Source: a virus. Taken from it: a stretch of 64,000 bases of DNA. Below, piece after piece: positions 1 to 64,000 of the stretch. The notes beneath the pieces are model-generated. The model was not told the origin of the DNA. It was given only the letters and a program-made list of their open reading frames with translations, and ran no database searches. Position 1 is the first letter of the stretch; each line of letters begins with the position of its first letter. The DNA lies in the IMG/VR virus record IMGVR_UViG_3300031772_000016, positions 1-64,000 of that record. One strand, written 5' to 3'. The position numbers and the translations under genes were made by a program.

Positions 1-1031
1 AGGCTCCTCTGAGCATTACGGACCCTTCGAACATTACGGCTTTAGGTAGGGTGTTAGCGGGTGGAGTGGCTGGGGAAGATTATTCTCAGAACAAGAATCC
101 CGGGAATATTCTCAGGACGAAGGAGTTCACGAGTACGCAGAGGGTATTGTTGAGCAACGGGTCTGAGTTGGGCGTACTAGTTTATACAGATCTTTATCAG
201 AATTATTTTATCGAACATATATATAACGGGTATGCTGATCCGTATAATCAGGGTGCCGTTGTGGCTCGTTGGGCGTTTGATAACATAGGTATTTTAGAGA
301 AAGAGTTTGACGCTATCGTGGGGACTGTTGATAGCACTCCAGATACTGTCGACGTGACTGCTATCACGTTGCCTCAGTATCAGCGATACAAGTGTGAACG
401 CATTCGGGTGTGCAGTCTGGGTCAACTCACGATGACGTGGACTGGGTATAGACCTGGATCTGGAGTTGTGGATACAATAGTACCTATCAGTTCAGTAGCT
501 CAGAGCTACAAATTCACGTCTAACTATTTCAGGAATGTAGATGGTGGAGCTACTATTGATTGGATGCCTGGGAGTGCTGTAACCAACTCTGATAATTTTG
601 TAGTGCGGATAGAGGCTAACATTATTAACACGAAGGTATCAGAGTCTGACACTAAAATGCACAGAGTAGATCAGTGTCTACATTTATACATACCTCTATC
701 AAAATGGACTGCAGTGTGCAAGGGTGGTCAGCCTAATACCGCTTATGAATCTATAGCACCGTTTTATCGGTGGGAGGATAGATCTCCTAAACTGAATATC
801 GTAGATTTTTATGACCAAACCAGCGCTGTGTTTGACCAGACGGCTAGTCCGTCTGCCTGGAAAGCAGCAATATATCCCAGGCTCATTAGTCAGAGTAGAA
901 CTACGAGCGGCGCAGGGGACAACAAGATTTATACAGGCGTGTGGAGTTTAGATGTGGTATTGTTGCCTGATGGAAGCGAGGAATTGGGTAATTTAACCGG
1001 GAAAACGTATATCTCCTATTTCCAGGGATAA
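1..1031 (+). CDS. virion structural protein, 3' part (cut by window edge)
   Basis: The reading frame is open from the first bases of the window (first full codon at 3), so the true start lies upstream. A GTG at 51 is in frame but has no convincing ribosome site, and the residues before it continue smoothly (ITDPSNITALGRVLAGG). About 342 residues are visible. They are rich in beta-type residues (S, T, V, Y, G), with no transmembrane segment and no catalytic motif I recognise. A strong rho-independent terminator follows at once. The position just before a head-gene cluster and the composition suggest a tail, baseplate or fibre protein; this is inference. The exact role is unknown. Confidence 0.6.
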   Translation, partial: APLSITDPSNITALGRVLAGGVAGEDYSQNKNPGNILRTKEFTSTQRVLLSNGSELGVLVYTDLYQNYFIEHIYNGYADPYNQGAVVARWAFDNIGILEKEFDAIVGTVDSTPDTVDVTAITLPQYQRYKCERIRVCSLGQLTMTWTGYRPGSGVVDTIVPISSVAQSYKFTSNYFRNVDGGATIDWMPGSAVTNSDNFVVRIEANIINTKVSESDTKMHRVDQCLHLYIPLSKWTAVCKGGQPNTAYESIAPFYRWEDRSPKLNIVDFYDQTSAVFDQTASPSAWKAAIYPRLISQSRTTSGAGDNKIYTGVWSLDVVLLPDGSEELGNLTGKTYISYFQG

Positions 1032-1046
1032 TAGTAAAAGAATTAA

Positions 1047-1079
1047 GGGTATAGAGCACTATAGCTCTATACCTTTTTT
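1047..1079 (+). terminator. rho-independent terminator
   Basis: Perfect 9-bp stem GGTATAGAG / CTCTATACC with an 8-nt loop followed by six T. It ends the upstream + strand gene, and on the other side the minus-strand LamG gene stops at 1083, so it separates convergent genes. Confidence 0.9.
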
Positions 1080-1082
1080 GTA

Positions 1083-1970
1083 TTACTGTATTCGTAGAGT
1101 TTTCTTAAACCCAGCGCCTACGAGCAATCCTGCTACAGATTCGTTCTTGGTTGTCCTACCGTTGATTGTGTACAACATGTTTGATACTTCTGATCGTGTA
1201 GTGACATAGTGTACACTTGGTACAGATACCACTGTAGGTATGAGTTGGTCTGTGGTGTTGTTTGCTAGCACGGTTATTTCCGTGGCAGTCAGGGCACGTT
1301 TATAAATAGCTATTGCGTCGATGCACCCAGACCAGTTGTCATTTGGTGAAGACGAGCTTACGAACCATGCGCCTACACCGAACCATCCTGCGGATGTGTT
1401 CCAGTTCGACATCTGTTTGGATACAAGGGCTGAGTCGTCCATGTACAATACAGCGCTGCCTGCGCTTGTGAGGGAGACGGCCAGGTGTGTCCATGATCGG
1501 ATCTTTGCCAGTGAGGTTGTTTTGTGCTTGAGGCTATCTGTACCGTTGGTGAATATAAGATAATCAAAGCCACCGGTAGAAAGAGCAAGGAATGAGCACT
1601 CTGTTTTATTAGCTTTGTCTCCCCAGGCTACAATCGTTCTGGGTTGGGAAAGAGAAGCGAGTTTTACCCACGCTGAGATAGTCCGGGCGGACGAACCTGT
1701 AGGGAAAGAGTCTGCTGGAGTGTAGAGCCCACAAGTTGTGCCAGGGAAAGAATCTGCTCGGTTGGCGACACCCATACGGTCATTTACCCACTTAGGTATG
1801 CCCCTTTGGTCAGAGGTGTGCAGTGAATCGAGTTTGTGTCCGTTCCCGCTGGCATCCAGGAGGTTCCCAGTGAGTGGGTAAAAGGCGATCAGCCCATCCA
1901 CGGGAACCTGCGCCATCAAAATCCCTGCCAGCACCGCGATCATCGCTACCGTCTGCGTCAGTCTGCTCAT
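1083..1970 (-). CDS. secreted LamG/ConA-like domain protein with T9SS-like C-terminal tail
   Basis: A 295-residue protein starting at 1970. The start is chosen because GAGGAGG lies about 10 nt upstream and a sigma70-like promoter (2020-2048) would begin transcription near 2013, which excludes the longer frame from 2048. The N-terminus (MSRLTQTVAMIAVLAGILMA) is a clear signal peptide. It is followed by the LamG pattern: DGLIAFYPLTGNLLDASGNG, ISAWVKL, RSWTHLAVSL, LYMDD, GCIDAIAIYKRALTATEI. This fold usually binds carbohydrate or protein ligands outside the cell. The C-terminus (YTINGRTTKNESVAGLLVG... KKTLRIQ) resembles the short beta-rich sorting tails of type IX secretion cargo; this is inference. 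It is unlike the virion genes around it and has its own early-type promoter, so it may be a lysogenic-conversion-like or envelope-altering cargo gene acquired from a host. Confidence 0.7.
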   Translation of the reverse strand: MSRLTQTVAMIAVLAGILMAQVPVDGLIAFYPLTGNLLDASGNGHKLDSLHTSDQRGIPKWVNDRMGVANRADSFPGTTCGLYTPADSFPTGSSARTISAWVKLASLSQPRTIVAWGDKANKTECSFLALSTGGFDYLIFTNGTDSLKHKTTSLAKIRSWTHLAVSLTSAGSAVLYMDDSALVSKQMSNWNTSAGWFGVGAWFVSSSSPNDNWSGCIDAIAIYKRALTATEITVLANNTTDQLIPTVVSVPSVHYVTTRSEVSNMLYTINGRTTKNESVAGLLVGAGFKKTLRIQ

Positions 1971-2019
1971 TCTCTGCCTCCTCTGAGTTTGGTGTGCCTG
2001 TTTCTGTCTGCTCACTACT

Positions 2020-2048
2020 AATATACTTTTATGGAACGTCGGAATCAA
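2020..2048 (-). promoter_or_regulatory. sigma70-like promoter (minus strand) for LamG gene
   Basis: Read on the minus strand: TTGATT (2043-2048), 17-nt spacer, TATATT (2020-2025). The same arrangement recurs at 2988-3016 and 34910-34938, each just upstream of a minus-strand gene. Confidence 0.75.
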
Positions 2049-2064
2049 GTACTATTTTTGGTCA

Positions 2065-2424
2065 CTAGTCCGTGTCTATGACAGTTTGGATCAACAGGCT
2101 TTTTATTATGAACTCATCTGACATATCACACCCGGTGTTTTTAACATGCCGAGCTTTGATGGTGTCGATGAGCTGTTGGTGCGTTAAAACGGAGAGCTCT
2201 GTTACTCGTTTTTTTCTGTAATCTTCATCTATTTCGTGACAGTCAAAATCCGTGTCTATTATAGCCTCAGTGAGGAAAGTCCTGATTACGGATTTGCTTG
2301 TGACAGCCTGCCCGATGTCTTTAGAGAATCGAGCCCTGATTGTGTCGACGATCTGTTGTGTAGTCAGGTGGAGAAGCTCTGCTTCCCGTTTTTCTCTGTA
2401 AGAAAGATCTTCTTTTTCATTCAT
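2065..2424 (-). CDS. small protein made of two tandem repeats
   Basis: 119 residues made of two diverged copies of a ~50-residue unit. Copy 1 runs from YREKREAELLHLTTQQIVDT to TEAIIDTD, copy 2 from YRKKRVTELSVLTHQQLIDT to IQTVIDTD. Each unit is predicted helical and charged, with no known catalytic motif. The start at 2424 has AGGTG just upstream. It is the second gene of a minus-strand pair under the promoter at 2988-3016 and is probably expressed early. The function is unknown; a small helical protein modulating a host component is one possibility, unsupported by direct evidence. Confidence 0.65.
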   Translation of the reverse strand: MNEKEDLSYREKREAELLHLTTQQIVDTIRARFSKDIGQAVTSKSVIRTFLTEAIIDTDFDCHEIDEDYRKKRVTELSVLTHQQLIDTIKARHVKNTGCDMSDEFIIKSLLIQTVIDTD

Positions 2425-2436
2425 AGGTCACCTATT

Positions 2437-2943
2437 CTACAAGGCTTGTCCGCCTATATCTACAATGAGGTTACTGTCCTCGTCGTAGAATAGTTTTATG
2501 CCTAAACTTTTGAGAGTTTTGTGCGTTTTCAGGAGATTCGTAGCATTCTCTGCCTCTGTATCCGAATATTCACTCAGCACTTCTTTCATGTCTATCAAAA
2601 AGCTAGCGCTAGACAGCACATCGTTCAAATCAGCCTGTATGTACTCTATAGTTAGCCAGGGCTGACTTTTTGGGCTCTTGTTGCGTATGTTGAACCTGTT
2701 TAGATAGCCTCGTATCTCCCTGCGCCATTTGTCCCTGTTTAATGACTGCGGCATAGTCACGTACTTGATAATGTGCTCGAGTAGCGTGATAGTCATATTG
2801 GAGAGGGCTGAAAGGGCTTCTTTCCTGTTTCGAGACATAGCCACGATAGTCCGCAGCTCAGACGCGTATTTATCGTGGCCGTCTTTTTTTAGCTGCCTGA
2901 TAAAGCTTTCGATAGTCCTTGTAACCATTTCTTTCTTCACCAT
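2437..2943 (-). CDS. hypothetical early protein
   Basis: 168 residues from ATG at 2943. The ATG at 2952 is too close to the GGAG to be favoured, while 2943 leaves about 10 nt. Mostly helical and charged (MVKKEMVTRTIESFIRQLKK...), with no membrane segment and no motif I recognise. First gene after the TTGATT-N17-TATATT promoter at 2988-3016, 12 nt upstream of the tandem-repeat gene, so the two form a small minus-strand operon opposite to the virion genes. Likely an early host-interaction gene by position only. Confidence 0.6.
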   Translation of the reverse strand: MVKKEMVTRTIESFIRQLKKDGHDKYASELRTIVAMSRNRKEALSALSNMTITLLEHIIKYVTMPQSLNRDKWRREIRGYLNRFNIRNKSPKSQPWLTIEYIQADLNDVLSSASFLIDMKEVLSEYSDTEAENATNLLKTHKTLKSLGIKLFYDEDSNLIVDIGGQAL

Positions 2944-2987
2944 GATAAACATACTCCGGTAGGATTGTGGATATTGACCGTACTATT

Positions 2988-3016
2988 AATATACCTTTGT
3001 ATAACGTAAGAATCAA
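2988..3016 (-). promoter_or_regulatory. sigma70-like promoter (minus strand)
   Basis: Minus-strand TTGATT (3011-3016), 17-nt spacer, TATATT (2988-2993), 45 nt upstream of the 2943 start. Nearly the same spacer (TTACGTTATA-like) as the promoter at 2020-2048. Confidence 0.75.
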
Positions 3017-3100
3017 GGCTTTTTTGAAGCAGTTCTTGCTCGGGTCCCTCTCCCCCTCAAAATATCTCCGTAGCTCCCGGTCCACAAACACCATCCATAA

Positions 3101-3113
3101 TAGTCTACTAATA
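3101..3113 (+). promoter_or_regulatory. phage promoter-like motif TAGTCTACTAATA
   Basis: Member of the recurrent TAnTCTnnTAATA family found before + strand operons. It is followed about 22 nt later by GCTATATCCATA, the same second element as at 18554. Lies 55 nt before the terminase gene. Confidence 0.65.
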
Positions 3114-3167
3114 ATATCTGATTAACAGGTAATGCTATATCCATATCACATATAACAGGGGGTCTGT

Positions 3168-3779
3168 ATGGTTGCGGTGCCGTCTAAATGGATTGAAAAC
3201 TCAAAAGTCCTCGACAAGAGCCTCGTAACAGGAAGTGCTTTTGACAGAAGTCAGGACAAGCTAGTGCCCCATTTTATGGGTCTGGATATCGGATTGAAAA
3301 ATGATGGCACTGCAGTAACTATAGGCCACTGGGTGACAGAGTTCATAAAGGATAATCCAGTAAAGAAGTTAGAGATAGACGTGTCTACAGTACGATACGC
3401 GAGAAACGAGAATAGAGCGTTTTTTGAGATAGAAGAGATAGCCGATTGGGTGTGTATGTGGGCTCGCAGATACAACATCCAGTCTGGATTAACAGACCAA
3501 TACTATGGACTCACAGCTGTGCCAGCTATGAAGAAAAAAGGGTTTAAAAACATCTCTTTCAAGCATTTTACCCAAGCTCTGAATACCGAGATGTTCTCTG
3601 TGCTGGACAGCTACCTGAGTAAGGGTCTTTTACGCATGCCTGTGTCAGATTTAACAGAAGAGTTGCAAAATCTAGTGATAGACCCAGCCGCTCGATATGC
3701 AGTAGCACCCGTAGGTGGGCACGACGATTTGACGGATAGTTTTGCACGAATGGTCTATACGGCACACATTAGCAGATAA
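3168..3779 (+). CDS. large terminase, nuclease domain only
   Basis: 203 residues matching the C-terminal RNase H-like nuclease half of phage large terminases. Visible motifs are GLDIGLKNDGTAV (first acidic strand), DQYYG (second acidic position) and GGHDDLTDSFARM (third acidic motif). This half cuts concatemeric DNA during packaging. The start (MVAVPSKWIENSKV) sits exactly at the usual link between ATPase and nuclease domains. No Walker A/B motor part precedes it; instead there are minus-strand genes and a promoter-like motif. It has its own GGGGG-type ribosome site. So the terminase is split into separate genes, with the ATPase part presumably outside the window. Confidence 0.8.
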   Translation: MVAVPSKWIENSKVLDKSLVTGSAFDRSQDKLVPHFMGLDIGLKNDGTAVTIGHWVTEFIKDNPVKKLEIDVSTVRYARNENRAFFEIEEIADWVCMWARRYNIQSGLTDQYYGLTAVPAMKKKGFKNISFKHFTQALNTEMFSVLDSYLSKGLLRMPVSDLTEELQNLVIDPAARYAVAPVGGHDDLTDSFARMVYTAHISR

Positions 3780-3799
3780 CATATCGGGGCCGCTCTGTC

Positions 3800-3985
3800 A
3801 TGAACTCCATGGAATATCAATGTAGGCTCGCTGAGTACGACGAGCGCATCTCATTCTACGCGAATAAACAAAAAGAAATCGAGTACGAGAAATCGAGATT
3901 CGTGCTCGAGGTCCTAAAGAATACCGTAGCGGCAAAAGCCGAGAGCGCACTGCCACCAGGTATAGAAGTCATCAAGAGGCCATAA
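3800..3985 (+). CDS. small hypothetical coiled-coil protein
   Basis: 61 residues, highly charged and helical (CRLAEYDERISFYANKQKEI), probably a short coiled coil. Lies 20 nt after the terminase nuclease gene and 3 nt before the next small gene, in the packaging operon leading to portal. I recognise no family. Small helical genes between terminase and portal are common in large phages; a packaging accessory role is only positional inference. Confidence 0.55.
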   Translation: MNSMEYQCRLAEYDERISFYANKQKEIEYEKSRFVLEVLKNTVAAKAESALPPGIEVIKRP

Positions 3986-3988
3986 TAT

Positions 3989-4183
3989 ATGCCGGGTGAA
4001 TTGAATTTTGAGGACGACAAGCAGGAAGCGGGTTATAGGGAAAACCAATATAAAACCCGCGGAGAGAATGGAGACCAAGATCCTATAGACCCAGACTCTC
4101 AGTCCTCTTTGCCGAACTCAAAAATGATTATGAATGTCCTGAAACTGGTCCGCTGTCAGGACAAGAACACAATACCTGATTAG
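3989..4183 (+). CDS. small hypothetical protein
   Basis: 64 residues, acidic and polar (MPGELNFEDDKQEAGY...), probably poorly ordered in its first half. Begins 3 nt after the stop of the previous gene, which suggests translational coupling, since no strong ribosome site is seen. No recognisable domain. Confidence 0.45.
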   Translation: MPGELNFEDDKQEAGYRENQYKTRGENGDQDPIDPDSQSSLPNSKMIMNVLKLVRCQDKNTIPD

Positions 4184-4201
4184 AGAGGGCCCACATAACA
4201 C

Positions 4202-4528
4202 ATGGCAGATCTAAATCAAATTACACGAGACGCTACTACTCTCCGCGGTAAAATCCTGAAAGACCTTGACACTCTCATCAAGATGTACGGGGAGTTTGAG
4301 GGGTCCGTGACAGAGCGCTTTAGGGATGAGTACACGAAGAACGCAGGAGCTACCAGCGGCCTCGAAGATTTCTACGCACTCAGTAATTCCGTGAAGAAGA
4401 ACCATATAGCAGTGAAAAACGCATACGCTCTCCTGAAGAGAATGCGTGCAGTAGATGGGTTTGAGATCACTGAAGAAGAGGTGTTGGATAAAGAGCTGGA
4501 AGAGCTCCTGTCAGACGCCCCCAAATAA
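4202..4528 (+). CDS. hypothetical helical protein upstream of portal
   Basis: 108 residues, almost entirely helical by composition (ITRDATTLRGKILKDLDTLI ... LLKRMRAV) with an acidic C-terminus (EEEVLDKELEELLSDAPK). GAGAGGG lies about 14 nt upstream. It precedes portal by 27 nt. The small-terminase position is often near here, and a small oligomeric helical protein would fit, but no helix-turn-helix is clear, so that identity is only a possibility. Confidence 0.55.
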   Translation: MADLNQITRDATTLRGKILKDLDTLIKMYGEFEGSVTERFRDEYTKNAGATSGLEDFYALSNSVKKNHIAVKNAYALLKRMRAVDGFEITEEEVLDKELEELLSDAPK

Positions 4529-4555
4529 CATATCACATAGCGAGTAGAGAAGAAC

Positions 4556-6481
4556 ATGGAAGAACCAAAACGTATGCGAACTACAGTAAGAAAGACAGCA
4601 TCGGAGATAGTCCCGGTAAAGAACGGGGATAATGTCCGAGTGTCCAATAAGCTCACTGAAAAAGAGATTGTGGCCAGAAAAATCAGGAAGTACGCTACTA
4701 CGACGTTCGGGTTTAATACGAGGACCGCGGCAGGTACCGGATATAGCTCCGGCGGGTCGATGGACAGCCAGTTCGGTAACTTCTACTCCCCTCAGCTGTC
4801 CACGGACTTCCTGGAAAAACCGCAAAACCAACGTGAACGTAGAGCCTGGTACCGACATTTTTATCACTCCAATGAGTTCGTGGGACAGGCTATCGACCTG
4901 CACTCCACGCTCCCTCTCTCGAAACTCCGACTCGAGAAACCGCATGGTGAGAACCAAGAGCAGTGTGAGTATGTGTATGCGTTCTTCACCGAGATGTGCG
5001 ATGAGATAAAGCTTTTCAAGACCCTACTGGAAATAAGCCACGAGTTCTGGTTACTAGGCTCGTGCACATGCTACTCTGAAGACCATGATCCGTATGAAGT
5101 TACAGATGAGGATGGAGAAGAAAAAGTACGGGAAATGAAGCTCAAGGGTAAAGCAGAAGCAGAGAGACTCTACAAAGAGTTTAAGGTCATAGATAAAGAC
5201 CCTAACTATAAGGGCTTTAGAAAGATTATCATCCTCCCGCCTGATCAGGTGCGTATGAAGAAAATACCCCTGTCAGATGAGAGTATCGTAGAGTTCATCC
5301 CGGAGCCAGAGACGAGAAAATCGATCCTGAACTCCCAGGATCCAAGCTATTATGGCACCGGATCAGATGACGTGCAGAGAAAGATACCCCATATACAGGG
5401 TAAACTCCTGGAACAGCTAAAACAGAGCGGTAGCATCGCTCTGGACACCGACCCGTATAGCGGGTCCCACGTACATTATCTGTGTCGTAAAAAGTGCCAG
5501 TATGAGACCTACGGTGTATCTATCCTCGAGCGCTGCGTAAACACCCTCCTGTATGATGACAAGCTACGTCAGGCTCAGACGTCGATCGCGTCTCGGCATA
5601 TGACTCCCATGCGTGTAGTGTGGGCTGAGGAGCTGTCTGACACGGACGTAGAGAACCTCCGTGAGCAGGTGGACATGGCTTTGACGGACCCTGATTTCTC
5701 GATCGTAGCCAACTACCAGGTAAACTGGCAGGAAATGGGCTCCAACGGTCGTCTGCTGCAGCTCGACAGTGAGCACGAGTACGTAGCGAACTCCCTGTTC
5801 GCGGGACTGGGAGTGACCCGGGAGCTACTGACCGGTGAGGGCACGTACGCTGGTAATAGGATCACGCTGGAGGTACTGAACACACAGTACATGCTGTTTA
5901 GGGAGCAGCTCCAGGAGTACGTGGAGAATAACCTGTTCAAGCCGGTAGCTAAGAAAAAGGGATTCATTGAGAAGGACAAGTACGGTCGTGAGAAGTTGAT
6001 CTACCCTAAACTGAGCTTTACTCGTCTAGCTATCAAGGACAATGATGCGTTCTTTGATCAGGCTATGCAGCTCTACAACAAGGGCTCTATCTCGATCGAT
6101 GTGATCCTGGAGATGCTGAACATAGACCCAGTGTCTACCCGTAAAAAGATAGAGGCTGATCTGTTTACTGTGAACGATTTCGCGTTCAACCAGCTCATGA
6201 CGAACCTGTATGTCGCTACAGCTACTAAACTGGCTGAGGGGTATAGCTCTGCGGATAAGATGGCTGAGTACCTCAAGCTCGACCCACTCCCTCCGCCTCC
6301 GGCGGGTGAGGAGGCAGGTGGAGGTCTGGGAGGGCTCGGCGGTGGAGCGCCGCCTATGGGTAGATTCTCGTCTGTAGGGATGGATAGTAAACGCCAGGCG
6401 GCTTTGACTAAGCTCATGACTATGGCTATGAAGAATCCAGAGAAGATGGACAAGATAGCGGCGTTTTTAGCGAAGAAATAG
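4556..6481 (+). CDS. portal protein
   Basis: 641 residues, typical size for a myovirus portal, which forms the dodecameric DNA channel at one capsid vertex. The order of conserved parts fits: the entry segment WYRHFYHSNEFVGQAIDLHS (about 100-119), a central wing region, VSILERCVNTLLYDDKLRQA (about 321-340), then FAGLGVTRELLTGEGTYAGN (about 420-440), and a long C-terminal helix. The C-terminus has a proline/glycine-rich linker (PPPPAGEEAGGGLGG) and a basic tail. Residues about 350-394 (MRVVWAEELSDTDVENL... NWQEMG) recur twice in a separate small protein at 26566. Lies downstream of the terminase nuclease and upstream of head genes. Confidence 0.9.
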   Translation: MEEPKRMRTTVRKTASEIVPVKNGDNVRVSNKLTEKEIVARKIRKYATTTFGFNTRTAAGTGYSSGGSMDSQFGNFYSPQLSTDFLEKPQNQRERRAWYRHFYHSNEFVGQAIDLHSTLPLSKLRLEKPHGENQEQCEYVYAFFTEMCDEIKLFKTLLEISHEFWLLGSCTCYSEDHDPYEVTDEDGEEKVREMKLKGKAEAERLYKEFKVIDKDPNYKGFRKIIILPPDQVRMKKIPLSDESIVEFIPEPETRKSILNSQDPSYYGTGSDDVQRKIPHIQGKLLEQLKQSGSIALDTDPYSGSHVHYLCRKKCQYETYGVSILERCVNTLLYDDKLRQAQTSIASRHMTPMRVVWAEELSDTDVENLREQVDMALTDPDFSIVANYQVNWQEMGSNGRLLQLDSEHEYVANSLFAGLGVTRELLTGEGTYAGNRITLEVLNTQYMLFREQLQEYVENNLFKPVAKKKGFIEKDKYGREKLIYPKLSFTRLAIKDNDAFFDQAMQLYNKGSISIDVILEMLNIDPVSTRKKIEADLFTVNDFAFNQLMTNLYVATATKLAEGYSSADKMAEYLKLDPLPPPPAGEEAGGGLGGLGGGAPPMGRFSSVGMDSKRQAALTKLMTMAMKNPEKMDKIAAFLAKK

Positions 6482-6483
6482 CT

Positions 6484-6822
6484 ATGAATAAATCTATAGC
6501 GAGTGTACTGCGCAAGATAGCGCAGATGATAGTGATAGATGAGACTCCAGAGACTGAGGAGGAGATCCTACTCAGGCGTCAGCGGGTGTGTGAGGAGCCT
6601 GGGGGTCTTGGGGTATCTATACGTAAGCCGAGGGTACAGGTGCAGAGGGATGAGACGGAGATGACACAGCGACCTAAGCTACGCCCTATGCGTCGCCAGC
6701 CTGCTTATCAGAGTGAGTGGAGTGGGGATGGTGGGAAAGAGAAGAGGAATGAGTATCAGGCTGAGTATCGTGCTAACGGCAATGATGTGGGTACTAGATA
6801 CGTGAAGAAACCAAAAGTGTGA
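6484..6822 (+). CDS. hypothetical protein, head region
   Basis: 112 residues beginning 2 nt after the portal stop, so probably coupled. The N-terminal ~20 residues are amphipathic (MNKSIASVLRKIAQMIVI). The rest is arginine- and glutamate-rich and probably disordered (RRQRVCEEPGGLGVS, KLRPMRRQPAYQSEWSGDGG). The lysine/arginine content could bind DNA or assist head assembly, but no family is recognised. Confidence 0.5.
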   Translation: MNKSIASVLRKIAQMIVIDETPETEEEILLRRQRVCEEPGGLGVSIRKPRVQVQRDETEMTQRPKLRPMRRQPAYQSEWSGDGGKEKRNEYQAEYRANGNDVGTRYVKKPKV

Positions 6823-6834
6823 GGAGTTTGTAAA

Positions 6835-7119
6835 ATGCCAAAGCCACCGAGAGAGTTAACCAAGCAGGTAATGACCATCCAGGAGATCATAGACGGCCTG
6901 AATGATGTCATTGGCGGTAACAAGATCAAGATCGAGTACTACGGTAAAGATTTTGTGGAGCCGCTGGGTGAGATACGTAAGCAGGCTCTGGAGTTACGAA
7001 GTAAGATGGAAGTCTTTAAGAGTAACCTGGAGTACGCGCTCACAGCACAGTTTTCGACTAGTGAGCGATTTGCGTCGTCCAAGAAGGTTATAGATCAGTT
7101 CTTATCTAGGAAATTCTAG
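6835..7119 (+). CDS. hypothetical helical protein, head region
   Basis: 94 residues with a good ribosome site (GAGGAG, about 8 nt before ATG). Predicted mostly helical, with heptad-like spacing (VMTIQEIIDGLNDVIGG ... IRKQALELRSKMEVFKSNLE). Last gene before the promoter-like motif at 7141. Function unknown; the position fits a small head-assembly factor. Confidence 0.55.
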   Translation: MPKPPRELTKQVMTIQEIIDGLNDVIGGNKIKIEYYGKDFVEPLGEIRKQALELRSKMEVFKSNLEYALTAQFSTSERFASSKKVIDQFLSRKF

Positions 7120-7140
7120 TAGCATAGTAATAGATCATAA

Positions 7141-7153
7141 TACTCTTCTAATA
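7141..7153 (+). promoter_or_regulatory. phage promoter-like motif TACTCTTCTAATA
   Basis: Copy of the TAnTCTnnTAATA family, 48 nt before the start at 7201; TATTATCC lies about 30 nt downstream. Confidence 0.6.
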
Positions 7154-7200
7154 AATAAATTAAGTCGAATCACTGTCCGAGATATTATCCGGGGTACACT

Positions 7201-8364
7201 ATGGCTAAAGATGACAAGAAAAAGCCTGAGTTAAAAGTATCGCCAGGCGAAAAAGATAAAAAGGGTGATGAGAAAGCGAGAGCTAAACAGCTGTTGTCTA
7301 AGCATCCTGAGATCATGTATAACGCACGAAACCTGTTTCGCAACGAGAATGGTACTACTATCGTTGAGGAATCGGTGCCGCGTGGTGATCCGAAGAAAGA
7401 AGATGTCATCATGCCTCGGACTCAGGGAGACCTGACGGACACAGATTTACGTGAGATGGCTGTATTCGCGTCCTCTTTGGTAGATGACACTCTCCGACAG
7501 TACGATCAGAAGGTGGCGTATGAGGATGCTCTCCAGCGTGCGATAGGGTCCAAGGACGGTGGGAAGTACGCTGGAAAAGTCAATGCATCTACATTTTCTC
7601 TGATCATGGATACGATGGGTAAGAAGGCTAAGAAAGCGTCGGAAGAATCATCTGAACCTATACAGGAAATAACCAAGGAGGCTCGCATGGATAAGGGAAT
7701 GATTTTGGCAGAGCTCGAAGCTACTCGTATCAAGATGGCAGCGTTGGAGGCTCTCGCAGGTGATGAAGGTATGGACAAAGAGGCCAAAGAGAAGCCTACC
7801 TGTAAAAAGTGTGGTGAGAAGCATTGGCCGTTTATGGGTTGCGGCAAGAAAGAAAAGTCAGAGGACAAGGAAGATAAGAAGGACGACAAGAGCGAAAAAG
7901 GCGCAGATAAGGACGACAAGAAGGGCGCAGATAAAGAGGCTAAAGAAATGCCTACATGCGCTAAGTGCTCTAAGAAGCATTGGCCTTTCCAGGGTTGTGG
8001 TAAGAAAGAAGACAAGAAGGACGACAAGAAAGAGAAGACTGCTATGGAGAACATAGTGGAGTCTCTCGATGAGATCGCTGGCACCCTGGAGTCACAGAAA
8101 GACTACGAGCTGTTCAAGATCGCCTATCAGATCGATCAGGTGTCTGATGTGCTCATGGGCAAGAAAGAAGCTGCGACTCTCGAAAGCGATACCGACGAGA
8201 AGTACATGAAAGAGTTCTTCAAGGCCGGTATGCGCGAAGGTGACTCTGACGAGAAGTCATACATGGCTGCGTTCAATACAGATACCACTACCGAGCTGAA
8301 GGACAAGTATCCTAAGGGTCTCGGCAAGGACGCATCTGCAATGCCCTATCAGGTAAAGAAATAA
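7201..8364 (+). CDS. lysine-rich head protein with two cysteine/histidine knuckles
   Basis: 387 residues. Low-complexity K/D/E tracts (SEDKEDKKDDKSEKGADKDD) separate two near-identical cysteine motifs, PTCKKCGEKHWPFMGCGKK (about 200-218) and PTCAKCSKKHWPFQGCGKK (about 251-269). Each has C-x2-C-x4-H-x5-C and is a candidate zinc knuckle. The ends are more globular and helical. Position between portal and capsid protein, together with charged tracts, fits an internal head or scaffold-associated protein; this is inference, as I do not recognise the family. Confidence 0.6.
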   Translation: MAKDDKKKPELKVSPGEKDKKGDEKARAKQLLSKHPEIMYNARNLFRNENGTTIVEESVPRGDPKKEDVIMPRTQGDLTDTDLREMAVFASSLVDDTLRQYDQKVAYEDALQRAIGSKDGGKYAGKVNASTFSLIMDTMGKKAKKASEESSEPIQEITKEARMDKGMILAELEATRIKMAALEALAGDEGMDKEAKEKPTCKKCGEKHWPFMGCGKKEKSEDKEDKKDDKSEKGADKDDKKGADKEAKEMPTCAKCSKKHWPFQGCGKKEDKKDDKKEKTAMENIVESLDEIAGTLESQKDYELFKIAYQIDQVSDVLMGKKEAATLESDTDEKYMKEFFKAGMREGDSDEKSYMAAFNTDTTTELKDKYPKGLGKDASAMPYQVKK

Positions 8365-8377
8365 GGAGTAAACGATA

Positions 8378-8935
8378 ATGCCTGGAATCTATCCTAATCC
8401 ATCTGCGGCTGCTGAGAGCTTCAAGGTAGGGGACCAAGTAAAGTGGTTCATCCCTGGTAAAGAAGCGTCTGCAGAAGTGGGTGTAGTGACGCAGGTATGC
8501 CCGGGCATTAATAAGGTCTGGGTCGAGTTTCAGAATGGTGGTAACCAGCAGAGAGATCCGTCGGAGCTCTTGATGGTTACCCCATTCACAGGCCAGTCCC
8601 CTGTCACAGAAGACACTGGCTATAGCAGCTACTCCAAGAGTATCTCGGACAAGAGCTACGGGACTCCTGGGGACGCTGTCCTAAAGCTGGCTCATAAACT
8701 GGTGTCTAAAGAGATCCCAGAGAATGTGAAACTGGCTGGTATGGCTACCAAGGTCGCTAGCAGCTTCGCTAGTACCGTGGTGGACAAGCTGGCTAGTGAT
8801 GTCGTAGCATGCGTGGAGAAAGGCATGACAGACATCCAGGCCTATCAGAGTCTGTATCCTCAGTACGAGAACATGTGTTCGGATGGATTCATGCGTACAG
8901 CTATCAGTAAGATTTACGCAGTCAAGAAAGCCTAA
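8378..8935 (+). CDS. hypothetical head-region protein with SH3-like N-terminus
   Basis: 185 residues with ribosome site AGGAG. The N-terminal ~60 residues look like a small beta-barrel of the KOW/SH3 kind (FKVGDQVKWFIPGKEASAEV, VGVVTQVCPGINKVWVEFQ). After a polar linker, the C-terminal ~90 residues are helical (AVLKLAHKLVSKEIPENVKL). No catalytic motif. Encoded between the knuckle protein and the putative prohead protease, so probably a head component. Confidence 0.55.
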   Translation: MPGIYPNPSAAAESFKVGDQVKWFIPGKEASAEVGVVTQVCPGINKVWVEFQNGGNQQRDPSELLMVTPFTGQSPVTEDTGYSSYSKSISDKSYGTPGDAVLKLAHKLVSKEIPENVKLAGMATKVASSFASTVVDKLASDVVACVEKGMTDIQAYQSLYPQYENMCSDGFMRTAISKIYAVKKA

Positions 8936-8947
8936 AGGACCGACACA

Positions 8948-10594
8948 ATGGCCCTATTGAAATTTGGACACGCTGCTGTAGCTACACCCATGGTATGCCC
9001 CGGTAAATGGATAGACAAAAAGGTCGTCCCAGGACGTATCAAGTTGGCTAAAGATGTCATAGCTAAGTATGACCCATCTAAATGGTTGCTGTCGCACTGC
9101 TCGATCATGGCTTCTGTAGATGTAGATCAGGCTGACCCCAAAGACCCCAAGAGCGACTACCTGATCAAGCCTGAGTACTCCATTTTCGTGAACAATAACG
9201 GTGATAGCTGGGAGAGAGAACTCCTCAGGAAAGCGTCTAAGACTTTCCTGGGTGCTGATAATTTCTGCGAACACGTGCAGCTAGAAGCCTTGTCAAAAGG
9301 TAAAGTAATCGATGTAGCGTTGAGAGACGTACCTTTTACTAAAGACAAAGATGGCAAGGACCTCACGACTCTTTATGTAGACATTCTTATAGCTACCGAT
9401 AGGAAGCATAAAGATTTAGTTGATAAGATAGGGTCTGGTGAATACGCCGCTGTCAGCATGGGCTGTTCCATAATGTACAGTATATGCTCTCAGTGTGGAC
9501 GAAAGATAGAAGATGAGACTCAAGCGTGCAAGCATATACGCTATTTCAAGAATAACTCTTTTTATGATGAGAATGGTGTAAAGCGTGTAGTCGCAGAGAT
9601 ATGTGGACATAGGGACGACCCGGATAGCTGTAAGTTTATAGATGCCAGCTGGGTCCGTAAGCCTGCGTTTGAGGGTGCTGTCCTGAGGAACATCCTCAAC
9701 ATGGGAGATTCTGCATCACAGGATGTGAGCGAGAAGATCCAGAAAGCTATAGCGTTCCCATCGTTTGAGTATGCTCCTGGCATGTATCTGAAAGCAGCAT
9801 CTGAGGCTGCTCGCTCTGTGGTAAATGAGATACAGGCAGCAGGTGAAGAAGCTCCTCCTCCCGCCCCTCCCAAAGATGATATAGGATTCCCTGAGGCTCC
9901 AGCGGATGCTGAGAAGCCTTTAGAGGTGGATACGCCCCCGCCTGCAGAGGGTGCTCCCGCAGAAGCCCCGCCTACCGAGGCTCCTCCCGCAGAAGCTCCT
10001 GCTGAAGCTCCTCCCGCAGCCCCAGGATCGTTGGGAGATCAGATGGGAGTCCCCGGCGGTGCTCCTCCTGCACCAGAACCTCAGATAGCAGAGCCTAAGG
10101 GTGATGCTACTGTAGCTGAGGTGAAGGATATGGTAAAGAAACAACTCCTAAATCAGATACGCAGGGAGTTGTTGAAGGAGCAGGCTACGGAGCAGGGTGA
10201 CAGCGGTCGTCCTACTGAGATGGAGAATGCGTCAAACAGCTCTTTGGTGAAACAGGCTGGATTGAGCAAAGTGGTTCTGGCTTCGAAAAAGACAGGTAAC
10301 GATAGACTATACAACGGTCTCATGATCCTGTCTAGTTTGAAGAGTTGGAACCAATTCAAGAAATACGGATATAGTCGTGAGGATGTGTTAGGCCTGCTAC
10401 ATTACGTAGATAAGCATGCATCTAAAGATCCTGTAGGTGTGGACGCCGTGAAAGCGCTAGCTAAAGTAAAGATAGGGTCTGGAGGTCTCGTACCTTTATT
10501 CACTGAAATAATAGTAGAGACTGGTAGAAGACCTCGAAAAGTGGAAGCTAGCAAAATAGCGTCCTGGGCCAAAATCCTTCGATATTTCGAATGA
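8948..10594 (+). CDS. probable prohead maturation protease / head core protein
   Basis: 548 residues in three parts. Residues 1-250 look like a capsid maturation protease of large myoviruses: LLSHCSIMASVDVDQ near residue 50, then GEYAAVSMGCSIMYSICSQC (about 161-180) and CKHIRYF. The VSMGC-plus-cysteine pattern with a downstream C-x-H is typical of these proteins. Residues about 295-390 form a proline/alanine/glutamate linker (PPAEAPPTEAPPAEAP type). The C-terminal ~150 residues are helical. The catalytic serine and histidine cannot be assigned with certainty by eye. The position directly before a scaffold-like gene and the capsid genes supports a role in head assembly. Confidence 0.55.
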   Translation: MALLKFGHAAVATPMVCPGKWIDKKVVPGRIKLAKDVIAKYDPSKWLLSHCSIMASVDVDQADPKDPKSDYLIKPEYSIFVNNNGDSWERELLRKASKTFLGADNFCEHVQLEALSKGKVIDVALRDVPFTKDKDGKDLTTLYVDILIATDRKHKDLVDKIGSGEYAAVSMGCSIMYSICSQCGRKIEDETQACKHIRYFKNNSFYDENGVKRVVAEICGHRDDPDSCKFIDASWVRKPAFEGAVLRNILNMGDSASQDVSEKIQKAIAFPSFEYAPGMYLKAASEAARSVVNEIQAAGEEAPPPAPPKDDIGFPEAPADAEKPLEVDTPPPAEGAPAEAPPTEAPPAEAPAEAPPAAPGSLGDQMGVPGGAPPAPEPQIAEPKGDATVAEVKDMVKKQLLNQIRRELLKEQATEQGDSGRPTEMENASNSSLVKQAGLSKVVLASKKTGNDRLYNGLMILSSLKSWNQFKKYGYSREDVLGLLHYVDKHASKDPVGVDAVKALAKVKIGSGGLVPLFTEIIVETGRRPRKVEASKIASWAKILRYFE

Positions 10595-10613
10595 TTTCGA
10601 CCTACTTTCATAA

Positions 10614-10626
10614 TAACCTATTAATA
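10614..10626 (+). promoter_or_regulatory. phage promoter-like motif TAACCTATTAATA
   Basis: Variant of the TAnTCTnnTAATA family in an AT-rich 110-nt gap, 80 nt before the start at 10706; an identical 13-mer occurs at 52561. Confidence 0.6.
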
Positions 10627-10705
10627 TATAAAATTAGTGTGAAATAGAATATCGGTTAATTAGCGATTATATCCTAATTAATAATCTTTCACGAGGAGGA
10701 CCGAA

Positions 10706-11668
10706 ATGTCAAGAGAACGCCTTACGACACGGGTAGCAGGAGAGACAAAGGCAATCGATAATGATGTCTTTGCTCAGAACAATCCAGAGCATACCTCCAA
10801 TGATCCTAAGATCGGTGAGTATGCGATTAACTCGACATTTGGTGAAGATGTGAATACGGCCAATCCGGCAGCCGACGATCACAAGCGTGAAAGTACTGGT
10901 CACGCTCCTCTCATCGACAAGCACGCTGCTGCTGAAGCTGTGGCGTCCGCCAGAGTGCTCGAAGCGAAGGCAGTAAAGTGTATCATCGCTGCTCAGCGTA
11001 TCCTCCCGGGTGCTGCTGAGGAGATGATTGAGAAGCAGGCTGCGATTTTCATGCATCTGCCTGAGGAAGGTCTGAACGCTACTCTGTCGAACCAGGAATC
11101 CCTCGCAAAGATGATCTCCAAGCAGGCTTCTGAGACTTCTGAAGAGGCTAAAGCTGAGGGTGAAACTGTGAAGCAGGAAGAAGCTGAGAAGAAGTGCAAT
11201 AAGGAAGATGAGCAGAAGAAGGAAGCCGCTAAGAAGGTTATGGATGATAAGAAGAAGAAGCTTGAGGATCTGAAAAAGGAAGCAGCTGACCTCGAGACTG
11301 AGCTTACCGCTGGTAAGAAAGATGAGAAGGTAGTAGAAGAAGAGGACAAGACTGCTGCTGTAAAGAAAGATGAGAAGGTAGTAGAAGAAGAGGACAAGAC
11401 TGCTGCCGTTAAGAAAGATGAGAAGGTAGTAGAAGAAGAGGATAAGACAGCTGCCGTTAAGAAAGATGAGAAGGTAGAAGAAGAGAAGGAAGAGGTTGAG
11501 GCTTCTGACGGTACGCTCCTCGACCAGATCTTTGGTGAAGTGACTGCTTCCGAAAACAAGAAGGGCGCTGCAAAGCTCTCTGGTATGGTGAAGAAGCAGG
11601 CTTCTGAGCAGGTCAGTGATCTGCAGGGTCTGTGGGCGACAGATCCTGACGTGAGCAACATGTTCTAA
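10706..11668 (+). CDS. scaffold-like head protein with 16-residue tandem repeats
   Basis: 320 residues with ribosome site GAGGAGG. The middle is a long lysine/glutamate coiled coil (KKLEDLKKEAADLETELTAG). It is followed by three full copies and one partial copy of KKDEKVVEEEDKTAAV (nt 11315-11476, 48-nt period). The C-terminus (LDQIFGEV ... LQGLWATDPDVSNMF) is globular. Such charged helical proteins directly upstream of capsid genes commonly serve as scaffolds or core proteins; I infer this from composition and position only. Confidence 0.55.
   Translation: MSRERLTTRVAGETKAIDNDVFAQNNPEHTSNDPKIGEYAINSTFGEDVNTANPAADDHKRESTGHAPLIDKHAAAEAVASARVLEAKAVKCIIAAQRILPGAAEEMIEKQAAIFMHLPEEGLNATLSNQESLAKMISKQASETSEEAKAEGETVKQEEAEKKCNKEDEQKKEAAKKVMDDKKKKLEDLKKEAADLETELTAGKKDEKVVEEEDKTAAVKKDEKVVEEEDKTAAVKKDEKVVEEEDKTAAVKKDEKVEEEKEEVEASDGTLLDQIFGEVTASENKKGAAKLSGMVKKQASEQVSDLQGLWATDPDVSNMF
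11315..11476 (+). repeat. 48-bp in-frame tandem repeat
   Basis: Units at 11315-11362, 11363-11410, 11411-11458 and a partial 18-nt unit to 11476. They are almost identical at the nucleotide level, so the expansion is recent. The protein unit is 16 residues, KKDEKVVEEEDKTAAV. Confidence 0.9.
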
Positions 11669-11674
11669 TTGGCT

Positions 11675-11704
11675 GGTGGAGAGAAATCTCCACCGTCTTT
11701 TTCT
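11675..11704 (+). terminator. rho-independent terminator
   Basis: Stem GGTGGAGA / TCTCCACC with a GAAA loop, followed by a T-rich tract (GTCTTTTTCT). Placed between the scaffold-like gene and the decoration-type gene; may attenuate rather than fully stop transcription, since no new promoter motif follows. Confidence 0.75.
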
Positions 11705-11775
11705 AAATTGTTTTTTGGTCCAGTAACCCGCTCCATGGTGGAGATTGGGTAAGAAACATTCAAGGGAGGTTTAAC

Positions 11776-12321
11776 ATGATCGGTGAAGCAAGTGGTCTCG
11801 CTCCTGACAGAGGCCTAAACATCCTCTACCGCGTCTCGATGAACTCGTTGATGAATCTGACCGACACAGATCTGACCCAGAACAACTATTCGTCCGCTCA
11901 GCAGACGGCCAATACCCGTTTGAGCGCGAATACTCCGAAGGGTCTCCTGGCTGGTTCGATCGTCAAGGCAGGTTCGGTTGCAGGTACCGTGGTCGCCTGC
12001 GATGCTACCAGCAACCCGCTCGGCGTCGTGATCAACAATGCAGTGGGATATCCGTTCGAGAGTTCGTCTGGCGTAGCCAGCGGAAAGTGCCCGTACCTCC
12101 ATGGTTCTGGTACCGTGTTCTCGACAGATCTGTACGAGACGGCAGAAGTCGGCGGCGCAGCGCTTACCATCGCTTACGCAGCTGGTCTTCCTCTGTACAG
12201 CTCGGTCAACGGTCTGCTTACGACTGTTGCTGCTGGAACCGCTGTCTCAATTATCGTTGGTATCGTCCTAATCGCTCCGTCTGCTTCGGATCCGTTCATG
12301 GTAGTTCAGATGAGGATCTAA
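11776..12321 (+). CDS. capsid decoration / head-stabilising type protein
   Basis: 181 residues with ribosome site GGGAGG. Small, glycine/alanine/valine-rich beta protein with patterns such as PKGLLAGSIVKAGSVAGTVV, NPLGVVINNAVGYPF and TAVSIIVGIVLIAP, seen in proteins that modify or cement HK97-type capsids or form head fibres. Encoded 73 nt before the major capsid gene. The hydrophobic stretch near the C-terminus is probably a buried strand, not a membrane anchor. The exact family is not certain. Confidence 0.6.
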   Translation: MIGEASGLAPDRGLNILYRVSMNSLMNLTDTDLTQNNYSSAQQTANTRLSANTPKGLLAGSIVKAGSVAGTVVACDATSNPLGVVINNAVGYPFESSSGVASGKCPYLHGSGTVFSTDLYETAEVGGAALTIAYAAGLPLYSSVNGLLTTVAAGTAVSIIVGIVLIAPSASDPFMVVQMRI

Positions 12322-12394
12322 ATAATGCTTGTGGGCGCTCAGATTGGAAATTCATCCGCTGAGTGCTCTTAGCAAAACCAATAGGAGGTTCTGT

Positions 12395-14321
12395 ATGGAA
12401 GGTCAGATTAGCAATGAACTGAAACAGCAGATCATTGGTGAGTACATCAAGACTGCTGCTGGCAGGCAGAAGCTTGCCGCGTCCATTAACTAAGCTGGAT
12501 GGTGGACGTAAAATCCGGTAAATTGCTGGAAAATGCACTATAGGAGTTGATTGGCAATGAGTAGCTGGGCATCTAAATACATACAATGCGTTAAGTGCGG
12601 AACGGTGGACGTCCCGCATGAGGCTAAGGGTATGTGTACAAGGTGCTATGATAATTTACGGTATTGTAATGAAGTCAAAGCTGAAAGAAACTACACCTGT
12701 ACTAACTGTGGTAAGGTATTTTCTATTTCTCGTAGAGGAAAAAGGGCATATACTTTTTGTTCTCGATCTTGTAAGACCATTTTTCAAAGAGATGGTTTTA
12801 AAAGTAAAGAGGAAATTAGTGATGCTGTCCTTAACGTAATAAAATCAGAAAAAAGGTATCTTACCACAGAAGACGTTAGAAAGAAAGTAGGGGTTACTTC
12901 TCGAACATTGGGTAGATTTGGTATATCTATTGTTGCTCTTAATGAGCAACTTGGATACAAATCTAAAAAAGTTTTCGAGGATCGTGTAGCTGTAATACTT
13001 TCTAAGGTGTATCCTGATTTGGTACGGGAGAAAAAATTTCCTGGATGTTTATCTCCTCGTGGTTTTTCTCTACGCTTTGATTTTTACAGTGAGGCTCAAA
13101 AAATTCTGATTGAAGCTGATGGAATCCATCATTATTGTGGCCCCTATCATTCTGAAGAGATAGTTGTCAGAGATGGGATAAAAAATATGTGGGCTTCTGA
13201 TAATGGATTTCCTCTAATTAGAATACCGTATAAGAGATCTTTTTCAGATGATTATGTTTTAAGTTATCTCAACAAATGCCAATCTGATTCTATAGTGGAC
13301 AATCAGCAGCCTAGCCTTGAGGGAAACCTCTCGGAAGGTTCAACGACTGAGGAAAGTCTAAACTCTTCTGTAGAAGAGCATGACGGTAACTCCTACTGCA
13401 GTCTGGCGACGGACTGCGGCATGCCGGAAACCAACGAACTTGTTGGTTGTGATACAGTCTGAACTCGTGGGTAACTACGAGAGGTAAGTTGAAAGACTTA
13501 TCCGCTTCTGATAAGAAGTAGTAACAAATTGGATCCAGCCTCTACGCTCGCGTAGAGATTACACGTCCGTCGCACGTAAGGCGTTCCTCGTAGAGCAGCT
13601 GCCCGATGGCGCACTGCCCATCTACGATAAGGACCCCAACGTGACTGCGTTCGTGGTTGGCGAAGAGGGTGAGAACATCCTCGCGATCACCAAGCCCCGC
13701 CGTGTGATTTTCCCCCTGTTCGAGATCGCCTCGAACCCGGAGATCCCTCTCACACAGGTCAAAGAGCGTCGGTTCGACTTGATCGAGCGTGCTCAGGACC
13801 TTGCGAAGGCTCAGATCCAGGCTGCTGAGGATGCCCGTGCATTTGACGTCATGGACGCAGTTTCCCAGAATGGTTTCGACAACCTGGGTTCTGCTTACGT
13901 GAACGCTCAGGTGAACGCGATTGCTCCTCTCACTCCTCCGAACCTGATCGATGCGTTTGCTCGTATCGAGACACACGATCTGAGAGTGGCTAGAGTGTTC
14001 ATGAATGCCCTTGATTTTGCTGACCTCAGAAAATGGGGACGGGACGTTTTTGACATCGAGAGCCAGGCTCAGATTCTCAAGACTGGTTTGATGGGCTCCG
14101 TGTGGGGCGCTCAGATCATCGTCTCGAGAAAGGTCACTCCGGGCTATGCGTACGTTTGCGCAGAGCCTGAGTTCTTCGGCAGGATTCCGGTGAGGACCGA
14201 ACTAACAGTACTCTCAGCAGACGATCCCAAGGCAAGAAGGATCGGATTTAGCGTCTTTGAAAATCTCGGGATCGGTTGCCACAATCCGTTGGCGATCACC
14301 AGAGTTAAGATTGCTCGCTAA
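12395..14321 (+). CDS. major capsid protein, interrupted by a group I intron (join 12395-12486, 13532-14321)
   Basis: Exon 1 (start with AGGAGG about 7 nt upstream) encodes MEGQISNELKQQIIGEYIKT to AAS. Exon 2 continues IQPLRSRRDYTSVARKAF and LPDGALPIYDKDPNVTAFVV. Joining 92 + 790 nt gives 293 residues in one frame, with an ATG codon formed across the junction. Without splicing, exon 1 stops at 12493 and yields 32 residues. The protein resembles HK97-fold major capsid proteins of large phages (IFPLFEIASNPEIPLTQVKE, PGYAYVCAEPEFFGRIPVRT). It is followed by a strong terminator and then by a LAGLIDADG-methyltransferase gene, so this essential gene carries one homing element inside and another immediately behind it. 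Confidence 0.85.
12487..13531 (+). ncRNA. group I self-splicing intron
   Basis: The boundaries come from base pairing. Exon end GTCCAT (12481-12486) pairs with the guide GTGGAC (12502-12507), giving P1 with the expected U-G pair at the 5' splice site. GGAT (12497-12500) pairs with ATCC of exon 2 (13533-13536) as P10. The last intron base is G (13531). A core resembling P7 is visible: GACT (13345-13348, inside GTTCAACGACTGA) pairs with AGTC (13456-13459, inside GATACAGTC). The endonuclease frame runs through the core. Length 1045 nt. Subgroup not assigned. Confidence 0.9.
12557..13462 (+). CDS. intron-encoded homing endonuclease, Vsr/EDxHD-like
   Basis: 301 residues from ATG 12557 (GGAG 10 nt upstream; a TTG at 12551 is also possible). 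The N-terminus has two zinc-finger-like units (CVKCGTVDVPHEAKGMCTRC and CTNCGKVFSISRRGKRAYTF-CSRSC) that probably bind DNA. An HTH-like linker follows (LTTEDVRKKVGVTSRTLGRF). The nuclease domain has EDRVAVILSKVYPDLV, LRFDFYS and ILIEADGIHHY, the acidic and histidine spacing of the Vsr-like EDxHD homing enzymes known from phage introns. The last ~55 codons are also the 3' catalytic core of the intron and probably not needed for nuclease activity. Codon use is visibly more AT-rich than the capsid exons. Confidence 0.8.
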   Translation: MSSWASKYIQCVKCGTVDVPHEAKGMCTRCYDNLRYCNEVKAERNYTCTNCGKVFSISRRGKRAYTFCSRSCKTIFQRDGFKSKEEISDAVLNVIKSEKRYLTTEDVRKKVGVTSRTLGRFGISIVALNEQLGYKSKKVFEDRVAVILSKVYPDLVREKKFPGCLSPRGFSLRFDFYSEAQKILIEADGIHHYCGPYHSEEIVVRDGIKNMWASDNGFPLIRIPYKRSFSDDYVLSYLNKCQSDSIVDNQQPSLEGNLSEGSTTEESLNSSVEEHDGNSYCSLATDCGMPETNELVGCDTV

Positions 14322-14343
14322 GTTTTAGCTAAGTCGTTGGTCT

Positions 14344-14374
14344 AAAGGCCGCCTATGAATAGGCGGCCTTTTTT
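14344..14374 (+). terminator. rho-independent terminator after the capsid gene
   Basis: AAAGGCCGCCTA / TAGGCGGCCTTT stem with a GAA-type loop and a run of six T. Strong; isolates the capsid operon from the following accessory block. Confidence 0.93.
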
Positions 14375-14485
14375 ATGCTTGCACTGCGTATAAGTACCTA
14401 TCTATTTCTTGTTGATAGATTCCCATAAAATAGCCTGCCAACATGGGTAGCGATCTCTCATCAGCAAGGTTTTTTGCATTTTTAC

Positions 14486-14514
14486 TGGACTCTTGGAGGA
14501 AAGTATAGTATATT
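14486..14514 (+). promoter_or_regulatory. sigma70-like promoter for the LAGLIDADG-methyltransferase gene
   Basis: TGGACT (14486-14491), 17-nt spacer, TATATT (14509-14514). An overlapping alternative is TTTACT (14481)-N17-TATAGT (14504). Transcription would start next to the ATG at 14522, so the mRNA would be nearly leaderless. The paralogous gene at 36630 has TTGACT-N17-TATATT at the equivalent place. Confidence 0.55.
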
Positions 14515-14521
14515 ACGAGGT

Positions 14522-17134
14522 ATGAAAGAAACAATCGTGTCTTTAGATGAAGACAGCTTGAAAAAGTTGTACTGTGTATTTGGGCTAACTGCTAGGGAGA
14601 TAGGCAATCTTGTGGGTCTTACAGAGAGTGCTATCTTACTTAGGCTAAAAAAGGTTAACCTAACACCAGGCTGTCGAGCTGTAAGAGATACAGTAGTCGA
14701 GATAGAGTACACTGGACAAAGATTTGATGCTAAAAATCTTTTGACCAAAGAAGCTTTAAATGATCTCGTAAAAAAAGGCATGTCCGACAAAGAAATAGGC
14801 TCTTTGTTTAACATGACTGGAGAGGGTGTCGCTTATAGAAGGAAACAATGGAGTTTATCTTCTGCCAAAGACAACTATAATTCTAGACGTTTGTTGGAGG
14901 CTGCTAGTAAAGAGTCGATAGAGGCAGACTACTATAGCATGACCGTTGACGAGTTTTCCGAAAAATATGCTGTTAGTAAAATAGTTTGGATACCTTATAT
15001 AGACAGCCTAGGGATTGCCAGAAAAAAGGATAAGAGAATAAGTGAGTATCCTGTTCTGACTCCTGAGCAGACTCGTCTAATAATTGGTGGGATGCTGGGT
15101 GATGGAGGTATAACAAACGACGGCAGGTACTATGAGTTTCATGCTAAAAAACAAGAGAATTATCTGAGAAAAAAACACAGAATCCTGGCACCATATAGCA
15201 CGTCTATAACGCCACAGGATGATGGGTCTGGGTTCAGGTTTGACACTATATCTCACCCGGTATTTCATGAGTTTAGAAAACTTTTCTATAAAGAAGGGGT
15301 AAAAGGCAAGTTTATTCCAGTAGATTTTATTGTGAAAAATTGGAGTGATGATATTTTAGCCTATTGGTTTTTTGATGATGGCTATATCGATGATGTAACA
15401 GGCGATATCTGCATCTCCAATTTTTGTCCTGATTTTGATAATTTACGATCTTTGGCCTCTTTTTTAGATGGGAAATATCAGTGGGGGTTTCATTGCGGTA
15501 CGGCAGGGGATAGCATATACCGTGTCTCTGTTTCTAAAGGATATGCCCGTAATTTCGGTAATTTGTTGATAAAGTACGCTACACCCGACGTATACTATAA
15601 AGTGCCTGAAATTTCTTTAACTGTAGATCATGTGAGCGAGCTTACCCTTGAAGAATTCTCTGACATAAAGCCTAAATTTTACAGGCTGACAGATGATGTC
15701 CAAAAGATCTCTATAGAGAACATAGTGTTTGATTACTATAGAAAGAGAGGGTTTCCTTTTTCGACTCTATCTGTTGAACGACAAAATTACATTTTAAAAT
15801 CATTTATGGAGGGGTCAGTATCTTGTTGCAACAACACGATATCATACAGCACGTCAGGGATGCCTCTTTGTGAGAAGTTTTTTCCAAATATATACAAAGC
15901 AAGCAGAAAAGGATATAAGGCACCTTTGGATTTGTGGGATGATGATAATTTCCTTAAATCTTTGATTCGTAATAGGCTCAGATACGCAGACAGACTGACA
16001 ACCGCGGCTATGAGGACTGGCATAAAGCTGACAAAGGCATGTGTCTCCAATTTTAAGCCTACTATAGCTAAGTATGTGTACTCTAATTACTGTTCGAACG
16101 GTAGGGTTCTTGACTACGCTTGCGGTTTCGGGTCAAGGATGCTGGCAGCAATGTCATTAGGCTTGGAGTATGTTGGCTACGAACCTTCTGTGGACACCTA
16201 TGACAACCTTATGAAGTTTGGAGATTTTCTTAGCAGCAGAACCTCTGGTACTTTTAAGATCTTAAACGAGGGTAGTGAAACAGGAATATACAGGGAAGGT
16301 TATTTTAGTTTGGCGTTCTCATCCCCGCCTTATTTTGATTTTGAGTGCTATTCTAATGATCCAGGTCAAAGTGTGGTCAGATTCAGTACATTTGAAGCCT
16401 GGTTAGAGGGTTATTGGAAACAGACTATGATCAATTGCTATAGAGCATTGACACCTGATGGCTTTTTTGGTATGTGTTTCAGTACAAAGGTAGCTAAGGA
16501 GCAGATTGCTTATACTTTGTCTCAGGCTACCGACATTGGCTACTATTATTGTGGAGGGTATAAGGTACCTTTTAAGCAAGTTTTCTCGGGAAGCGACTCT
16601 TATGAGGTTATTTTGATTTTTTCGAAAGTTCCGCCAAAAGAAACCCCTATAGATATAAACAGATTTATTCAAGAGGTACCCTACAAAAAAGAAAGCCTGT
16701 TTAGTGAGGTAAAACGTAATAAAAGAGAATCTAATACCGAGGCTATAAACGAGGCTGTAGTAAAATTCAAGGAGTTGTCCGCTGTTGTGGGTACATCACG
16801 GGACACCTACGATGACCCGAAGCTACTAGGTGTCCCAGCACATGTTTTAGAGCACCATTATGGTGGCTGGAACAGTTTCGTAATAGCTTGTGGAGTAGAG
16901 CCGGGGTACGTCGCAAAGAACCCCGTGGAGCATGTTAAAGAGTATCTGTTGGAGTGTTTGTCGTGTGGGGAGACTCTGTCTTTTTATGAGTATGAGAAGA
17001 GGACGAAGATACCTGCTACGAGGCTCAAGAGAATTTTCAATGCGGGTAGACCGTACGCACATTTGAAAGAGCGACTTTTTTATGTAGCTCTTGACGTGTC
17101 TCTGCATGAAGAGTTTTTGAAGAATTTCGAATAG
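14522..17134 (+). CDS. fusion of HTH modules, LAGLIDADG endonuclease, S-P-P-Y DNA methyltransferase and HNH-associated repeat
   Basis: 870 residues. Helix-turn-helix-like segments lie near 22-46 (LTAREIGNLVGLTESAILLR) and 88-112 (MSDKEIGSLFNMTGEGVAYR). LAGLIDADG part: first motif RLIIGGMLGDGG near 184-195, second LAYWFFDDGYIDD near 277-290. Methyltransferase part: a conserved lead-in (VSNFKPTIAKYVYSNYC), SAM-binding motif VLDYACGFGSRML near 528-540, and catalytic SPPY near 600-603. The C-terminus has a homing-endonuclease-associated repeat (GVPAHVLEHHYGGWNSFVIA, about 768-790). Known LAGLIDADG enzymes cut long DNA sites to spread their own gene; SPPY enzymes methylate adenine N6 or cytosine N4. 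Both in one chain suggests cut and self-protect. Sits directly behind the capsid gene, with its own promoter and AT-rich codons. A paralogue is at 36630. Confidence 0.85.
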   Translation: MKETIVSLDEDSLKKLYCVFGLTAREIGNLVGLTESAILLRLKKVNLTPGCRAVRDTVVEIEYTGQRFDAKNLLTKEALNDLVKKGMSDKEIGSLFNMTGEGVAYRRKQWSLSSAKDNYNSRRLLEAASKESIEADYYSMTVDEFSEKYAVSKIVWIPYIDSLGIARKKDKRISEYPVLTPEQTRLIIGGMLGDGGITNDGRYYEFHAKKQENYLRKKHRILAPYSTSITPQDDGSGFRFDTISHPVFHEFRKLFYKEGVKGKFIPVDFIVKNWSDDILAYWFFDDGYIDDVTGDICISNFCPDFDNLRSLASFLDGKYQWGFHCGTAGDSIYRVSVSKGYARNFGNLLIKYATPDVYYKVPEISLTVDHVSELTLEEFSDIKPKFYRLTDDVQKISIENIVFDYYRKRGFPFSTLSVERQNYILKSFMEGSVSCCNNTISYSTSGMPLCEKFFPNIYKASRKGYKAPLDLWDDDNFLKSLIRNRLRYADRLTTAAMRTGIKLTKACVSNFKPTIAKYVYSNYCSNGRVLDYACGFGSRMLAAMSLGLEYVGYEPSVDTYDNLMKFGDFLSSRTSGTFKILNEGSETGIYREGYFSLAFSSPPYFDFECYSNDPGQSVVRFSTFEAWLEGYWKQTMINCYRALTPDGFFGMCFSTKVAKEQIAYTLSQATDIGYYYCGGYKVPFKQVFSGSDSYEVILIFSKVPPKETPIDINRFIQEVPYKKESLFSEVKRNKRESNTEAINEAVVKFKELSAVVGTSRDTYDDPKLLGVPAHVLEHHYGGWNSFVIACGVEPGYVAKNPVEHVKEYLLECLSCGETLSFYEYEKRTKIPATRLKRIFNAGRPYAHLKERLFYVALDVSLHEEFLKNFE

Positions 17135-17144
17135 GGTTTCTCAC

Positions 17145-17270
17145 ATGAACTATGAAAATATTGTTTTACAAAAGCAGAATGTAAAAGCTCTTGAGTTCTA
17201 CAAAAGACAAGGCTATGTTGAGCAGGGTGAGAAAAACGACTGCGTAATTTTCAGTAAAAGGATTGTCTGA
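17145..17270 (+). CDS. 41-residue GNAT-tail-like peptide (possible remnant)
   Basis: MNYENIVLQKQNVKALEFYK then RQGYVEQGEKNDCVIFSKRI. The N-x-x-A-x-x-F-Y-x-x-x-G-Y pattern is that of the C-terminal strand-helix of GNAT acetyltransferases, but the acetyl-CoA-binding part is missing. It has no strong ribosome site, begins 11 nt after the fusion gene and overlaps the nuclease start by one base (TGATG). It may be the remnant of an acetyltransferase gene lost when the accessory block was assembled, or a real small protein. Confidence 0.45.
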   Translation: MNYENIVLQKQNVKALEFYKRQGYVEQGEKNDCVIFSKRIV

Positions 17271-17989
17271 TGATTTCTTTATCTACCTGGAATATGGACT
17301 ATTGGAAGCACAGGACAAAGTTTCGAGAGTCCTGCGCATATTATTTAGAGGATATCGACTCTGACATCAAAATATTTCAAGAGGCACTACCTGATACCAC
17401 TGTTTTCAAGAAGGAGAGTTTAGTGTGGCACGCTATAGGAGATAAAAGAACATGGGGATCTGGGATATACTGTGAAAAGTATCCTATACGAGAGTACCCT
17501 TTCAAAACGGATCTTTACGGCTCTGTCACTGCTGCAGAGATCAGTATAAAGCCTGATTTTAGTTTGGTTGTTGTGTCCCTCTATGGGATTTTAGAGTGTA
17601 TAAATGGGTCGTTTTACTCGATCTCTAATCTACATAGAATTTTTTCAGATTTGACAGGGACTATAGAAGGCGGCAAAACAAAAAAGAGAGTTGTTATCGC
17701 TGGAGATTTTAATGCCAGCCTGCAGTTTGATGAGAGGCAGCCTGTGAAGTCACACCAGGTGTTCTTCGATCGGTTGAGAGCTTGGGGACTGCACAACTGT
17801 TTTGATGGGCACTACTCTAATTTCATTCAAACCTATAGAAACAAAAGGAGTAGCGTGCCGTGGCAGAGTGATTACATTTTTGTAAGTGGCTTTTTGGTAC
17901 CTTTTTTGAAATCTTGTGTCGTGATAGAAAACGAGAAAGTTATGCGTATGTCTGATCACAACATAGTCCACATTGAAATAGACATCTAA
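17270..17989 (+). CDS. endonuclease/exonuclease/phosphatase (EEP) family protein
   Basis: 239 residues. EEP-fold landmarks are in order: metal-binding N8 (LSTWNMDYW), E38 (IKIFQEALP), GDFNAS (D146 and N148), QSDYIFVS near 203-210, and SDHNIV (D229, H230) at the end. The family includes exonuclease III, DNase I and phosphodiesterases, which hydrolyse phosphodiester bonds with a divalent metal. The substrate cannot be read from sequence. Codon use is AT-rich like the preceding homing gene, and start and stop overlap with the GNAT-like peptide, so it appears to be part of the same inserted block behind the capsid gene. Confidence 0.8.
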   Translation: MISLSTWNMDYWKHRTKFRESCAYYLEDIDSDIKIFQEALPDTTVFKKESLVWHAIGDKRTWGSGIYCEKYPIREYPFKTDLYGSVTAAEISIKPDFSLVVVSLYGILECINGSFYSISNLHRIFSDLTGTIEGGKTKKRVVIAGDFNASLQFDERQPVKSHQVFFDRLRAWGLHNCFDGHYSNFIQTYRNKRSSVPWQSDYIFVSGFLVPFLKSCVVIENEKVMRMSDHNIVHIEIDI

Positions 17990-18002
17990 AAGGAGACTCA
18001 TT

Positions 18003-18296
18003 ATGACTCGCCCCAAGAAAGCCTGCGTAGAGATTCATCTCGGGTATTTTAAGCAAGGAGATGACCTTGCACACTGCCTTAAAGAAACTAAAACACCTAA
18101 GGCTGCTTTTAAGATGCACGCAGAAATTATGCGATCTGTAGCTGAGCATCTCGACAAAGTGGCTGCTTTGGTAGCAAAACATAAGGTAGAGGTGCAGGCA
18201 GACACGCATATGATTCAAATTTGTTGTGACAAGAAAATGGCCAGCACTCTTATTAAGGCAGAGCTGGCTGATAAAGATCCTATGGAAGACGAGTAG
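18003..18296 (+). CDS. hypothetical protein
   Basis: 97 residues with ribosome site AGGAGA. Helical, with a histidine/lysine-rich middle (SVAEHLDKVAALVAKHKVEV) and an acidic end. Two cysteines (ICC) near the C-terminus. 13 nt after the EEP gene; no family recognised. The following gap contains a promoter-like motif, so this is the last gene of the accessory block. Confidence 0.55.
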   Translation: MTRPKKACVEIHLGYFKQGDDLAHCLKETKTPKAAFKMHAEIMRSVAEHLDKVAALVAKHKVEVQADTHMIQICCDKKMASTLIKAELADKDPMEDE

Positions 18297-18310
18297 CCCG
18301 CCCCCGCTAA

Positions 18311-18323
18311 TACTCTCCTAATA
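18311..18323 (+). promoter_or_regulatory. phage promoter-like motif TACTCTCCTAATA
   Basis: TAnTCTnnTAATA family; TATATATCTAC follows about 20 nt downstream. Lies 45 nt before the RHH gene. Confidence 0.65.
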
Positions 18324-18367
18324 AAATCTCCGATAGATATAACTATATATCTACTGGAGATCCTCTC

Positions 18368-18553
18368 TTGAAGAAGTCCCTCGTCAGTCTCACTACTCGC
18401 CAGGACACGATTCTTCGGTCATTATCTAAGGATCTGGAGATCTCATTGTCTGAATTGGTCCGTAGGGCTGTGGACAGGTATATAGATGACCTTGTGAAAA
18501 GCGGGGCTATAGAGAAGCGGCCTTCTGGTAGTGTTGGTTTGTTGAAGCTATAA
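18368..18553 (+). CDS. ribbon-helix-helix (CopG/Arc-like) DNA-binding protein
   Basis: 61 residues, TTG start with GGAGA 7 nt upstream. The N-terminal strand KKSLVSLTTRQDTILRSLSK is followed by LEISLSELVRRAVDRYIDDL, the classic strand-helix-helix of dimeric CopG-type repressors. It is a single-gene unit between two promoter-like motifs (18311 and 18554), so it probably regulates phage transcription; its operator is not identified. A second RHH gene lies at 26911. Confidence 0.75.
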   Translation: MKKSLVSLTTRQDTILRSLSKDLEISLSELVRRAVDRYIDDLVKSGAIEKRPSGSVGLLKL

Positions 18554-18566
18554 TAGTCTTCTAATA
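18554..18566 (+). promoter_or_regulatory. phage promoter-like motif TAGTCTTCTAATA
   Basis: TAnTCTnnTAATA family, followed 20 nt later by GCTATATCCATA, identical to the second element at 3101. Lies 43 nt before the peptidase gene. Confidence 0.7.
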
Positions 18567-18608
18567 ACAAAATGTAATTGTCTGTGCTATATCCATATAG
18601 AGTTTTTC

Positions 18609-19301
18609 ATGCTGACAACAACTAAGCTGCGGAAAATAGCTGCAGATGTCCGAGTCTACAGTGAGAAAGTAGACGTCATAGGTCATTTGAAGGACTCCTA
18701 TGATATAGAGGTTGACCCTGATACGGACGATGAGTTTGTTAGTGTGTTGAGCGACAGCCTGGATAGATTGCCTGCTGATTTGGTGCGTGATTGTGGGATA
18801 AAGACATTAGGTTTTGAGGATCTTGGTCCCTCCAAGGAGTACTACCCCAATCACGGTAAATACAAGGACAACACTCTTTACATCAATCATCAGATCATAG
18901 AAGATCCTACGCTGATTGTAGACCCGGATAGCGGGTCATCTGTGAATAAGTTTGATCAGACACTGTACCATGAGTTGGGTCACGGGTGGGATGAGGTCAA
19001 CGGCAGTAATGGTACAGAGCTGTCTCTGCAAAAAGATTGGTTGAGTTTGTCTAAGTGGTCGGAGAAACCTGTACCTGGGTACAAGCGTGTGATCATACAA
19101 GAGCCTGGATCCCCAGTTATGAAGGGGGAGTATTACTACTCTCCAGACGCGGGGTTTACACGGTTTTATGCACGCAGAAATCCATGGGATGATTTTGGGG
19201 ACTCTTTCTCTTATTACGTGGCTGGCCTCAAGAGTTTTCTTCCTGCGAACAAAGTAGCCTATTTCGATAGCAAACTCGGAAAATATTTCAAAGGACGGTG
19301 A
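18609..19301 (+). CDS. zincin-type metallopeptidase
   Basis: 230 residues. The zinc-binding motif H121-E-L-G-H125 (LYHELGHGWDEVNG) lies in the second half. A later acidic helix (WDDFGDSFSYYV) could supply the third ligand, as in gluzincins related to lethal-factor-like proteases. The first ~100 residues are polar, with no signal peptide, so the enzyme probably acts in the cytoplasm or in the virion. Possible roles are virion-protein processing or cleavage of a host protein. Ribosome site weak. First gene of an operon with the hypothetical gene at 19305. Confidence 0.7.
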   Translation: MLTTTKLRKIAADVRVYSEKVDVIGHLKDSYDIEVDPDTDDEFVSVLSDSLDRLPADLVRDCGIKTLGFEDLGPSKEYYPNHGKYKDNTLYINHQIIEDPTLIVDPDSGSSVNKFDQTLYHELGHGWDEVNGSNGTELSLQKDWLSLSKWSEKPVPGYKRVIIQEPGSPVMKGEYYYSPDAGFTRFYARRNPWDDFGDSFSYYVAGLKSFLPANKVAYFDSKLGKYFKGR

Positions 19302-19304
19302 CCG

Positions 19305-19895
19305 ATGGATAAAGATATCTCGTTGGCTTTGGAGAGTGTGTCCTCCGTTTTGAAGGACAGGGGTTTTGCTAAAGAGGCTGCTGTGGTGGAGGCTGTGAAG
19401 GCTGTGGAGTCTGTGGAGTCTGCGGACGCCCGCTTTACTCGGGACAGAGCGTATTTCCCTCCTCGGCCTAACATTTATCCGCAGGGCGTATCAGATTCTG
19501 CACCTAAAAACATAGGTGAGAGTTTAGAGCTTTACCCTTCCGGTAAGCATAAGAGTATCAAGTCTCTAGAGGAGATAAAAAGGAGCGTAAGAACTATGTC
19601 TCCTAAGGCGATTGAAGAAGAGTATAGATTGAACGATGATCCAGAAGTAAAGAAATTTCTTTTAAAGGTTTTAGGTGCTGATAAGTCTTTGTCGGACATA
19701 GGAGTCGTGACCCCAGAAAATATGAATCAGCAAATTAGATACAACACTAATCCAGGAGTTAGAGATCATTTTTTAGTTAGAAGACAGGTGATGCAGGATA
19801 AACTATCGTCCCTCGGACAGTCTCTCACAGATCGTGGGTATGAGGCTCTCGGCAGACGTCTGTTCGAGGCCGCGGGTAGGCTGTATATAGCATAA
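19305..19895 (+). CDS. hypothetical protein
   Basis: 196 residues, 3 nt after the peptidase stop. The N-terminus is helical (SLALESVSSVLKDRGFAKEA) and resembles the short N-terminal helices of several putative head/virion proteins in this window (55682 starts similarly, IALAKRLEGLSKVF). The rest is charged with no recognised motif. Possibly a virion or peptidase-partner protein. Confidence 0.5.
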   Translation: MDKDISLALESVSSVLKDRGFAKEAAVVEAVKAVESVESADARFTRDRAYFPPRPNIYPQGVSDSAPKNIGESLELYPSGKHKSIKSLEEIKRSVRTMSPKAIEEEYRLNDDPEVKKFLLKVLGADKSLSDIGVVTPENMNQQIRYNTNPGVRDHFLVRRQVMQDKLSSLGQSLTDRGYEALGRRLFEAAGRLYIA

Positions 19896-19968
19896 CATCT
19901 CAAACGAAGGGGGCCTTTGTATGTGGAGCGCGTTTTGTGGGGGAGATGGGAAAGTGAGTGTGATGAGA

Positions 19969-19997
19969 TTGACATAACATTTGTTAGATAGTGTGTT
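19969..19997 (+). promoter_or_regulatory. possible sigma70-like promoter for the HNH gene
   Basis: TTGACA (perfect -35 hexamer, 19969-19974), 17-nt spacer, TGTGTT (weak -10). It would start transcription near 20004, right at the 5' edge of the folded RNA leader. Confidence 0.4.
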
Positions 19998-20008
19998 GTA
20001 ATAAAAAG

Positions 20009-20057
20009 GCTGGATAGGGTTCGCGACCCGAAAAGTGCTTTCCGAGCACCTTCCAGC
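20009..20057 (+). ncRNA. three-way-junction RNA leader upstream of the HNH gene
   Basis: P1 GCTGGA (20009-20014) with TCCAGC (20052-20057); P2 GGGT (20017) with ACCC (20026-20029), loop TCGCG; P3 GTGCT (20035-20039) with AGCAC (20045-20049), loop TTCCG. Joining strands are TA, GAAAA and CT. It is not followed by a T-run, so it is not a terminator. It lies 36 nt before the HNH start and is a candidate regulatory or processing element. I cannot match it to a known class. Confidence 0.55.
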
Positions 20058-20092
20058 TTATATATTCGGAAAATTAACTACGGAGGTTAATC

Positions 20093-21019
20093 ATGTCAAG
20101 TAATGAGGATTTGTCAGGAAAAGTTTTTGGTGATATGACTGTTATTGGGTATGTTGGAAAAGATAAGAACCAAGCTAGGGTGTGGAAGTGTAAATGCTCT
20201 TGTGGTAAATTTTTTGAAGCTATAACGAGCAAAATAAAGAGAGGGATTGTAAAAGGGTGTGGGTGTCATACAGGGAGCCCCGCTGATCTTGTTGGAAAAA
20301 GATTTGGAAAACAGCTTGTTATAAGCTTGAGTCCTAGGAAAAATCATAAAGTTATATTGTGGGAGTGCTTGTGCGATTGTGGTAAAAAAACATACAGAAC
20401 AACAGGTAAACTTCTTTCCGGTGCTACTATTTCTTGTGGGTGTTCAAGAGAAGGCCCTAGGCAGGATCTTACAGGAAGAGTTTTTGGTAGATTAACAGTG
20501 GTTTCTTTAAAAGGCAAAAACAAGCAAGGTAATTATGTGTGGCAGTGCGTATGCTCTTGCGGAAATACTCATGTGGTAAGCGCTTGCCAATTACTTGCAA
20601 AAAACAGAGCAACAAAGTCGTGCGGGTGTTATTATAGAGATTCCAGAACTAGATTACGGCTCCCTCCTGGAGAGTCTTCTTTTAACTCTATATACATAAT
20701 ATACAGATCTCACGCTTTTAAAAGTGGTAGGGTGTTTTCTTTGACTAAGGATTTTTTTAGGGATATCACAAAAAAATCTTGTTTTTACTGTGGCTCAGAG
20801 CCTGCTCAAAGCAGAAAGATGAAAAAGACTAGCATACCTTATGTTTATAACGGACTCGATAGAGTGGATAACACTAAAGGATACTCTATCGATAATGTAG
20901 TGCCTTGTTGTAAAACGTGCAATTTTATGAAAAAGAATTTGCCAAAAGCTGATTTTATAGAGCATGTTCACAAAATATCAAATCATTTAAAAGGGGGTGT
21001 TTGTGCTAGATTTTCTTAG
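20093..21019 (+). CDS. free-standing HNH homing endonuclease with three zinc-ribbon repeats
   Basis: 308 residues, strong ribosome site CGGAGG. Three repeats of ~60 residues each begin D-L-x-G-x-x-F-G (DLSGKVFGDMTVI, DLVGKRFGKQLVI, DLTGRVFGRLTVV) and contain W-x-C-x-C-x-C-G and a closing CGC. This DNA-binding repeat is often found with phage HNH enzymes. The C-terminal HNH nuclease has CFYCG near 229, NGLDRVDNTKGYSIDNVVPC and CCKTCNFMKK. It is expected to cut a specific phage site to spread its own gene. Strongly AT-rich compared with neighbours, and preceded by a folded leader and a possible own promoter, which are typical signs of a mobile insertion. Confidence 0.85.
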   Translation: MSSNEDLSGKVFGDMTVIGYVGKDKNQARVWKCKCSCGKFFEAITSKIKRGIVKGCGCHTGSPADLVGKRFGKQLVISLSPRKNHKVILWECLCDCGKKTYRTTGKLLSGATISCGCSREGPRQDLTGRVFGRLTVVSLKGKNKQGNYVWQCVCSCGNTHVVSACQLLAKNRATKSCGCYYRDSRTRLRLPPGESSFNSIYIIYRSHAFKSGRVFSLTKDFFRDITKKSCFYCGSEPAQSRKMKKTSIPYVYNGLDRVDNTKGYSIDNVVPCCKTCNFMKKNLPKADFIEHVHKISNHLKGGVCARFS

Positions 21020-21275
21020 AGGTGACGGGGATAAGATAAGTTCTATGCGATTATATAGTTTTATCATAATTGTTTCTGTTATGTCAGTTTTTGTGGCGCA
21101 TAATGTGGTTGCTATGGTAAATGGTTCTGGTTTTGTGTCTATGGGTATGACAGAGACTGGGTTGATTATCACAGCCGTTTTAGGTAAAACGGTACAGTAT
21201 TTTGGAGAAGTTAGGGCAAAAAATACAGAAGAACCCCTTACCACAGATGCCGTCCCCACAGACAAGAAAGAATAA
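20997..21275 (+). CDS. small two-TM membrane protein, holin-like by topology
   Basis: 92 residues from GTG 20997 (GTG 21003 equally possible), overlapping the end of the HNH gene. Two hydrophobic segments: MRLYSFIIIVSVMSVFVAHN and MTETGLIITAVLGKTVQYFG, then a charged tail. Short phage proteins with this layout and a K-x-x-Q-x-F-G-E-like end after TM2 are common near lysis genes and may be holins or inner-membrane effectors. No lysin is visible beside it, so holin is only a suggestion. Confidence 0.6.
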   Translation: MFVLDFLRGDGDKISSMRLYSFIIIVSVMSVFVAHNVVAMVNGSGFVSMGMTETGLIITAVLGKTVQYFGEVRAKNTEEPLTTDAVPTDKKE

Positions 21276-21280
21276 CCCAC

Positions 21281-21499
21281 ATGCCAGATCCAAAAGATTA
21301 CAAGAAATCCGAAAAAGCAAAGTACATGGATGATTGTATGCACACGACCGTGAAGGTCGAGAAGAAGACTCGAGATCATGGTGTAGCACAGTGTTTGGCG
21401 GTTTGGCGGGAGCACCACGAAGATAAGCCCAAACGTAAGAAGTCCGGGACTCACATTATTCTGAAGATTTTAGCACAGAGGTTGGCACAGTATGCGTGA
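21281..21499 (+). CDS. small basic hypothetical protein
   Basis: 72 residues, lysine/histidine-rich (YKKSEKAKYMDDCMHTTVKV ... VAQCLAVWREHHEDKPKRKK). The pattern of a cysteine pair and a helix resembles small uncharacterised phage proteins. It ends 8 nt inside the next gene, suggesting coupling. Function unknown. Confidence 0.55.
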   Translation: MPDPKDYKKSEKAKYMDDCMHTTVKVEKKTRDHGVAQCLAVWREHHEDKPKRKKSGTHIILKILAQRLAQYA

Positions 21500-22721
21500 T
21501 ACAGTGTCCTCGAAAATAGAGAAAATAGTCCAGGAAGCCAGAGACTCTGACAAGGTCAAAGTCTTTTTGGGAGGGTCTTGTAAGGATAACTCCTGGCGTG
21601 AGAGTGTTCAGAAGGAGTTTGGGGACTATTTCTTTTTCATCGACCCTTTCGATGAGGATTGGGATCCTGAGGACAATATCTATGACGAGCTCGCGGGTAT
21701 GGTGAACGCTGACTATATCGTGTTCTACAGGGGTGGGGATTTATCAGAGCGTGAGAAGGATTTCCTGGATAATATAGGGCGTAGGGGTGAGTTGGTGAAG
21801 GAGTTTGAGGATATGGGTAAACTCAAGGCATTCCTGAAGGATATCAAGAGTAAGAAGGTGCGGCTGGCGAGTGTGTCCTCTGTACTCCGTAGGTGTGCTG
21901 GGGATTTGTGTAAGGACGCATTCCCGTACACGCATAATCAGGGTGATTTGTTTTTGGAGAAGTTAGATCCTGCCGATAAAGCGAACGTAGTAAAAGACCT
22001 AGAGCGTGGTGTGAGTATAATTATCCCAGAGGGATTACCGGTAAAGCCAGGGAAAAAGACTGTGGGAGAGGTCGTAAATAAGTATGATTTTGATAAGGAG
22101 GAGTATGAGTCTTTTGTACGGCCCGCTCTATATAAGACTTTTCCTGTACTCGAACCTACTCTCGGGTATGACCAAATAAAACACACCTATATGCAAAAGA
22201 ATGCCAAAGTAGGTGTCATCCACAGCAAAGCGTCTACCCAGGTAGATCTCCCAGAGCAGCTCGCCCTGGAGGTCATGGCATGGGGTAAGACGAATATACC
22301 CGATAAGGATCTATACACAAAGGACGACAAAGGTCGTGAGGACGAGATTCACGTTACTTTGTTCTATGGTATCACAGAGGATGCCGAGGATAAACTACGT
22401 GAGCTGCTATCTGGGGTGAAACCGTTTGAGTGTCGTCTGGGGCTTGTCACTACGTTCAAGGATAAGAAAGAGTGTGACGTCATCAAGATAGACGTAGAGT
22501 CTTCGGAGATGGTGAAACTCCATTATTTGATCCGTGAGAGTGTAAAGAACAAGAATGAATATCCTACATACGCCTCCCATATCACGGTGGCGTACGTGAA
22601 AAAAGGTAAAGCAGATAGAGTACTGGGTGATGATAGGTTCCGGGGAGCGACATTCAAGGTCACTGAGATAGTTTACTCGACGAAAGATCACAATAAAATA
22701 AAGATCCCACTCGGGTCATAA
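21492..22721 (+). CDS. fusion: nucleoside deoxyribosyltransferase-like domain plus 2H phosphoesterase
   Basis: 409 residues. N-terminal ~100: KVKVFLGGSCKDNSWRESV, FFIDPFDEDW and NADYIVFYRGG, the glycine-rich start and acidic strand of the nucleoside 2-deoxyribosyltransferase-like fold. C-terminal ~200: two H-x-T/S-type motifs, HVTLFYG (H near 286) and HITVAY (H near 363), at 2H-phosphoesterase spacing. That superfamily includes RNA ligase/cyclic phosphodiesterase enzymes and phage enzymes that degrade cyclic nucleotide signals. The middle (about 120-230) is unassigned. The combination points to nucleotide or signal-nucleotide chemistry; an anti-defence role is inference. Overlaps the previous gene by 8 nt. 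Confidence 0.6.
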   Translation: MRDTVSSKIEKIVQEARDSDKVKVFLGGSCKDNSWRESVQKEFGDYFFFIDPFDEDWDPEDNIYDELAGMVNADYIVFYRGGDLSEREKDFLDNIGRRGELVKEFEDMGKLKAFLKDIKSKKVRLASVSSVLRRCAGDLCKDAFPYTHNQGDLFLEKLDPADKANVVKDLERGVSIIIPEGLPVKPGKKTVGEVVNKYDFDKEEYESFVRPALYKTFPVLEPTLGYDQIKHTYMQKNAKVGVIHSKASTQVDLPEQLALEVMAWGKTNIPDKDLYTKDDKGREDEIHVTLFYGITEDAEDKLRELLSGVKPFECRLGLVTTFKDKKECDVIKIDVESSEMVKLHYLIRESVKNKNEYPTYASHITVAYVKKGKADRVLGDDRFRGATFKVTEIVYSTKDHNKIKIPLGS

Positions 22722-22757
22722 AATTTCAGATAACAACCACATTCAAAGGAGTCGGGT

Positions 22758-23924
22758 ATGGCAGACAGTCAGAAGTACGTAGCGGTCGCTAATTTCAGTT
22801 TGAATCTGGACAATGGCACGAAGCAGATTGATGTGAAAAAGGGCGATGAGATGATGTTTGACGGTCTCTATGTCGAGTGTCGAGGTGAGAAGGGTGCTGC
22901 CCGGTCCTTGGCTAAAGTCGTGGGAGATTGGATCAAGCCGACCAACGGTACAGTACCTGCAGTCGCGCCCGTGCCTGCTATGACTCCATCAAAGACACGT
23001 AATGCTACAGGAGGTAGGATCCTGGAGTCCAGTGAGGTCAGTCAGGATTTGGATACGCTGCAGCAGCAGAAATATGAGACCAGTGAGCAGATGCAACAGA
23101 GCTCTAACGCTGAGCTGAGGAAACTCGTGGATCAATATGAAAATACTCCGCCTCCTACGCATATCACGAGCCGTACGACGGATGATATGGCTGACATGCG
23201 TAAAGAGGCCCGGGTACAGGTAGACAATTACGATGAGCAGGAAGTGGCGAAGGTATCTGCGGCTGCTAAGAACGGGTCAGAGAAGGCTAACTCTGAGGTC
23301 ACGGTAGATAAGCAGGAAAAGAAAAAGGCTACTGTGGTATCGCATGAGGAGAAAGTGGTAAAGAAGACTAATTACTCTAAGAGAGCTGAAGAGACACCCC
23401 AGCGTAAGCCTCTCAAGGTAGACAAGGACGGGTCGGGTGTAGAGGTGCGTAAAGTGAAGTCTGCTGCTACACACAATAACGATGTGAAGTCATCTACCGC
23501 GGAATCTCGTAGGGAAGTGGTGTCTGAGCAGGATGCTGTGATAGAGACAAACTACGGTGCTGGAAAGAGGACTGTAGTGAGTTCTTCTACGCAGACTCAG
23601 TTGGAGTCTGACATCATTATGAAGACGGCAGTAGATAAGCCTCGGCGTGAGGTCATCGCTGAAGCTTCTCAAGAGGGTGTAGTAGTACGAAAAGTTTCCA
23701 AGATCCCCGAGGAGGATCTCAGGACTCAGGATGGTATCACGTCACGGGTGACAGTGAGCAGTGGTGGAGAAGAGAGTGACGGTGAGGTGACTTTCTCCTC
23801 GAATTCGGATATAGTGGAAGGTGAGGCTACGTTCTCGAGCTCTGAGGATACTGTAGCAGATCTCGGGGGCGGTGCTTACGACGATGGTGATATCGATGTG
23901 AATGACATTTTAGACGGGAAATAA
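22758..23924 (+). CDS. low-complexity virion-type protein
   Basis: 388 residues with ribosome site AAAGGAG. The first ~75 residues look folded and beta-rich (KYVAVANFSLNLDNGTKQID, GDEMMFDGLYVEC). The rest is long, charged and disordered, full of valine-lysine-serine patterns (EEKVVKKTNYSKRAEETPQR) and ending with acidic, serine-rich repeats (DGEVTFSSNS, EGEATFSSSE). No enzyme motif. Paired with the SWIM gene 4 nt downstream. Possibly a head or virion accessory protein. Confidence 0.5.
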   Translation: MADSQKYVAVANFSLNLDNGTKQIDVKKGDEMMFDGLYVECRGEKGAARSLAKVVGDWIKPTNGTVPAVAPVPAMTPSKTRNATGGRILESSEVSQDLDTLQQQKYETSEQMQQSSNAELRKLVDQYENTPPPTHITSRTTDDMADMRKEARVQVDNYDEQEVAKVSAAAKNGSEKANSEVTVDKQEKKKATVVSHEEKVVKKTNYSKRAEETPQRKPLKVDKDGSGVEVRKVKSAATHNNDVKSSTAESRREVVSEQDAVIETNYGAGKRTVVSSSTQTQLESDIIMKTAVDKPRREVIAEASQEGVVVRKVSKIPEEDLRTQDGITSRVTVSSGGEESDGEVTFSSNSDIVEGEATFSSSEDTVADLGGGAYDDGDIDVNDILDGK

Positions 23925-23928
23925 AGTC

Positions 23929-25662
23929 GTGGATTGTTTGATACGAAAGATACTGGCTCGATACAGGGCTGATAAAGACGAGCACTCGCCTGAAGAGACT
24001 CAGTCCTGGATGGATTATATGCAGTCTCAGAGTGACGGTCTGCCGCTACCTGAGACTGCTAAAGATCTCATAGAGCACAGTGAGGGTACTGGTCAGGAGC
24101 AGGTGTCCTACAATCCGTATGACTACACAGATCCGTCTGATAAGCCTAAAGAGACCAATGGTCCGCCTTTCGTCAGTGAGATACCCCCAGAGACAGATAT
24201 AGCGGTATTCCAGCACCCGGTACTGTTTAAAGAGGATGGGGATTTAGAGGAGTGGAACAAGGATCAGCAGGACTACACGGAGGATGAGCAGGAGCAGTTC
24301 CCGGCACTGAGTGTTACACGGAAATACGCTACGGTACAGGGAGTCATAGCTCAGTATCTGATGGACAGTATGCCGATAGTGGTGTCTGAGGATGAGTTCG
24401 ACAGTTTGTTCAGGACTACTAAGCTCGCGGCGTCTTTGGATGATGTAGTCGACAAAGACTATCATTATCTCAACAGCAAGAAGATGACTCGGTCTGATTC
24501 AGTGAGTGCTGTGTGGATCAACAAGGGTAACGCCAAACACAGGGAAAAAGGTTTTTTCCAGTTTAGGGTGAGCAGTCCTGGGTCAAAGACGGGTCCTCAT
24601 ACTGTGTACCTGCAGTTTCTGCGTGGTGAGGAAGAGAAGCAGTATCCCTCATACGCGGAGTATCCTGTGCAGTTAGCGTGTACGTGCGCCTCGTTTTTGT
24701 TTCATGGGGCACAGTATTATGCGGTGCATGATGGGTATATGTACATGCCTGCGTTTAGGACTGACCTGGTAGCTCCTAAACCTCAGAACATGTATGTATT
24801 GAACAAGAGTGAGGCTTATCCGAATGGTAGGCGTACTCCTGGTCGTGGCCTGAATTTCAGGGTGTGCAAACATCTTCTGAAGGTGTATGAGTTATTGGGT
24901 AGGATGAAGATAGAAGCTGTATACAGGAAGTATCCGGTCACCGCTCCCCCCTCTAAGCTAATGAATAAAGATGTGTGGAAAGAGATGATGAAGTTTGAGT
25001 TCACTGAGGCTAACATAAAGCAGAAGCTCAAAGCCAGGGAAATACCCATACCAACGTACTACACTCGGGAGAGGTTTACCCCGAGTGTACAGGACTGGTT
25101 TTATCAGGTGTGGATGCCGCGTAATGATGATCAGAAGATAAAAGCATTGCATGACCTGGTAGAGTATCCTGAGCGTATATATTTCCTCTTGCTTAAAGAG
25201 GCGAAGATGAAGAGAGAGCGTGGTGAGACTATATCGGATAGGCTCATACACGAGGGGTATGCGTTGATGAATCAGCGTGTGCAGGAGGAGAACGATTTAC
25301 CGCCTGAGCAGATAGTGGCACCAGATGTCCCTGCAGAGCAGTTACAGCCTGGTCATATCAGTCCCCCTGGTGAGCAGTCTACAAAGACTGTGGAAGAGTT
25401 TATCAAGGAGCCGGAGCCTGTGGAGGACTCCACAAAGCCTGTCCCATCTGAGCTGGCACCATCTATGATCAAAGAACGTCCTACGCCTGAAGATAAGAGA
25501 AAGCAGCGTGAGGAGAAGCGTAAGGAAGAGCAGAAGGCTTTGCGTGAGAGAGGGCTTTCTGAGCAGGCTAGAAGGGCTCTAAAGAGATTCCAGGATGAGA
25601 CTCAGGAGCCTCGTAAGGAGAAACTGCGTCAGCTCGGTAAACGTCCATTTTATGAGGAGTGA
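23929..25662 (+). CDS. SWIM-type zinc-finger protein
   Basis: 577 residues, GTG start 4 nt after the previous stop, no strong ribosome site, so probably coupled. The middle carries a SWIM-like C-x-C-x(n)-C-x-H finger: YPVQLACTCASFLFHG and, about 55 residues later, LNFRVCKHLLKVYELL. SWIM fingers bind DNA or proteins. N-terminal ~120 residues are acidic and proline-rich. The C-terminal ~120 form a charged coiled coil (KRKQREEKRKEEQKALRERG). Similar long SWIM proteins occur in structural regions of large phages; the precise role is unknown. Confidence 0.6.
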   Translation: MDCLIRKILARYRADKDEHSPEETQSWMDYMQSQSDGLPLPETAKDLIEHSEGTGQEQVSYNPYDYTDPSDKPKETNGPPFVSEIPPETDIAVFQHPVLFKEDGDLEEWNKDQQDYTEDEQEQFPALSVTRKYATVQGVIAQYLMDSMPIVVSEDEFDSLFRTTKLAASLDDVVDKDYHYLNSKKMTRSDSVSAVWINKGNAKHREKGFFQFRVSSPGSKTGPHTVYLQFLRGEEEKQYPSYAEYPVQLACTCASFLFHGAQYYAVHDGYMYMPAFRTDLVAPKPQNMYVLNKSEAYPNGRRTPGRGLNFRVCKHLLKVYELLGRMKIEAVYRKYPVTAPPSKLMNKDVWKEMMKFEFTEANIKQKLKAREIPIPTYYTRERFTPSVQDWFYQVWMPRNDDQKIKALHDLVEYPERIYFLLLKEAKMKRERGETISDRLIHEGYALMNQRVQEENDLPPEQIVAPDVPAEQLQPGHISPPGEQSTKTVEEFIKEPEPVEDSTKPVPSELAPSMIKERPTPEDKRKQREEKRKEEQKALRERGLSEQARRALKRFQDETQEPRKEKLRQLGKRPFYEE

Positions 25663-25666
25663 TGGG

Positions 25667-25957
25667 ATGACATCATATCAGATTGAATATCCTATATCAG
25701 ATCTTAAAAAAGCTGTGCAGGCAGGGTTTGCGTACATGGAGTCCATGGACAACATCGTGGGCACTATCTACGCCTCCCCGGCTGTGGTAAAACAGCTTGT
25801 GTTGAGTATGCCGGACGACATCCATTTTGACTATATCCCAGAGGGTATAGGCATGCTGCGCACAGCATACCTGAAGTTCATGCCTTCTGTGAAAGAGAAT
25901 GAGATCCGGTTTTTCAATCAGGATAAAACAGTAGAGCTACGATTATATCTTAAATAA
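25667..25957 (+). CDS. hypothetical protein
   Basis: 96 residues. The start is set at ATG 25667 (GGAG about 10 nt upstream), since upstream codons overlap the SWIM gene in another frame. Contains SYQIEYPISDLKKAVQAGFA and a beta-rich C-terminus (KENEIRFFNQDKTVELRLYL). Small alpha/beta protein without a recognised motif. Confidence 0.5.
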   Translation: MTSYQIEYPISDLKKAVQAGFAYMESMDNIVGTIYASPAVVKQLVLSMPDDIHFDYIPEGIGMLRTAYLKFMPSVKENEIRFFNQDKTVELRLYLK

Positions 25958-25980
25958 CATTTTGTCAAGGAGAGTGTCCT

Positions 25981-26433
25981 TTGCCCACTTACGAGTACGC
26001 CTGTAGCGAGTGCGAGACTGTAGTAGAGATTGTCCATTCTATCAAAGAGGATCCTGTAATGGTGTGCGAGATATGTAAGCGTGAGGGTAAGCTCCACCCT
26101 ATGGAGCGTCAGATCTCCAACAACATAGGAGGGTTCATCATTAAAGGGTGGACTGAGGCTATGGCATGGAAGACGAAACGAGATAAGATGAAGACGGGTG
26201 CTGAGCTCGGGGTTAAGCAGATAGAGCGGTACTCCAACAGTGCTCGATTGCAGCCTAATGTGGCTGGTATGGAGGTGGAGTCCTGGAGTGATGCTCAGAA
26301 GGTAGCGAAAGAGGCTGGGTTGAGGCCTGAGACGTACGAGCCTATCATAGAGAAAGAAAAAAAGATCAGCAAGATCTCTGGAGTAGACGATACCAAGTGG
26401 AAAGCCGCTAAGGCGGAGGCTGGTAAGATCTAA
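25981..26433 (+). CDS. FmdB-like zinc-ribbon protein
   Basis: 150 residues, TTG start with AAGGAG upstream. It opens with MPTYEYACSECETVVEIVHS and CEICKREG, the FmdB-type zinc ribbon (C-x2-C...C-x2-C). The tail is charged. A second FmdB-like gene with the same MPxYxYxC opening is at 52073. Such ribbons probably bind nucleic acid or protein partners. Followed by a terminator. Confidence 0.7.
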   Translation: MPTYEYACSECETVVEIVHSIKEDPVMVCEICKREGKLHPMERQISNNIGGFIIKGWTEAMAWKTKRDKMKTGAELGVKQIERYSNSARLQPNVAGMEVESWSDAQKVAKEAGLRPETYEPIIEKEKKISKISGVDDTKWKAAKAEAGKI

Positions 26434-26460
26434 AAAAGTATATAGTCTGGTGTGCGAGAG

Positions 26461-26491
26461 AGCCTCGGATTTAACGATCCGGGGCTTTTTT
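26461..26491 (+). terminator. rho-independent terminator
   Basis: AGCCTCGGAT / ATCCGGGGCT stem (one mismatch) with a six-base loop and a T run. Confidence 0.85.
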
Positions 26492-26496
26492 AGTAA

Positions 26497-26509
26497 TAGT
26501 CTATTAATA
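26497..26509 (+). promoter_or_regulatory. phage promoter-like motif TAGTCTATTAATA
   Basis: TAnTCTnnTAATA family, directly after the terminator and 57 nt before the start at 26566. Confidence 0.65.
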
Positions 26510-26565
26510 TTTCATCTGTATGTGATACACACGGTTGTTTCAAAGCCTACAACGAGGAGTGCCGT

Positions 26566-26895
26566 ATGCGTAAGAAGATCAGCAAACGTGCTAAAGAGAG
26601 CCCTGTAATCAATCTTGTGTGGGCGGAAGAGCTTAATGATGCTGAGTTGAAAGCCCTCCGAAAGATGGTGGAAAAAGCTATAAAAGATCCTGATAGTCCT
26701 ATTGTATCTAATTATGAAATACATTGGGATAGGATCCGTATAGATAAAAAAGCAGTAGCCAGGGTAGTGTGGTCGAATGTGCTCAGTGATAAAGATGTCG
26801 ATAGTCTATCGAATGAAGTAGAGAAAGCGTTGAAAGACCCCAACTATGTCATCGTAGTAAATTACCCGGTGTATTGGATTGAAATCTCCAAATAG
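26566..26895 (+). CDS. two-repeat protein derived from a portal segment
   Basis: 109 residues, consisting of two copies of a ~45-residue unit: NLVWAEELNDAELKALRKMV... IVSNYEIHW (about 17-55) and RVVWSNVLSDKDVDSLSNEV... IVVNYPVYW (about 66-104). Both align with portal residues about 352-390 (RVVWAEELSDTDVENLREQV... IVANYQVNW). No other part of portal is present. It may bind portal subunits or the portal's partner as a mimic, control portal assembly, or be a decoy; all inference. It stands first in an operon with an RHH gene and the giant glycosyltransferase. Confidence 0.75.
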   Translation: MRKKISKRAKESPVINLVWAEELNDAELKALRKMVEKAIKDPDSPIVSNYEIHWDRIRIDKKAVARVVWSNVLSDKDVDSLSNEVEKALKDPNYVIVVNYPVYWIEISK

Positions 26896-26910
26896 ATAGG
26901 AAATGATAAT

Positions 26911-27087
26911 ATGGAACGAGTAAATTTCCACCTCACAGACGGAGAGCGTAAAGGTCTGGAGATGCTCTCAGAGATCACTGGGGTGAAGAAAGCGGAGCTG
27001 ATCCGTAGGGCTATCGATGAGTATATCAAGAGGAAGAAGTGGGAAGGTGTCACGGGACTCTCAGAACTGAAGGAGATATTCGCATGA
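26911..27087 (+). CDS. ribbon-helix-helix (CopG-like) protein
   Basis: 58 residues: MERVNFHLTDGERKGLEMLS followed by ITGVKKAELIRRAIDEYIKR, the strand-helix-helix pattern of CopG/Arc DNA-binding proteins. The stop overlaps the next start (ATGA at 27084-27087), so it is coupled to the glycosyltransferase. Probably regulates its own operon. Confidence 0.75.
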   Translation: MERVNFHLTDGERKGLEMLSEITGVKKAELIRRAIDEYIKRKKWEGVTGLSELKEIFA

Positions 27088-30000
27088 GCAAGAAGTTTTT
27101 GGGCCTGAATATCATCGTAGGTAAGGGTGAGGAGAAAGAGCTGGAACGCTGTTTAAAGAGCTGTACTCAGGGAGAGCTCTTCGATGAGATGGTAGTGACC
27201 CAGACATTTGAGGATGAAAACGTACGTGCAGTCATAGAGAAGTACGGGGCTCGACGGGAGTTCTTTGCTTGGGTGAAGGATTTCAGCCTTGCCCGTAACA
27301 AATCTTTCAGCCATAGTACCTCTGAGATGATAATTTGGCTGGACAGTGATGACGTGATCAAACCAGACGATTTCAAGAAGCTCCAGGAGCTGAAACCGAA
27401 GATCAAAGATTTTGACATCGTACTCATCGACTATGTATACAATCACGATGAGAGAGATAATGCTACTTTGGTGCTCCCCAGAGAGCGTATCGTAAGAAAC
27501 TGTGATTACATCAAGTGGCATGATCCCATCCATGAGTATCTGAACATGGATGTCCCTCCGAACAAGATCCTCAAGACAAAAATTAAAATCGATCATTACC
27601 GGGTAAAAAATTATGATCCTAGTAGAAACCTGGACGCTCTGAGACTGGCGTATGGAGAGGGAAAATGCTCCCCTCGCCTGAAATTCTATTTCGGAAAAGA
27701 GCTCTCGGACTGTGGGTACTGGGAAGAGGCTATCAAAGTCCTCGAACCCTACATAGAGGAGGGTGTGGATTTCCGGGATAACATGACTGTAGCGTGTATC
27801 CGATTGAGCAAGTACTACTACGAAAACAAGAACTACGCAGCGGCAAAAACATATGCTATGAAGGGCATCCGGTTCAATAGCATATACGCTGAAAACTACG
27901 TGACTGTAGCTACCATATTCGAGATAGAGAATGACCTCGACTCTGCTGCGAGCTATTACAAGGAAGCTCTCACGAAGAAACTCGACGCGGGTATGTCACA
28001 GATCGTGGATTTTTATGGGTTCATACCAGCAGCGAAGTTGGCTATCCTGTATTTCGCTAAGAAGGAGTATGAGGAGTGCCTGAAGTATTGCGACATAGCT
28101 CTGCAGCATAAGTCAGATAACGTCCAGATAGCAGAGCTGAAGAAGACTGTGAGTATCGAAACAGAGCGCATGAAGAAGGGTAGTACGATACGTGAGGAAG
28201 ATGAGGCCAGATTGCGTAAGATGCTCGAGGAGCTCGATTTCAAGATAGACATACAGAAGAATAACCATGAGTATGCTGAGATCAGACTGTCTCGTATCAG
28301 AAAGCTCGAGGTAGTGTGGTTGGTGCCTACACTGGACCTCGACAACCCATCTATCCGTATCCGTAGGTATAACGTATCGAAGAAGATGGAGGAGCTCAAG
28401 GTACCCAGCAGGATCATCACAAATTACTATGGTAGGAACGTATTTGACCTCAGAAATGAGATAGGTCCTGCTACTGTGGTAGTGTTCACGCAGTACAGCA
28501 GTTTTGACCTGGAACTCATGCGTCACCTCAAGCCTCTGGGTATCAAGACGGTGTTTGATCACTGTGAGGCTATATTCGGGTACCCGTTTGAGCATGAGTG
28601 TATGATAGAGGCAGACCTGGTGGCGTGTTGCTCTACAAAGCTGGAGGAGCTGACCAATAAAAATGGTGTAGCTCGTACCGCGGTGTTGAAAGATGCGGTG
28701 GAAGAGCGTGTACCGTCTACAGAGAGAGTGTATACGGATAGGTATCTTAAACCTAAAGCTGGTTATTTTGGCATGGGAGGCAATAGCTTCCTTATTTCTG
28801 AGTGGTTGAAAGATACCATAGAATCTGCTGGGTATGATGTTGTTTTGAGCACTGAATGGAGTAGTGCCACCCATAAATGGTCCATAGATACGTGGCCTGA
28901 CGTGATGAATGAGTGTGATGTCATACTATGCCCTCAGCGAGTAGACGTGCAGCCTGCTAAGAGTAGCGTGAAAGCGACCACAGCGATGGCGTTAGGGATG
29001 CCTGTCCTCGCATCTCCCCTACAGGCCTACAAAGAGGTTATACAGCCTGGTGTGAATGGGTACATCTGTGACACCAAGGATGATTGGTATTCGGCTCTGG
29101 TGCAATTGAAAGACTCCAATCTGAGGAAATCGGTAGGTACCGCGGCTAAAAAGGCTGTGGATGGATACTCACTGGAGAATATCACTAAAGGGTGGATAGA
29201 GACTCTGGGTCATCTCATCAATGAGAGATTGAAATTCCCGGAGCCAGAGGTAGTGGAAAAGGTGGCTGAGCGTAACATCGTAGATATCATCATCGCCAAC
29301 TACGGTAATGTAGAGTATCTGAAGATGTGCATGAGCTCTATTTTCATGAATACGCTGTATCCGTATCACGTCATCATATCTGACGCGGGTAGTGATGAGA
29401 AGACGTGGGAGTATCTGAAAACACTCAAAGGGGTGACGATACTCGGTGAGCCTGGTAAGAGAGTGTCTTTTTCGGAAGCGTGTAATGCAGGTATACAGGC
29501 GTCCAGGACAAAGTTCTTTGTTATCCTGAACTCTGACGTGATAGTATCCAAGTGCTGGCTCACGAGTCTCGTGGACAAGATGGAGCATACGGATAGGCTC
29601 GCAGCGTGTGGAGTGCTGAGTAATTGTGATCGCGGCTGGCTTTTTAGTGCACCTGGTAAACCAGAGTACCCTATGCGTTTAGAGAAGTCTGGGGTAGATC
29701 TCGTACCTGGTATGAAGATAGGTACTATACAGCCTCATGTGGAAGAGCTGTATGATTTCATGAAGAAATCTAATGAGACCTACAAAGGTAAGTACATCAA
29801 GCAGGATTGGGTGGCGGCGTATGCTACTATATTCGCTCGATGCGCGATCGATGAAGTGGGGTTATTCGATACCCAGTACAAAAATGGGTGTGAGGACTGG
29901 GATCTCTGCCAGCGTATCTCTCGATATGGGTACGCGATAGGACAGGCTATAGATTCGTTTGTGTATCATTTTGGCGGGGTGACTAGAGGTAGCTATGAGG

Positions 30001-32384
30001 AAGAGAACAAAGAATCCTATAAAAAAGAGGATATGGAGAATCACATCAAGATGCGCCGTAAGTGGGATAAAGAGCGCGTAGTGATTTATACGGGTCCTGC
30101 TTGGGAAAGTTGGAACAAGCAGAAAGTAGACGAGGGCATGGCGGGGTCGGAGACGTGGGCGGCATATCTGGCACGGGAGTTTGTGAAGAAAGGGTATCGT
30201 ACCACGATCTACAATGATCTACTGGTAGAGGACAAGAGTCAGGCAGTGTTGGACCCGGTACAGGATGACTCAGGTAAATCGGTAGGTGATGTGTTTTATC
30301 GTCACTACACGAATTTGAATGAGGATGTGAAATACGATGTGGTGGATTATTTCATATCGTCACGTACACTGGATCCTTTTCAGGGTAATGTACACAGTCT
30401 GAAGAATTATGCGATGATCCATGATGTGTTTTTAAATCCTAACCCTGATTTTGATATCATGCCATGGAGGATACACGGGTATGCGTATCTATCGGAGTGG
30501 CACAAGGATTTTCTTAAGAGCCACCACAGGATGCCTGAGGATAAAATGTTCCTCACGGCAAATGGCGTAGACCACACTCTGTATGCTGACGTGGATACCT
30601 ACGAGAAGAAAAACCAGACTGTGTATAGTTCGAGTTTGGATAGAGGGTTGTATCAGCTGCTGTTGATGCTACCAGAGATCAGGAAATCTGTGCCTGATTT
30701 CAAGGTGATAGTGTGTTATGGTCTGCTCAACTGGGAAAAAAGTATAAAGGCTCACAATGATGTCCAGTCCATGGAGTTACTCAATAAGATAAAGAGTCTG
30801 ATGGAACAACCGGGGGTAGAGTATCGTGGTCGTGTAGACAAGAAGACGTTGTCTATTTTACAGAAGGAATCCAAGGTGTTCTTGTTTTCGAGCTGGTTCG
30901 CGGAAACTTTTTGCTGTCATCCAGATAATGAAATATTCACTGAAAAAGGACCTAAGAGGATTGTGTCTTTGAACATAGTTGATAGGGTACTTACTCATAA
31001 CAATAGGTTTAGGAACATAACTAAGATACTATCAAGACCGTATTCCGGGGATCTTGTTAAGTTTAATGTTCAGAACCATAAAGCAGGCACGGGTATGTAC
31101 ACTCCAGAGCATCCAGTGCTAGTCTTGAGAGGCGGCAATGTTTCAAAACTGAGAAGTAATAGGAGCTTTATTAAGTTAGGTAAAAAACCAGACTATTCTC
31201 CTAAAAGCATAGCAAAATACGATATAGATCCAGAGTGGGTTGAAGCAGGGGATGTTTTAGCGGGAGATTACGTATGCATGCCGTACTGTGATGACCGCAG
31301 CCCAGATGACTGGTTTTATCCGTTGGAGGATATGAAACGCGTTAATAGGAATTACAAAATAGTAGGAGAGCATATAATAAGTAGGGAGTCAAAAATTTTC
31401 AAGAGATTGCCAGCTAAAATAAAGATGGACTTCGATTTTGCGAGATTTCTTGGTTTCTATTTCTCTGAGGGATGTTTTAGTGGAGGGTGCGTAAAATTTT
31501 CGTTTAACACCAAAGAGACAGAATACATTAATTTTGTTTCTTCCTATGCTGATAGAGTTTTTGGAGTTAAACCTAAAATAAAAAATAGAGGAAATTGGGT
31601 TGAGATATGGTGCTACATGAATTCTATGGGTATACTTCTTAAAGAGCTGTGTGGTCATGAGGCTTCTCAAAAGAAGGTTCCCTATTTCATGTATCGGCAG
31701 GATAAGAGTTTTGTCAGAGAGTTTGTACGCGCTGTATTTGAGGGGGATGGCCATGAGAACAAGAATGAGTTTACAATGGTGCTAGCAACAAAGAAGGGAA
31801 TGGTAGGCCTTAAGATACTGGCAGCCAGCATAGGCCTTCACCCTAGCTACAGGAATTCTCCTCGTTTCGGAAGAGATTACTATACTATGGGTATCAGCAA
31901 GAAGTTATGGAGTGATCTTTTTGTGGGAAAAAAAGACTACGGCCCGAAAGGTACTTATAGGGTCTATTTTGAGAGGAATTCGAAAATTTTCTACAAGATC
32001 AAAAGTATCGATAAAGTTCCTTATGTTGGACCCGTGTATAATTTAGAGGTGGAAGAAGATCAGTCGTATACATCGGACTTTATCGCTGTCCATAATTGCT
32101 GTACTGCGGTTGAGAACGGGTTGTCAAAAAACCCTATACTCTCTACAGACTTCGCAGGGCTGAAAACCACTGTAGGATCTGCGGGGATACTGTTGCCGTA
32201 TGAGGGCCTGTCTCGGGACGCGGACTATCCTGATACGTATAAATTTCGTTTCGTAGAGGAGTCCATACGCCTACTCAAGGATGACACCTATCGTGCTGAG
32301 TGGGCGGATAAAGCCTACCAGAAGATGCAGGCCTATAGGTGGGATAAGGTCGCAGACGGGTGGATAGAGAAGTTCAAGAAGTAG
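27084..32384 (+). CDS. giant multi-domain glycosyltransferase carrying an intein
   Basis: 1766 residues as translated, about 1371 after intein removal. Order: GT2-type domain (LNIIVGKGEEKELERCLKSC; IIWLDSDD with the metal-binding DSD); TPR-like helices (about 200-380); GT4-type domain ending MALGMPVLASPLQAYKEVIQ; second GT2-type domain (VDIIIANYGNVEYLKMCMSS; LNSDV; GCEDWDLCQRI); and a last GT4-type domain with FAETF / CCTAVENG split by the intein at 30912-32096. It probably builds a glycan on phage DNA bases, virion proteins or a host envelope component; the acceptor cannot be read. Start at 27084 is chosen from ATGA overlap with the RHH gene. Followed by a terminator. Confidence 0.85.
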   Translation: MSKKFLGLNIIVGKGEEKELERCLKSCTQGELFDEMVVTQTFEDENVRAVIEKYGARREFFAWVKDFSLARNKSFSHSTSEMIIWLDSDDVIKPDDFKKLQELKPKIKDFDIVLIDYVYNHDERDNATLVLPRERIVRNCDYIKWHDPIHEYLNMDVPPNKILKTKIKIDHYRVKNYDPSRNLDALRLAYGEGKCSPRLKFYFGKELSDCGYWEEAIKVLEPYIEEGVDFRDNMTVACIRLSKYYYENKNYAAAKTYAMKGIRFNSIYAENYVTVATIFEIENDLDSAASYYKEALTKKLDAGMSQIVDFYGFIPAAKLAILYFAKKEYEECLKYCDIALQHKSDNVQIAELKKTVSIETERMKKGSTIREEDEARLRKMLEELDFKIDIQKNNHEYAEIRLSRIRKLEVVWLVPTLDLDNPSIRIRRYNVSKKMEELKVPSRIITNYYGRNVFDLRNEIGPATVVVFTQYSSFDLELMRHLKPLGIKTVFDHCEAIFGYPFEHECMIEADLVACCSTKLEELTNKNGVARTAVLKDAVEERVPSTERVYTDRYLKPKAGYFGMGGNSFLISEWLKDTIESAGYDVVLSTEWSSATHKWSIDTWPDVMNECDVILCPQRVDVQPAKSSVKATTAMALGMPVLASPLQAYKEVIQPGVNGYICDTKDDWYSALVQLKDSNLRKSVGTAAKKAVDGYSLENITKGWIETLGHLINERLKFPEPEVVEKVAERNIVDIIIANYGNVEYLKMCMSSIFMNTLYPYHVIISDAGSDEKTWEYLKTLKGVTILGEPGKRVSFSEACNAGIQASRTKFFVILNSDVIVSKCWLTSLVDKMEHTDRLAACGVLSNCDRGWLFSAPGKPEYPMRLEKSGVDLVPGMKIGTIQPHVEELYDFMKKSNETYKGKYIKQDWVAAYATIFARCAIDEVGLFDTQYKNGCEDWDLCQRISRYGYAIGQAIDSFVYHFGGVTRGSYEEENKESYKKEDMENHIKMRRKWDKERVVIYTGPAWESWNKQKVDEGMAGSETWAAYLAREFVKKGYRTTIYNDLLVEDKSQAVLDPVQDDSGKSVGDVFYRHYTNLNEDVKYDVVDYFISSRTLDPFQGNVHSLKNYAMIHDVFLNPNPDFDIMPWRIHGYAYLSEWHKDFLKSHHRMPEDKMFLTANGVDHTLYADVDTYEKKNQTVYSSSLDRGLYQLLLMLPEIRKSVPDFKVIVCYGLLNWEKSIKAHNDVQSMELLNKIKSLMEQPGVEYRGRVDKKTLSILQKESKVFLFSSWFAETFCCHPDNEIFTEKGPKRIVSLNIVDRVLTHNNRFRNITKILSRPYSGDLVKFNVQNHKAGTGMYTPEHPVLVLRGGNVSKLRSNRSFIKLGKKPDYSPKSIAKYDIDPEWVEAGDVLAGDYVCMPYCDDRSPDDWFYPLEDMKRVNRNYKIVGEHIISRESKIFKRLPAKIKMDFDFARFLGFYFSEGCFSGGCVKFSFNTKETEYINFVSSYADRVFGVKPKIKNRGNWVEIWCYMNSMGILLKELCGHEASQKKVPYFMYRQDKSFVREFVRAVFEGDGHENKNEFTMVLATKKGMVGLKILAASIGLHPSYRNSPRFGRDYYTMGISKKLWSDLFVGKKDYGPKGTYRVYFERNSKIFYKIKSIDKVPYVGPVYNLEVEEDQSYTSDFIAVHNCCTAVENGLSKNPILSTDFAGLKTTVGSAGILLPYEGLSRDADYPDTYKFRFVEESIRLLKDDTYRAEWADKAYQKMQAYRWDKVADGWIEKFKK
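30912..32096 (+). mobile_element. intein with LAGLIDADG endonuclease in the glycosyltransferase
   Basis: 395 residues. N-terminal splicing block CCHPDNEIFTEKGPKRIVSL (first Cys is residue 1). Block B: YTPEHPVLV (penultimate-type His). LAGLIDADG motifs: LGFYFSEGCFSGG and FVRAVFEGDGHE. C-terminal blocks: VYNLEVEEDQSYTSDFIAVH-N, followed by Cys of the C-extein. Excision restores ETF-CCTAVENG, the conserved GT4 loop. Codons are more AT-rich than the exteins. Confidence 0.9.
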
Positions 32385-32410
32385 TATTCACAATAGCCGG
32401 AGTAATAGCA

Positions 32411-32444
32411 AAAGGCCTGGGAGATCATCATCTCTCAGGCCTTT
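32411..32444 (+). terminator. rho-independent terminator
   Basis: Long stem AAAGGCCTGGGAGAT / ATCTCTCAGGCCTTT with a CATC loop and one mismatch; short T tail. Ends the glycosyltransferase operon. Confidence 0.85.
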
Positions 32445-32506
32445 AATATTCTGTTCATAATATTTATAGGGTGTCTGTGAGTAACCCTATAACCAGGAGA
32501 GACATC

Positions 32507-32725
32507 ATGTCCACACAGTTTGATACGGCAGGTATGCAGAGTCTCGCGCAGAATACAGCTGTCAGCGGAGGCCTCCAGGATACCAACAGAGGTAACCCTC
32601 TCGGAGATCGAGTAGATAATACCGCTGGTGACAACAACACGACACCGCAGGCGCAGGGTCTGAGTTCGAATCAGGGTGCGTATTTAGATATGCAGTCGAA
32701 GCCGAGCTGGCTGTATCCGACGTAA
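32507..32725 (+). CDS. small hypothetical protein
   Basis: 72 residues from ATG 32507 (AGGAGAG about 7 nt upstream). Polar and glutamine/asparagine-rich (MSTQFDTAGMQSLAQNTAVS), no hydrophobic core to speak of, ending KPSWLYPT. Likely a disordered virion-associated or linker protein. No family recognised. Confidence 0.5.
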   Translation: MSTQFDTAGMQSLAQNTAVSGGLQDTNRGNPLGDRVDNTAGDNNTTPQAQGLSSNQGAYLDMQSKPSWLYPT

Positions 32726-32738
32726 TAGTCTACTAATA
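32726..32738 (+). promoter_or_regulatory. phage promoter-like motif TAGTCTACTAATA
   Basis: Identical 13-mer to that at 3101; overlaps the end of the upstream gene's stop region and lies 70 nt before 32809. TATAACTATA lies about 31 nt downstream. Confidence 0.65.
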
Positions 32739-32808
32739 TCTTGTTAGAGGTATAAGCCCTTTACGGGGTATAACTATATAACTCACTTGTTCTTTAGGAG
32801 GATGTGTT

Positions 32809-33273
32809 ATGGCAGTAGCGACTTTGACAGTAAAATATTTCGGCACCAACGTCGGCAAGATCTATCTCTCCGATATCGATCGTCGTCGTCAGCTGGGTGG
32901 AGCTCCAGAGAGCGGAAACTACAAGTCGGGTCAGGACGAGTACATGACTTGGGGCGAGGTGAAGGTCCTGCAGGTCACCGATGACGTGCTGTACAGCAGG
33001 CTCAACGGCGTACTCAAGTATTTCTCGACCGTAGCCAGCTCGGTGATTTTCGGCAGCCACGGTGCTCCTTTGACACTCGTAGACGGTACCGACACTGCTA
33101 CGAGCGAAGTGCCTCGTGGTGATTTTGCTAATACCGGTCTGTTTGATGATCGCTTCATCAATAATGTGCTGGCTGGAAACTACAGCACAGGCGTACAGGG
33201 TACTCTGGGTACCGGCGCTACCGGGTACTACATCAATGGTACGACTGGTTACAACTACGGTAACGTGCTTTAA
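32809..33273 (+). CDS. virion-type protein with glycine/threonine-rich C-terminus
   Basis: 154 residues, ribosome site AGGAGG. Beta-rich N-terminus (MAVATLTVKYFGTNVGKIYL, SDIDRRRQLGGAPESGNYKS). The C-terminus is rich in G/T/Y (GTLGTGATGYYINGTTGYNY), a texture shared with several other small proteins in this region (33679, 38960). Followed by a strong terminator. High GC and optimised-looking codons suggest abundant expression, as for virion proteins; function unknown. Confidence 0.6.
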   Translation: MAVATLTVKYFGTNVGKIYLSDIDRRRQLGGAPESGNYKSGQDEYMTWGEVKVLQVTDDVLYSRLNGVLKYFSTVASSVIFGSHGAPLTLVDGTDTATSEVPRGDFANTGLFDDRFINNVLAGNYSTGVQGTLGTGATGYYINGTTGYNYGNVL

Positions 33274-33302
33274 TCAGTACATCGCTGGTCTGTGACTAAC
33301 GG

Positions 33303-33339
33303 GGTTGCCGGGGTGGTACGAATCCCGGCAACCTTTTTT
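33303..33339 (+). terminator. rho-independent terminator
   Basis: GGTTGCCGGG / CCCGGCAACC perfect 10-bp stem, 11-nt loop, six T. Confidence 0.93.
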
Positions 33340-33374
33340 ATATGTAGATAGTACATCCAACATGGAGCATAATA

Positions 33375-33662
33375 ATGGCAGACAATCTGCATGGTGACCT
33401 GATCTGCACCAAAGACGGGTACAAGACCTGTGACCTTTATCTGGCAGCTTTCTTTGCGACTAGCGGATGCCCGATAAAGAGTACCACACGAGACTCAAAA
33501 AAAGTGTATTTTTTCTTTGAAAACACAGAGATTATAGAACGCTTGAAAGGCTCGTATTTTCTTAGGCAGGGTAAAGTAGACGCTCTGTCCTACGCGGACA
33601 ACGTGAAATCCCTGAAAAGCCTGTGTGCCAGTATCCTCAGTAACGAAATAAAGCGCATCTAA
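33375..33662 (+). CDS. hypothetical protein
   Basis: 95 residues. Contains CTKDGYKTCDLYLAAFFATS, KKVYFFFENTEIIERLKGSY and a C-terminal helix. This resembles small uncharacterised phage proteins seen near tail genes. Start ATG at 33375 with GGAG nearby. No catalytic motif. Confidence 0.5.
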   Translation: MADNLHGDLICTKDGYKTCDLYLAAFFATSGCPIKSTTRDSKKVYFFFENTEIIERLKGSYFLRQGKVDALSYADNVKSLKSLCASILSNEIKRI

Positions 33663-33678
33663 GAAGGGGCTAATCGCC

Positions 33679-33906
33679 ATGGATGTTTATCAGGGTAGCA
33701 TAGGGACAGTGTCCCCAGCTTTTGGTAATTACACGCTACAGACCTATGTCAATATAGACAAGCCTGCATCAGGCGTGACAGGTCCTATGGGCTCCCTGGC
33801 AGGTATGGGTGTCACAGGGTCTGGGTCTCTGACGGCTGTGTCCTGGGACATGGGAGTCACAGGTATCGTCGGTACACAGTCCACAAACGCTAAACACGGG
33901 TTTTAA
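33679..33906 (+). CDS. small G-V-T-G-rich protein
   Basis: 75 residues, ribosome site AAGGGG. Repeats of G-V-T-G and G-x-x-G (GVTGPMGSLAGMGVTGSGSL, MGVTGIVGT). A similar flavour appears in the proteins at 38960 and 39846. Probably a small fibre or surface-associated virion protein; inference from composition. Confidence 0.5.
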   Translation: MDVYQGSIGTVSPAFGNYTLQTYVNIDKPASGVTGPMGSLAGMGVTGSGSLTAVSWDMGVTGIVGTQSTNAKHGF

Positions 33907-33909
33907 TAT

Positions 33910-34377
33910 ATGAAGACATCAGTCGTAGCAGCAATGAAAGAGAATGCAGCTAAGAATCTCAAGCTGAAAGACGTCTCTTTCGTAGATTTTGACTCTATCG
34001 ACCTGGAGGAATACGACGCCTCCATATCAGAGGCAGATCTGCAGGAGTTCTCGGCTAGTGCTGAGGTCTCCACCAACCTCAAGATCACCTACGAGGGCGA
34101 ACTCCCTGATAGCTACCGGGTCCTCAACAGCATGCTCCAGGACTGGGTAGACGATCATGATGAGGACCTCAAGAAGGTCATCAACCCTAAGCTCATACCG
34201 TTCCTCAAAGAGCATTACAAGGATGCAGACGTCAGTGACCTCAAAGAGGATTTTGACGACTACATCTGGGAGGACCAGGTAGATTACATGCCCGAGATTG
34301 ATGAAGACAAAAAAGAGATCAAGTTCGTGGTGGATTTGGTTTTGGAGGTCGAGGAAAAAGAAACAGACGAGGATTGA
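33910..34377 (+). CDS. acidic hypothetical protein
   Basis: 155 residues, very acidic (DVSFVDFDSIDLEEYDASIS ... VVDLVLEVEEKETDED). 3 nt after the previous stop with no strong ribosome site. A two-lobe alpha/beta pattern is possible, but no motif is recognised. Ends at a strong terminator. Acidic DNA-mimic character is conceivable but unsupported. Confidence 0.55.
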   Translation: MKTSVVAAMKENAAKNLKLKDVSFVDFDSIDLEEYDASISEADLQEFSASAEVSTNLKITYEGELPDSYRVLNSMLQDWVDDHDEDLKKVINPKLIPFLKEHYKDADVSDLKEDFDDYIWEDQVDYMPEIDEDKKEIKFVVDLVLEVEEKETDED

Positions 34378-34400
34378 GGGATAGAGTAGTCTACCGCACA

Positions 34401-34439
34401 GGCAGAGGCCGGTCATAGCGATCGGCCTCTGCCTTTTTT
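34401..34439 (+). terminator. rho-independent terminator between convergent genes
   Basis: GGCAGAGGCCG / CGGCCTCTGCC perfect 11-bp stem, six T. The minus-strand frame at 34438 ends within the T-run, so the two strands converge here. Confidence 0.92.
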
Positions 34440-34575
34440 ATTCCCCGAAATTCCATGTCGATTTACCTTTCCCGCCGCGGGACAGCAGGTAGCATGCCGC
34501 CCGATATTTCTTGCTCTTTATAGCCGCGTCCACGGTGTTGTCATAGGTTGGATGTGAGAAGGTCAAAACATTCAA
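34438..34575 (-). CDS. small minus-strand protein (candidate)
   Basis: 45-residue frame from TTG at 34575 with GGAG 7 nt upstream, overlapping the 3' end of the gene at 34541 by 35 nt in another frame: MNVLTFSHPTYDNTVDAAIK then SKKYRAACYLLSRGGKGKST. It fills an otherwise empty stretch and stops exactly at the terminator. Composition looks protein-like, but the start is weak. Alternatively it could be a frameshift extension of the 34541 gene. Confidence 0.4.
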   Translation of the reverse strand: MNVLTFSHPTYDNTVDAAIKSKKYRAACYLLSRGGKGKSTWNFGE

Positions 34576-34891
34576 AAGGCTGCTCCATCCGCCATTTTGC
34601 CACAGGCTCTAAAGCGTCATTAATATGAAGCGGTGCCGTAGATATATCACCGAAAACAAGGTTGTATGCTAGCACGAAGTCTGTGTCTGAGTTAGGGTCT
34701 AAAGGTAGACCCAGGGCCTGAGTAGCATCATTCCTCATCTGTATGAAGATGTCTTTCGGTTCGTTATAAATAGCGATAATATCATATACATATGACGCTG
34801 TCTTTGAAACGCTACCACCTTGGTAGGGCTGGTTTTTCCGGCTCTCAAAAATATTGTCCCTAAGCTGCCTAAGACTGCTTTTTGTGTGCAT
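34541..34891 (-). CDS. hypothetical early protein (minus strand)
   Basis: 116 residues; start 34891 is chosen because GAGGAGGG lies 4 nt upstream and the promoter at 34910-34938 would initiate near 34903. Helical N-terminus (MHTKSSLRQLRDNIFESRKN), then SYVYDIIAIYNEPKDIFIQM. No motif recognised. As at 1.1-2.9 kb, an isolated minus-strand gene with a host-type promoter inside the + strand virion region suggests early expression. Confidence 0.6.
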   Translation of the reverse strand: MHTKSSLRQLRDNIFESRKNQPYQGGSVSKTASYVYDIIAIYNEPKDIFIQMRNDATQALGLPLDPNSDTDFVLAYNLVFGDISTAPLHINDALEPVAKWRMEQPFECFDLLTSNL

Positions 34892-34909
34892 GGTGCCCTC
34901 CTCTGTTAC

Positions 34910-34938
34910 AATATACTTTTTTATAAGCATAAAATCAA
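34910..34938 (-). promoter_or_regulatory. sigma70-like promoter (minus strand)
   Basis: Minus-strand TTGATT (34933-34938), 17-nt spacer, TATATT (34910-34915). Only 3 nt separate it from the + strand motif at 34942, so the two promoters are back to back. Confidence 0.75.
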
Positions 34939-34941
34939 TGA

Positions 34942-34954
34942 TACTCTTCTAATA
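34942..34954 (+). promoter_or_regulatory. phage promoter-like motif TACTCTTCTAATA
   Basis: Identical to the copy at 7141; TATACTGG follows about 20 nt downstream. Lies 35 nt before 34989. Confidence 0.65.
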
Positions 34955-34988
34955 AAAAAACTATGATAGATTCTATACTGGAGGCCTC

Positions 34989-35660
34989 ATGGGCATAAGA
35001 AAAGATGCTTTTTTAAGGGACTGTGTCCGAGTTTTGGTAGCGGGTCAGAGAGAAGATCTAATAAATCTGTATCGAGAATTAAATCCTTTGTATGAGCAGT
35101 TTCACGGCAACCCTGACCAGGGGGTTGCTGTTATGCTTCGTAGTCCTGATAGGTATCCCACTATCCTGAGTGGGTTGTTGAGTACTACAGGACTTAGCAC
35201 TAGTGATGTTAAAAGCATGATTACTCGATATATTAGTAACATACAGCCTAGAACTCAGGAAAGATATGAAGACATACTAAACAAAGCTAGAACTAAGCTG
35301 TCTATGTTAGACACCCCAAAACAGGTGGCTGTACGTGCACCTCAGCACACCCCTTTTTATAAATGGTTGAATTCGGAGCGGCAAGAAATTTACAAGTTAC
35401 TAAGCACAAGAGATATCACTGATATTAGTGCGCTTTTTAGTAGATATGACTTAATGACCCTTAATCCTACAGAACTAGATGCTTTATCTAAAAGTATTCG
35501 GGAAATTTTTGTGAGAGCCTATCTGCGATCGTACATTACAGGTGCCCAAGAAATGTTGACTAGAATACGGAGTTTGGTGGGTAACATCCCTGAGTTACAG
35601 ATTGGTCGGGTAGCAGGTGCTTATAAGGTTGTTTTGTCCTATCTTAACTCCATCGAATAA
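34989..35660 (+). CDS. hypothetical virion-type protein
   Basis: 223 residues, ribosome site GGAGG. Helical (DCVRVLVAGQREDLINLYRE ... EDILNKARTKLSMLDTPKQV). No catalytic motif. Codon use is visibly AT-richer than in neighbouring structural genes, and it lies just upstream of a gene with AT-rich patches and of the homing fusion at 36630. Possibly a tail completion or connector protein; inference by position. Confidence 0.5.
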   Translation: MGIRKDAFLRDCVRVLVAGQREDLINLYRELNPLYEQFHGNPDQGVAVMLRSPDRYPTILSGLLSTTGLSTSDVKSMITRYISNIQPRTQERYEDILNKARTKLSMLDTPKQVAVRAPQHTPFYKWLNSERQEIYKLLSTRDITDISALFSRYDLMTLNPTELDALSKSIREIFVRAYLRSYITGAQEMLTRIRSLVGNIPELQIGRVAGAYKVVLSYLNSIE

Positions 35661-35675
35661 CATAGGATTCTAAAC

Positions 35676-36572
35676 ATGGCAGTAGTTTTTTATCCTGGAC
35701 AGACCCTAGGACAGGATGACCTCAAGATATCCATCCGTGATAGCGGCGGGCAGTACGTGGACCCGTTCTACATTCGGTACTCCCTGTTCGATAACACCAC
35801 AGGCGTCGAGGTGCTCATCGGAGCCCCTGACAGAATCCCCGCTACCACAGGCACTGGGATGTTCTATGTGAACGCCACTCTACCTCTGGACGCAAATATC
35901 GGTGACTGGGTGGTCCGGTGGAATTTCAGGGAGACCGCTATCTCCCCCCTGGTACAGGTAGCACAGGAGTTCGGGCTGGTGAAGATAGAGGTGATCAAGA
36001 GCATCACGGGCAACGACACGGGTGATTTACTTTTGAGAAGATTGAGGATATTGTTAAGAGATTTTCATCCAGATCGCAATTATAGATTTCGCCCCCCGTC
36101 AAGTGAGAAATTTCTGCAGGCTCAGGCACAAGTATTCGGGTACCTGTGGGAGGATGAAGAGCTCTACGAGTTCGTATTGATGGCCATAGATGATTTTAAT
36201 ACAGCGCCTCCTGTCACTGGTATAGACATAAACAACATGCCTGACAGATGGAGAACCACGCTGCTTATGAGGGCTGCGGGCATGGCGTGCGGTGCTATGA
36301 CCGTTAACCAAATTGCCGATGAATTCAACTACTCAATCTCTGGAGTCTCTCTCAGCATTGAGCGCTCGTCCAAGTATGAGTCTATGAAAAGGAACTTCTA
36401 CGAAGAAGCAGATAAGTCCCGGGATCTCGCTAAGCGCTCGATAAAGATTATAAAAGGGCTGAAACAAGCTCGTTATGGTGTGGGCATCAGTTCGGCATTA
36501 GGACCTTATTCTAAACCTGGCACTCAGTCAAGAAGAAATTTCGCTGGTGGTGGAGGTGGTGGTTGGTCATAA
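35676..36572 (+). CDS. virion structural protein with AT-rich patch
   Basis: 298 residues. Beta-rich N-terminal domain (VVFYPGQTLGQDDLKISIRD, YVDPFYIRYSLFDNTTGVEV). A conserved-looking joint DFHPDRNYRFRPPSSEKFLQ near 129-148 leads into a helical domain, and the tail is glycine-rich (GGGGGGWS). This layout recurs in uncharacterised structural proteins of large myoviruses, perhaps neck or baseplate. Nt ~36025-36110 (around the DFHPDRNYRFRPP part) switch abruptly to AT-rich codons, unlike flanking codons. Directly followed by the homing fusion gene, suggesting sequence exchange near its target. Confidence 0.55.
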   Translation: MAVVFYPGQTLGQDDLKISIRDSGGQYVDPFYIRYSLFDNTTGVEVLIGAPDRIPATTGTGMFYVNATLPLDANIGDWVVRWNFRETAISPLVQVAQEFGLVKIEVIKSITGNDTGDLLLRRLRILLRDFHPDRNYRFRPPSSEKFLQAQAQVFGYLWEDEELYEFVLMAIDDFNTAPPVTGIDINNMPDRWRTTLLMRAAGMACGAMTVNQIADEFNYSISGVSLSIERSSKYESMKRNFYEEADKSRDLAKRSIKIIKGLKQARYGVGISSALGPYSKPGTQSRRNFAGGGGGGWS

Positions 36573-36580
36573 GGACCCAG

Positions 36581-36609
36581 TTGACTTTAGTCCGGTATTG
36601 TGGTATATT
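36581..36609 (+). promoter_or_regulatory. sigma70-like promoter for the second LAGLIDADG-methyltransferase gene
   Basis: TTGACT (36581-36586), 17-nt spacer, TATATT (36604-36609); predicted start near 36616, 14 nt before the ATG with GGAGG between. Same layout as before the paralogue at 14522. Confidence 0.7.
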
Positions 36610-36629
36610 CAGTAGTACTGGAGGCCACA

Positions 36630-38906
36630 ATGACCGGACCAAAAAGTGGAATTACTGCGGACAGAAAAGACACCGTCAAGTTGGGTTTCATTGTAGAGCA
36701 CTACAGCTCTATGTCTCGTGATGAGCTTGCCTCTCACTTGAAAGAGACTCCCCGTTGGATAAAGCGACAAATAAGGCTTCTTAAAGACTCCGGAAGAATC
36801 CAGCCTAAGCGATTAGTCCCCGAGCGTATACTTTCGGAATCAGATTGGACAGATGAAATAAAGCATAAGGCGATCTCTCTCAGGAGAGATCGCCTTATGT
36901 CGACTGGTGCTATTTGTGAGGTGCTTGAAAAAGAGTTTTCTTTTGCCGTACCAGACTATACGTTAGAGTTCTGGTTCAGGAAATTTGGGTGTGAGTCCAG
37001 AAGTAAGCTGGATTGGCTGGAAGAGTTTTTTCCTCCTAATAAAATGATAGAGTTCATAGACAGCGACTACAGAGTAAAGGATATCAGTGATATCATTCTA
37101 AAGACTCATGGAGTATATATATCTGATGATATCGTACAAGAATATCTGCAATCGAAAGGAATAGAGAGTCAGCGAAACAGGCAGGTCAGGTTAGTGCGTG
37201 ACAAAGCTAGTGAATTTTCTAAAGAGTGGTTGAGTGATCAGGTACAGGGTCATGCAGGGTTGTCCGGGTTGACCGAAAAAATGGGTGTGTCTAAAACAGT
37301 GGTGATGAATAGACTGAGAGAAGAGGGACTCAGTCTGATTAAGCATAGAAAAATATGGTCTGATAATTTGGAGACTCTCAGCGATCTTATGGCGGCACGA
37401 CCCCCTATTACAAAAAAGATATCTGAAGAAGATAGACACCAGATGCTTTTGGGATGGTTGCTTGGAGACGGCCATTTAGATTTTAACGGTAGATTAGTTG
37501 TTAATCACTCGCTTGCACAGATAAGCTATTTGTTTGTCAAACATCAGGTGCTGAGGGGCAGCGTGTCTAATATAGTTACTGTACCGTCATCACATTTTTC
37601 GGGAGAGGGAACTCATTTTGGAGGTAAAGAGCAGATAGGGATATCGTGCCCTGGGTTTGAGTCGTATGTTCAATACCTGAACGAGGACGGGTCAAAAAAT
37701 TTTGATAAAATAGTGCGTGAACTTAACGACCTTGGGTGGGCATGCTATTTTATGGATGATGGAAGCTATTTTTTTGATAAGCAAATAATGGCTATAAATG
37801 GTAGATTAGCTGCTGAGTTTGAAAATAGATACCAATTTGGCAGCATAGTGCATGAGCATAATTTGGAGGTGTTCGGTATAAAGCCAGAGTATCTAATACC
37901 TTGTATGTTGTATAAAACACCCGTGGAAAGCAGAAATCTCGGCAATTATTGGGAAACAATATTTCCCGAACTGTTCAACGTGTCTATAAAAGATGATCTG
38001 GATCTTAGCTTCGTGAACAGGCATGTAGCAGAAAATGTGCCTGGCATAATGACCCAGGTTGTGGAGTACTATCACGGTAGAGGGTTTCCTGTGTACCACA
38101 TCGCGGATGTGTATCTTACAAAGGAGTGGGAAAAGCTACAAAAGTTCAAAGCTGATCTGTTGTGGAAAAACGACAATACAATGCGCTATCTGGCTGTGGG
38201 TAATGCTCTATACAAGCATTTCATGCCGCACATGTCTGAGGCGAAGTACAGAAACGTATCCCCAAAGCAAACATTCGATAGCTTTTCTACATTCTTGACC
38301 GTTCTGGAGTATACCCTTAAAACCAAGAAATCCATACTGCCTGATTTTGTGCACGACAACCTCGTGCATTTTAATGGGGGTGTGGTCGGTTTCCCTTGTT
38401 CGGTAGCCAAGGCTGTTACAGATCGGTATTGTCCTGTAGGAGGGTCTGTTGTAGACCCTTGCGCTGGGTGGGGTGGTCGTCTGCTGGGTGTGTCGTCTGC
38501 AGGTAGGTTTTACTACGGATTCGAGCCGTGGGACAAGACCTACGATGGTTTGACTCGTATCATAGCACACTTTGGTCTGAACTCTTCTGTGCAGAAGTCT
38601 GAGTTTGATAGTACCAAAGCACCCCTTCTGTGTGATTTTATCCTCACGTCCCCGCCTTATGTGGATCTGGAGATATACGGTAGACCCTTTAGCAAAAGTG
38701 ACTGGCTGTCACTAATTAAACGCATATTCAGTTATGCAGAGAAGAGCCTTACTCCTGGCGGGTACTTAATACTTAACCTGCCCGGGTATCTTAAAACATT
38801 GTTGCCTCAAACTCTCCTCAAGGAAGCAGCGCCTGTATATTGGAATACATCCTCCAAAGTAAGAACCCTCGATAAAGCGGAATGCCTGTACATCTGGCAC
38901 AGGTAA
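36630..38906 (+). CDS. second fusion of HTH modules, LAGLIDADG endonuclease and S-P-P-Y DNA methyltransferase
   Basis: 758 residues from ATG 36630 (GGAGG 5 nt upstream). N-terminal HTH-like segments (MSRDELASHLKETPRWIKRQ near 29-48; LTEKMGVSKTVVMNRLREEG near 212-231). LAGLIDADG motifs: RHQMLLGWLLGDGHLDF near 268-284 and LGWACYFMDDGSYFF near 368-382. The methyltransferase follows a lead-in similar to its paralogue (YYHGRGFPVYHI; GFPCSVAKAVTDRYC), then VVDPCAGWGGRLL near 607-619 and TSPPYVDLEIYGR with SPPY at 674-677. Unlike the 14522 protein it lacks the C-terminal HNH-associated repeat. Own sigma70-like promoter; isolated behind a virion gene. Expected to act on phage DNA both as nuclease and methylase; the target is unknown. 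Confidence 0.85.
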   Translation: MTGPKSGITADRKDTVKLGFIVEHYSSMSRDELASHLKETPRWIKRQIRLLKDSGRIQPKRLVPERILSESDWTDEIKHKAISLRRDRLMSTGAICEVLEKEFSFAVPDYTLEFWFRKFGCESRSKLDWLEEFFPPNKMIEFIDSDYRVKDISDIILKTHGVYISDDIVQEYLQSKGIESQRNRQVRLVRDKASEFSKEWLSDQVQGHAGLSGLTEKMGVSKTVVMNRLREEGLSLIKHRKIWSDNLETLSDLMAARPPITKKISEEDRHQMLLGWLLGDGHLDFNGRLVVNHSLAQISYLFVKHQVLRGSVSNIVTVPSSHFSGEGTHFGGKEQIGISCPGFESYVQYLNEDGSKNFDKIVRELNDLGWACYFMDDGSYFFDKQIMAINGRLAAEFENRYQFGSIVHEHNLEVFGIKPEYLIPCMLYKTPVESRNLGNYWETIFPELFNVSIKDDLDLSFVNRHVAENVPGIMTQVVEYYHGRGFPVYHIADVYLTKEWEKLQKFKADLLWKNDNTMRYLAVGNALYKHFMPHMSEAKYRNVSPKQTFDSFSTFLTVLEYTLKTKKSILPDFVHDNLVHFNGGVVGFPCSVAKAVTDRYCPVGGSVVDPCAGWGGRLLGVSSAGRFYYGFEPWDKTYDGLTRIIAHFGLNSSVQKSEFDSTKAPLLCDFILTSPPYVDLEIYGRPFSKSDWLSLIKRIFSYAEKSLTPGGYLILNLPGYLKTLLPQTLLKEAAPVYWNTSSKVRTLDKAECLYIWHR

Positions 38907-38918
38907 CTCTCCCGCTAA

Positions 38919-38931
38919 TTTTCTATTAATA
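38919..38931 (+). promoter_or_regulatory. phage promoter-like motif TTTTCTATTAATA
   Basis: Divergent member of the TAnTCTnnTAATA family, 29 nt before 38960; TATATG lies about 25 nt downstream. Confidence 0.5.
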
Positions 38932-38935
38932 AAGT

Positions 38936-38954
38936 CTCACAAACAGATTGTGAG
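38936..38954 (+). promoter_or_regulatory. inverted repeat over the ribosome site
   Basis: CTCACAA / TTGTGAG with a 5-nt centre (ACAGA), directly before the ATG at 38960 and covering its GTGAGG ribosome site. Could be an operator or an mRNA hairpin limiting translation. Confidence 0.4.
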
Positions 38955-38959
38955 GCTAT

Positions 38960-39253
38960 ATGTCCATAGAAATCCAGTATTTCGGTATCACCGGCATGAT
39001 AGGTCCTGGTAGTAATGATTTTCTACCTCTCCTCACCGGCCCTTCCACTGGCGTGGCTGGCGGGTATGACGTGGCTGTGGACCCCATAGACGGCCCTGCT
39101 CAGCGCTACGGTATAGATTTTGGTGTGACCTCATACGGGGGCGCTGCTGCGGTGGCACTAAATATAACGGGGTCCGACCTCAAGGACGTCCAGAATAACT
39201 ACGGTCACGGGGTCACAGGGGTTTTGAATCTGCGTGTAGTCTACAACTACTGA
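38960..39253 (+). CDS. small G-x-T-G-rich virion-type protein
   Basis: 97 residues, beta-rich with glycine turns (MSIEIQYFGITGMIGPGSND, TGPSTGVAGGYDVAVDPIDG, GHGVTGVLNLRVVYNY). The motif YDVAVDPIDG...YGIDFGV parallels YDVAVNSINGSSFLYGTDYT in the beta-helix protein at 39846, so the two share a domain. Likely part of the receptor-binding or fibre complex encoded by this operon. Confidence 0.6.
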   Translation: MSIEIQYFGITGMIGPGSNDFLPLLTGPSTGVAGGYDVAVDPIDGPAQRYGIDFGVTSYGGAAAVALNITGSDLKDVQNNYGHGVTGVLNLRVVYNY

Positions 39254-39266
39254 TCGTGAGACAATA

Positions 39267-39845
39267 ATGGACGTCAATGTCTCTACAACTAAACTCGCGT
39301 ACATAGATGTGTACCAGTATAGCGTAAAGAAATCCAGTCAGTGTACGTGTCTGGGGTGGGTCAACAGCCCAATAATACCTGATACGAGCCCTCTGGTGCT
39401 CCTGGCGGTAGCTGACCTGTCTGAAGATGTACAAGGTACGGACGCTGCAATCAGGTACGAGATTGTGAAGGACGGCACAGATTACAGGCTCCAATTCTCG
39501 AACTCACTGTCTAAGAAGATCACCAAGACTATAGGCATCAATCTGACTGACGGTAAGTGGCATTTTCTGGGGTACGTGTGTACGGGTAATGGAGTGATGA
39601 TGTACTACGTGGACGGGGTATCACTACCGGTGGAGGATGGGGTCAGTGACGGCGGGGTACTCTACGCGACGGCCTGGTCGCGTAGTGGTCGACAGGGCGG
39701 TGGAGCTGTGTGGTGTCCTTATTTGTATAAAGCTGGTCAGTCTGTGGCTGTATACAACTGGAGATTTGCGTCGAATCTGCAGATACATCAGGGGTGGATA
39801 CAGGAGCTCATGGCGAAAGAAAAGCCTGCATTGGAAACGGTTTAA
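39267..39845 (+). CDS. LamG/ConA-like fold virion protein
   Basis: 192 residues. Features of a jelly-roll lectin-type domain: KLAYIDVYQYSVKKSSQCTC, LTDGKWHFLGYVCTGNGVMM, YYVDGVSLPV, VYNWRFASNLQIHQGWIQEL. These match the W-H-x-L and Y-x-D-G strands of LamG/ConA folds. Probably binds host surface glycans as part of the adsorption apparatus. It ends exactly where the beta-helix protein gene starts (stop 39843-39845, ATG 39846). Confidence 0.65.
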   Translation: MDVNVSTTKLAYIDVYQYSVKKSSQCTCLGWVNSPIIPDTSPLVLLAVADLSEDVQGTDAAIRYEIVKDGTDYRLQFSNSLSKKITKTIGINLTDGKWHFLGYVCTGNGVMMYYVDGVSLPVEDGVSDGGVLYATAWSRSGRQGGGAVWCPYLYKAGQSVAVYNWRFASNLQIHQGWIQELMAKEKPALETV

Positions 39846-42284
39846 ATGAAACAGATAGTATATGTCGATTCGAGATATGGAAACGACTCTTTCGCGGGTG
39901 ACCTCGACTCTCCGGTCCAGACACTCGCACAGGGTATCGCGCTCGCGTATGAGGGTGGTACTGTCGTTTTGCAGACTGGTACAGGTACCCACCTCCCTGC
40001 TACACTCACCAAGAATCTCACGATAAAAGCAGCCTACGGTGCTACTCCTCTCGTAGACACTATCACGTACACCAACGCTCAGGGTTTATTGGAAGGGCTC
40101 TTTTTTAATTCTAATACGCTCTCCAAAGGCATAGTAGTAAACAACCAGAGTATCGGATCGGTGATAGTACGTGAGTGTCAGTTTAGGGATGTAGATACTG
40201 CCATAGAGATCAATAACGCACAGTACATTAGCATCCATAGAAACTATTTCAAGAATCATAAAAGTGGCGTGAAGATAAACTCAGCACAAGAGGTGTGTCT
40301 AAGCTCGAATGTTTTTGACGGATACCCTATACAGAACAGGTCTGTCGAGGTAGTGTCTTCGGTACGGGTGGATATGTGGGGGAACACTATTTACGGGGCC
40401 TCTGGGGTAGCGTCCGGGGCATCTCCGGATCAGAATCTGCGTATAGTGTACGTGACCCTGACCTCCTTTGATATCCAGTATAAGAGAGTCGCGCTGCCTG
40501 GGTTCGCGTGTGCAGCTCTTAATGGGCAGTATGATGTAGCTGTGAACTCTATAAACGGGTCCTCGTTTTTATATGGCACAGATTATACAGTGAATGCTTT
40601 AGGGTCAATCGTGAGCTGGGATGGAATGGCGCTACAGCAGACTCTGGCAGCTGGGGACGTGCTCAGGGTCATGTATTCTGAGAATCAGGACCCGGGTAGT
40701 GGTGACGCGGTACGGCTATCGAACATAGGAGACCCCAACAGTCGTGTAGATTCTAATAGCATCACCGGCAACACGTATGCGGACACAGCGATCGGCGTAT
40801 TTTTTACTACCCCTGTGAAGATCAGGCACAATAATTTTTATCGGGCTACAAAAGGGTGGGACGGTGGAGTACCCTCAGGGGATACGGGTCTGCAGTGTAT
40901 CACCTCGGATCCTTTGTATAGGGACCCGGCAGCGAGTGACTTCCGTTTATCCTACCAGGGTGTATCAGGTACGTCTCCGAACATAGATGCGGCGGACCCT
41001 GGTCGGTGGGGTAATGTGTACGCTGAGATGGGCGTAGTGAATGTGGGTGGGAAATATACAGGGTCTGTGACAGGTATCCGTAGTAATGTAGCCCCGTTTG
41101 ACAGGAGTCTCGACTATGATTCCTATAACCGTAGCGTGACAGGTATGGTGGGTACTACGGGGGACATCGGGGCGTATGAGTTTAATCAGCATGAGACTGC
41201 GATGGGTAATTACGTAGCAGAGCGTGGGTATGACATAGCTCATGCTGGTACCGCTACCGGTCCGTATGCTACACTCGATAGAGGGTATGCACGAGCGGGG
41301 TCTTTAGATCTCTATGTGGATACTCATTTGGTAGACTGTCAGGTAGGGGTCACGGGTGGGTATACGGGTATCTCTCACGGGACGGGGTATGGTAGGTATC
41401 ACAGTAAAAACATCGTACTGAGTGATAGTGAAATCAAGGTGGGTAGATCTACTGGGGATGATATAGCCTACGTGTACTCATCTTATCCGGCGTATGAGAC
41501 TGGTGCTGTGTATGTGGGTCCGGATAGCGGTACAGGAGTCACTGGGACGTCTGATAATCCATATCGTACGATCGGGGATGCTCTGGGGGCTGGTGGGTCC
41601 GCGGTGCTGGTACGACCGGGTTTCTATCCATCTTTCAGGGGTGTGTCTGGGGTGAGTCTGGCTGGGCTGGCTGAGACTCGGAGTGATAGCATAGGACATG
41701 AGTTCTACAGCACTATGAGTGCGGGGTGGACTGGTACTGGGGCGTATACGACCACACAGCGGGCTATCACATTTACTGGTGAGACGGGTGCTGTGTTGAG
41801 TCTGTTCACGCTGGGGGAGACGGGTCCGGTAGTGGATATCGATCTGCGGTATACTGTGGCTACTCAGGGCTTCGTGTGTGGTGGTATCTCGAATCGGATT
41901 GGTATCACCGATTCGTATGACTCTGTATATGCTACCGTGGATAGGTTAGGTCAGCGTACGATACTGGGGTACTCGTTAGATGGTGTCGTGTACGAGTCGG
42001 CTGCGTCCTATACGGGTGCTTTTTACAATATCAAAACTCGTGTGCGGGTGGTGGGTGGTCAGTACAGGGTCTCGGTGGTCGGGGATGATTTGGATAGGTC
42101 CTACGGCGGTGATTTTGGGGTGACGGGACTGTGGAGGGCGTCGTTTAGGTCGCAGGGTACGGGGATGGTATCCGACCTGTATTTGTACACTGATGTTTTT
42201 AGGGGTGCTACGGGGTCTGTGAGTAGTTTCGGTACGCGTAGGAAAGTGTTTGGGATACTCGGGTCTACGGGCATGCAGCCATAG
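39846..42284 (+). CDS. beta-helix tail spike / receptor-binding type protein
   Basis: 812 residues. Right-handed beta-helix start signature KQIVYVDSRYGNDSFAGDLD, SPVQTLAQGIALAYEGGTVV, with repeating V-x-N-N and I-x-I-x-x-N rungs (AIEINNAQYISIHRNYFKNH). A second helix cap of the same kind occurs near residue 550 (VYVGPDSGTGVTGTSDNPYR). An inserted unit resembling the 38960 protein lies near 220-280. Repeated G-V-T-G turns throughout. Such proteins bind or cleave surface polysaccharides at the tail tip. No catalytic residues can be assigned. Confidence 0.75.
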   Translation: MKQIVYVDSRYGNDSFAGDLDSPVQTLAQGIALAYEGGTVVLQTGTGTHLPATLTKNLTIKAAYGATPLVDTITYTNAQGLLEGLFFNSNTLSKGIVVNNQSIGSVIVRECQFRDVDTAIEINNAQYISIHRNYFKNHKSGVKINSAQEVCLSSNVFDGYPIQNRSVEVVSSVRVDMWGNTIYGASGVASGASPDQNLRIVYVTLTSFDIQYKRVALPGFACAALNGQYDVAVNSINGSSFLYGTDYTVNALGSIVSWDGMALQQTLAAGDVLRVMYSENQDPGSGDAVRLSNIGDPNSRVDSNSITGNTYADTAIGVFFTTPVKIRHNNFYRATKGWDGGVPSGDTGLQCITSDPLYRDPAASDFRLSYQGVSGTSPNIDAADPGRWGNVYAEMGVVNVGGKYTGSVTGIRSNVAPFDRSLDYDSYNRSVTGMVGTTGDIGAYEFNQHETAMGNYVAERGYDIAHAGTATGPYATLDRGYARAGSLDLYVDTHLVDCQVGVTGGYTGISHGTGYGRYHSKNIVLSDSEIKVGRSTGDDIAYVYSSYPAYETGAVYVGPDSGTGVTGTSDNPYRTIGDALGAGGSAVLVRPGFYPSFRGVSGVSLAGLAETRSDSIGHEFYSTMSAGWTGTGAYTTTQRAITFTGETGAVLSLFTLGETGPVVDIDLRYTVATQGFVCGGISNRIGITDSYDSVYATVDRLGQRTILGYSLDGVVYESAASYTGAFYNIKTRVRVVGGQYRVSVVGDDLDRSYGGDFGVTGLWRASFRSQGTGMVSDLYLYTDVFRGATGSVSSFGTRRKVFGILGSTGMQP

Positions 42285-42294
42285 GATGTGACAC

Positions 42295-45072
42295 ATGGCA
42301 CGACCACATAATTTCATGGACAACTATGGGCGTCCAGATTTCAAGCTCCCCTATCGGTGGAACGATGATACGCCCATGTCTCTACCGCTGGCTCCGAAGA
42401 GCGTGCATGCTACCTCGCCCTACATGATAGGTGTGATAGATATCCGGTGGGACAATCCTACTATCTACGCAGAGAATAACGGTCTGCAGGTCCTCGGTGT
42501 GAACATCTATCGTGCGTATGATAGTCCGGAGGCTGCGTATACTCTCTTGAATCCTTCCCCAGTGGGGGCTTTGTACTATAGGGATCAGACTAAAGAGGTG
42601 TTGGTACCGGCAGAGGATCCTATAGCGGGTGGGAGATTCATAGCGGGCACGAATGCTACTGGGGATTGGATCATACACACATACAACAAGCCTATTATCA
42701 TCCCAGGTACCAACGGTGAGATAGCGCAGCACTCAAAGCATGTGGTGGTACAGATAAAGCCTACGGCTATTGATTCTTTCCAGACGGTGCCCGCGTGGCG
42801 GGTGGTCGGGGAGACGGGTGAGGTGTTTCTGATAAACAAGAAAGTCTACAACCACACTACGAATCGGATAGATGATCCGGTGCTCCCGATACTGTCCCAG
42901 GGTGGAGAGGTACGGATAGCGTATACATATATCAGCGGGTGGATACAGACAGACATCAACCGAAAGATTTACTATAAGGTCACCACGGTGGCTTTAGATC
43001 CGGAGACCTCGCAGATTATAGAGACTCCGATGAATCAGGTAGAGGCGGTGAGTCTGTATGATATGGAGCGTATAGATTATATCTGGGCTGAAGCGATACG
43101 TAGGAATCGGTGGATACTGGAGCAGGGTGGGGAGCGCGTGAAAGTGTTTATTCGTAAATGGGCTGGGGAGAGGTGTACGTGTTGGGATGAGCAGTACAGG
43201 CAGGGGAAGAATGACCATCATTTGTGCTTTGCTCCGGGTACTCTAATCAATACTGAGACAGGGTGGCGTGCTATTGAGAGCATAGATGCCGGAGATAAGG
43301 TATTAAGTTCAGACGGATATTATCATAGAGTTAAAGGCACTATATGTAGACCTTATAAAGGAGATATGCTATCTATATTGTCCTCTATCAATACGAATCC
43401 TATAATAGTTACACCAGAGCATCCTTTTCTTGTACTTAGGAGTACTCATACGCTTTATAGCGGTCATAATAGAAAAGCTCTGTGTGGGCCTAAATGTAAC
43501 TCGTTTATCGAGCGTGGTGATGGTAATGCACGGCCCCCGTGTGTTCGAAAACTACCTAGTGGAAGATGGTTGGCTAGGGCACAAATAGGTGGATCTCGTA
43601 ATGAGGGTAGAGTATCTTTGGGGACATATAGTACACGTGAAGAAGCTGTCGAAGCGGTTAATAGATATAAACAAGAGCATTGGAAGCCTGCCCATCGTTT
43701 AGAGTGGGATCAAGCTAAAAATATAGTCAAACGTGATTGGTTAACCCCTCAATGGAATTCTGAGACTAGGGATGTGGATACTATTAAGGTTCCAGAAGAA
43801 TTTTTGAAGAAAGGCGGGTCTGGTCCTGATAGGAAGGGTGCTACTGAATTTGTTGTTGATTCTGAGTTTTTGTGGGTTGTTGGGATGTATATAGCCGAAG
43901 GTAGCAGTAGTAAAAGTCGTAGGGGCAAAAAATATAAAGGTGGGGGAGGATCCATACATTTTTCTCTTCATAAAAATGAAAAAGATTATCAAGAAAGATT
44001 AATTTCCTTTTTTAGACGTTATGGCTATAATCCATCACTAACTATTAGTAAAAAAGTGCAGTCAGCTATTGTCAGTGTTCATAGTGTGACATTACAGGAA
44101 TGGTTTCCAAAATGGCTCGGTTATCTCTGTTACAATAAGCATATACCACAAGAACTGATGTATCTGCCAAAGGACAAGACATGGGAATTAATTAGGGGAG
44201 TATATGATGGAGACGGATTAAAGAGTGATCATGAGATAACTCAAACATCTGAAATTTTGGCTTTACAGTTAGTTGAGCTATTACATAGGGTGGGTGAGCA
44301 GCCCCTAGTAAGAAGACAGATAAGCAATGTATTGACTCCTATAGGTAATAGGAGAAGACCCGCTTATTGTGTTAGCTGGGCTGAAGATAACTTTACTCAT
44401 GGTAGTAGGAAAAGACGTTGGGTTTTTCATGATCGTATTTTAGCGCGTGTTACGGACGTTAAAAAAATTGACTATAAGGGTCCTGTATATAATCTTGAAG
44501 TAGAAGGAGACCCCACTTATATTGTTAATGGGATCACTTCGCACAACTGCTATGGTACGGGCATAATATCTGGGTTCGAGGGCCCTTACGATATTATCAT
44601 CGCTCCTCCCGAGACAGAGAAAACAGTACAGCTAATGGACATGGGTTTACATGTGAATTTCGACTGGAACTCGTGGACTGGTCCGTACCCTCTTCTCAAC
44701 GACCGCGATTTTGTTGTACGTCAGAATAACGATAGATATAGTGTAGCGCACGTGAATCCTCAGGGGGCCCGAGGGGCCATTTTCCAGCAGCATTTCATGT
44801 TGGCTCCGCTGGACCAGCATGACATACGGTACCAGGTGCCCATCAACGGCGGACTCACAGTGCCTGCGTCCTGGAATGCGTACAGAGAGGGTAAGCCATC
44901 TGATGCGAGTCCGACGATACCTAACAAGCCTGGGGTCCCGGATCAGTATGAATTACGTGGCAGGACAGTTACATTTGAAAACATAGTGAGCGTTTTATTA
45001 TTTTCTACAGGAGCTGGAATTTTAACTGAGTTTTTTATGTCTGTTTATCAAGGAATAGGTAGATTCGCATGA
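42295..45072 (+). CDS. virion structural (baseplate/neck-type) protein carrying an intein
   Basis: 925 residues as translated, about 484 after intein removal. N-extein (1-310): beta-rich domain (YMIGVIDIRWDNPTIYAENN; GLQVLGVNIYRAYDSPEAAY), then a cysteine motif GERCTCWDEQYRQGKNDHHL. C-extein: CYGTGIISGFEGPYDIIIAP, whose first Cys completes the C-x-C...C zinc-type cluster. This C-x-C...C-Y-G-T-G motif is seen in uncharacterised structural proteins of large phages. The intein at 43225-44547 thus splits the most conserved site. The last ~40 codons (from about 44945) change to AT-rich codon use and run into the next endonuclease gene (ATGA overlap at 45069). Confidence 0.7.
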   Translation: MARPHNFMDNYGRPDFKLPYRWNDDTPMSLPLAPKSVHATSPYMIGVIDIRWDNPTIYAENNGLQVLGVNIYRAYDSPEAAYTLLNPSPVGALYYRDQTKEVLVPAEDPIAGGRFIAGTNATGDWIIHTYNKPIIIPGTNGEIAQHSKHVVVQIKPTAIDSFQTVPAWRVVGETGEVFLINKKVYNHTTNRIDDPVLPILSQGGEVRIAYTYISGWIQTDINRKIYYKVTTVALDPETSQIIETPMNQVEAVSLYDMERIDYIWAEAIRRNRWILEQGGERVKVFIRKWAGERCTCWDEQYRQGKNDHHLCFAPGTLINTETGWRAIESIDAGDKVLSSDGYYHRVKGTICRPYKGDMLSILSSINTNPIIVTPEHPFLVLRSTHTLYSGHNRKALCGPKCNSFIERGDGNARPPCVRKLPSGRWLARAQIGGSRNEGRVSLGTYSTREEAVEAVNRYKQEHWKPAHRLEWDQAKNIVKRDWLTPQWNSETRDVDTIKVPEEFLKKGGSGPDRKGATEFVVDSEFLWVVGMYIAEGSSSKSRRGKKYKGGGGSIHFSLHKNEKDYQERLISFFRRYGYNPSLTISKKVQSAIVSVHSVTLQEWFPKWLGYLCYNKHIPQELMYLPKDKTWELIRGVYDGDGLKSDHEITQTSEILALQLVELLHRVGEQPLVRRQISNVLTPIGNRRRPAYCVSWAEDNFTHGSRKRRWVFHDRILARVTDVKKIDYKGPVYNLEVEGDPTYIVNGITSHNCYGTGIISGFEGPYDIIIAPPETEKTVQLMDMGLHVNFDWNSWTGPYPLLNDRDFVVRQNNDRYSVAHVNPQGARGAIFQQHFMLAPLDQHDIRYQVPINGGLTVPASWNAYREGKPSDASPTIPNKPGVPDQYELRGRTVTFENIVSVLLFSTGAGILTEFFMSVYQGIGRFA
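43225..44547 (+). mobile_element. intein with LAGLIDADG endonuclease and inserted AP2-like module
   Basis: 441 residues. Block A: CFAPGTLINTETGWRAIESI; block B: VTPEHPFLVL. An inserted AP2/ERF-like module: GRWLARAQIGGSRNEGRVSL then GTYSTREEAVEAVNRYK (nt about 43558-43672). LAGLIDADG motifs: LWVVGMYIAEGSSS and ELIRGVYDGDGLKS. C-terminal blocks: VYNLEVEGDPTYIVNGITSH-N, then Cys. AT-rich relative to exteins. Confidence 0.9.
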
Positions 45073-46352
45073 TTGAAACAATGGGAGATAGATTAAAGCA
45101 ATACAATCATTTGAAAATAACGAAAAGCTGTGACGTCGTTTGTCCTGTGTGTAACAAGCTTTTTGTTAATAGGTACAGTCTTTCAAATCATTTTCTTGTC
45201 CGGGGGTATGCTGAAGGGGCTCAATATATAGACGATGCCCACAAGGACTATTATTTAAAGCAAAAAAATGAAAAGTATACTAAGCATAAAGAAGAGGTAC
45301 AGAATCGTTTGTATGTTAAAAAGTGTATAAGATGTGGAAAAGAGCACGAAGTAGAATATGGTCATAGGTTTCAGAAAAGGTGCCCAGAGTGTGAAATAAA
45401 ATATCCTGTTAGGAAAAAAACACCTACTAACTTGACAAAAACAGGCTATTGCACTAGATGCCAGTTAGAGATGCTGGTTAAAGTAGGCTCAAATAACCAA
45501 GTCTGCGAAGTTTGTCGCACTAAAGAGCAGGAAGTAGAAGCACAGAGAATATTGGCCACTCCTATGCAGGTTTCTTGCTTACACTGTGGTGAGAGTTTTT
45601 ATTACTATCGTAAGCATCTGATGGATAGGACCGCCAGATGCCTGTGTAACAAATGCAGGTCAGACCCTCACCCTTTTAAAAAAGACCCAAAATACGAGAA
45701 AGTTATCTATTTGTTGGAGAGTACTGATTTAACTCGTAGAGAGATAAAAGAGCTGTTAGGACTTGAAGATGATTTCGTTCGGGAAGCTGCTGTGGAAAAG
45801 TTTGGTTGTGAGTGGTATGCTAAAAGAGTTAGCTCTTTTCGTAATAGGGCAGGTCTATCTACTAGCGATAGAATGAGAAAATTTTTTGCTGAGTTAAAAA
45901 AAGATAGTGACAAGTTAGAAGCATTTTTCAAAAACAGGTTTCCTTCTCCTTCTAAACTTGAGATAGGTTTTCGAGATAGTTTGTCTAAGTTAAATATGCC
46001 TTTTGACTCAAATAGCTGGATGACGATAAAGGTTGCTGGGTCTTATGAGAGGCGTGAGGTTGATGTAAAAGTACCTCTTAATAACACGAGCAGGAAATTT
46101 GCGGTGTTTATTGACGGGGAAGCTTTTCACGGTCCAAATGCCTATTTTAAATCAAACTCTGTAGATAAAGAACGAGCGATAACTATAGCTTTCTCTTCTT
46201 TGGGGTATTTCGCTGTTCGTTATTCGGAATCTGAGGTTAAGAGTGGGGCTGCCATAAACCATTTTTTGCTGAAATATAGAGAGTTTGAAAAAAACTTGCC
46301 AGAGTACTATTATCGTAATTGGATGACAGAAGAAGAGGTGGTCAAGTTTTAG
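45069..46352 (+). CDS. free-standing Vsr/EDxHD-like homing endonuclease with zinc fingers
   Basis: 427 residues, overlapping the structural gene stop (ATGA). N-terminal half has several C-x2-C pairs (CPVCNKLF, CIRCGKEHEVEYGHRFQKRC-PEC, YCTRCQLEM, CEVCRT, CLHCGESFYYYRKH, CNKC), i.e. a string of DNA-binding zinc fingers. An HTH-like piece follows (LTRREIKELLGLEDDFVREA). The nuclease domain has SKLEIGFRDSL, REVDVKVP, FAVFIDGEAFHGP and YFAVRYSESEV, matching the Vsr-like fold of EDxHD homing enzymes and related to the intron enzyme at 12557. AT-rich. It follows a gene that also carries an intein. Confidence 0.75.
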   Translation: MIETMGDRLKQYNHLKITKSCDVVCPVCNKLFVNRYSLSNHFLVRGYAEGAQYIDDAHKDYYLKQKNEKYTKHKEEVQNRLYVKKCIRCGKEHEVEYGHRFQKRCPECEIKYPVRKKTPTNLTKTGYCTRCQLEMLVKVGSNNQVCEVCRTKEQEVEAQRILATPMQVSCLHCGESFYYYRKHLMDRTARCLCNKCRSDPHPFKKDPKYEKVIYLLESTDLTRREIKELLGLEDDFVREAAVEKFGCEWYAKRVSSFRNRAGLSTSDRMRKFFAELKKDSDKLEAFFKNRFPSPSKLEIGFRDSLSKLNMPFDSNSWMTIKVAGSYERREVDVKVPLNNTSRKFAVFIDGEAFHGPNAYFKSNSVDKERAITIAFSSLGYFAVRYSESEVKSGAAINHFLLKYREFEKNLPEYYYRNWMTEEEVVKF

Positions 46353-46393
46353 GGTTTAGCTGTAGGAAGTCAACCCTATAAAAGGAGAATTGT

Positions 46394-46753
46394 ATGCTGG
46401 AATTCAATATGGATGACGGATCAGTGTGGCTCGTAGGTAATCTAATTAGTCTGGCAATAACCGCAGCAGCTTTGTACTGTTTATACTACCTGATAAACAA
46501 GCAGAAAGACAAGGCACTGCATATGGCTGTGTCTGCTGTGGGTACTTTTCTGTTCCTGAATGTAGTGTGTCTGGCAGGTTATGGACAGCGATGGTGGTGG
46601 GTAGCTCCTGCTCTGGCTATGATCTTGGGTTTCGGTAAAGAGATATGGGACAAGCTGAATCTTAAAAAGAAGAAGTTCGATTGGATGGATATCCTGGCTG
46701 ATGCGGTAGGTGTCGTGTGGGTGTCGGCTGTGTACTTCATATCTGTCCGGTGA
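46394..46753 (+). CDS. membrane protein with YfiM-like signature
   Basis: 119 residues, ribosome site AAAGGAG. Three to four hydrophobic segments (SLAITAAALYCLYYLI; SAVGTFLFLNVVCLAG; WWVAPALAMILGFG; DAVGVVWVSAVYFI). The motif GFGKEIWDKLN...KKFDWMDILADAVG resembles the G-x-x-K-E-x-x-D...D-x-x-A-D-x-x-G pattern of YfiM-like and related small membrane proteins seen in phages. Probably in the host inner membrane; role unknown, lysis or superinfection exclusion possible. Confidence 0.6.
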   Translation: MLEFNMDDGSVWLVGNLISLAITAAALYCLYYLINKQKDKALHMAVSAVGTFLFLNVVCLAGYGQRWWWVAPALAMILGFGKEIWDKLNLKKKKFDWMDILADAVGVVWVSAVYFISVR

Positions 46754-46763
46754 TATGCACTAA

Positions 46764-46776
46764 TAATCTTTCAATA
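46764..46776 (+). promoter_or_regulatory. phage promoter-like motif TAATCTTTCAATA
   Basis: TAnTCTnnTAATA family with one mismatch (CAATA); TACTATATCTG follows about 22 nt later. 50 nt before 46826. Confidence 0.55.
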
Positions 46777-46825
46777 TTTATCCAGTAAGTACTAGGCCTA
46801 CTATATCTGAAAAAGGAGTTCGATC

Positions 46826-47797
46826 ATGCCCTTCAGCCCTAAAGAAGCTGCTGAGAGTCTCATGAAACTGGCAGATACACTTGAGAATGAGGCAATGAAT
46901 GCCAGCTACATGGTATGTGGTAAATGCCGCCATACGGCTAATCTTTCTACCATTAACGGTAGACGGCTGAAGGCAGCTAGTGAGATGAGCGTGAAAAACG
47001 TGAACACGGTCACTGTGAACGATAAAGTAGCGTGCCCTGCGTGTAGCGGTACGATGAGCTACGTCGCCACGGAGAAGAGCTCGCGTTATTATGTTGAGGC
47101 TGCTGAGGGTGGACCATTGGATATGGTCACGCCTCCAGATAGTATGGCACCGGCTGAGCCGCCTCCTCCAGAAGAGGACGAGAAAGACAAGAAGATAGTA
47201 CCACCTGAGGGTGAGTCTGAGCCTCAGTCAGAGACTGAGCCTGCTTCTATGGATCATGGTGACATTTTTGATCCGGTGGATGAGCGTGATAAGAATAAGG
47301 GTGAGGGGTTGGATCTTGGGTTCGGAGATGAGGATGTAGACAGTAAAAAGCCTGAGGACGCTCCGCCTACAGAGGATATGCCTCCTACGGACGGTGCTCC
47401 TGAGGACATGCCGCCTGCTGAGACCGATAACCCCGATATGCCTCCGGTGGATGGAAAGCCTGCAGACATGCCTCCTACGGATGAGGGTCAGTCTGAGGAT
47501 ATGCCGCCTGCTGAGGACAAGTCAGAGGATATGCCTCCTACGGATGGTGAGCTACCTCCCGCGGGTGAGATGGGTCCTGATGGTGAGCAGCCTCCTGTGG
47601 TAGAGGAGACGGTACCTGGTGATCTTGGGTCTGGTTCTCCTGAGTCAGATCTCCCGGAGCTTGAAGCTCCCAAGAAGCCCAAGAAGAAAAAGGATGATGT
47701 AGACTTCCCTAAGAAGGCTGTACCGAAATTTGAGAAAATGCCAAAAGAGGCTAGTGATAGACTTTACGAAGCATCGTTGAAAAAGTACATGTTCTAA
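46826..47797 (+). CDS. zinc-ribbon protein with proline/aspartate-rich repeats
   Basis: 323 residues. N-terminal ribbon MVCGKCRHTANLS ... VACPACSGTMSYV (C-x2-C, C-x2-C, about 31-80). The middle (100-270) is a disordered proline/acidic region with repeated E/T-D-M-P-P-T/A units (EDMPPTDGAPEDMPPAETDN). C-terminus basic (PKKPKKKKDDVDFPKKAVPK) then helical. Texture is like the PPAE linker of the putative prohead protease at 8948. Likely a virion or assembly protein; no enzyme motif. Confidence 0.5.
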   Translation: MPFSPKEAAESLMKLADTLENEAMNASYMVCGKCRHTANLSTINGRRLKAASEMSVKNVNTVTVNDKVACPACSGTMSYVATEKSSRYYVEAAEGGPLDMVTPPDSMAPAEPPPPEEDEKDKKIVPPEGESEPQSETEPASMDHGDIFDPVDERDKNKGEGLDLGFGDEDVDSKKPEDAPPTEDMPPTDGAPEDMPPAETDNPDMPPVDGKPADMPPTDEGQSEDMPPAEDKSEDMPPTDGELPPAGEMGPDGEQPPVVEETVPGDLGSGSPESDLPELEAPKKPKKKKDDVDFPKKAVPKFEKMPKEASDRLYEASLKKYMF

Positions 47798-47836
47798 GCT
47801 GTGCAGTCGTCATGAGAAACCAAATAATATCTACAT

Positions 47837-48538
47837 ATGTTCCATGTAATCGGCAATACTCCTCAGCGAGTAGAACTTAAGGATCTTGGCGACTACGTAT
47901 ACTACAAGCAGCAAAAAGTTTTTACGGATGCTCAGTATAACCGGTCGCAGGATCTGCAGAGAGAGATCCAAAAAGGGTCTCTGACGATACTCAAAAGGAC
48001 CGAAGAGAAAAACGGTTCTTTTGAGCTACCCTCTGTGATACCTACCGCGGTACCTGCCGCTCCTGCTCCGAGTAAACCTGGCGGTATAGACTCCTCTTCT
48101 AAGCTGGATGTGCTCCTGGAGCGCATCCAGGGTTTGGAGTCTGCTATACATTCTAAATCCACTGCTCAGTTACCTGCAGACCTACAATCGGACATCATTA
48201 GAGAGCTCACAGAAAAGATAACTCGGTTGGAGTCCGGTGATCGTGGTTTTTCAGATCTGTTGGACTCTGTACGCAGACTAGAAGAGCGTATAGATAAAGG
48301 ATCTGCCGGGGATGAGATCCTACAAAAGCTCGAGGGTATCCTCAGTAGGGCACCTACGGTAGTGTCTTCTCAGGAGAGGCCTCGGGAGGAGACGCGCCCT
48401 GAGGATGTGTATGTGCCTTCGATCACGGTAGAGGATGGGAATACACATATCAAGTTGAATGTGAGGTCTATAGAGTCTGGGGATAGTGTGTCGGACTCTC
48501 TCAGGAAGCTGAAGGAATTGAAGTCGAAATCCAAATAG
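47837..48538 (+). CDS. coiled-coil protein
   Basis: 233 residues, weak ribosome site. N-terminus FHVIGNTPQRVELKDLGDYV is beta-like, and a proline/alanine linker follows. Then come heptad-like helices (LDVLLERIQGLESAIHSKST; IIRELTEKITRLESGDRGFS; LLDSVRRLEERIDKGSAGDE) that probably trimerise or dimerise. C-terminus has a short beta segment and a lysine-rich helix. No known family; a structural or scaffold role fits. Confidence 0.5.
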   Translation: MFHVIGNTPQRVELKDLGDYVYYKQQKVFTDAQYNRSQDLQREIQKGSLTILKRTEEKNGSFELPSVIPTAVPAAPAPSKPGGIDSSSKLDVLLERIQGLESAIHSKSTAQLPADLQSDIIRELTEKITRLESGDRGFSDLLDSVRRLEERIDKGSAGDEILQKLEGILSRAPTVVSSQERPREETRPEDVYVPSITVEDGNTHIKLNVRSIESGDSVSDSLRKLKELKSKSK

Positions 48539-48547
48539 GGGAGGTTT

Positions 48548-49378
48548 ATGACTAAAAAGCGATGGACTGAGTCAGAAGAGTCTGAAGCTATTGCTTTACT
48601 GAAAATAGGGAAAACGTATAAAGAGATTAGTGATAGTACAGGCCGTTCTATGAGTAGCCTACAAAAGAAAAATATGAGAGAATGGAAAATAGATATAAGT
48701 CAGTTTAATAGTAGTAAGCTATCTGTGAGCGTTAGAAAATCTGCATACAAAATAAGTGAGTGGCAGAAAGCTCATGGCAGGTGGGCAGGAGAAAAGAATC
48801 CCAACTATGGAGCAAAAATAGTAAAAACAGGAGTAGATAATCCAATATATGTTTGGAGGAAAGAGAACCCAGGGTATCAAGATGGAGAAAAGAACCCGTC
48901 TTTTGGTAGGGTGCCCTCTCCGGAAGAGATCGAGCTAAAAACAAGAAAAATAAAAGAGTTTTCAGCTAGTAGGATTGGAAAGACGCTGGAAGAGTCTTAT
49001 GGGAAAGAAATAGCGATAAAGATTAAACGAGCAGTAAGCCTGAGTTGCATTAAAAGAATATCTGAACAAAAATCTAGTGGTACGTGGCCAGAGCTGGAAA
49101 TGATAAAATTTTTAGATTCTATGGGAATAACATATGTGTTTCAGCACCCTATGGAGTACTATTGCGTAGATTTTTATGTCCCAGATAAAAATCTAGTTAT
49201 ACAGGTAGATGGGTGCTATTGGCACGGGTGCCCTAAACATTCTACTGAGTTAGACGATAGACAGAAAAACAGGATAAGGCTAGACCATTCTTGTGACTCC
49301 TATTTGAAAAATAGAGGCTATAGAGTCGCTCGTATATGGGAGTGTGATATTAAAAAAACAACTATGAATCTGTTGTGA
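48548..49378 (+). CDS. free-standing Vsr-like homing endonuclease with NUMOD3-type motifs
   Basis: 276 residues, ribosome site GGGAGG. N-terminal HTH (TESEESEAIALLKIGKTYKE, ISDSTGRSMSSLQKK). Two G-E-K-N-P-x-(Y/F)-G units (GEKNPNYGAK and GEKNPSFGRV), the NUMOD3 type of DNA-binding motif found with homing nucleases. The nuclease domain CVDFYVPDKNLVIQVDGCYW-HGCPKH ... DSYLKNRGYRVARIWECDIK is close to the Vsr/DUF559-like fold, with D-x-Y and V-D-G-x-x-W-H. AT-rich compared with neighbours. It sits between the coiled-coil gene and the actin-like gene. Confidence 0.8.
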   Translation: MTKKRWTESEESEAIALLKIGKTYKEISDSTGRSMSSLQKKNMREWKIDISQFNSSKLSVSVRKSAYKISEWQKAHGRWAGEKNPNYGAKIVKTGVDNPIYVWRKENPGYQDGEKNPSFGRVPSPEEIELKTRKIKEFSASRIGKTLEESYGKEIAIKIKRAVSLSCIKRISEQKSSGTWPELEMIKFLDSMGITYVFQHPMEYYCVDFYVPDKNLVIQVDGCYWHGCPKHSTELDDRQKNRIRLDHSCDSYLKNRGYRVARIWECDIKKTTMNLL

Positions 49379-49402
49379 AGTTATTAACAGAGGAGAAAAT
49401 TT

Positions 49403-50410
49403 ATGCCGATCGGACTTGATCTAGGCACCGCGTTTTTGGTCTCAGCCACTCAAGACGAGAGTGGTCAGACACAAATAAAATCTATACGGGACGCGTTTAT
49501 AGACATTGAAGGAGCAGACGCGTCTGTACTCAATATGCTTAAGATGTCTAACGTATCGTATGTACAGGATGGTAACAGTGTAATAGTAGTCGGAGAACAA
49601 AGTCTGTCCATTGCGAACCTTTTAAAGCGCGATATTCGTAGACCAATGCGCCAAGGCGTGATATCTCCTGGTGAACATGATGCAGAGCGTATGCTGGTTA
49701 TCCTACTCAAGAATATTTTGTCGGGCCCCAAGGTAGAGAACGAGAATGTGTTTTATTCGGTACCTGCTAAATCTGTAGATAGAGAGATGGACGTAATTTA
49801 TCATCAAGAGATGCTCAGAAAGATAATAGAATCAATGGGTTACAAAGCAACACCTATGAATGAAGCGGCGGCGATTGTGTATTCTAATAATAGCTCAGAC
49901 GGGTTCACGGCACTAGCTACGAGCCTAGGTGCTGGAAGTGTAAACACCGCTTTAGTTTATCAGACTATGGTAGGTATGGCATTCAGCCTGGCACGCTCGG
50001 GTGATTTCATCGATGAGTCTGCGGCACGCGCTGTAGGGTCTACGGCTACTCGTTTGATGGCTATCAAAGAGAAAGGCGTGAACCTACTTGATCCTACAGA
50101 GGGGGATCCTAAACAAGTTCGGGAGCGCGAAGCTATCATAATGTACTATCGTAACCTGATACGGTACGTAATTGAAAACATTTCCAAAGAGTTTAAAAAG
50201 AATACTAGTAAAATAGAGCTGCCGGAATCTTTGCCATGGATATTGTCTGGTGGCACCACAAAACCAAAGAATTTCCTGGAGTTCTTCTCAAAAGTTTTTA
50301 AAGAGGAGTATGAGTCTACTTTTCCCATTTCTGTAAAAAGTATACGGCTAGCGTCCGATGTTTTGAATTCGGTTGCACAGGGACTCCTGATAGCGGCTAT
50401 GAACTCGTAG
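49403..50410 (+). CDS. actin/Hsp70-fold ATPase (MreB/ParM-like)
   Basis: 335 residues, ribosome site GAGGAG. Phosphate-1 loop MPIGLDLGTAFLVSATQDES at the very start; connect region NEAAAIVYSNNSS (about 154-166); phosphate-2-like TALATSLGAGSVNTALVYQT (about 171-190); adenosine loop PWILSGGTTKPKNFLEFF (about 276-293). These are the ordered motifs of the actin-like ATPase superfamily. It could polymerise or act as a chaperone-like ATPase; it is encoded alone before a terminator in the virion cluster. Its relatives in phages include plasmid-type segregation proteins, but a structural or assembly role is as likely. Confidence 0.75.
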   Translation: MPIGLDLGTAFLVSATQDESGQTQIKSIRDAFIDIEGADASVLNMLKMSNVSYVQDGNSVIVVGEQSLSIANLLKRDIRRPMRQGVISPGEHDAERMLVILLKNILSGPKVENENVFYSVPAKSVDREMDVIYHQEMLRKIIESMGYKATPMNEAAAIVYSNNSSDGFTALATSLGAGSVNTALVYQTMVGMAFSLARSGDFIDESAARAVGSTATRLMAIKEKGVNLLDPTEGDPKQVREREAIIMYYRNLIRYVIENISKEFKKNTSKIELPESLPWILSGGTTKPKNFLEFFSKVFKEEYESTFPISVKSIRLASDVLNSVAQGLLIAAMNS

Positions 50411-50443
50411 ACAGCACACAGAGACTGAGGTCGTCGTATGGTA

Positions 50444-50470
50444 GGGCCTGTAGAGATACAGGCCCTTTTT
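50444..50470 (+). terminator. rho-independent terminator
   Basis: GGGCCTGTA / TACAGGCCC with GAGA loop and five T. Confidence 0.93.
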
Positions 50471-50485
50471 GTTGCCCACCTCCCA

Positions 50486-50498
50486 TAATCTATTAATC
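50486..50498 (+). promoter_or_regulatory. phage promoter-like motif TAATCTATTAATC
   Basis: TAnTCTnnTAATA family (last base C), right after the terminator, 41 nt before 50539. Confidence 0.6.
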
Positions 50499-50538
50499 TA
50501 TCCGCTATATCAGGTACCATACCACAAAGAGTGAACTA

Positions 50539-51999
50539 ATGTCTCAGAACTCGTTGCTCACCGTAGTGAAGCGCAGACTACTTGAAGAACTCAGGTATGT
50601 CGTACAAAATAACCAGGTGTACCGTGATAAGGTGCAAGTCCTACACAAGATGGCTTATACGGAACGCCCCTCCATGGCGGTCATACTCCGCAATGCCTCT
50701 GCCTCAAGGATAAAGCTCTCCGCAGACGACTCCGCGGGAACTCTCAAGAGCCACCTGGCTCTCGCCAAGGCTGGGGATAAGCCGACTGGGTGCCTGGAGT
50801 GGGTGTGGGAAGATACTGCCCATATGACTGAGTACATGGTAGGAGAGGATTTATCCAGCCAAATCCAAGGTACGAGCACGTATGGTCAGAACAGGGTTTT
50901 TTATACTGCTATCAAGCCGGTGATCTCGGGACACAACAACACGGTGCCTGCGGATAATTTCAGGCAGGTGTCGGTGAAGAAGAATGGGCTCCCGGTATTC
51001 CCGGAGTATGTCAATGGCAACAAAGGGATGATCATACTCCCTACAGCCCCTGTAGTAGGTGACACGCTTACTATAGACTATTACTACAACAATCTCACGC
51101 CGCCGGGTAGGTACTACATAGAGGTCATATCAGGTCGCAGGTTCGTGATAGACCCACTGTACCAGGTGAGGGATGAAGAAGTCATCACGAGTACCACGGG
51201 TCTGGAGACTACAGTATCTCTGGCTCATGGAGGACTCTACGGTGATTTTGATGTACTCTACACCATGAAGTACAAGACCAGTAACAAGATTTATCTTCAG
51301 AAATCTACTACAGTCACTCCTACTATAGACGACGACTACACGATTACCGCGGCTGGGGTGATTACATTCCTCAGACCACTCCCTGTTGATACTACATTGT
51401 TCGCGAATTACAGGTGGACTCCTGGTACTACTATGGGGCCGTATGATATCCCAGAGGATTTTCACTACAACAACACAGTTCTGCCTGGGGTGATCCTGGC
51501 TTTTAGTAATCAGTTGGATGAGGGTACAAAGATGATACTGATAGTGTACCCTCAGAGAGAGCCTGCAGCGATGGTGTACAGTGGGCATTACCGGATGAGT
51601 TTTGATATAGAGGTATTTGCGAAGGATCCTATACAGTTGCCGGATTTGACTGACCACATCATCAATGAGATATGGTCGAATCGTAGGTTGAAGTTGATGG
51701 AAGAGGGGCTGACTATAGAGGAGATGGATCCTACGGGGGAATCTGAGGAGGCTTTTGACAACAATACTGGGGATTTGTACTACAAGAACAGCATCAGTCT
51801 ACAGATGATGACTGAGTGGAAGAAGTTTGTACCGTTCAATACTGAAATCATGGATTTTGACACGAAGCTTTATCAGTACATGAATTTGAAGGATTACATA
51901 GTGACGAACCAGGATAAGGTGCTCGAGCTCCGGTTACAGCCGGGGGCGGTGCCTTTTGAGGTGGTGTACCCGAAGACTGGGTATGCCAGGTACATGTGA
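50539..51999 (+). CDS. virion structural protein (tail/neck type)
   Basis: 486 residues. The N-terminal helix (LLTVVKRRLLEELRYVVQNN) is followed by several beta-sandwich-like repeats (GRRFVIDPLYQVRDEEVITS; KTSNKIYLQKSTTVTPTIDD). The C-terminal part (FDIEVFAKDPIQLPDLTDHI, INEIWSNRRLKLMEEGLTIE) resembles head-tail connector or tail terminator proteins of large phages. It has no enzyme motif. It is followed by the FmdB-like gene and the sheath operon, so it probably belongs to the neck or tail. Confidence 0.6.
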   Translation: MSQNSLLTVVKRRLLEELRYVVQNNQVYRDKVQVLHKMAYTERPSMAVILRNASASRIKLSADDSAGTLKSHLALAKAGDKPTGCLEWVWEDTAHMTEYMVGEDLSSQIQGTSTYGQNRVFYTAIKPVISGHNNTVPADNFRQVSVKKNGLPVFPEYVNGNKGMIILPTAPVVGDTLTIDYYYNNLTPPGRYYIEVISGRRFVIDPLYQVRDEEVITSTTGLETTVSLAHGGLYGDFDVLYTMKYKTSNKIYLQKSTTVTPTIDDDYTITAAGVITFLRPLPVDTTLFANYRWTPGTTMGPYDIPEDFHYNNTVLPGVILAFSNQLDEGTKMILIVYPQREPAAMVYSGHYRMSFDIEVFAKDPIQLPDLTDHIINEIWSNRRLKLMEEGLTIEEMDPTGESEEAFDNNTGDLYYKNSISLQMMTEWKKFVPFNTEIMDFDTKLYQYMNLKDYIVTNQDKVLELRLQPGAVPFEVVYPKTGYARYM

Positions 52000-52013
52000 G
52001 TGTATAGGTCAAA

Positions 52014-52026
52014 TAATCTTCTAATA
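52014..52026 (+). promoter_or_regulatory. phage promoter-like motif TAATCTTCTAATA
   Basis: Matches TAnTCTnnTAATA fully; 47 nt before 52073. Confidence 0.65.
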
Positions 52027-52072
52027 TATTCTGCACGTTAGATCTACATACTAAATAAAAAGGAGTCTTTCT

Positions 52073-52549
52073 ATGCCGATGTACACGTACCAGTGTGATC
52101 AGTGTGGTTTTGTTTTTGAGGATCTCGTATCGTTCGATGAGAAGGATACGGATATAACCTGCAGCCTGTGTGCTGGTAAAGCTGTGCGGAATGCGGTAGA
52201 GACTTTTGGGATACACACGACTCTGAACTCTCGCACAGACACTATCTACAGTCCGAAAGAGATTGATAAGGTAGTGGGGGCGGAGTCGGAGCGTAAGTGG
52301 GCGGGATATGACGAGAGATGGAGGAAGAAGTATGAAGCTCAGCAGCAAGCTCGTTGGAAAGGCCAGCAGCCTACTCCAGTTAATATACCGAAGGATGCGG
52401 ATGGTAAGTATTCTCCCCTCATGCATTTGGGGGACCCTAAAGAGCGTGATGTCAGGAAAGGTTTTTCGAAAGTCCTGCAAGAGCACAGAGCCGATCGAAA
52501 AAGCAAAGGACTAGATCAATTTGATGGTCCAGGGGCCATCACAGAGTAA
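52073..52549 (+). CDS. FmdB-like zinc-ribbon protein
   Basis: 158 residues, ribosome site AAAGGAG. MPMYTYQCDQCGFVFEDLVS and CSLCAGKA give the C-x2-C...C-x2-C ribbon; the second half is basic and helical (KWAGYDERWRKKYEAQQQAR). Paralogous in its N-terminus to the gene at 25981. Directly precedes the sheath operon; perhaps a small virion or regulatory protein. Confidence 0.7.
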   Translation: MPMYTYQCDQCGFVFEDLVSFDEKDTDITCSLCAGKAVRNAVETFGIHTTLNSRTDTIYSPKEIDKVVGAESERKWAGYDERWRKKYEAQQQARWKGQQPTPVNIPKDADGKYSPLMHLGDPKERDVRKGFSKVLQEHRADRKSKGLDQFDGPGAITE

Positions 52550-52560
52550 TAGTAGGCCTA

Positions 52561-52573
52561 TAACCTATTAATA
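52561..52573 (+). promoter_or_regulatory. phage promoter-like motif TAACCTATTAATA
   Basis: Same 13-mer as at 10614, 98 nt before the sheath gene. Confidence 0.6.
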
Positions 52574-52579
52574 TCTAAA

Positions 52580-52587
52580 TATAAATA
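52580..52587 (+). promoter_or_regulatory. TATAAATA octamer (T4-late-promoter-like)
   Basis: Exact TATAAATA, 84 nt before the sheath start, in a 120-nt AT-rich leader. A second exact copy in the same ATATAAATAACA context lies at 57475. In T4 this octamer alone specifies late promoters; whether it works so here is inference. Confidence 0.35.
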
Positions 52588-52670
52588 ACACGCCTATAGC
52601 ACATACGTAACAAACTATAAAATAATATAAATCTAAAAAATAGAGTAACTACGATAAAAGGAGCGAAAAA

Positions 52671-55640
52671 ATGGCTATAGGACCTCTGGAAAGTTTTGTT
52701 TTCCCTGGTGTACTGGTTAAGACTATCAATGAGGCTGCCGGTGCTTCTACTGCGGGTGATATACGTTTCCCAGCTTTTGTGGGCGTATCTGCTGAAGAGG
52801 TCCGCGTGGGTGACTTTGAGATGGTTCGTGGCTCTTCTGCGATCGCTGACAACATCATTCTCGACGAGCAGGTTACTGGGACATCTGTTGCTACTCCTTC
52901 CGGATATACTCCTTCCGGATATACTCCGGGATGGATAGGTGGCGCACAGGGTGCTGTAAAAGATTTCCGCGTAGAAAATTTCCCCATCGTCCTTGGCGAC
53001 GGCACAGGTAGAGTGGCGACCCTGCCCTCGAGCGTCATCGTCACGGTCAATGGAGAGAACGTGGCGGTCAATGCGGTGAACGGGCTCACGGGTCAGGTCA
53101 CTCTGGTCGTGGTTCCTAAGGACACTGATGATGTCCGTTGCAACTACTATTTCAAGCGTCGTGACACGTACATCGAGAACGAGATTGACTCCAACCAGGC
53201 TGACAGTTCAAACCGCATATTCAAGGTCCATAGCGCACGTATCGTGAAGGGTGACAACAGTGGTAGCTCTGCTACTGATGCAGACATCAACGCTACCGTG
53301 ACGATCCTTTACAACCCGACTCCTCTTTCGAATCCGGGAGATGAGTTTGAGCGTACGGTGAAAGTCATTGAGGCGAAGGTTAATGGTGCTATTGTTACGA
53401 TATCTGCTCTGGATGGTGCGAATGGTCGTGTGACTTTGGCTGTCGCTCCTACGAGTGGTGATGTTGTTACGTTCACCTACTTCGCGAACCTGTGGCAGGA
53501 CACGTATGACATTCTTCCTGCACCGACGGTGAATCGTGTGGTCAAGGTCGGTCTCAGCCAGGACACTTCTGATTTCTCGGTCGGTAACGACTGCGTACTC
53601 TCTGGTGATAACAGACTGCACTGGGGCAACTCTTACCAGGTCACCAACGGTGTGTATACACTGGCGACCACGCCGATCGTGGACAACATTGTGGCATCGG
53701 TGACGGATACCAGGGTCTACGGTAGAGTAGCTGCACCGGCGGTGGTTGGTTCTTTGGACCCTGTCGAGGGTAACTTGCCGTTCAATGACGGTACTAACAA
53801 AGTGTTTACGTTACCGACCATGCCGGTGGATGGTAGCGGTAATGGAGATGCGACAGAAGATACATCTCTTATTACTGCCTATTTTGGAGCTACGTGGGCC
53901 GCTGCTTATGCTGCTAGTGCTAAGCAGGTCCTTTCGATAGACGGTAATCAGATCACGCTGGCATTGGCCCCGGCTAATACAGAGCATGTGTATATCACGT
54001 ACTACGAGTGTGATATCGTAGATGATAGTTGGCTTTTGACTGTGCGTGTGCCTGGTATCTCTGGTGTAGGAAAGTACACACTGGCATCTCTGCTCCATGG
54101 TAACGCCCTTGGAGTGGTGCAATCTGGAGGCACTGCTACTTTTGCTTACGCTGGTTCCGGTACTCCCAACGCAGAGGTTAATCCTCTGATTGCTTCTACA
54201 GAGCGTGTACGTTGCACATTTGGTGCTCTTGGTGGGTTCACGGTTAGCTCTATGGTGGGTACGACACTTACTCCTTGGGTACATAATGGTCGTACGGGTT
54301 CGGTGATGACCTACAACCAGAACAAGGGTACGATCGGTCAGACCTACGTTGATCCTACCACTGGTTTCAGAGTGGCTTTTGCTTCTAGCCCTGTACCTAG
54401 CAACGGCACTTATGTTGAGTTCGATATCGGTGATCCTACTGTGTCTGGTATCACAAATAGAGCTTACATCACTGCAGACACAAACATCGTTCGAGTCATC
54501 CCGGGTATTAACCTGACGATCTCTACGACAGTGGGTAGTGATCCAGGTAACACGGCGACTATCGCTACGTACAACAAGAGTGGTAATGAGCCCAATATAG
54601 GTGACATGTACTATGTCACGTTCGATAAGGCTAAGACAGACTACACGACTCGGTTCCTCACGAGCATGCGTGATGTGGTCAAGTACTTTGGTCCGATCGA
54701 TATCAACAACAAGCTCACTATCGCCGCCAACCTGGCGTTCATCAACGGAGCCAGGGCAGTGGCCATGAAGCAGATCCAGAGAGTGTCTGGTGGTACGGAT
54801 GCGAGTGTACAGGATTACATTGATGGTATCGATGCGTTCAACGAGCCTATGCCGAACGGTCTTCGTCCTTCAATGATACAGCCGCTCTCGACAGACCCTC
54901 AGGTACTGAGTTACCTGAAGACTTCGAATGCGATTCAGTCGAGTATCCGTTACAGGAACGAGCGTACCAGTGCAGTAGGCTTCCCAGTGGGTACCACGTC
55001 TGATGCGGTTATCCAGCAGTGCAAAAATCTGTCTTCTGAGAAGATTACTGCTGTGTATCCTGACGGTGCTGTTATAGGCATCGTGGATGCGTACGGTAAT
55101 GAGGTTGAGTATATCGTAGATGGTTCTTTGATTGCAGCTGCGGTAGCTGGTCGTGATATATCGCCGGTGAATGACATTGCTACACCTCTTACGAACGCTA
55201 CGGTTTCTGGTTTCAAGCGTTTGTACCGGAGATTGGACAATGTTACGGCTTCGTTGGTGGCGAATTCTGGTTGTACGGTTCTTGAGGAGCAGACTCCAGT
55301 CATCAGGATTCTTATGTATCTGACCACAGATATGTCCACGTCTCTCACTCGTGACCCTCGTATTGTTGAGGTGAAGCATTCGATCCAGCAGGGGATCCGG
55401 ACTGCTCTCCAGCAGTATATCGGTGTAAAGAATCTGCCGAAGATGCAGACACAGATCAGGGATACCGTAGGTTCGTACTTCAAGCAGTTGAAGCAGAATG
55501 AGATCATTGTGGACTTTACGGGTATCCGTGTGTCTCAGAATACGAGTGATCCGAGCACGGTGGATGTGGAAGCATACTATAGCCCAGTGTTCCCTTTGAA
55601 CTGGATTATGGTTACCCTTAACCTGAGACAGAGTCTGTAA
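52671..55640 (+). CDS. tail sheath protein
   Basis: 989 residues, large for a sheath. The conserved N-terminal arm (FVFPGVLVKTINEAAGASTA) and C-terminal domain (GFKRLYRRLDNVTASLVANS; RDPRIVEVKHSIQQGIRTAL; DVEAYYSPVFPLNWIMVTLN) fit the sheath core, with AYYSPVFPLNWI-type ending typical of the inner strand that links subunits. About 500 residues of beta-rich inserted domains (repeated NGxxVxxxAxNGxxGxVTLxV units near 120-260) decorate the outside. A short duplication (PSGYTPSGYTPG) is seen near 78-89. Contracts to drive the tube through the host envelope. Followed closely by tail genes. Confidence 0.9.
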   Translation: MAIGPLESFVFPGVLVKTINEAAGASTAGDIRFPAFVGVSAEEVRVGDFEMVRGSSAIADNIILDEQVTGTSVATPSGYTPSGYTPGWIGGAQGAVKDFRVENFPIVLGDGTGRVATLPSSVIVTVNGENVAVNAVNGLTGQVTLVVVPKDTDDVRCNYYFKRRDTYIENEIDSNQADSSNRIFKVHSARIVKGDNSGSSATDADINATVTILYNPTPLSNPGDEFERTVKVIEAKVNGAIVTISALDGANGRVTLAVAPTSGDVVTFTYFANLWQDTYDILPAPTVNRVVKVGLSQDTSDFSVGNDCVLSGDNRLHWGNSYQVTNGVYTLATTPIVDNIVASVTDTRVYGRVAAPAVVGSLDPVEGNLPFNDGTNKVFTLPTMPVDGSGNGDATEDTSLITAYFGATWAAAYAASAKQVLSIDGNQITLALAPANTEHVYITYYECDIVDDSWLLTVRVPGISGVGKYTLASLLHGNALGVVQSGGTATFAYAGSGTPNAEVNPLIASTERVRCTFGALGGFTVSSMVGTTLTPWVHNGRTGSVMTYNQNKGTIGQTYVDPTTGFRVAFASSPVPSNGTYVEFDIGDPTVSGITNRAYITADTNIVRVIPGINLTISTTVGSDPGNTATIATYNKSGNEPNIGDMYYVTFDKAKTDYTTRFLTSMRDVVKYFGPIDINNKLTIAANLAFINGARAVAMKQIQRVSGGTDASVQDYIDGIDAFNEPMPNGLRPSMIQPLSTDPQVLSYLKTSNAIQSSIRYRNERTSAVGFPVGTTSDAVIQQCKNLSSEKITAVYPDGAVIGIVDAYGNEVEYIVDGSLIAAAVAGRDISPVNDIATPLTNATVSGFKRLYRRLDNVTASLVANSGCTVLEEQTPVIRILMYLTTDMSTSLTRDPRIVEVKHSIQQGIRTALQQYIGVKNLPKMQTQIRDTVGSYFKQLKQNEIIVDFTGIRVSQNTSDPSTVDVEAYYSPVFPLNWIMVTLNLRQSL

Positions 55641-55681
55641 CAAACCGGAACTAAACCACTACTTTTTAAGGAGATCGCATT

Positions 55682-56686
55682 ATGGATCGCATAGCATTAG
55701 CAAAGAGGTTGGAGGGTCTGTCGAAGGTGTTTGCGAGTACTACGCCGTACCACAGAGACCTGAAGGCGATGGCAGAGGTATTGACCAAGGTCGAGGATGA
55801 GAAGTTCGCGACTATCCTGAGTCCGGATTTCACAGCCGAGGCTGCTGCGGAGATAGATGCTGCATATCAGCGTGGTCAGAATCTACCTGGTATGAGTCAA
55901 AGTATGAGGACTACACCTAGCACAGGTACGACACCTTTGGCTGATCCTCAGATAGCTTTGAAAACGATCAAGAGTAATCCAAATGCTACTATTGAGGATG
56001 CTCTTGCTCTTGTTCGTAAATATCCTGAGTTCAAGCTAACTCCTATTAGTGAGCTTATGGGTGTAACGAGTCCTGCGCATATCCCAGCCCCTGCTCCTGC
56101 GGTAGCTCCTGTCAAAATGGCATCAGAAGAGAACACTGGTATGTTTTGGAGCAAGGAAGCATCTGAGGCTGTACAGAACAATCTGGTCCGTGACGTGGTA
56201 GGTATGGACAAGTCGATCTGCTGTGACACTAAGCGTCACCTGGACAAGGGTCAGGTTCCTGATGGCTCACATGACGGTGAAAAAGCTCCTACGCTGAAGA
56301 AAGAACAGACACCGGATCAGAGCAAGTCACTTGATTCTGGTATCGTCGAGAAGTCTCATGGTAAGGTGAACAAGGAAGCTTCGGAAGAGCCCGTGGCTTG
56401 TGATGATAAGGCTAAGAAAGAAGAAGAGAGCAAAGAAGCAGCCGCGGCAGCAGAGTCTGCAGCAGCTAAGGCTAAGAAGGAAAAGGAAGAGGCTGCTGCT
56501 AAGAAGAAAGCAGAAGAGACCGCAGAAGCTGTTAAAGATATGAAGAAGGCTAAGGACGCAACAGTAGCTCCTGTTACAGAAGAGAAAGACGCTACTCTCG
56601 AAGACAGTTTTGAGCTCGGTGATGCTATGGATGAGATCACATTGGACGCTGCTGAGCAGGATAAATTGAGCCAGCTTTTTGCATAA
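55682..56686 (+). CDS. virion protein with lysine/alanine coiled coil
   Basis: 334 residues, between sheath and tube genes, ribosome site AAGGAGA. N-terminal helical domain (IALAKRLEGLSKVFASTTPY; DALALVRKYPEFKLTPISEL); a proline/alanine linker (HIPAPAPAVAPVKMAS); then a K/E/A helix (AAAKAKKEKEEAAAKKKAEE) and an acidic end. No enzyme motif. Conserved position suggests a tail component or assembly factor. Confidence 0.55.
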   Translation: MDRIALAKRLEGLSKVFASTTPYHRDLKAMAEVLTKVEDEKFATILSPDFTAEAAAEIDAAYQRGQNLPGMSQSMRTTPSTGTTPLADPQIALKTIKSNPNATIEDALALVRKYPEFKLTPISELMGVTSPAHIPAPAPAVAPVKMASEENTGMFWSKEASEAVQNNLVRDVVGMDKSICCDTKRHLDKGQVPDGSHDGEKAPTLKKEQTPDQSKSLDSGIVEKSHGKVNKEASEEPVACDDKAKKEEESKEAAAAAESAAAKAKKEKEEAAAKKKAEETAEAVKDMKKAKDATVAPVTEEKDATLEDSFELGDAMDEITLDAAEQDKLSQLFA

Positions 56687-56714
56687 GAATTCTGTAATCA
56701 GAAGGAGTTGATTT

Positions 56715-57434
56715 ATGGCAGGAAGAGATAGAGATACATACGTACATCGTATGGGTATCACTCCAGAGACGGCGTCTGTAATAAGTTCTAAGAACAGAAT
56801 TTATGCTACGCCTGCTGATGGTGGTAGCCAACTTTTTCAGATTGGTGTTGTCGCTACTTTTGACCCCAGTGAGACACGGACTATCGAGCCTGTGCGTGGC
56901 ATTGGTTTTGGTGACCATGTCGCTGAGCTGGTACCTGGCGTTACTGAGCCTATGACGCTGGCAGTTACGCGTACGGCACAGTATCTGTCCATGATTTACC
57001 AGGTGTTTGGGTACAAGGGTGGCGTTGATGGGTTGGTGAGATCTCTTCGTCATCACAAGTGGCCTTTTGATATTGTGCAGGAGCTTATTCTGAGCAATCT
57101 GGATGATGTTACTGCACAGGCGAATGAAGTCAGTGGTAATCTCAGTACTCTGGCAGGAGCTCAGGCTATCCTGACCTATTTCCAGGGATGCTGGATATCT
57201 GACTATAGCGTGTCATACGCTGCTGATGCTGCTCTGGTACAGGAGTCGGTGACAGTGAATGTTACAGATATCATTGGTGACACTCAGACATCTTACTCAG
57301 ACACCCTTGGGTTCAGTAATGATAAGCTGTTCAATGTTGGCGCTCGGTCTAAGATGGTGAACTCTGGTTTCAATCCTAACGTACAAGGACGTCAGGGAGA
57401 GACACCGGCGGGCGCTGGTCTTACGTTACAGTAG
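56715..57434 (+). CDS. tail tube protein
   Basis: 239 residues, ribosome site AAGGAG. Pattern of a myovirus tube subunit: ETRTIEPVRGIGFGDHVAEL, PGVTEPMTLAVTRTAQYLSM, CWISDYSVSYAADAALVQES, VTVNVTDI, i.e. strands building the hexameric ring beta-barrel. Encoded one gene after the sheath, in the usual order. Forms the rigid tube through which DNA passes. The long non-coding stretch behind it marks the end of this transcription unit. Confidence 0.85.
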   Translation: MAGRDRDTYVHRMGITPETASVISSKNRIYATPADGGSQLFQIGVVATFDPSETRTIEPVRGIGFGDHVAELVPGVTEPMTLAVTRTAQYLSMIYQVFGYKGGVDGLVRSLRHHKWPFDIVQELILSNLDDVTAQANEVSGNLSTLAGAQAILTYFQGCWISDYSVSYAADAALVQESVTVNVTDIIGDTQTSYSDTLGFSNDKLFNVGARSKMVNSGFNPNVQGRQGETPAGAGLTLQ

Positions 57435-57631
57435 TAGGTAGAGTTTGACGGGGGATATCCCCGGGATTTTCAGATATAAATAACATATTATATTCTATAT
57501 TTCTATACATGACATAAAATAAGATGGTTATACTATATAGCCTCTTCAAATCCCCTTTGTATCTCCCCGCGATAGTATTGTTTTCTCGGTATTTTTTTTA
57601 TATCTCAAACCATATTCGTTAGGAGTCCCTC
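57435..57631 (+). promoter_or_regulatory. AT-rich regulatory gap with second TATAAATA
   Basis: 197 nt without a gene. It holds a GGGGATATCCCC palindrome at 57450-57461 (possible hairpin), an exact TATAAATA at 57475-57482, and several TATATT/TTATACTATATAG-like stretches before the AGGAGT ribosome site of 57632. Probably a promoter region for the chaperone and tape-measure operon. Confidence 0.45.
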
Positions 57632-58192
57632 ATGGGTCTGACTGATGTTTTTCAGGCTATCCAGAAAAAGTTCAGTTTCAGCAAGGTCGTGGAAATTTCG
57701 GGTATCAAGTTCGAGTTAAGCATACTCTCTTTTGACCAGGAGTTAAAGTCAGAGTCTTTCCCACAAGGAGATGCAGATCCTCTGGCGTACTACAACGAGA
57801 CCCGTAGGTATACGCTATCTCATGCTATCCGGAGTATAGATGGAGAGGTAGTTCCTGAGGTGGTTGAGATTAAAAACGGTAGTAAGATAGAAAAAATTCA
57901 GGGATCTCTCTACGTTAAAGGGGTCCTATCCAAGCTACCTGTTAAGATAGTTGAGCAGCTGTTTGATGCTTATATAGATATCAAAGAAGAGTATGAAGGT
58001 ATGCTAGACAAAGAGTTGAAGTATGACTGGTTTAAGACACCGGAGCAGAGAGACGCAGAGAGAAAAAGCAAGACAGAGGAGAAGAGCGATTCAGAAGAGC
58101 CTAAGTCTGAGGATAGTGCGCAAGCTACAGAAGAAGCACCTATTAATTTTGTAGAAATTCCTAAACCAGTAGATGACGCAGAGAAAGTTTAA
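57632..58192 (+). CDS. tail assembly chaperone-like protein
   Basis: 186 residues. Position between tube and tape measure is that of the tail assembly chaperone. FEGSILS-like start (ISGIKFELSILSFDQELKSE), helical middle (SKLPVKIVEQLFDAYIDIKE), and a charged disordered C-terminal tail (RKSKTEEKSDSEEPKSEDSA). Such proteins coat the tape measure during tail building and leave before completion. The stop overlaps the next start by one base (TAATG), so translation is coupled; no clear slippery heptamer is seen at the join. Confidence 0.65.
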   Translation: MGLTDVFQAIQKKFSFSKVVEISGIKFELSILSFDQELKSESFPQGDADPLAYYNETRRYTLSHAIRSIDGEVVPEVVEIKNGSKIEKIQGSLYVKGVLSKLPVKIVEQLFDAYIDIKEEYEGMLDKELKYDWFKTPEQRDAERKSKTEEKSDSEEPKSEDSAQATEEAPINFVEIPKPVDDAEKV

Positions 58193-59247
58193 TGGGCCTC
58201 AATGTTCAACAGGCATATGACAGCATAGAGAAGATATTGCTGTACGGGTTCGTAACAGTGGGGGTTTCCTATGGAGACAACCACTTTTTGTTTAAAAACA
58301 TAACAGATAAAGAGTATTTAAATTTAGGTTTATATCGTAGTACAGATAATCTTAGCTCTGAGGTTTTGTATCACCTGGCTTTTTGCACGGTTTTTATTAA
58401 TAGTAGAAATTTTCTTGAGGATAGGTTCCGGAGCATACATGATTTGGTCTGTATCTTTAGGAGCATGCCAGTACCGTTCATAGTTAGAGTGCGGGATGCT
58501 ATAAAAAAGCTAAATGAAGAATATTTGGCAGCAATAAAGTTTCTGGAGGGATTTTGCTACACAGATCGATCTCGATATCTTTGGAGAGTATTTGATGTGA
58601 ATAATCGCAGCGGTTTTCTTGGTATACCTGGGTTGGATAGTGTGGGTATGAATTCGGCTCAGGAGAACTGGACGATAATAAACAAGAGATTAGATGATGA
58701 GGAGGCGTATGGTAGGGATTTTAATTTTGCGTTGTTAGTAGCCTCCTCAATGAATCCTAAAGGCACTAAGGTCCTATCAAGGAACTACGATTTTCACAAA
58801 AAAGAGTTAGAGGAACTTAGGGAGGATATCGCTAAATACGGGTATGATAGAAAGAGAGTGGAAGAGCAGAAGAAGGAAGCGGTGTGGACGGCACCTATAA
58901 AGAGTCGTGAGGATTTGGTACGAGAGTTATACCGTCAGATGTCAGGCAAGAAGGACAAGCATGATCTATTCATAGAAGCATGGATAAAGCAGCAGAGAGA
59001 TTTGGCTGAGAGGGCTAAAAATCAGGCAGAGGCTCGACAGCAAGAGTTCAGGGCCAAGGTCCAGGATATGGATCTCAGTAAGGTAGAAGGTTCAAGACCT
59101 ATATCCACATCAGAACTCAATAAGATAATGGCTCAGAGGAAGTCTTCGGTGTCTGTGAGCACACCTATGGTGGTTCCGGATGAGCAAGGAGAAAAAGAAC
59201 GGTATATCAGGAAGATAAGCTCTACGATTATACGCTCTGAGGAGTAA
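58192..59247 (+). CDS. tail assembly protein (second chaperone-like)
   Basis: 351 residues, one base overlap with the chaperone gene. Contains LLYGFVTVGVSYGDNHFLFK, VLYHLAFCTVFINSRNFLED and FRSMPVPFIVRVRDAIKKLN, resembling tail assembly factors of large phages that sit directly before the tape measure. The C-terminal half is a charged helix (EELREDIAKYGYDRKRVEEQ) with glutamine-rich coils. Likely acts with the preceding protein on the tape measure. Confidence 0.6.
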   Translation: MGLNVQQAYDSIEKILLYGFVTVGVSYGDNHFLFKNITDKEYLNLGLYRSTDNLSSEVLYHLAFCTVFINSRNFLEDRFRSIHDLVCIFRSMPVPFIVRVRDAIKKLNEEYLAAIKFLEGFCYTDRSRYLWRVFDVNNRSGFLGIPGLDSVGMNSAQENWTIINKRLDDEEAYGRDFNFALLVASSMNPKGTKVLSRNYDFHKKELEELREDIAKYGYDRKRVEEQKKEAVWTAPIKSREDLVRELYRQMSGKKDKHDLFIEAWIKQQRDLAERAKNQAEARQQEFRAKVQDMDLSKVEGSRPISTSELNKIMAQRKSSVSVSTPMVVPDEQGEKERYIRKISSTIIRSEE

Positions 59248-59251
59248 GTTT

Positions 59252-62200
59252 ATGGCTGCTGTGCAAGATCCTAACAAAGAATTAGAAGCCAAGAAGGCCC
59301 TGTTAACTTTACAGGGTATGATTCTTAAGGCTACTGATAACACTACTGATGCTATTCTGCGTGGTAATAGAGCACACGCCAAGAGTGCTGCTATTTTGAA
59401 AACTATTGACAGTATAAATCGTAAGACAGAAAAGACGAGAGATAAAATAAGGAAATCTGTAGAGGATGAGCAACATAGAACCAGTAAGGTACTTACTGAT
59501 TTAGAGAGTAAAATAAAAGTTCAAAAAGATGATCTCATATTACAGAAGACCACATTAAGGGTAATGCAGAGGGTTGGAGCTACAGATAAAAAGATAGCTG
59601 TAGCCAAGAGTAATATAAGGTCTTCTGAGCAAAAGATAGTTAAGTTAGAGGAAGCGCATAATAGAAGAAATGCAGCATTTAAGAAGTTCATTATTTTCCA
59701 AAAAGATCAGCTCAAGAAGGAAATTAAGGGTAACAGGATATTATCAGATGTTCAGCAAAAGTATGAGGCTACTGACGTTTATTTTATAAAGAATGCCGAG
59801 GAGTATAACGATGCTTTGGAGCATAGGCTTAAGCTACAGGAGGAGTGCGTAGATGCCCTTCAGAAAGCTGGTAAGATAACAGAAGCTCAAGCTAAGAACA
59901 GAAAGAAGGAGATAAGAGGAGAGTCGAATGTAGCAGAGACAAGAGCCGGTCTACGTGGTAAAGCTACTCCTCGAGAGGATGCCCAAGAGAGGTATCGAGA
60001 GTATGTCAAAGAAAACGCTCCTAGATTCAAGGTAGATAGCAGAGGTAAGCCAAGAATCAGTGGGAAGTTTATTTCTAAAGAAGAGGCTACGAGACAAAAA
60101 GGTGAGGCTCTTGAATTTGGTAAGAAAGAGAAGTTTGCTGTAGGTAAAGACCTAGCTGGTAGTGTTCAGTCTTTTGCCTCAGCTAAAGGTTTCAAAGGTA
60201 GGTTGGAGGCTGCCAAGGGTATTCAGGACTCTCTCGGTAAGCTCAAGACATTAAACTCTACCCTGGGTGAGACGGCTGGCTTGGCTAAAGGTGCCGCAGG
60301 CATGTTTCAGGGGTTGGGCTCTGCAATGGGTATGTTAGGTAAGATAGGGTGGATAGGGTTGATCTTGTCCGCAGTACAGATGATAGCCAGCGCGGTAAAT
60401 GACCTGAACAAGTTTGTTAAACAGTACAACAAATCTTTTGTTAAGATGTACGGTCCTACGGTAGCGTTAAAAGACGTATCGGGCAGCATGAAGAATTTTT
60501 CAGATGCCGTGTTTGACATGAATAGGAATCTCAAGTACGGTTTAAAGAGTGAAGACATCATGGGGTTGTTTGAGGCTATGTCAGCAGGTGGTCTATCTTT
60601 GCAGGGTGTGGGTAAAAGAATAGGCGGGGGCTATAATGAGGTCATTCTTGAGGCCACTAAACTTAGTAAGGATTTTGGTGTAGATTTGAGTGAGATGGGT
60701 GGCATGATCTCTGACCAGATGATAGATCTCAGAGCCTCTTTGAATGATGTTAGTGACTCTATGGAAGCTATGGCTTATGACGCTTCTATCGCTGGTATAA
60801 AGTCTCAGAAATTCTATGAGGCAGTTTCTGCTGCTACGAGTGCTCTGGGGTATTACGGCAACTATCTCAACAGTACGTCAGCCATGCTGCGTACATTCGC
60901 TGACAAAGGTGCCATGCCGTTTAAGGACGCTGCTAAAGAGGCACAGGATTTGATGAGTGTATTTAGCGGTATGGATACACAGAAGAAGATGGGCTTTATA
61001 CAGATGGTAGGTGATAAAAAAGTACGATCTGATATGAATGATAGAGCTGAGCAGATAGCAAAAGAAGAGGATGTACTCACAGAGCGTATAGCAGCGGCAA
61101 AAGAGTCTGCCAGGATAGCAGTAGATGCAGACACTAAGGAAAAGAAGCTTAAAGAGGCGAGCGCTTTGGAGGAGGAGAAAGCTGCTAAAAGGAGAGTTCG
61201 TATAAACCTGAAGGCGTATGCTAAAGGAGACACACAGGCTTTGGCTACAGGTTTGAATTATATGACGGATAAGACCGTAGACTATTTGATATCCAACCTA
61301 AAGAGTGCAGGAGTGTCAGATATTTTTGACACCGAGAATTTGTTAGCTAAAGCAAATATTCTTGCTACGACTGCTCAGATGCCAGCGGAAGCTCTTACGA
61401 AGCTTTTGGAGACGGGTAGGGTCGTATTAGCAGATGCAAAAAAGTCAGCAGAGTTTATTGGCGATAAGTTTGAGAAGATTCCGGAGGATAGCAGGGAAGC
61501 GTTGAAGGGTATTATGAGCGGAGTCATGGATAGTGTGGCTAAAGGAGAGGTCATAGACGAGGATGCGTTAAGGTCAAATCTCACTGATTTTGTTAAGTCT
61601 GGCAATAAATTAGGTATGAGCGTTGAGGACTTCATAGGCCAGTTTAAGAGCAATGCATATCTTCTGGACAAAGCTATTTCTGGTCTTGATCTGAATAATG
61701 AGCAAAACAGAAAAGATGTCTCTGAATTGTTTATGAAGACCGGTGTTAGTATGAAAAGTGGAGCCCAAGACCAGGCAAACCGTCTCGATGAGATTGTTAA
61801 GAACACCACATCTTTTGAGGACTTTCTTGGTATAGGCAAAGAGAACATGAAATACATGGCTGCCATGGCCGGTGGCGGTAAGCTTCAGGATATGGCAAAT
61901 TCGGCAGCTATGGTTACGGCTCAAAAAGTGGGCGGAATTTTAGGGCTTCTTCAGAAGTGGATGACAGGTAAAAAAGATTCGTATGTGCAGGATGATGATT
62001 TTAAAGCGAAGGGCGGATCTTTTGATCAGATTGCTGATGCTACTATCAAGACTGTTCTGTTGCAGAAAAAGCTCTTTGATTTAGAAACCAAGTATGAGAA
62101 AAATCCAAGTCCTGTAATGAAGAGTCAAATGGAGCAAATAAAAGGTCAAATAAGCTCGTTGAATAGCATAAAGGATGGTTTATCTAAAGAGAGAACCGAC

Positions 62201-62737
62201 TTAGCTATTGAAGCTGTTCTCGCAGGTGGAGAGGCAGCACAGGGCATGTTTTCCGAGCAGACTAAGTTGAGTAATAGAAAAAGTGAGCTGGAAACTAGCA
62301 TATCCGAGGGATCTTTATCAGGGTCCGACCTTTTGAGTGCCAAGGAGGAGTTGTCGGAAACGGAGGACGCGCTTAAGCGTATAGCATACGCAATCAACAA
62401 CCCTACGGGGTCGTCTCAGCCTACGTACACCCCGAGTAGTAACATTCCTACAGCAAAAGATGCTCAAATTACTAAAAGTGGATTGTTGTATGGTACAGAG
62501 GGTGACATACTAGCTAATAAGAGTGATGGCGCTAAGATGATAACTGCCGGTATGGGTCAGTTCGCTAATAGATTGCTGTCTGGAGGTGGTGGTCAGGCGG
62601 GTACTGTAGTGTCTTTGAGTCTCAGTATAGGTAACATAAACGGTGTGGTAAATACGGAGAGCTTCTTGAAAGAGGCAGGACCGGCACTACAGCAGTTGGT
62701 TGCTCGTGAGTATAATGATCGACAGAAGAGGTCGTGA
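59252..62737 (+). CDS. tail tape measure protein
   Basis: 1161 residues, largest gene of the tail module. Long coiled-coil N-terminal part (about 1-250), a hydrophobic segment near 355-390 (MGMLGKIGWIGLILSAVQMI), further helical repeats (SDSMEAMAYDASIAGIKSQK; LMTSVF-like LMSVFSGMDTQKKMGFIQMV), and a flexible C-terminus. These are the features of a tape measure protein, which sets tail length and is ejected with DNA. No lysozyme or peptidase domain is recognised inside. It is followed by overlapping baseplate-type genes (TGATG at 62735). Confidence 0.85.
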   Translation: MAAVQDPNKELEAKKALLTLQGMILKATDNTTDAILRGNRAHAKSAAILKTIDSINRKTEKTRDKIRKSVEDEQHRTSKVLTDLESKIKVQKDDLILQKTTLRVMQRVGATDKKIAVAKSNIRSSEQKIVKLEEAHNRRNAAFKKFIIFQKDQLKKEIKGNRILSDVQQKYEATDVYFIKNAEEYNDALEHRLKLQEECVDALQKAGKITEAQAKNRKKEIRGESNVAETRAGLRGKATPREDAQERYREYVKENAPRFKVDSRGKPRISGKFISKEEATRQKGEALEFGKKEKFAVGKDLAGSVQSFASAKGFKGRLEAAKGIQDSLGKLKTLNSTLGETAGLAKGAAGMFQGLGSAMGMLGKIGWIGLILSAVQMIASAVNDLNKFVKQYNKSFVKMYGPTVALKDVSGSMKNFSDAVFDMNRNLKYGLKSEDIMGLFEAMSAGGLSLQGVGKRIGGGYNEVILEATKLSKDFGVDLSEMGGMISDQMIDLRASLNDVSDSMEAMAYDASIAGIKSQKFYEAVSAATSALGYYGNYLNSTSAMLRTFADKGAMPFKDAAKEAQDLMSVFSGMDTQKKMGFIQMVGDKKVRSDMNDRAEQIAKEEDVLTERIAAAKESARIAVDADTKEKKLKEASALEEEKAAKRRVRINLKAYAKGDTQALATGLNYMTDKTVDYLISNLKSAGVSDIFDTENLLAKANILATTAQMPAEALTKLLETGRVVLADAKKSAEFIGDKFEKIPEDSREALKGIMSGVMDSVAKGEVIDEDALRSNLTDFVKSGNKLGMSVEDFIGQFKSNAYLLDKAISGLDLNNEQNRKDVSELFMKTGVSMKSGAQDQANRLDEIVKNTTSFEDFLGIGKENMKYMAAMAGGGKLQDMANSAAMVTAQKVGGILGLLQKWMTGKKDSYVQDDDFKAKGGSFDQIADATIKTVLLQKKLFDLETKYEKNPSPVMKSQMEQIKGQISSLNSIKDGLSKERTDLAIEAVLAGGEAAQGMFSEQTKLSNRKSELETSISEGSLSGSDLLSAKEELSETEDALKRIAYAINNPTGSSQPTYTPSSNIPTAKDAQITKSGLLYGTEGDILANKSDGAKMITAGMGQFANRLLSGGGGQAGTVVSLSLSIGNINGVVNTESFLKEAGPALQQLVAREYNDRQKRS

Positions 62738-63879
62738 TGGCTACGATAGGTAACGTAAGTGCTGAAGAGACGGCTACAGCTCAAGCTGCTAGTTACTTTC
62801 AGCCGACACCACTCAGTGATGCTCAACTAACAGGCCGAGTTGAGCCTGCTCCTGCTAGTACTACTTTTGTAGCTTTGTCTGTTATCCCAGCGTCCCCTGT
62901 CTACATACCTTATCAGGCATCCACGTCTACAGTGTCCGCTGTAGCGGCTACGCCTGCTCCTGTGCCGACTCCTGTAGCTCCCATAGCTTCGACCCCTGCG
63001 GCTCCTGCCTCTCAAATGACTGTGGTCGATATGCAGGATCGTCCTTCCTCTATATCCCCTGGGGTAAAAGTACCAAGAGGTGATCAGGATGTGATTGATA
63101 AAGTGTTGGATAATGCGGCGGACATGGGTAGGTTTTTGGAACTGAGACCACCAATACGTAGGCTGCCGGAAGAGAATCCTTTTTACATAGAGATGCTGGA
63201 TGCTAATATGCAGCCATGTGGTATACAGCTACCGGATGGTACTGTCATACAGGCCCTGAAGATGGCACCGAATCCAGATAATCTAACAGTAAGCTCTGCT
63301 AAGATAATAAACAAATACAATACTATGACCCGGTGGGTAGAAGAGCACTGGGGAGATGAAATGGATTCTGTGAGCTTCTCTGGTAGCACTTTTTCTTTTA
63401 TGTCCTATGGGCCCGATTACAGCGGGCTGACCGTGGCTGGTAGAAGAGATACGGCGTCCTATCAGATGCTAAAGAATCTGGTAAAGTTTTATAGAATGAA
63501 TGGGTGTATCTATCAGGATAGTAATACCTACCTACCCCAGAACGATGTGGCTTTCTCAAGTGATATTCAGGGCACTGAAGTGGAATCGAGTAGTGTAGCT
63601 CCTGGAGTACCTGTACCCCTGAGTGACTATGATGCTCGTGATAAAAACTTGGCGTTTTTGACGAAGTACCCTGATTTTAAAGGGGACCACCCTAGAGCTG
63701 GGCTGGTTCGAGAGAGATTGTACATACGTTTAACTTTTGACTACGTGTCGTTCGTAGGATATTTCGAAACTTTTGATATTATAGAAGACTCAGCAAATCC
63801 TTTTAGAATGACGTATAACGCTTTGTTTAAGTCAGAGCGTACCAAATACATCCTGGGTGATAAGACATGGCCAAGATAG
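62737..63879 (+). CDS. tail/baseplate protein downstream of the tape measure
   Basis: 380 residues from ATG 62737, overlapping the tape-measure stop by one base. N-terminal ~100 residues are alanine/proline/threonine-rich (TPAPVPTPVAPIASTPAAPA). The folded remainder includes KINKYNTMTRWVEEHWGDEM-like and VERLYIRLTFDYVSFVGYFE-type segments (RLYIRLTFDYVSFVGYFETF), consistent with a baseplate hub or tail-tip protein adjoining the tape measure in many myoviruses. No enzyme motif. It ends overlapping the next gene. Confidence 0.6.
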   Translation: MATIGNVSAEETATAQAASYFQPTPLSDAQLTGRVEPAPASTTFVALSVIPASPVYIPYQASTSTVSAVAATPAPVPTPVAPIASTPAAPASQMTVVDMQDRPSSISPGVKVPRGDQDVIDKVLDNAADMGRFLELRPPIRRLPEENPFYIEMLDANMQPCGIQLPDGTVIQALKMAPNPDNLTVSSAKIINKYNTMTRWVEEHWGDEMDSVSFSGSTFSFMSYGPDYSGLTVAGRRDTASYQMLKNLVKFYRMNGCIYQDSNTYLPQNDVAFSSDIQGTEVESSSVAPGVPVPLSDYDARDKNLAFLTKYPDFKGDHPRAGLVRERLYIRLTFDYVSFVGYFETFDIIEDSANPFRMTYNALFKSERTKYILGDKTWPR

Positions 63880-64000
63880 ACAGCGGTAGCACTGTTGACA
63901 CTCTGTCTGTTTTGATGGGCAGAGAGGGTGGAGATCTTCACTTTAGAAATAAAGCGGGATTGACTGCCTTCTCTAATTGGGTGTCCGCGGCCAATGTGCC
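63867..64000 (+). CDS. partial gene at the window end
   Basis: Frame opens at ATG 63867 inside the end of the previous gene (13-nt overlap) and stays open to the edge: MAKIDSGSTVDTLSVLMGRE then GGDLHFRNKAGLTAFSNWVS. Too short for identification; its position suggests a baseplate protein. Confidence 0.5.
   Translation, partial: MAKIDSGSTVDTLSVLMGREGGDLHFRNKAGLTAFSNWVSAANV

Follow-up and report, generated by a model that had tools for sequence, protein, structure and literature searches.

A LAGLIDADG endonuclease-methyltransferase fusion gene at a fixed slot of a virus genome: a probable homing endonuclease with a built-in modification domain

Introduction

A gene that joins a LAGLIDADG endonuclease to a methyltransferase in one polypeptide, and that is located between two genes of a virion region, raises the question of what a cutting and a modifying domain do together in a single protein. 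Target mutation is a known way for homing genes to avoid self-cleavage. For F-CphI of cyanophage S-PM2 an intron is needed to the same end (PMC6083498). Free-standing homing genes of phages are found between conserved genes, one of which they cut when a genome lacks the homing gene (PMC6083498; PMC2988022); T4 segD, for example, is located between genes 23 and 24 (PMC2988022).

The window, that is, the whole stretch of DNA analysed here, comprises bases 1-64000 of a virus record of 74.8 kb. It contains two such fusion genes, named W1 and W2 in the order of their positions, and W2 is the subject of this study. An earlier note on this DNA, made from the sequence alone, had taken the two copies as evidence for a family with exchangeable specificity modules and against a chance fusion. 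Domain assignments, relatives of both genes and the occupancy of their genomic slots were analysed here by profile, alignment and structure-based searches.

Results

Position and domain organization of W2

The features of the W2 locus are as follows.

35676..36572, + strand: gene A, bordering the W2 slot on the left, with a weak match to a tail protein
36581..36609, + strand: predicted sigma70-like promoter of W2's own, TTGACT-17-TATATT, between gene A and W2, sequence match only
36630..38906, + strand: W2, gene for a 758-aa LAGLIDADG endonuclease-methyltransferase fusion, with a frame open from GTG 36600
36630..36821, + strand: N-terminal 'TADRK' domain, aa 1-64, from profile search
36822..37349, + strand: further helix-turn-helix-like units, aa 65-240, from helices in the AlphaFold2 model and weak HTH Pfam matches
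37410..37973, + strand: I-SceI-like LAGLIDADG endonuclease domain, from Pfam, profile and AlphaFold2 fold match
38031..38400, + strand: helical lead-in of the methyltransferase module, holding GFP at 38082-38090
38400..38903, + strand: amino-methyltransferase core, motif order X-I-IV
about 38445-38489, + strand: methyltransferase motif I, VVDPCAGWGGRLLG
38646-38660, + strand: methyltransferase motif IV, TSPPY
38960..39253, + strand: gene B, bordering the W2 slot on the right

The uninterrupted frame spans 36600-38906. The ATG at 36630 (MTGPKSGITADRK) is the likely start codon, because the orthologues begin at the same position, in agreement with the start given in the earlier note, and GGAGG is located ahead of it at 36620-36624. 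Promoter-like matches with at least 10/12 consensus positions and a 17-bp spacer were also found upstream of the orthologues in L293, L294 and L297 (sequence match only). From the N-terminus the protein consists of HTH-like units, the LAGLIDADG domain, the helical lead-in with G-F-P and the methyltransferase; the motifs LGWLLGDGH, YFMDDGSYF, DPCAGWGGRLL and SPPY all occur in the order read from the sequence before. The AlphaFold2 model of the whole protein has a mean pLDDT of 86.6. The TADRK domain is a probable target-recognition module, and the helical lead-in occurs in free-standing phage methyltransferases as well.

W2 is located between genes A and B, which are both intact, and is not inside a split gene or a self-splicing element; an origin as an intein or group I intron was thus ruled out, and an Rfam search gave no match at W2. 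An inverted repeat, CTCACAA-ACAGA-TTGTGAG, is present at 38936-38954 between W2 and gene B.

The endonuclease domain

W2 matched LAGLIDADG_2 of Pfam above the cut-off (1.7e-6), with the catalytic acids D280 (LLGDG) and D377 (MDDG) in the numbering of the 758-aa protein. A profile of the family built from 19 members reached I-SceI with 1e-26 over the whole core and aligned both catalytic acids; with a profile of W2-type sequences alone I-SceI was not reached below E 0.1. Since the methyltransferase dominated the PDB search with the whole model, the LAGLIDADG domain was folded separately (AlphaFold2, pLDDT 86.1). The best PDB matches of this model were all LAGLIDADG endonucleases, and I-SceI was matched with Z 12.7 and rmsd 3.4 over 163 aligned residues. 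In the predicted model W2 thus has both the fold and the two helices that each end in a catalytic acid. I-SceI is alike in the endonuclease domain, but it is intron-encoded and has neither the HTH array nor a methyltransferase.

The methyltransferase domain

The Pfam match of W2 to N6_N4_Mtase (3.8e-4) was below the cut-off, and the profile of the 19 members matched the DNA amino-methyltransferases 2zie (3e-11), 8s9n, which is a DNA cytosine-N4 methyltransferase (2e-6), and M.PvuII (0.002). The motifs of a DNA amino-methyltransferase, DxxxGxG for motif I and [DNS]PP[YF] for motif IV, are present in W2. Motifs X, I and IV with SPPY are common to W2 and to M.PvuII and other DNA cytosine-N4 and N6 amino-methyltransferases (2zie, 8s9n, 1boo), whereas the order X-I-IV in W2 is permuted relative to the beta class of M.PvuII, and no separate recognition domain is evident after motif IV. 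In the fold search the methyltransferase of the W2 model was nearest to the tRNA methyltransferases Trm11/TrmN. Because the fold alone favours these, the assignment of DNA as substrate is based on the sequence profiles and on the fusion to a DNA endonuclease, from which we infer that the domain would act on DNA.

Relationship between W2 and W1

W1 is located downstream of the major capsid gene.

12395..12486, + strand: major capsid gene exon 1, near W1, joining with exon 2
13532..14321, + strand: major capsid gene exon 2, immediately upstream of W1, spliced product 293 aa
14522..17134, + strand: W1, the genome's first LAGLIDADG-methyltransferase fusion, in the slot that follows the major capsid gene

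In BLASTP the two fusion proteins, W2 and W1, shared 23% identity over 550 aa (E 3e-23) in an alignment that was collinear across both domains, so that by sequence the two are homologous far beyond chance. The pairwise alignment domain by domain that had been suggested gave global identities of 28% for the nuclease, 30% for the methylase core and 20% for the lead-in. As to the proposed lead-in pattern G-F-P-x-x-x-I, G-F-P is shared by both proteins and the final I is absent from W1; across 39 fusions F and P were found in 39/39 and G in 33/39. The C-terminal 'HNH-associated repeat', said to be present in W1 and lacking in W2, was detected in W1 only below threshold (HNH_repeat, E 0.13; 0.033 in its close relative L009). 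A recent duplication was ruled out, since the two methyltransferases belong to different clades and no slot is held in common; judged by their sequences, they represent distinct lineages, each with a slot of its own.

The capsid intron between the two exons (12487-13531) is likely of group I, with a match to RF00028 at E 0.0022, below the gathering score, and holds a homing endonuclease ORF (12551-13462, phrog_559), an element separate from W2. The contig L009, the closest relative of W1, begins at the boundary between this intron and exon 2, perhaps an assembly break caused by presence and absence of the intron in the population. The genome is rich in homing-type endonuclease genes, among them an HNH/endonuclease VII-like gene at 20093-21019 (phrog_374, phrog_1035) and a Vsr-like gene at 48548-49375 (PF03852). 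The window also contains a 1781-aa protein with several glycosyltransferase-family matches (27039-32384) and near-identical direct repeats of 128 bp (~94%) at 11309-11484, inside the ORF 10706-11668.

A family of fusions with conserved catalytic residues

With W2 as a single-sequence query no relatives were found in IMG/VR, and alignment queries were required to find them. The profile and alignment scans of IMG/VR recovered about 39 non-redundant fused ORFs, among the best 80 of 286 relatives for the fusion query and the best 80 of at least 593 for the methylase query. A search of phage GenBank returned one fused relative only, the uncultured 485-kb phage LR745208, and a scan of genome contigs returned 16 relatives, one of which (L297) was looked at further and has the whole fusion. 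The two copies therefore do define a family, as the earlier note had proposed, and its members occupy different intergenic sites in many phages: the capsid slot, the slot between genes A and B, and positions after tail-sheath and Gp23-type capsid genes. That W2 is a chance fusion or an assembly artefact of a single phage is extremely improbable, given that the family is found on dozens of independent contigs and at two slots, with six orthologues of the W2 type when W2 is counted.

The group after tail-sheath genes consists of HTH/zinc-finger-methylase proteins of about 735 aa (L045, L046, L047, L051, L052, L055) encoded directly downstream of homologues of the window's tail-sheath gene (52671-55640); their nuclease type is less certain, with a match to a homing-endonuclease PHROG in L051 only.

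Homologues elsewhere with intact motifs were thus found, and not the decay that would have spoken against the family. Both LAGLIDADG catalytic acids are kept in all fused proteins, and the Asp of methyltransferase motif I, the GxG, the Arg and the SPP of motif IV are invariant in 39/39 fusions. Because the catalytic residues are kept down to 20-25% identity, selection has acted on both domains and so on both activities. It is therefore very improbable that the endonuclease is dead or a mere DNA-binding platform that targets a regulatory methylation mark: a single additional LAGLIDADG repeat of L003 has degenerated (LLGN...DRG), as such a reading would have it, but both acids are invariant in W2, its orthologues and all other fused proteins, and presence and absence at a fixed slot fits mobility.

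In the methyltransferase tree, a quick tree with several long branches, the LAGLIDADG fusions are scattered over several clades, with W1 and W2 apart, and strongly supported branches force at least four changes. The methyltransferase-family module is common as a free-standing phage enzyme.

Occupancy of the slot between genes A and B

The W2 slot, between the virion-region genes A and B, is optional. It is empty in L286, where the two genes are 28 bp apart, and in L282, with a gene A 81% identical, it holds a different ORF. Orthologues of W2 with 45-51% identity adjoin gene A, gene B or both in L287/L292, L288/L294, L293, L295 and L297, which brings the fusions at this slot to six including W2. 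In L283, L284, L285, L289 and L290 the slot holds an unrelated, opposite-strand Vsr-like nuclease with a Mom-family domain, detected by Pfam in the last four (6e-8, 5.7e-8, 1.2e-10 and 6e-10) and in L283 by a purpose-built profile.

The N-terminal domain of W2 recurs at the C-terminus of four of these five Vsr-Mom proteins. The TADRK profile matches elements of the A-B slot and no element of the capsid slot, with one weak match elsewhere (L091, 8e-5), and the profile of the W1-type N-terminus matches capsid-slot elements. We read these N-terminal domains as candidates for the part that defines the target. The idea that specificity modules are exchangeable is supported in this way, by the domain shared with Vsr-Mom proteins of the same slot and not by the repeat reported missing from W2.

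In L290, L293 (2538-4917) and L297 (2317-4144) further nuclease-like sequence splits gene A around codons 218-235, and gene A therefore looks like a homing target. The L297 contig was binned as a Candidatus Altiarchaeales genome and has the region gene A - W2-type gene - gene B, so it would belong either to an archaeal virus or to a phage whose contig was assigned to the wrong bin.

Occupancy of the capsid slot

In the examined loci of the first scan a homologue of the window's major capsid gene directly precedes the fusion. LAGLIDADG-methyltransferase fusions were found at 27 of 57 non-redundant capsid loci, and at 17 of 44 when an unbiased capsid-protein query was used (non-redundant loci followed by 3 kb or more of sequence, among the best 80 of 513 capsid-gene relatives per scan). 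The 44 slots hold a LAGLIDADG-methylase (17), a LAGLIDADG-Mom gene (1), a LAGLIDADG gene together with a PAPS-reductase gene (5), a LAGLIDADG gene alone (7) or none of these (14). The capsid proteins of L167, L168, L181 and L169 are 96-100% identical, yet the four slots are in four states, namely two fusion lineages, a LAGLIDADG-only gene with a PAPS reductase gene, and none; because phages with near-identical capsid proteins differ in the occupant, turnover at this slot is rapid. No such gene follows the capsid gene in L181 and L182, and W1 is in this respect an optional intergenic gene like W2.

Additional occupants of the slot were observed. In L169 (6698-10362), L183 (2666-6198) and L211 (7089-10321) a PAPS reductase/DUF3440 gene comes after the LAGLIDADG-only gene, which may reflect DNA modification by sulfur chemistry that is coupled to homing; the L169 nuclease also carries a fused ParB_N domain. 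L172 has a TnpB/OrfB-like gene (6915-8027, Cas12f1-like TNB) between the capsid gene and the LAGLIDADG-Mom gene, and L211, with a capsid protein 97% identical, has a 642-aa ORF with RRXRR and DUF7487 (5158-7083). With respect to the target of W1, an analysis of synonymous conservation across 67 capsid-gene sequences gave no window above the permutation 95% level, and no target site was found.

Repeated pairing of nucleases with modification domains

Four pairings were found: LAGLIDADG with methylase, LAGLIDADG with Mom (in L172 by Pfam, 2e-14 and 7.6e-8, and in L190 by a purpose-built profile), Vsr-like nuclease with Mom, and Vsr with methylase (L006, downstream of a Gp23-type capsid gene). 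Because of these four combinations and the scattered placement in the methyltransferase tree, the pairing has arisen or been reshuffled more than once. Domains of the Mom family (PF25680) occur as fusions with homing-type nucleases, either in the same slots, where Mom apparently takes the place of the methyltransferase, or in equivalent ones. No description of a LAGLIDADG-methylase or a Mom-homing nuclease fusion was found in the openly licensed papers searched, which is weak evidence of absence.

The methyltransferase might instead be a useful passenger, captured for example against host restriction and unneeded for self-protection. Many phages encode the same module as a gene of its own, it resembles type II and MADS methylases by PADLOC profiles, and LAGLIDADG-only genes occupy the same slot; because seven of the 44 capsid slots have LAGLIDADG genes without a recognised modification gene, modification is not obligatory there. 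However, the methyltransferase is fused and not merely adjacent, the different DNA-modifying domain Mom substitutes for it, and a modification-type gene was present in 23 of 30 LAGLIDADG-occupied capsid slots versus 0 of 14 others, a strong association (p 1e-6) that is partly trivial, since the fusions themselves count. We therefore regard the passenger role as rather unlikely.

Discussion

The reading that we consider probable is that W2 is a free-standing homing endonuclease with a built-in modification domain that marks the target of its carrier. The N-terminal domains would direct W2 to a single conserved site, the junction of genes A and B or nearby, and the LAGLIDADG domain would cut this site in co-infecting phage genomes without the gene. 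Repair from the carrier would then copy the W2 gene into the cut genome. As the carrier's target is intact beside the gene, it would need protection; the fused amino-methyltransferase would mark it, guided directly by the same binding modules, so that it is spared from cutting. The sister element W1 would act likewise at the major capsid gene.

Homing is well supported by the comparison of loci, since empty or otherwise occupied slots in close relatives are the signature of free-standing homing endonucleases. We infer that W2 would cut, what it would cut and that modification would block the cutting; a self-protecting role of the modification domain is suggested by the repeated pairing with two unrelated modification chemistries. 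The fusion genes resemble the seg and mob genes of T4 and F-CphI in being optional between conserved genes and absent from relatives, in having a promoter-like site of their own and in occupying hot spots such as the capsid gene; those nucleases are described as GIY-YIG, HNH or Endo VII without a fused methylase, whereas here a modification domain is built in.

A comparison with type IIG enzymes leads to a further alternative, a single-chain weapon against co-infecting phages or the host genome that acts at many short sites, with homing secondary. Nuclease, methyltransferase and a presumably shared DNA-recognition part in one chain, which cuts and methylates, are common to W2 and type IIG enzymes, and in phage PhiPA3 an intron homing endonuclease serves interference competition (PMC11620839). 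However, slot-specific insertion and the N-terminal domains indicate one long target per element, the gene is located in a fixed homing slot, and type II restriction enzymes fall mainly into three catalytic classes, PD-(D/E)XK, HNH and GIY-YIG (PMC4081073), to which LAGLIDADG does not belong. W2 would work like a type IIG enzyme without being one, since its nuclease falls outside these classes, and we consider the weapon role improbable. Both this role and that of a passenger can coexist with homing.

The homing endonuclease with its own modifier may also be one case of a wider class of modification-coupled homing endonucleases, in which unrelated nuclease folds are each joined to a DNA modifier that immunises the uninterrupted target of the carrier; we hold the chances for and against this class to be evenly balanced. 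If it is real, the class would span methyltransferase, Mom and possibly sulfur chemistry, and such genes would bridge homing endonucleases and restriction-modification systems. The fused modifier would be a further answer to self-cleavage besides target mutation and the intron, and it would allow an element of this kind to attack a gene that is both essential and fully conserved, for example the major capsid gene. Moreover, the slot-specific N-terminal domains would constitute a natural catalogue of long-site DNA-binding modules.
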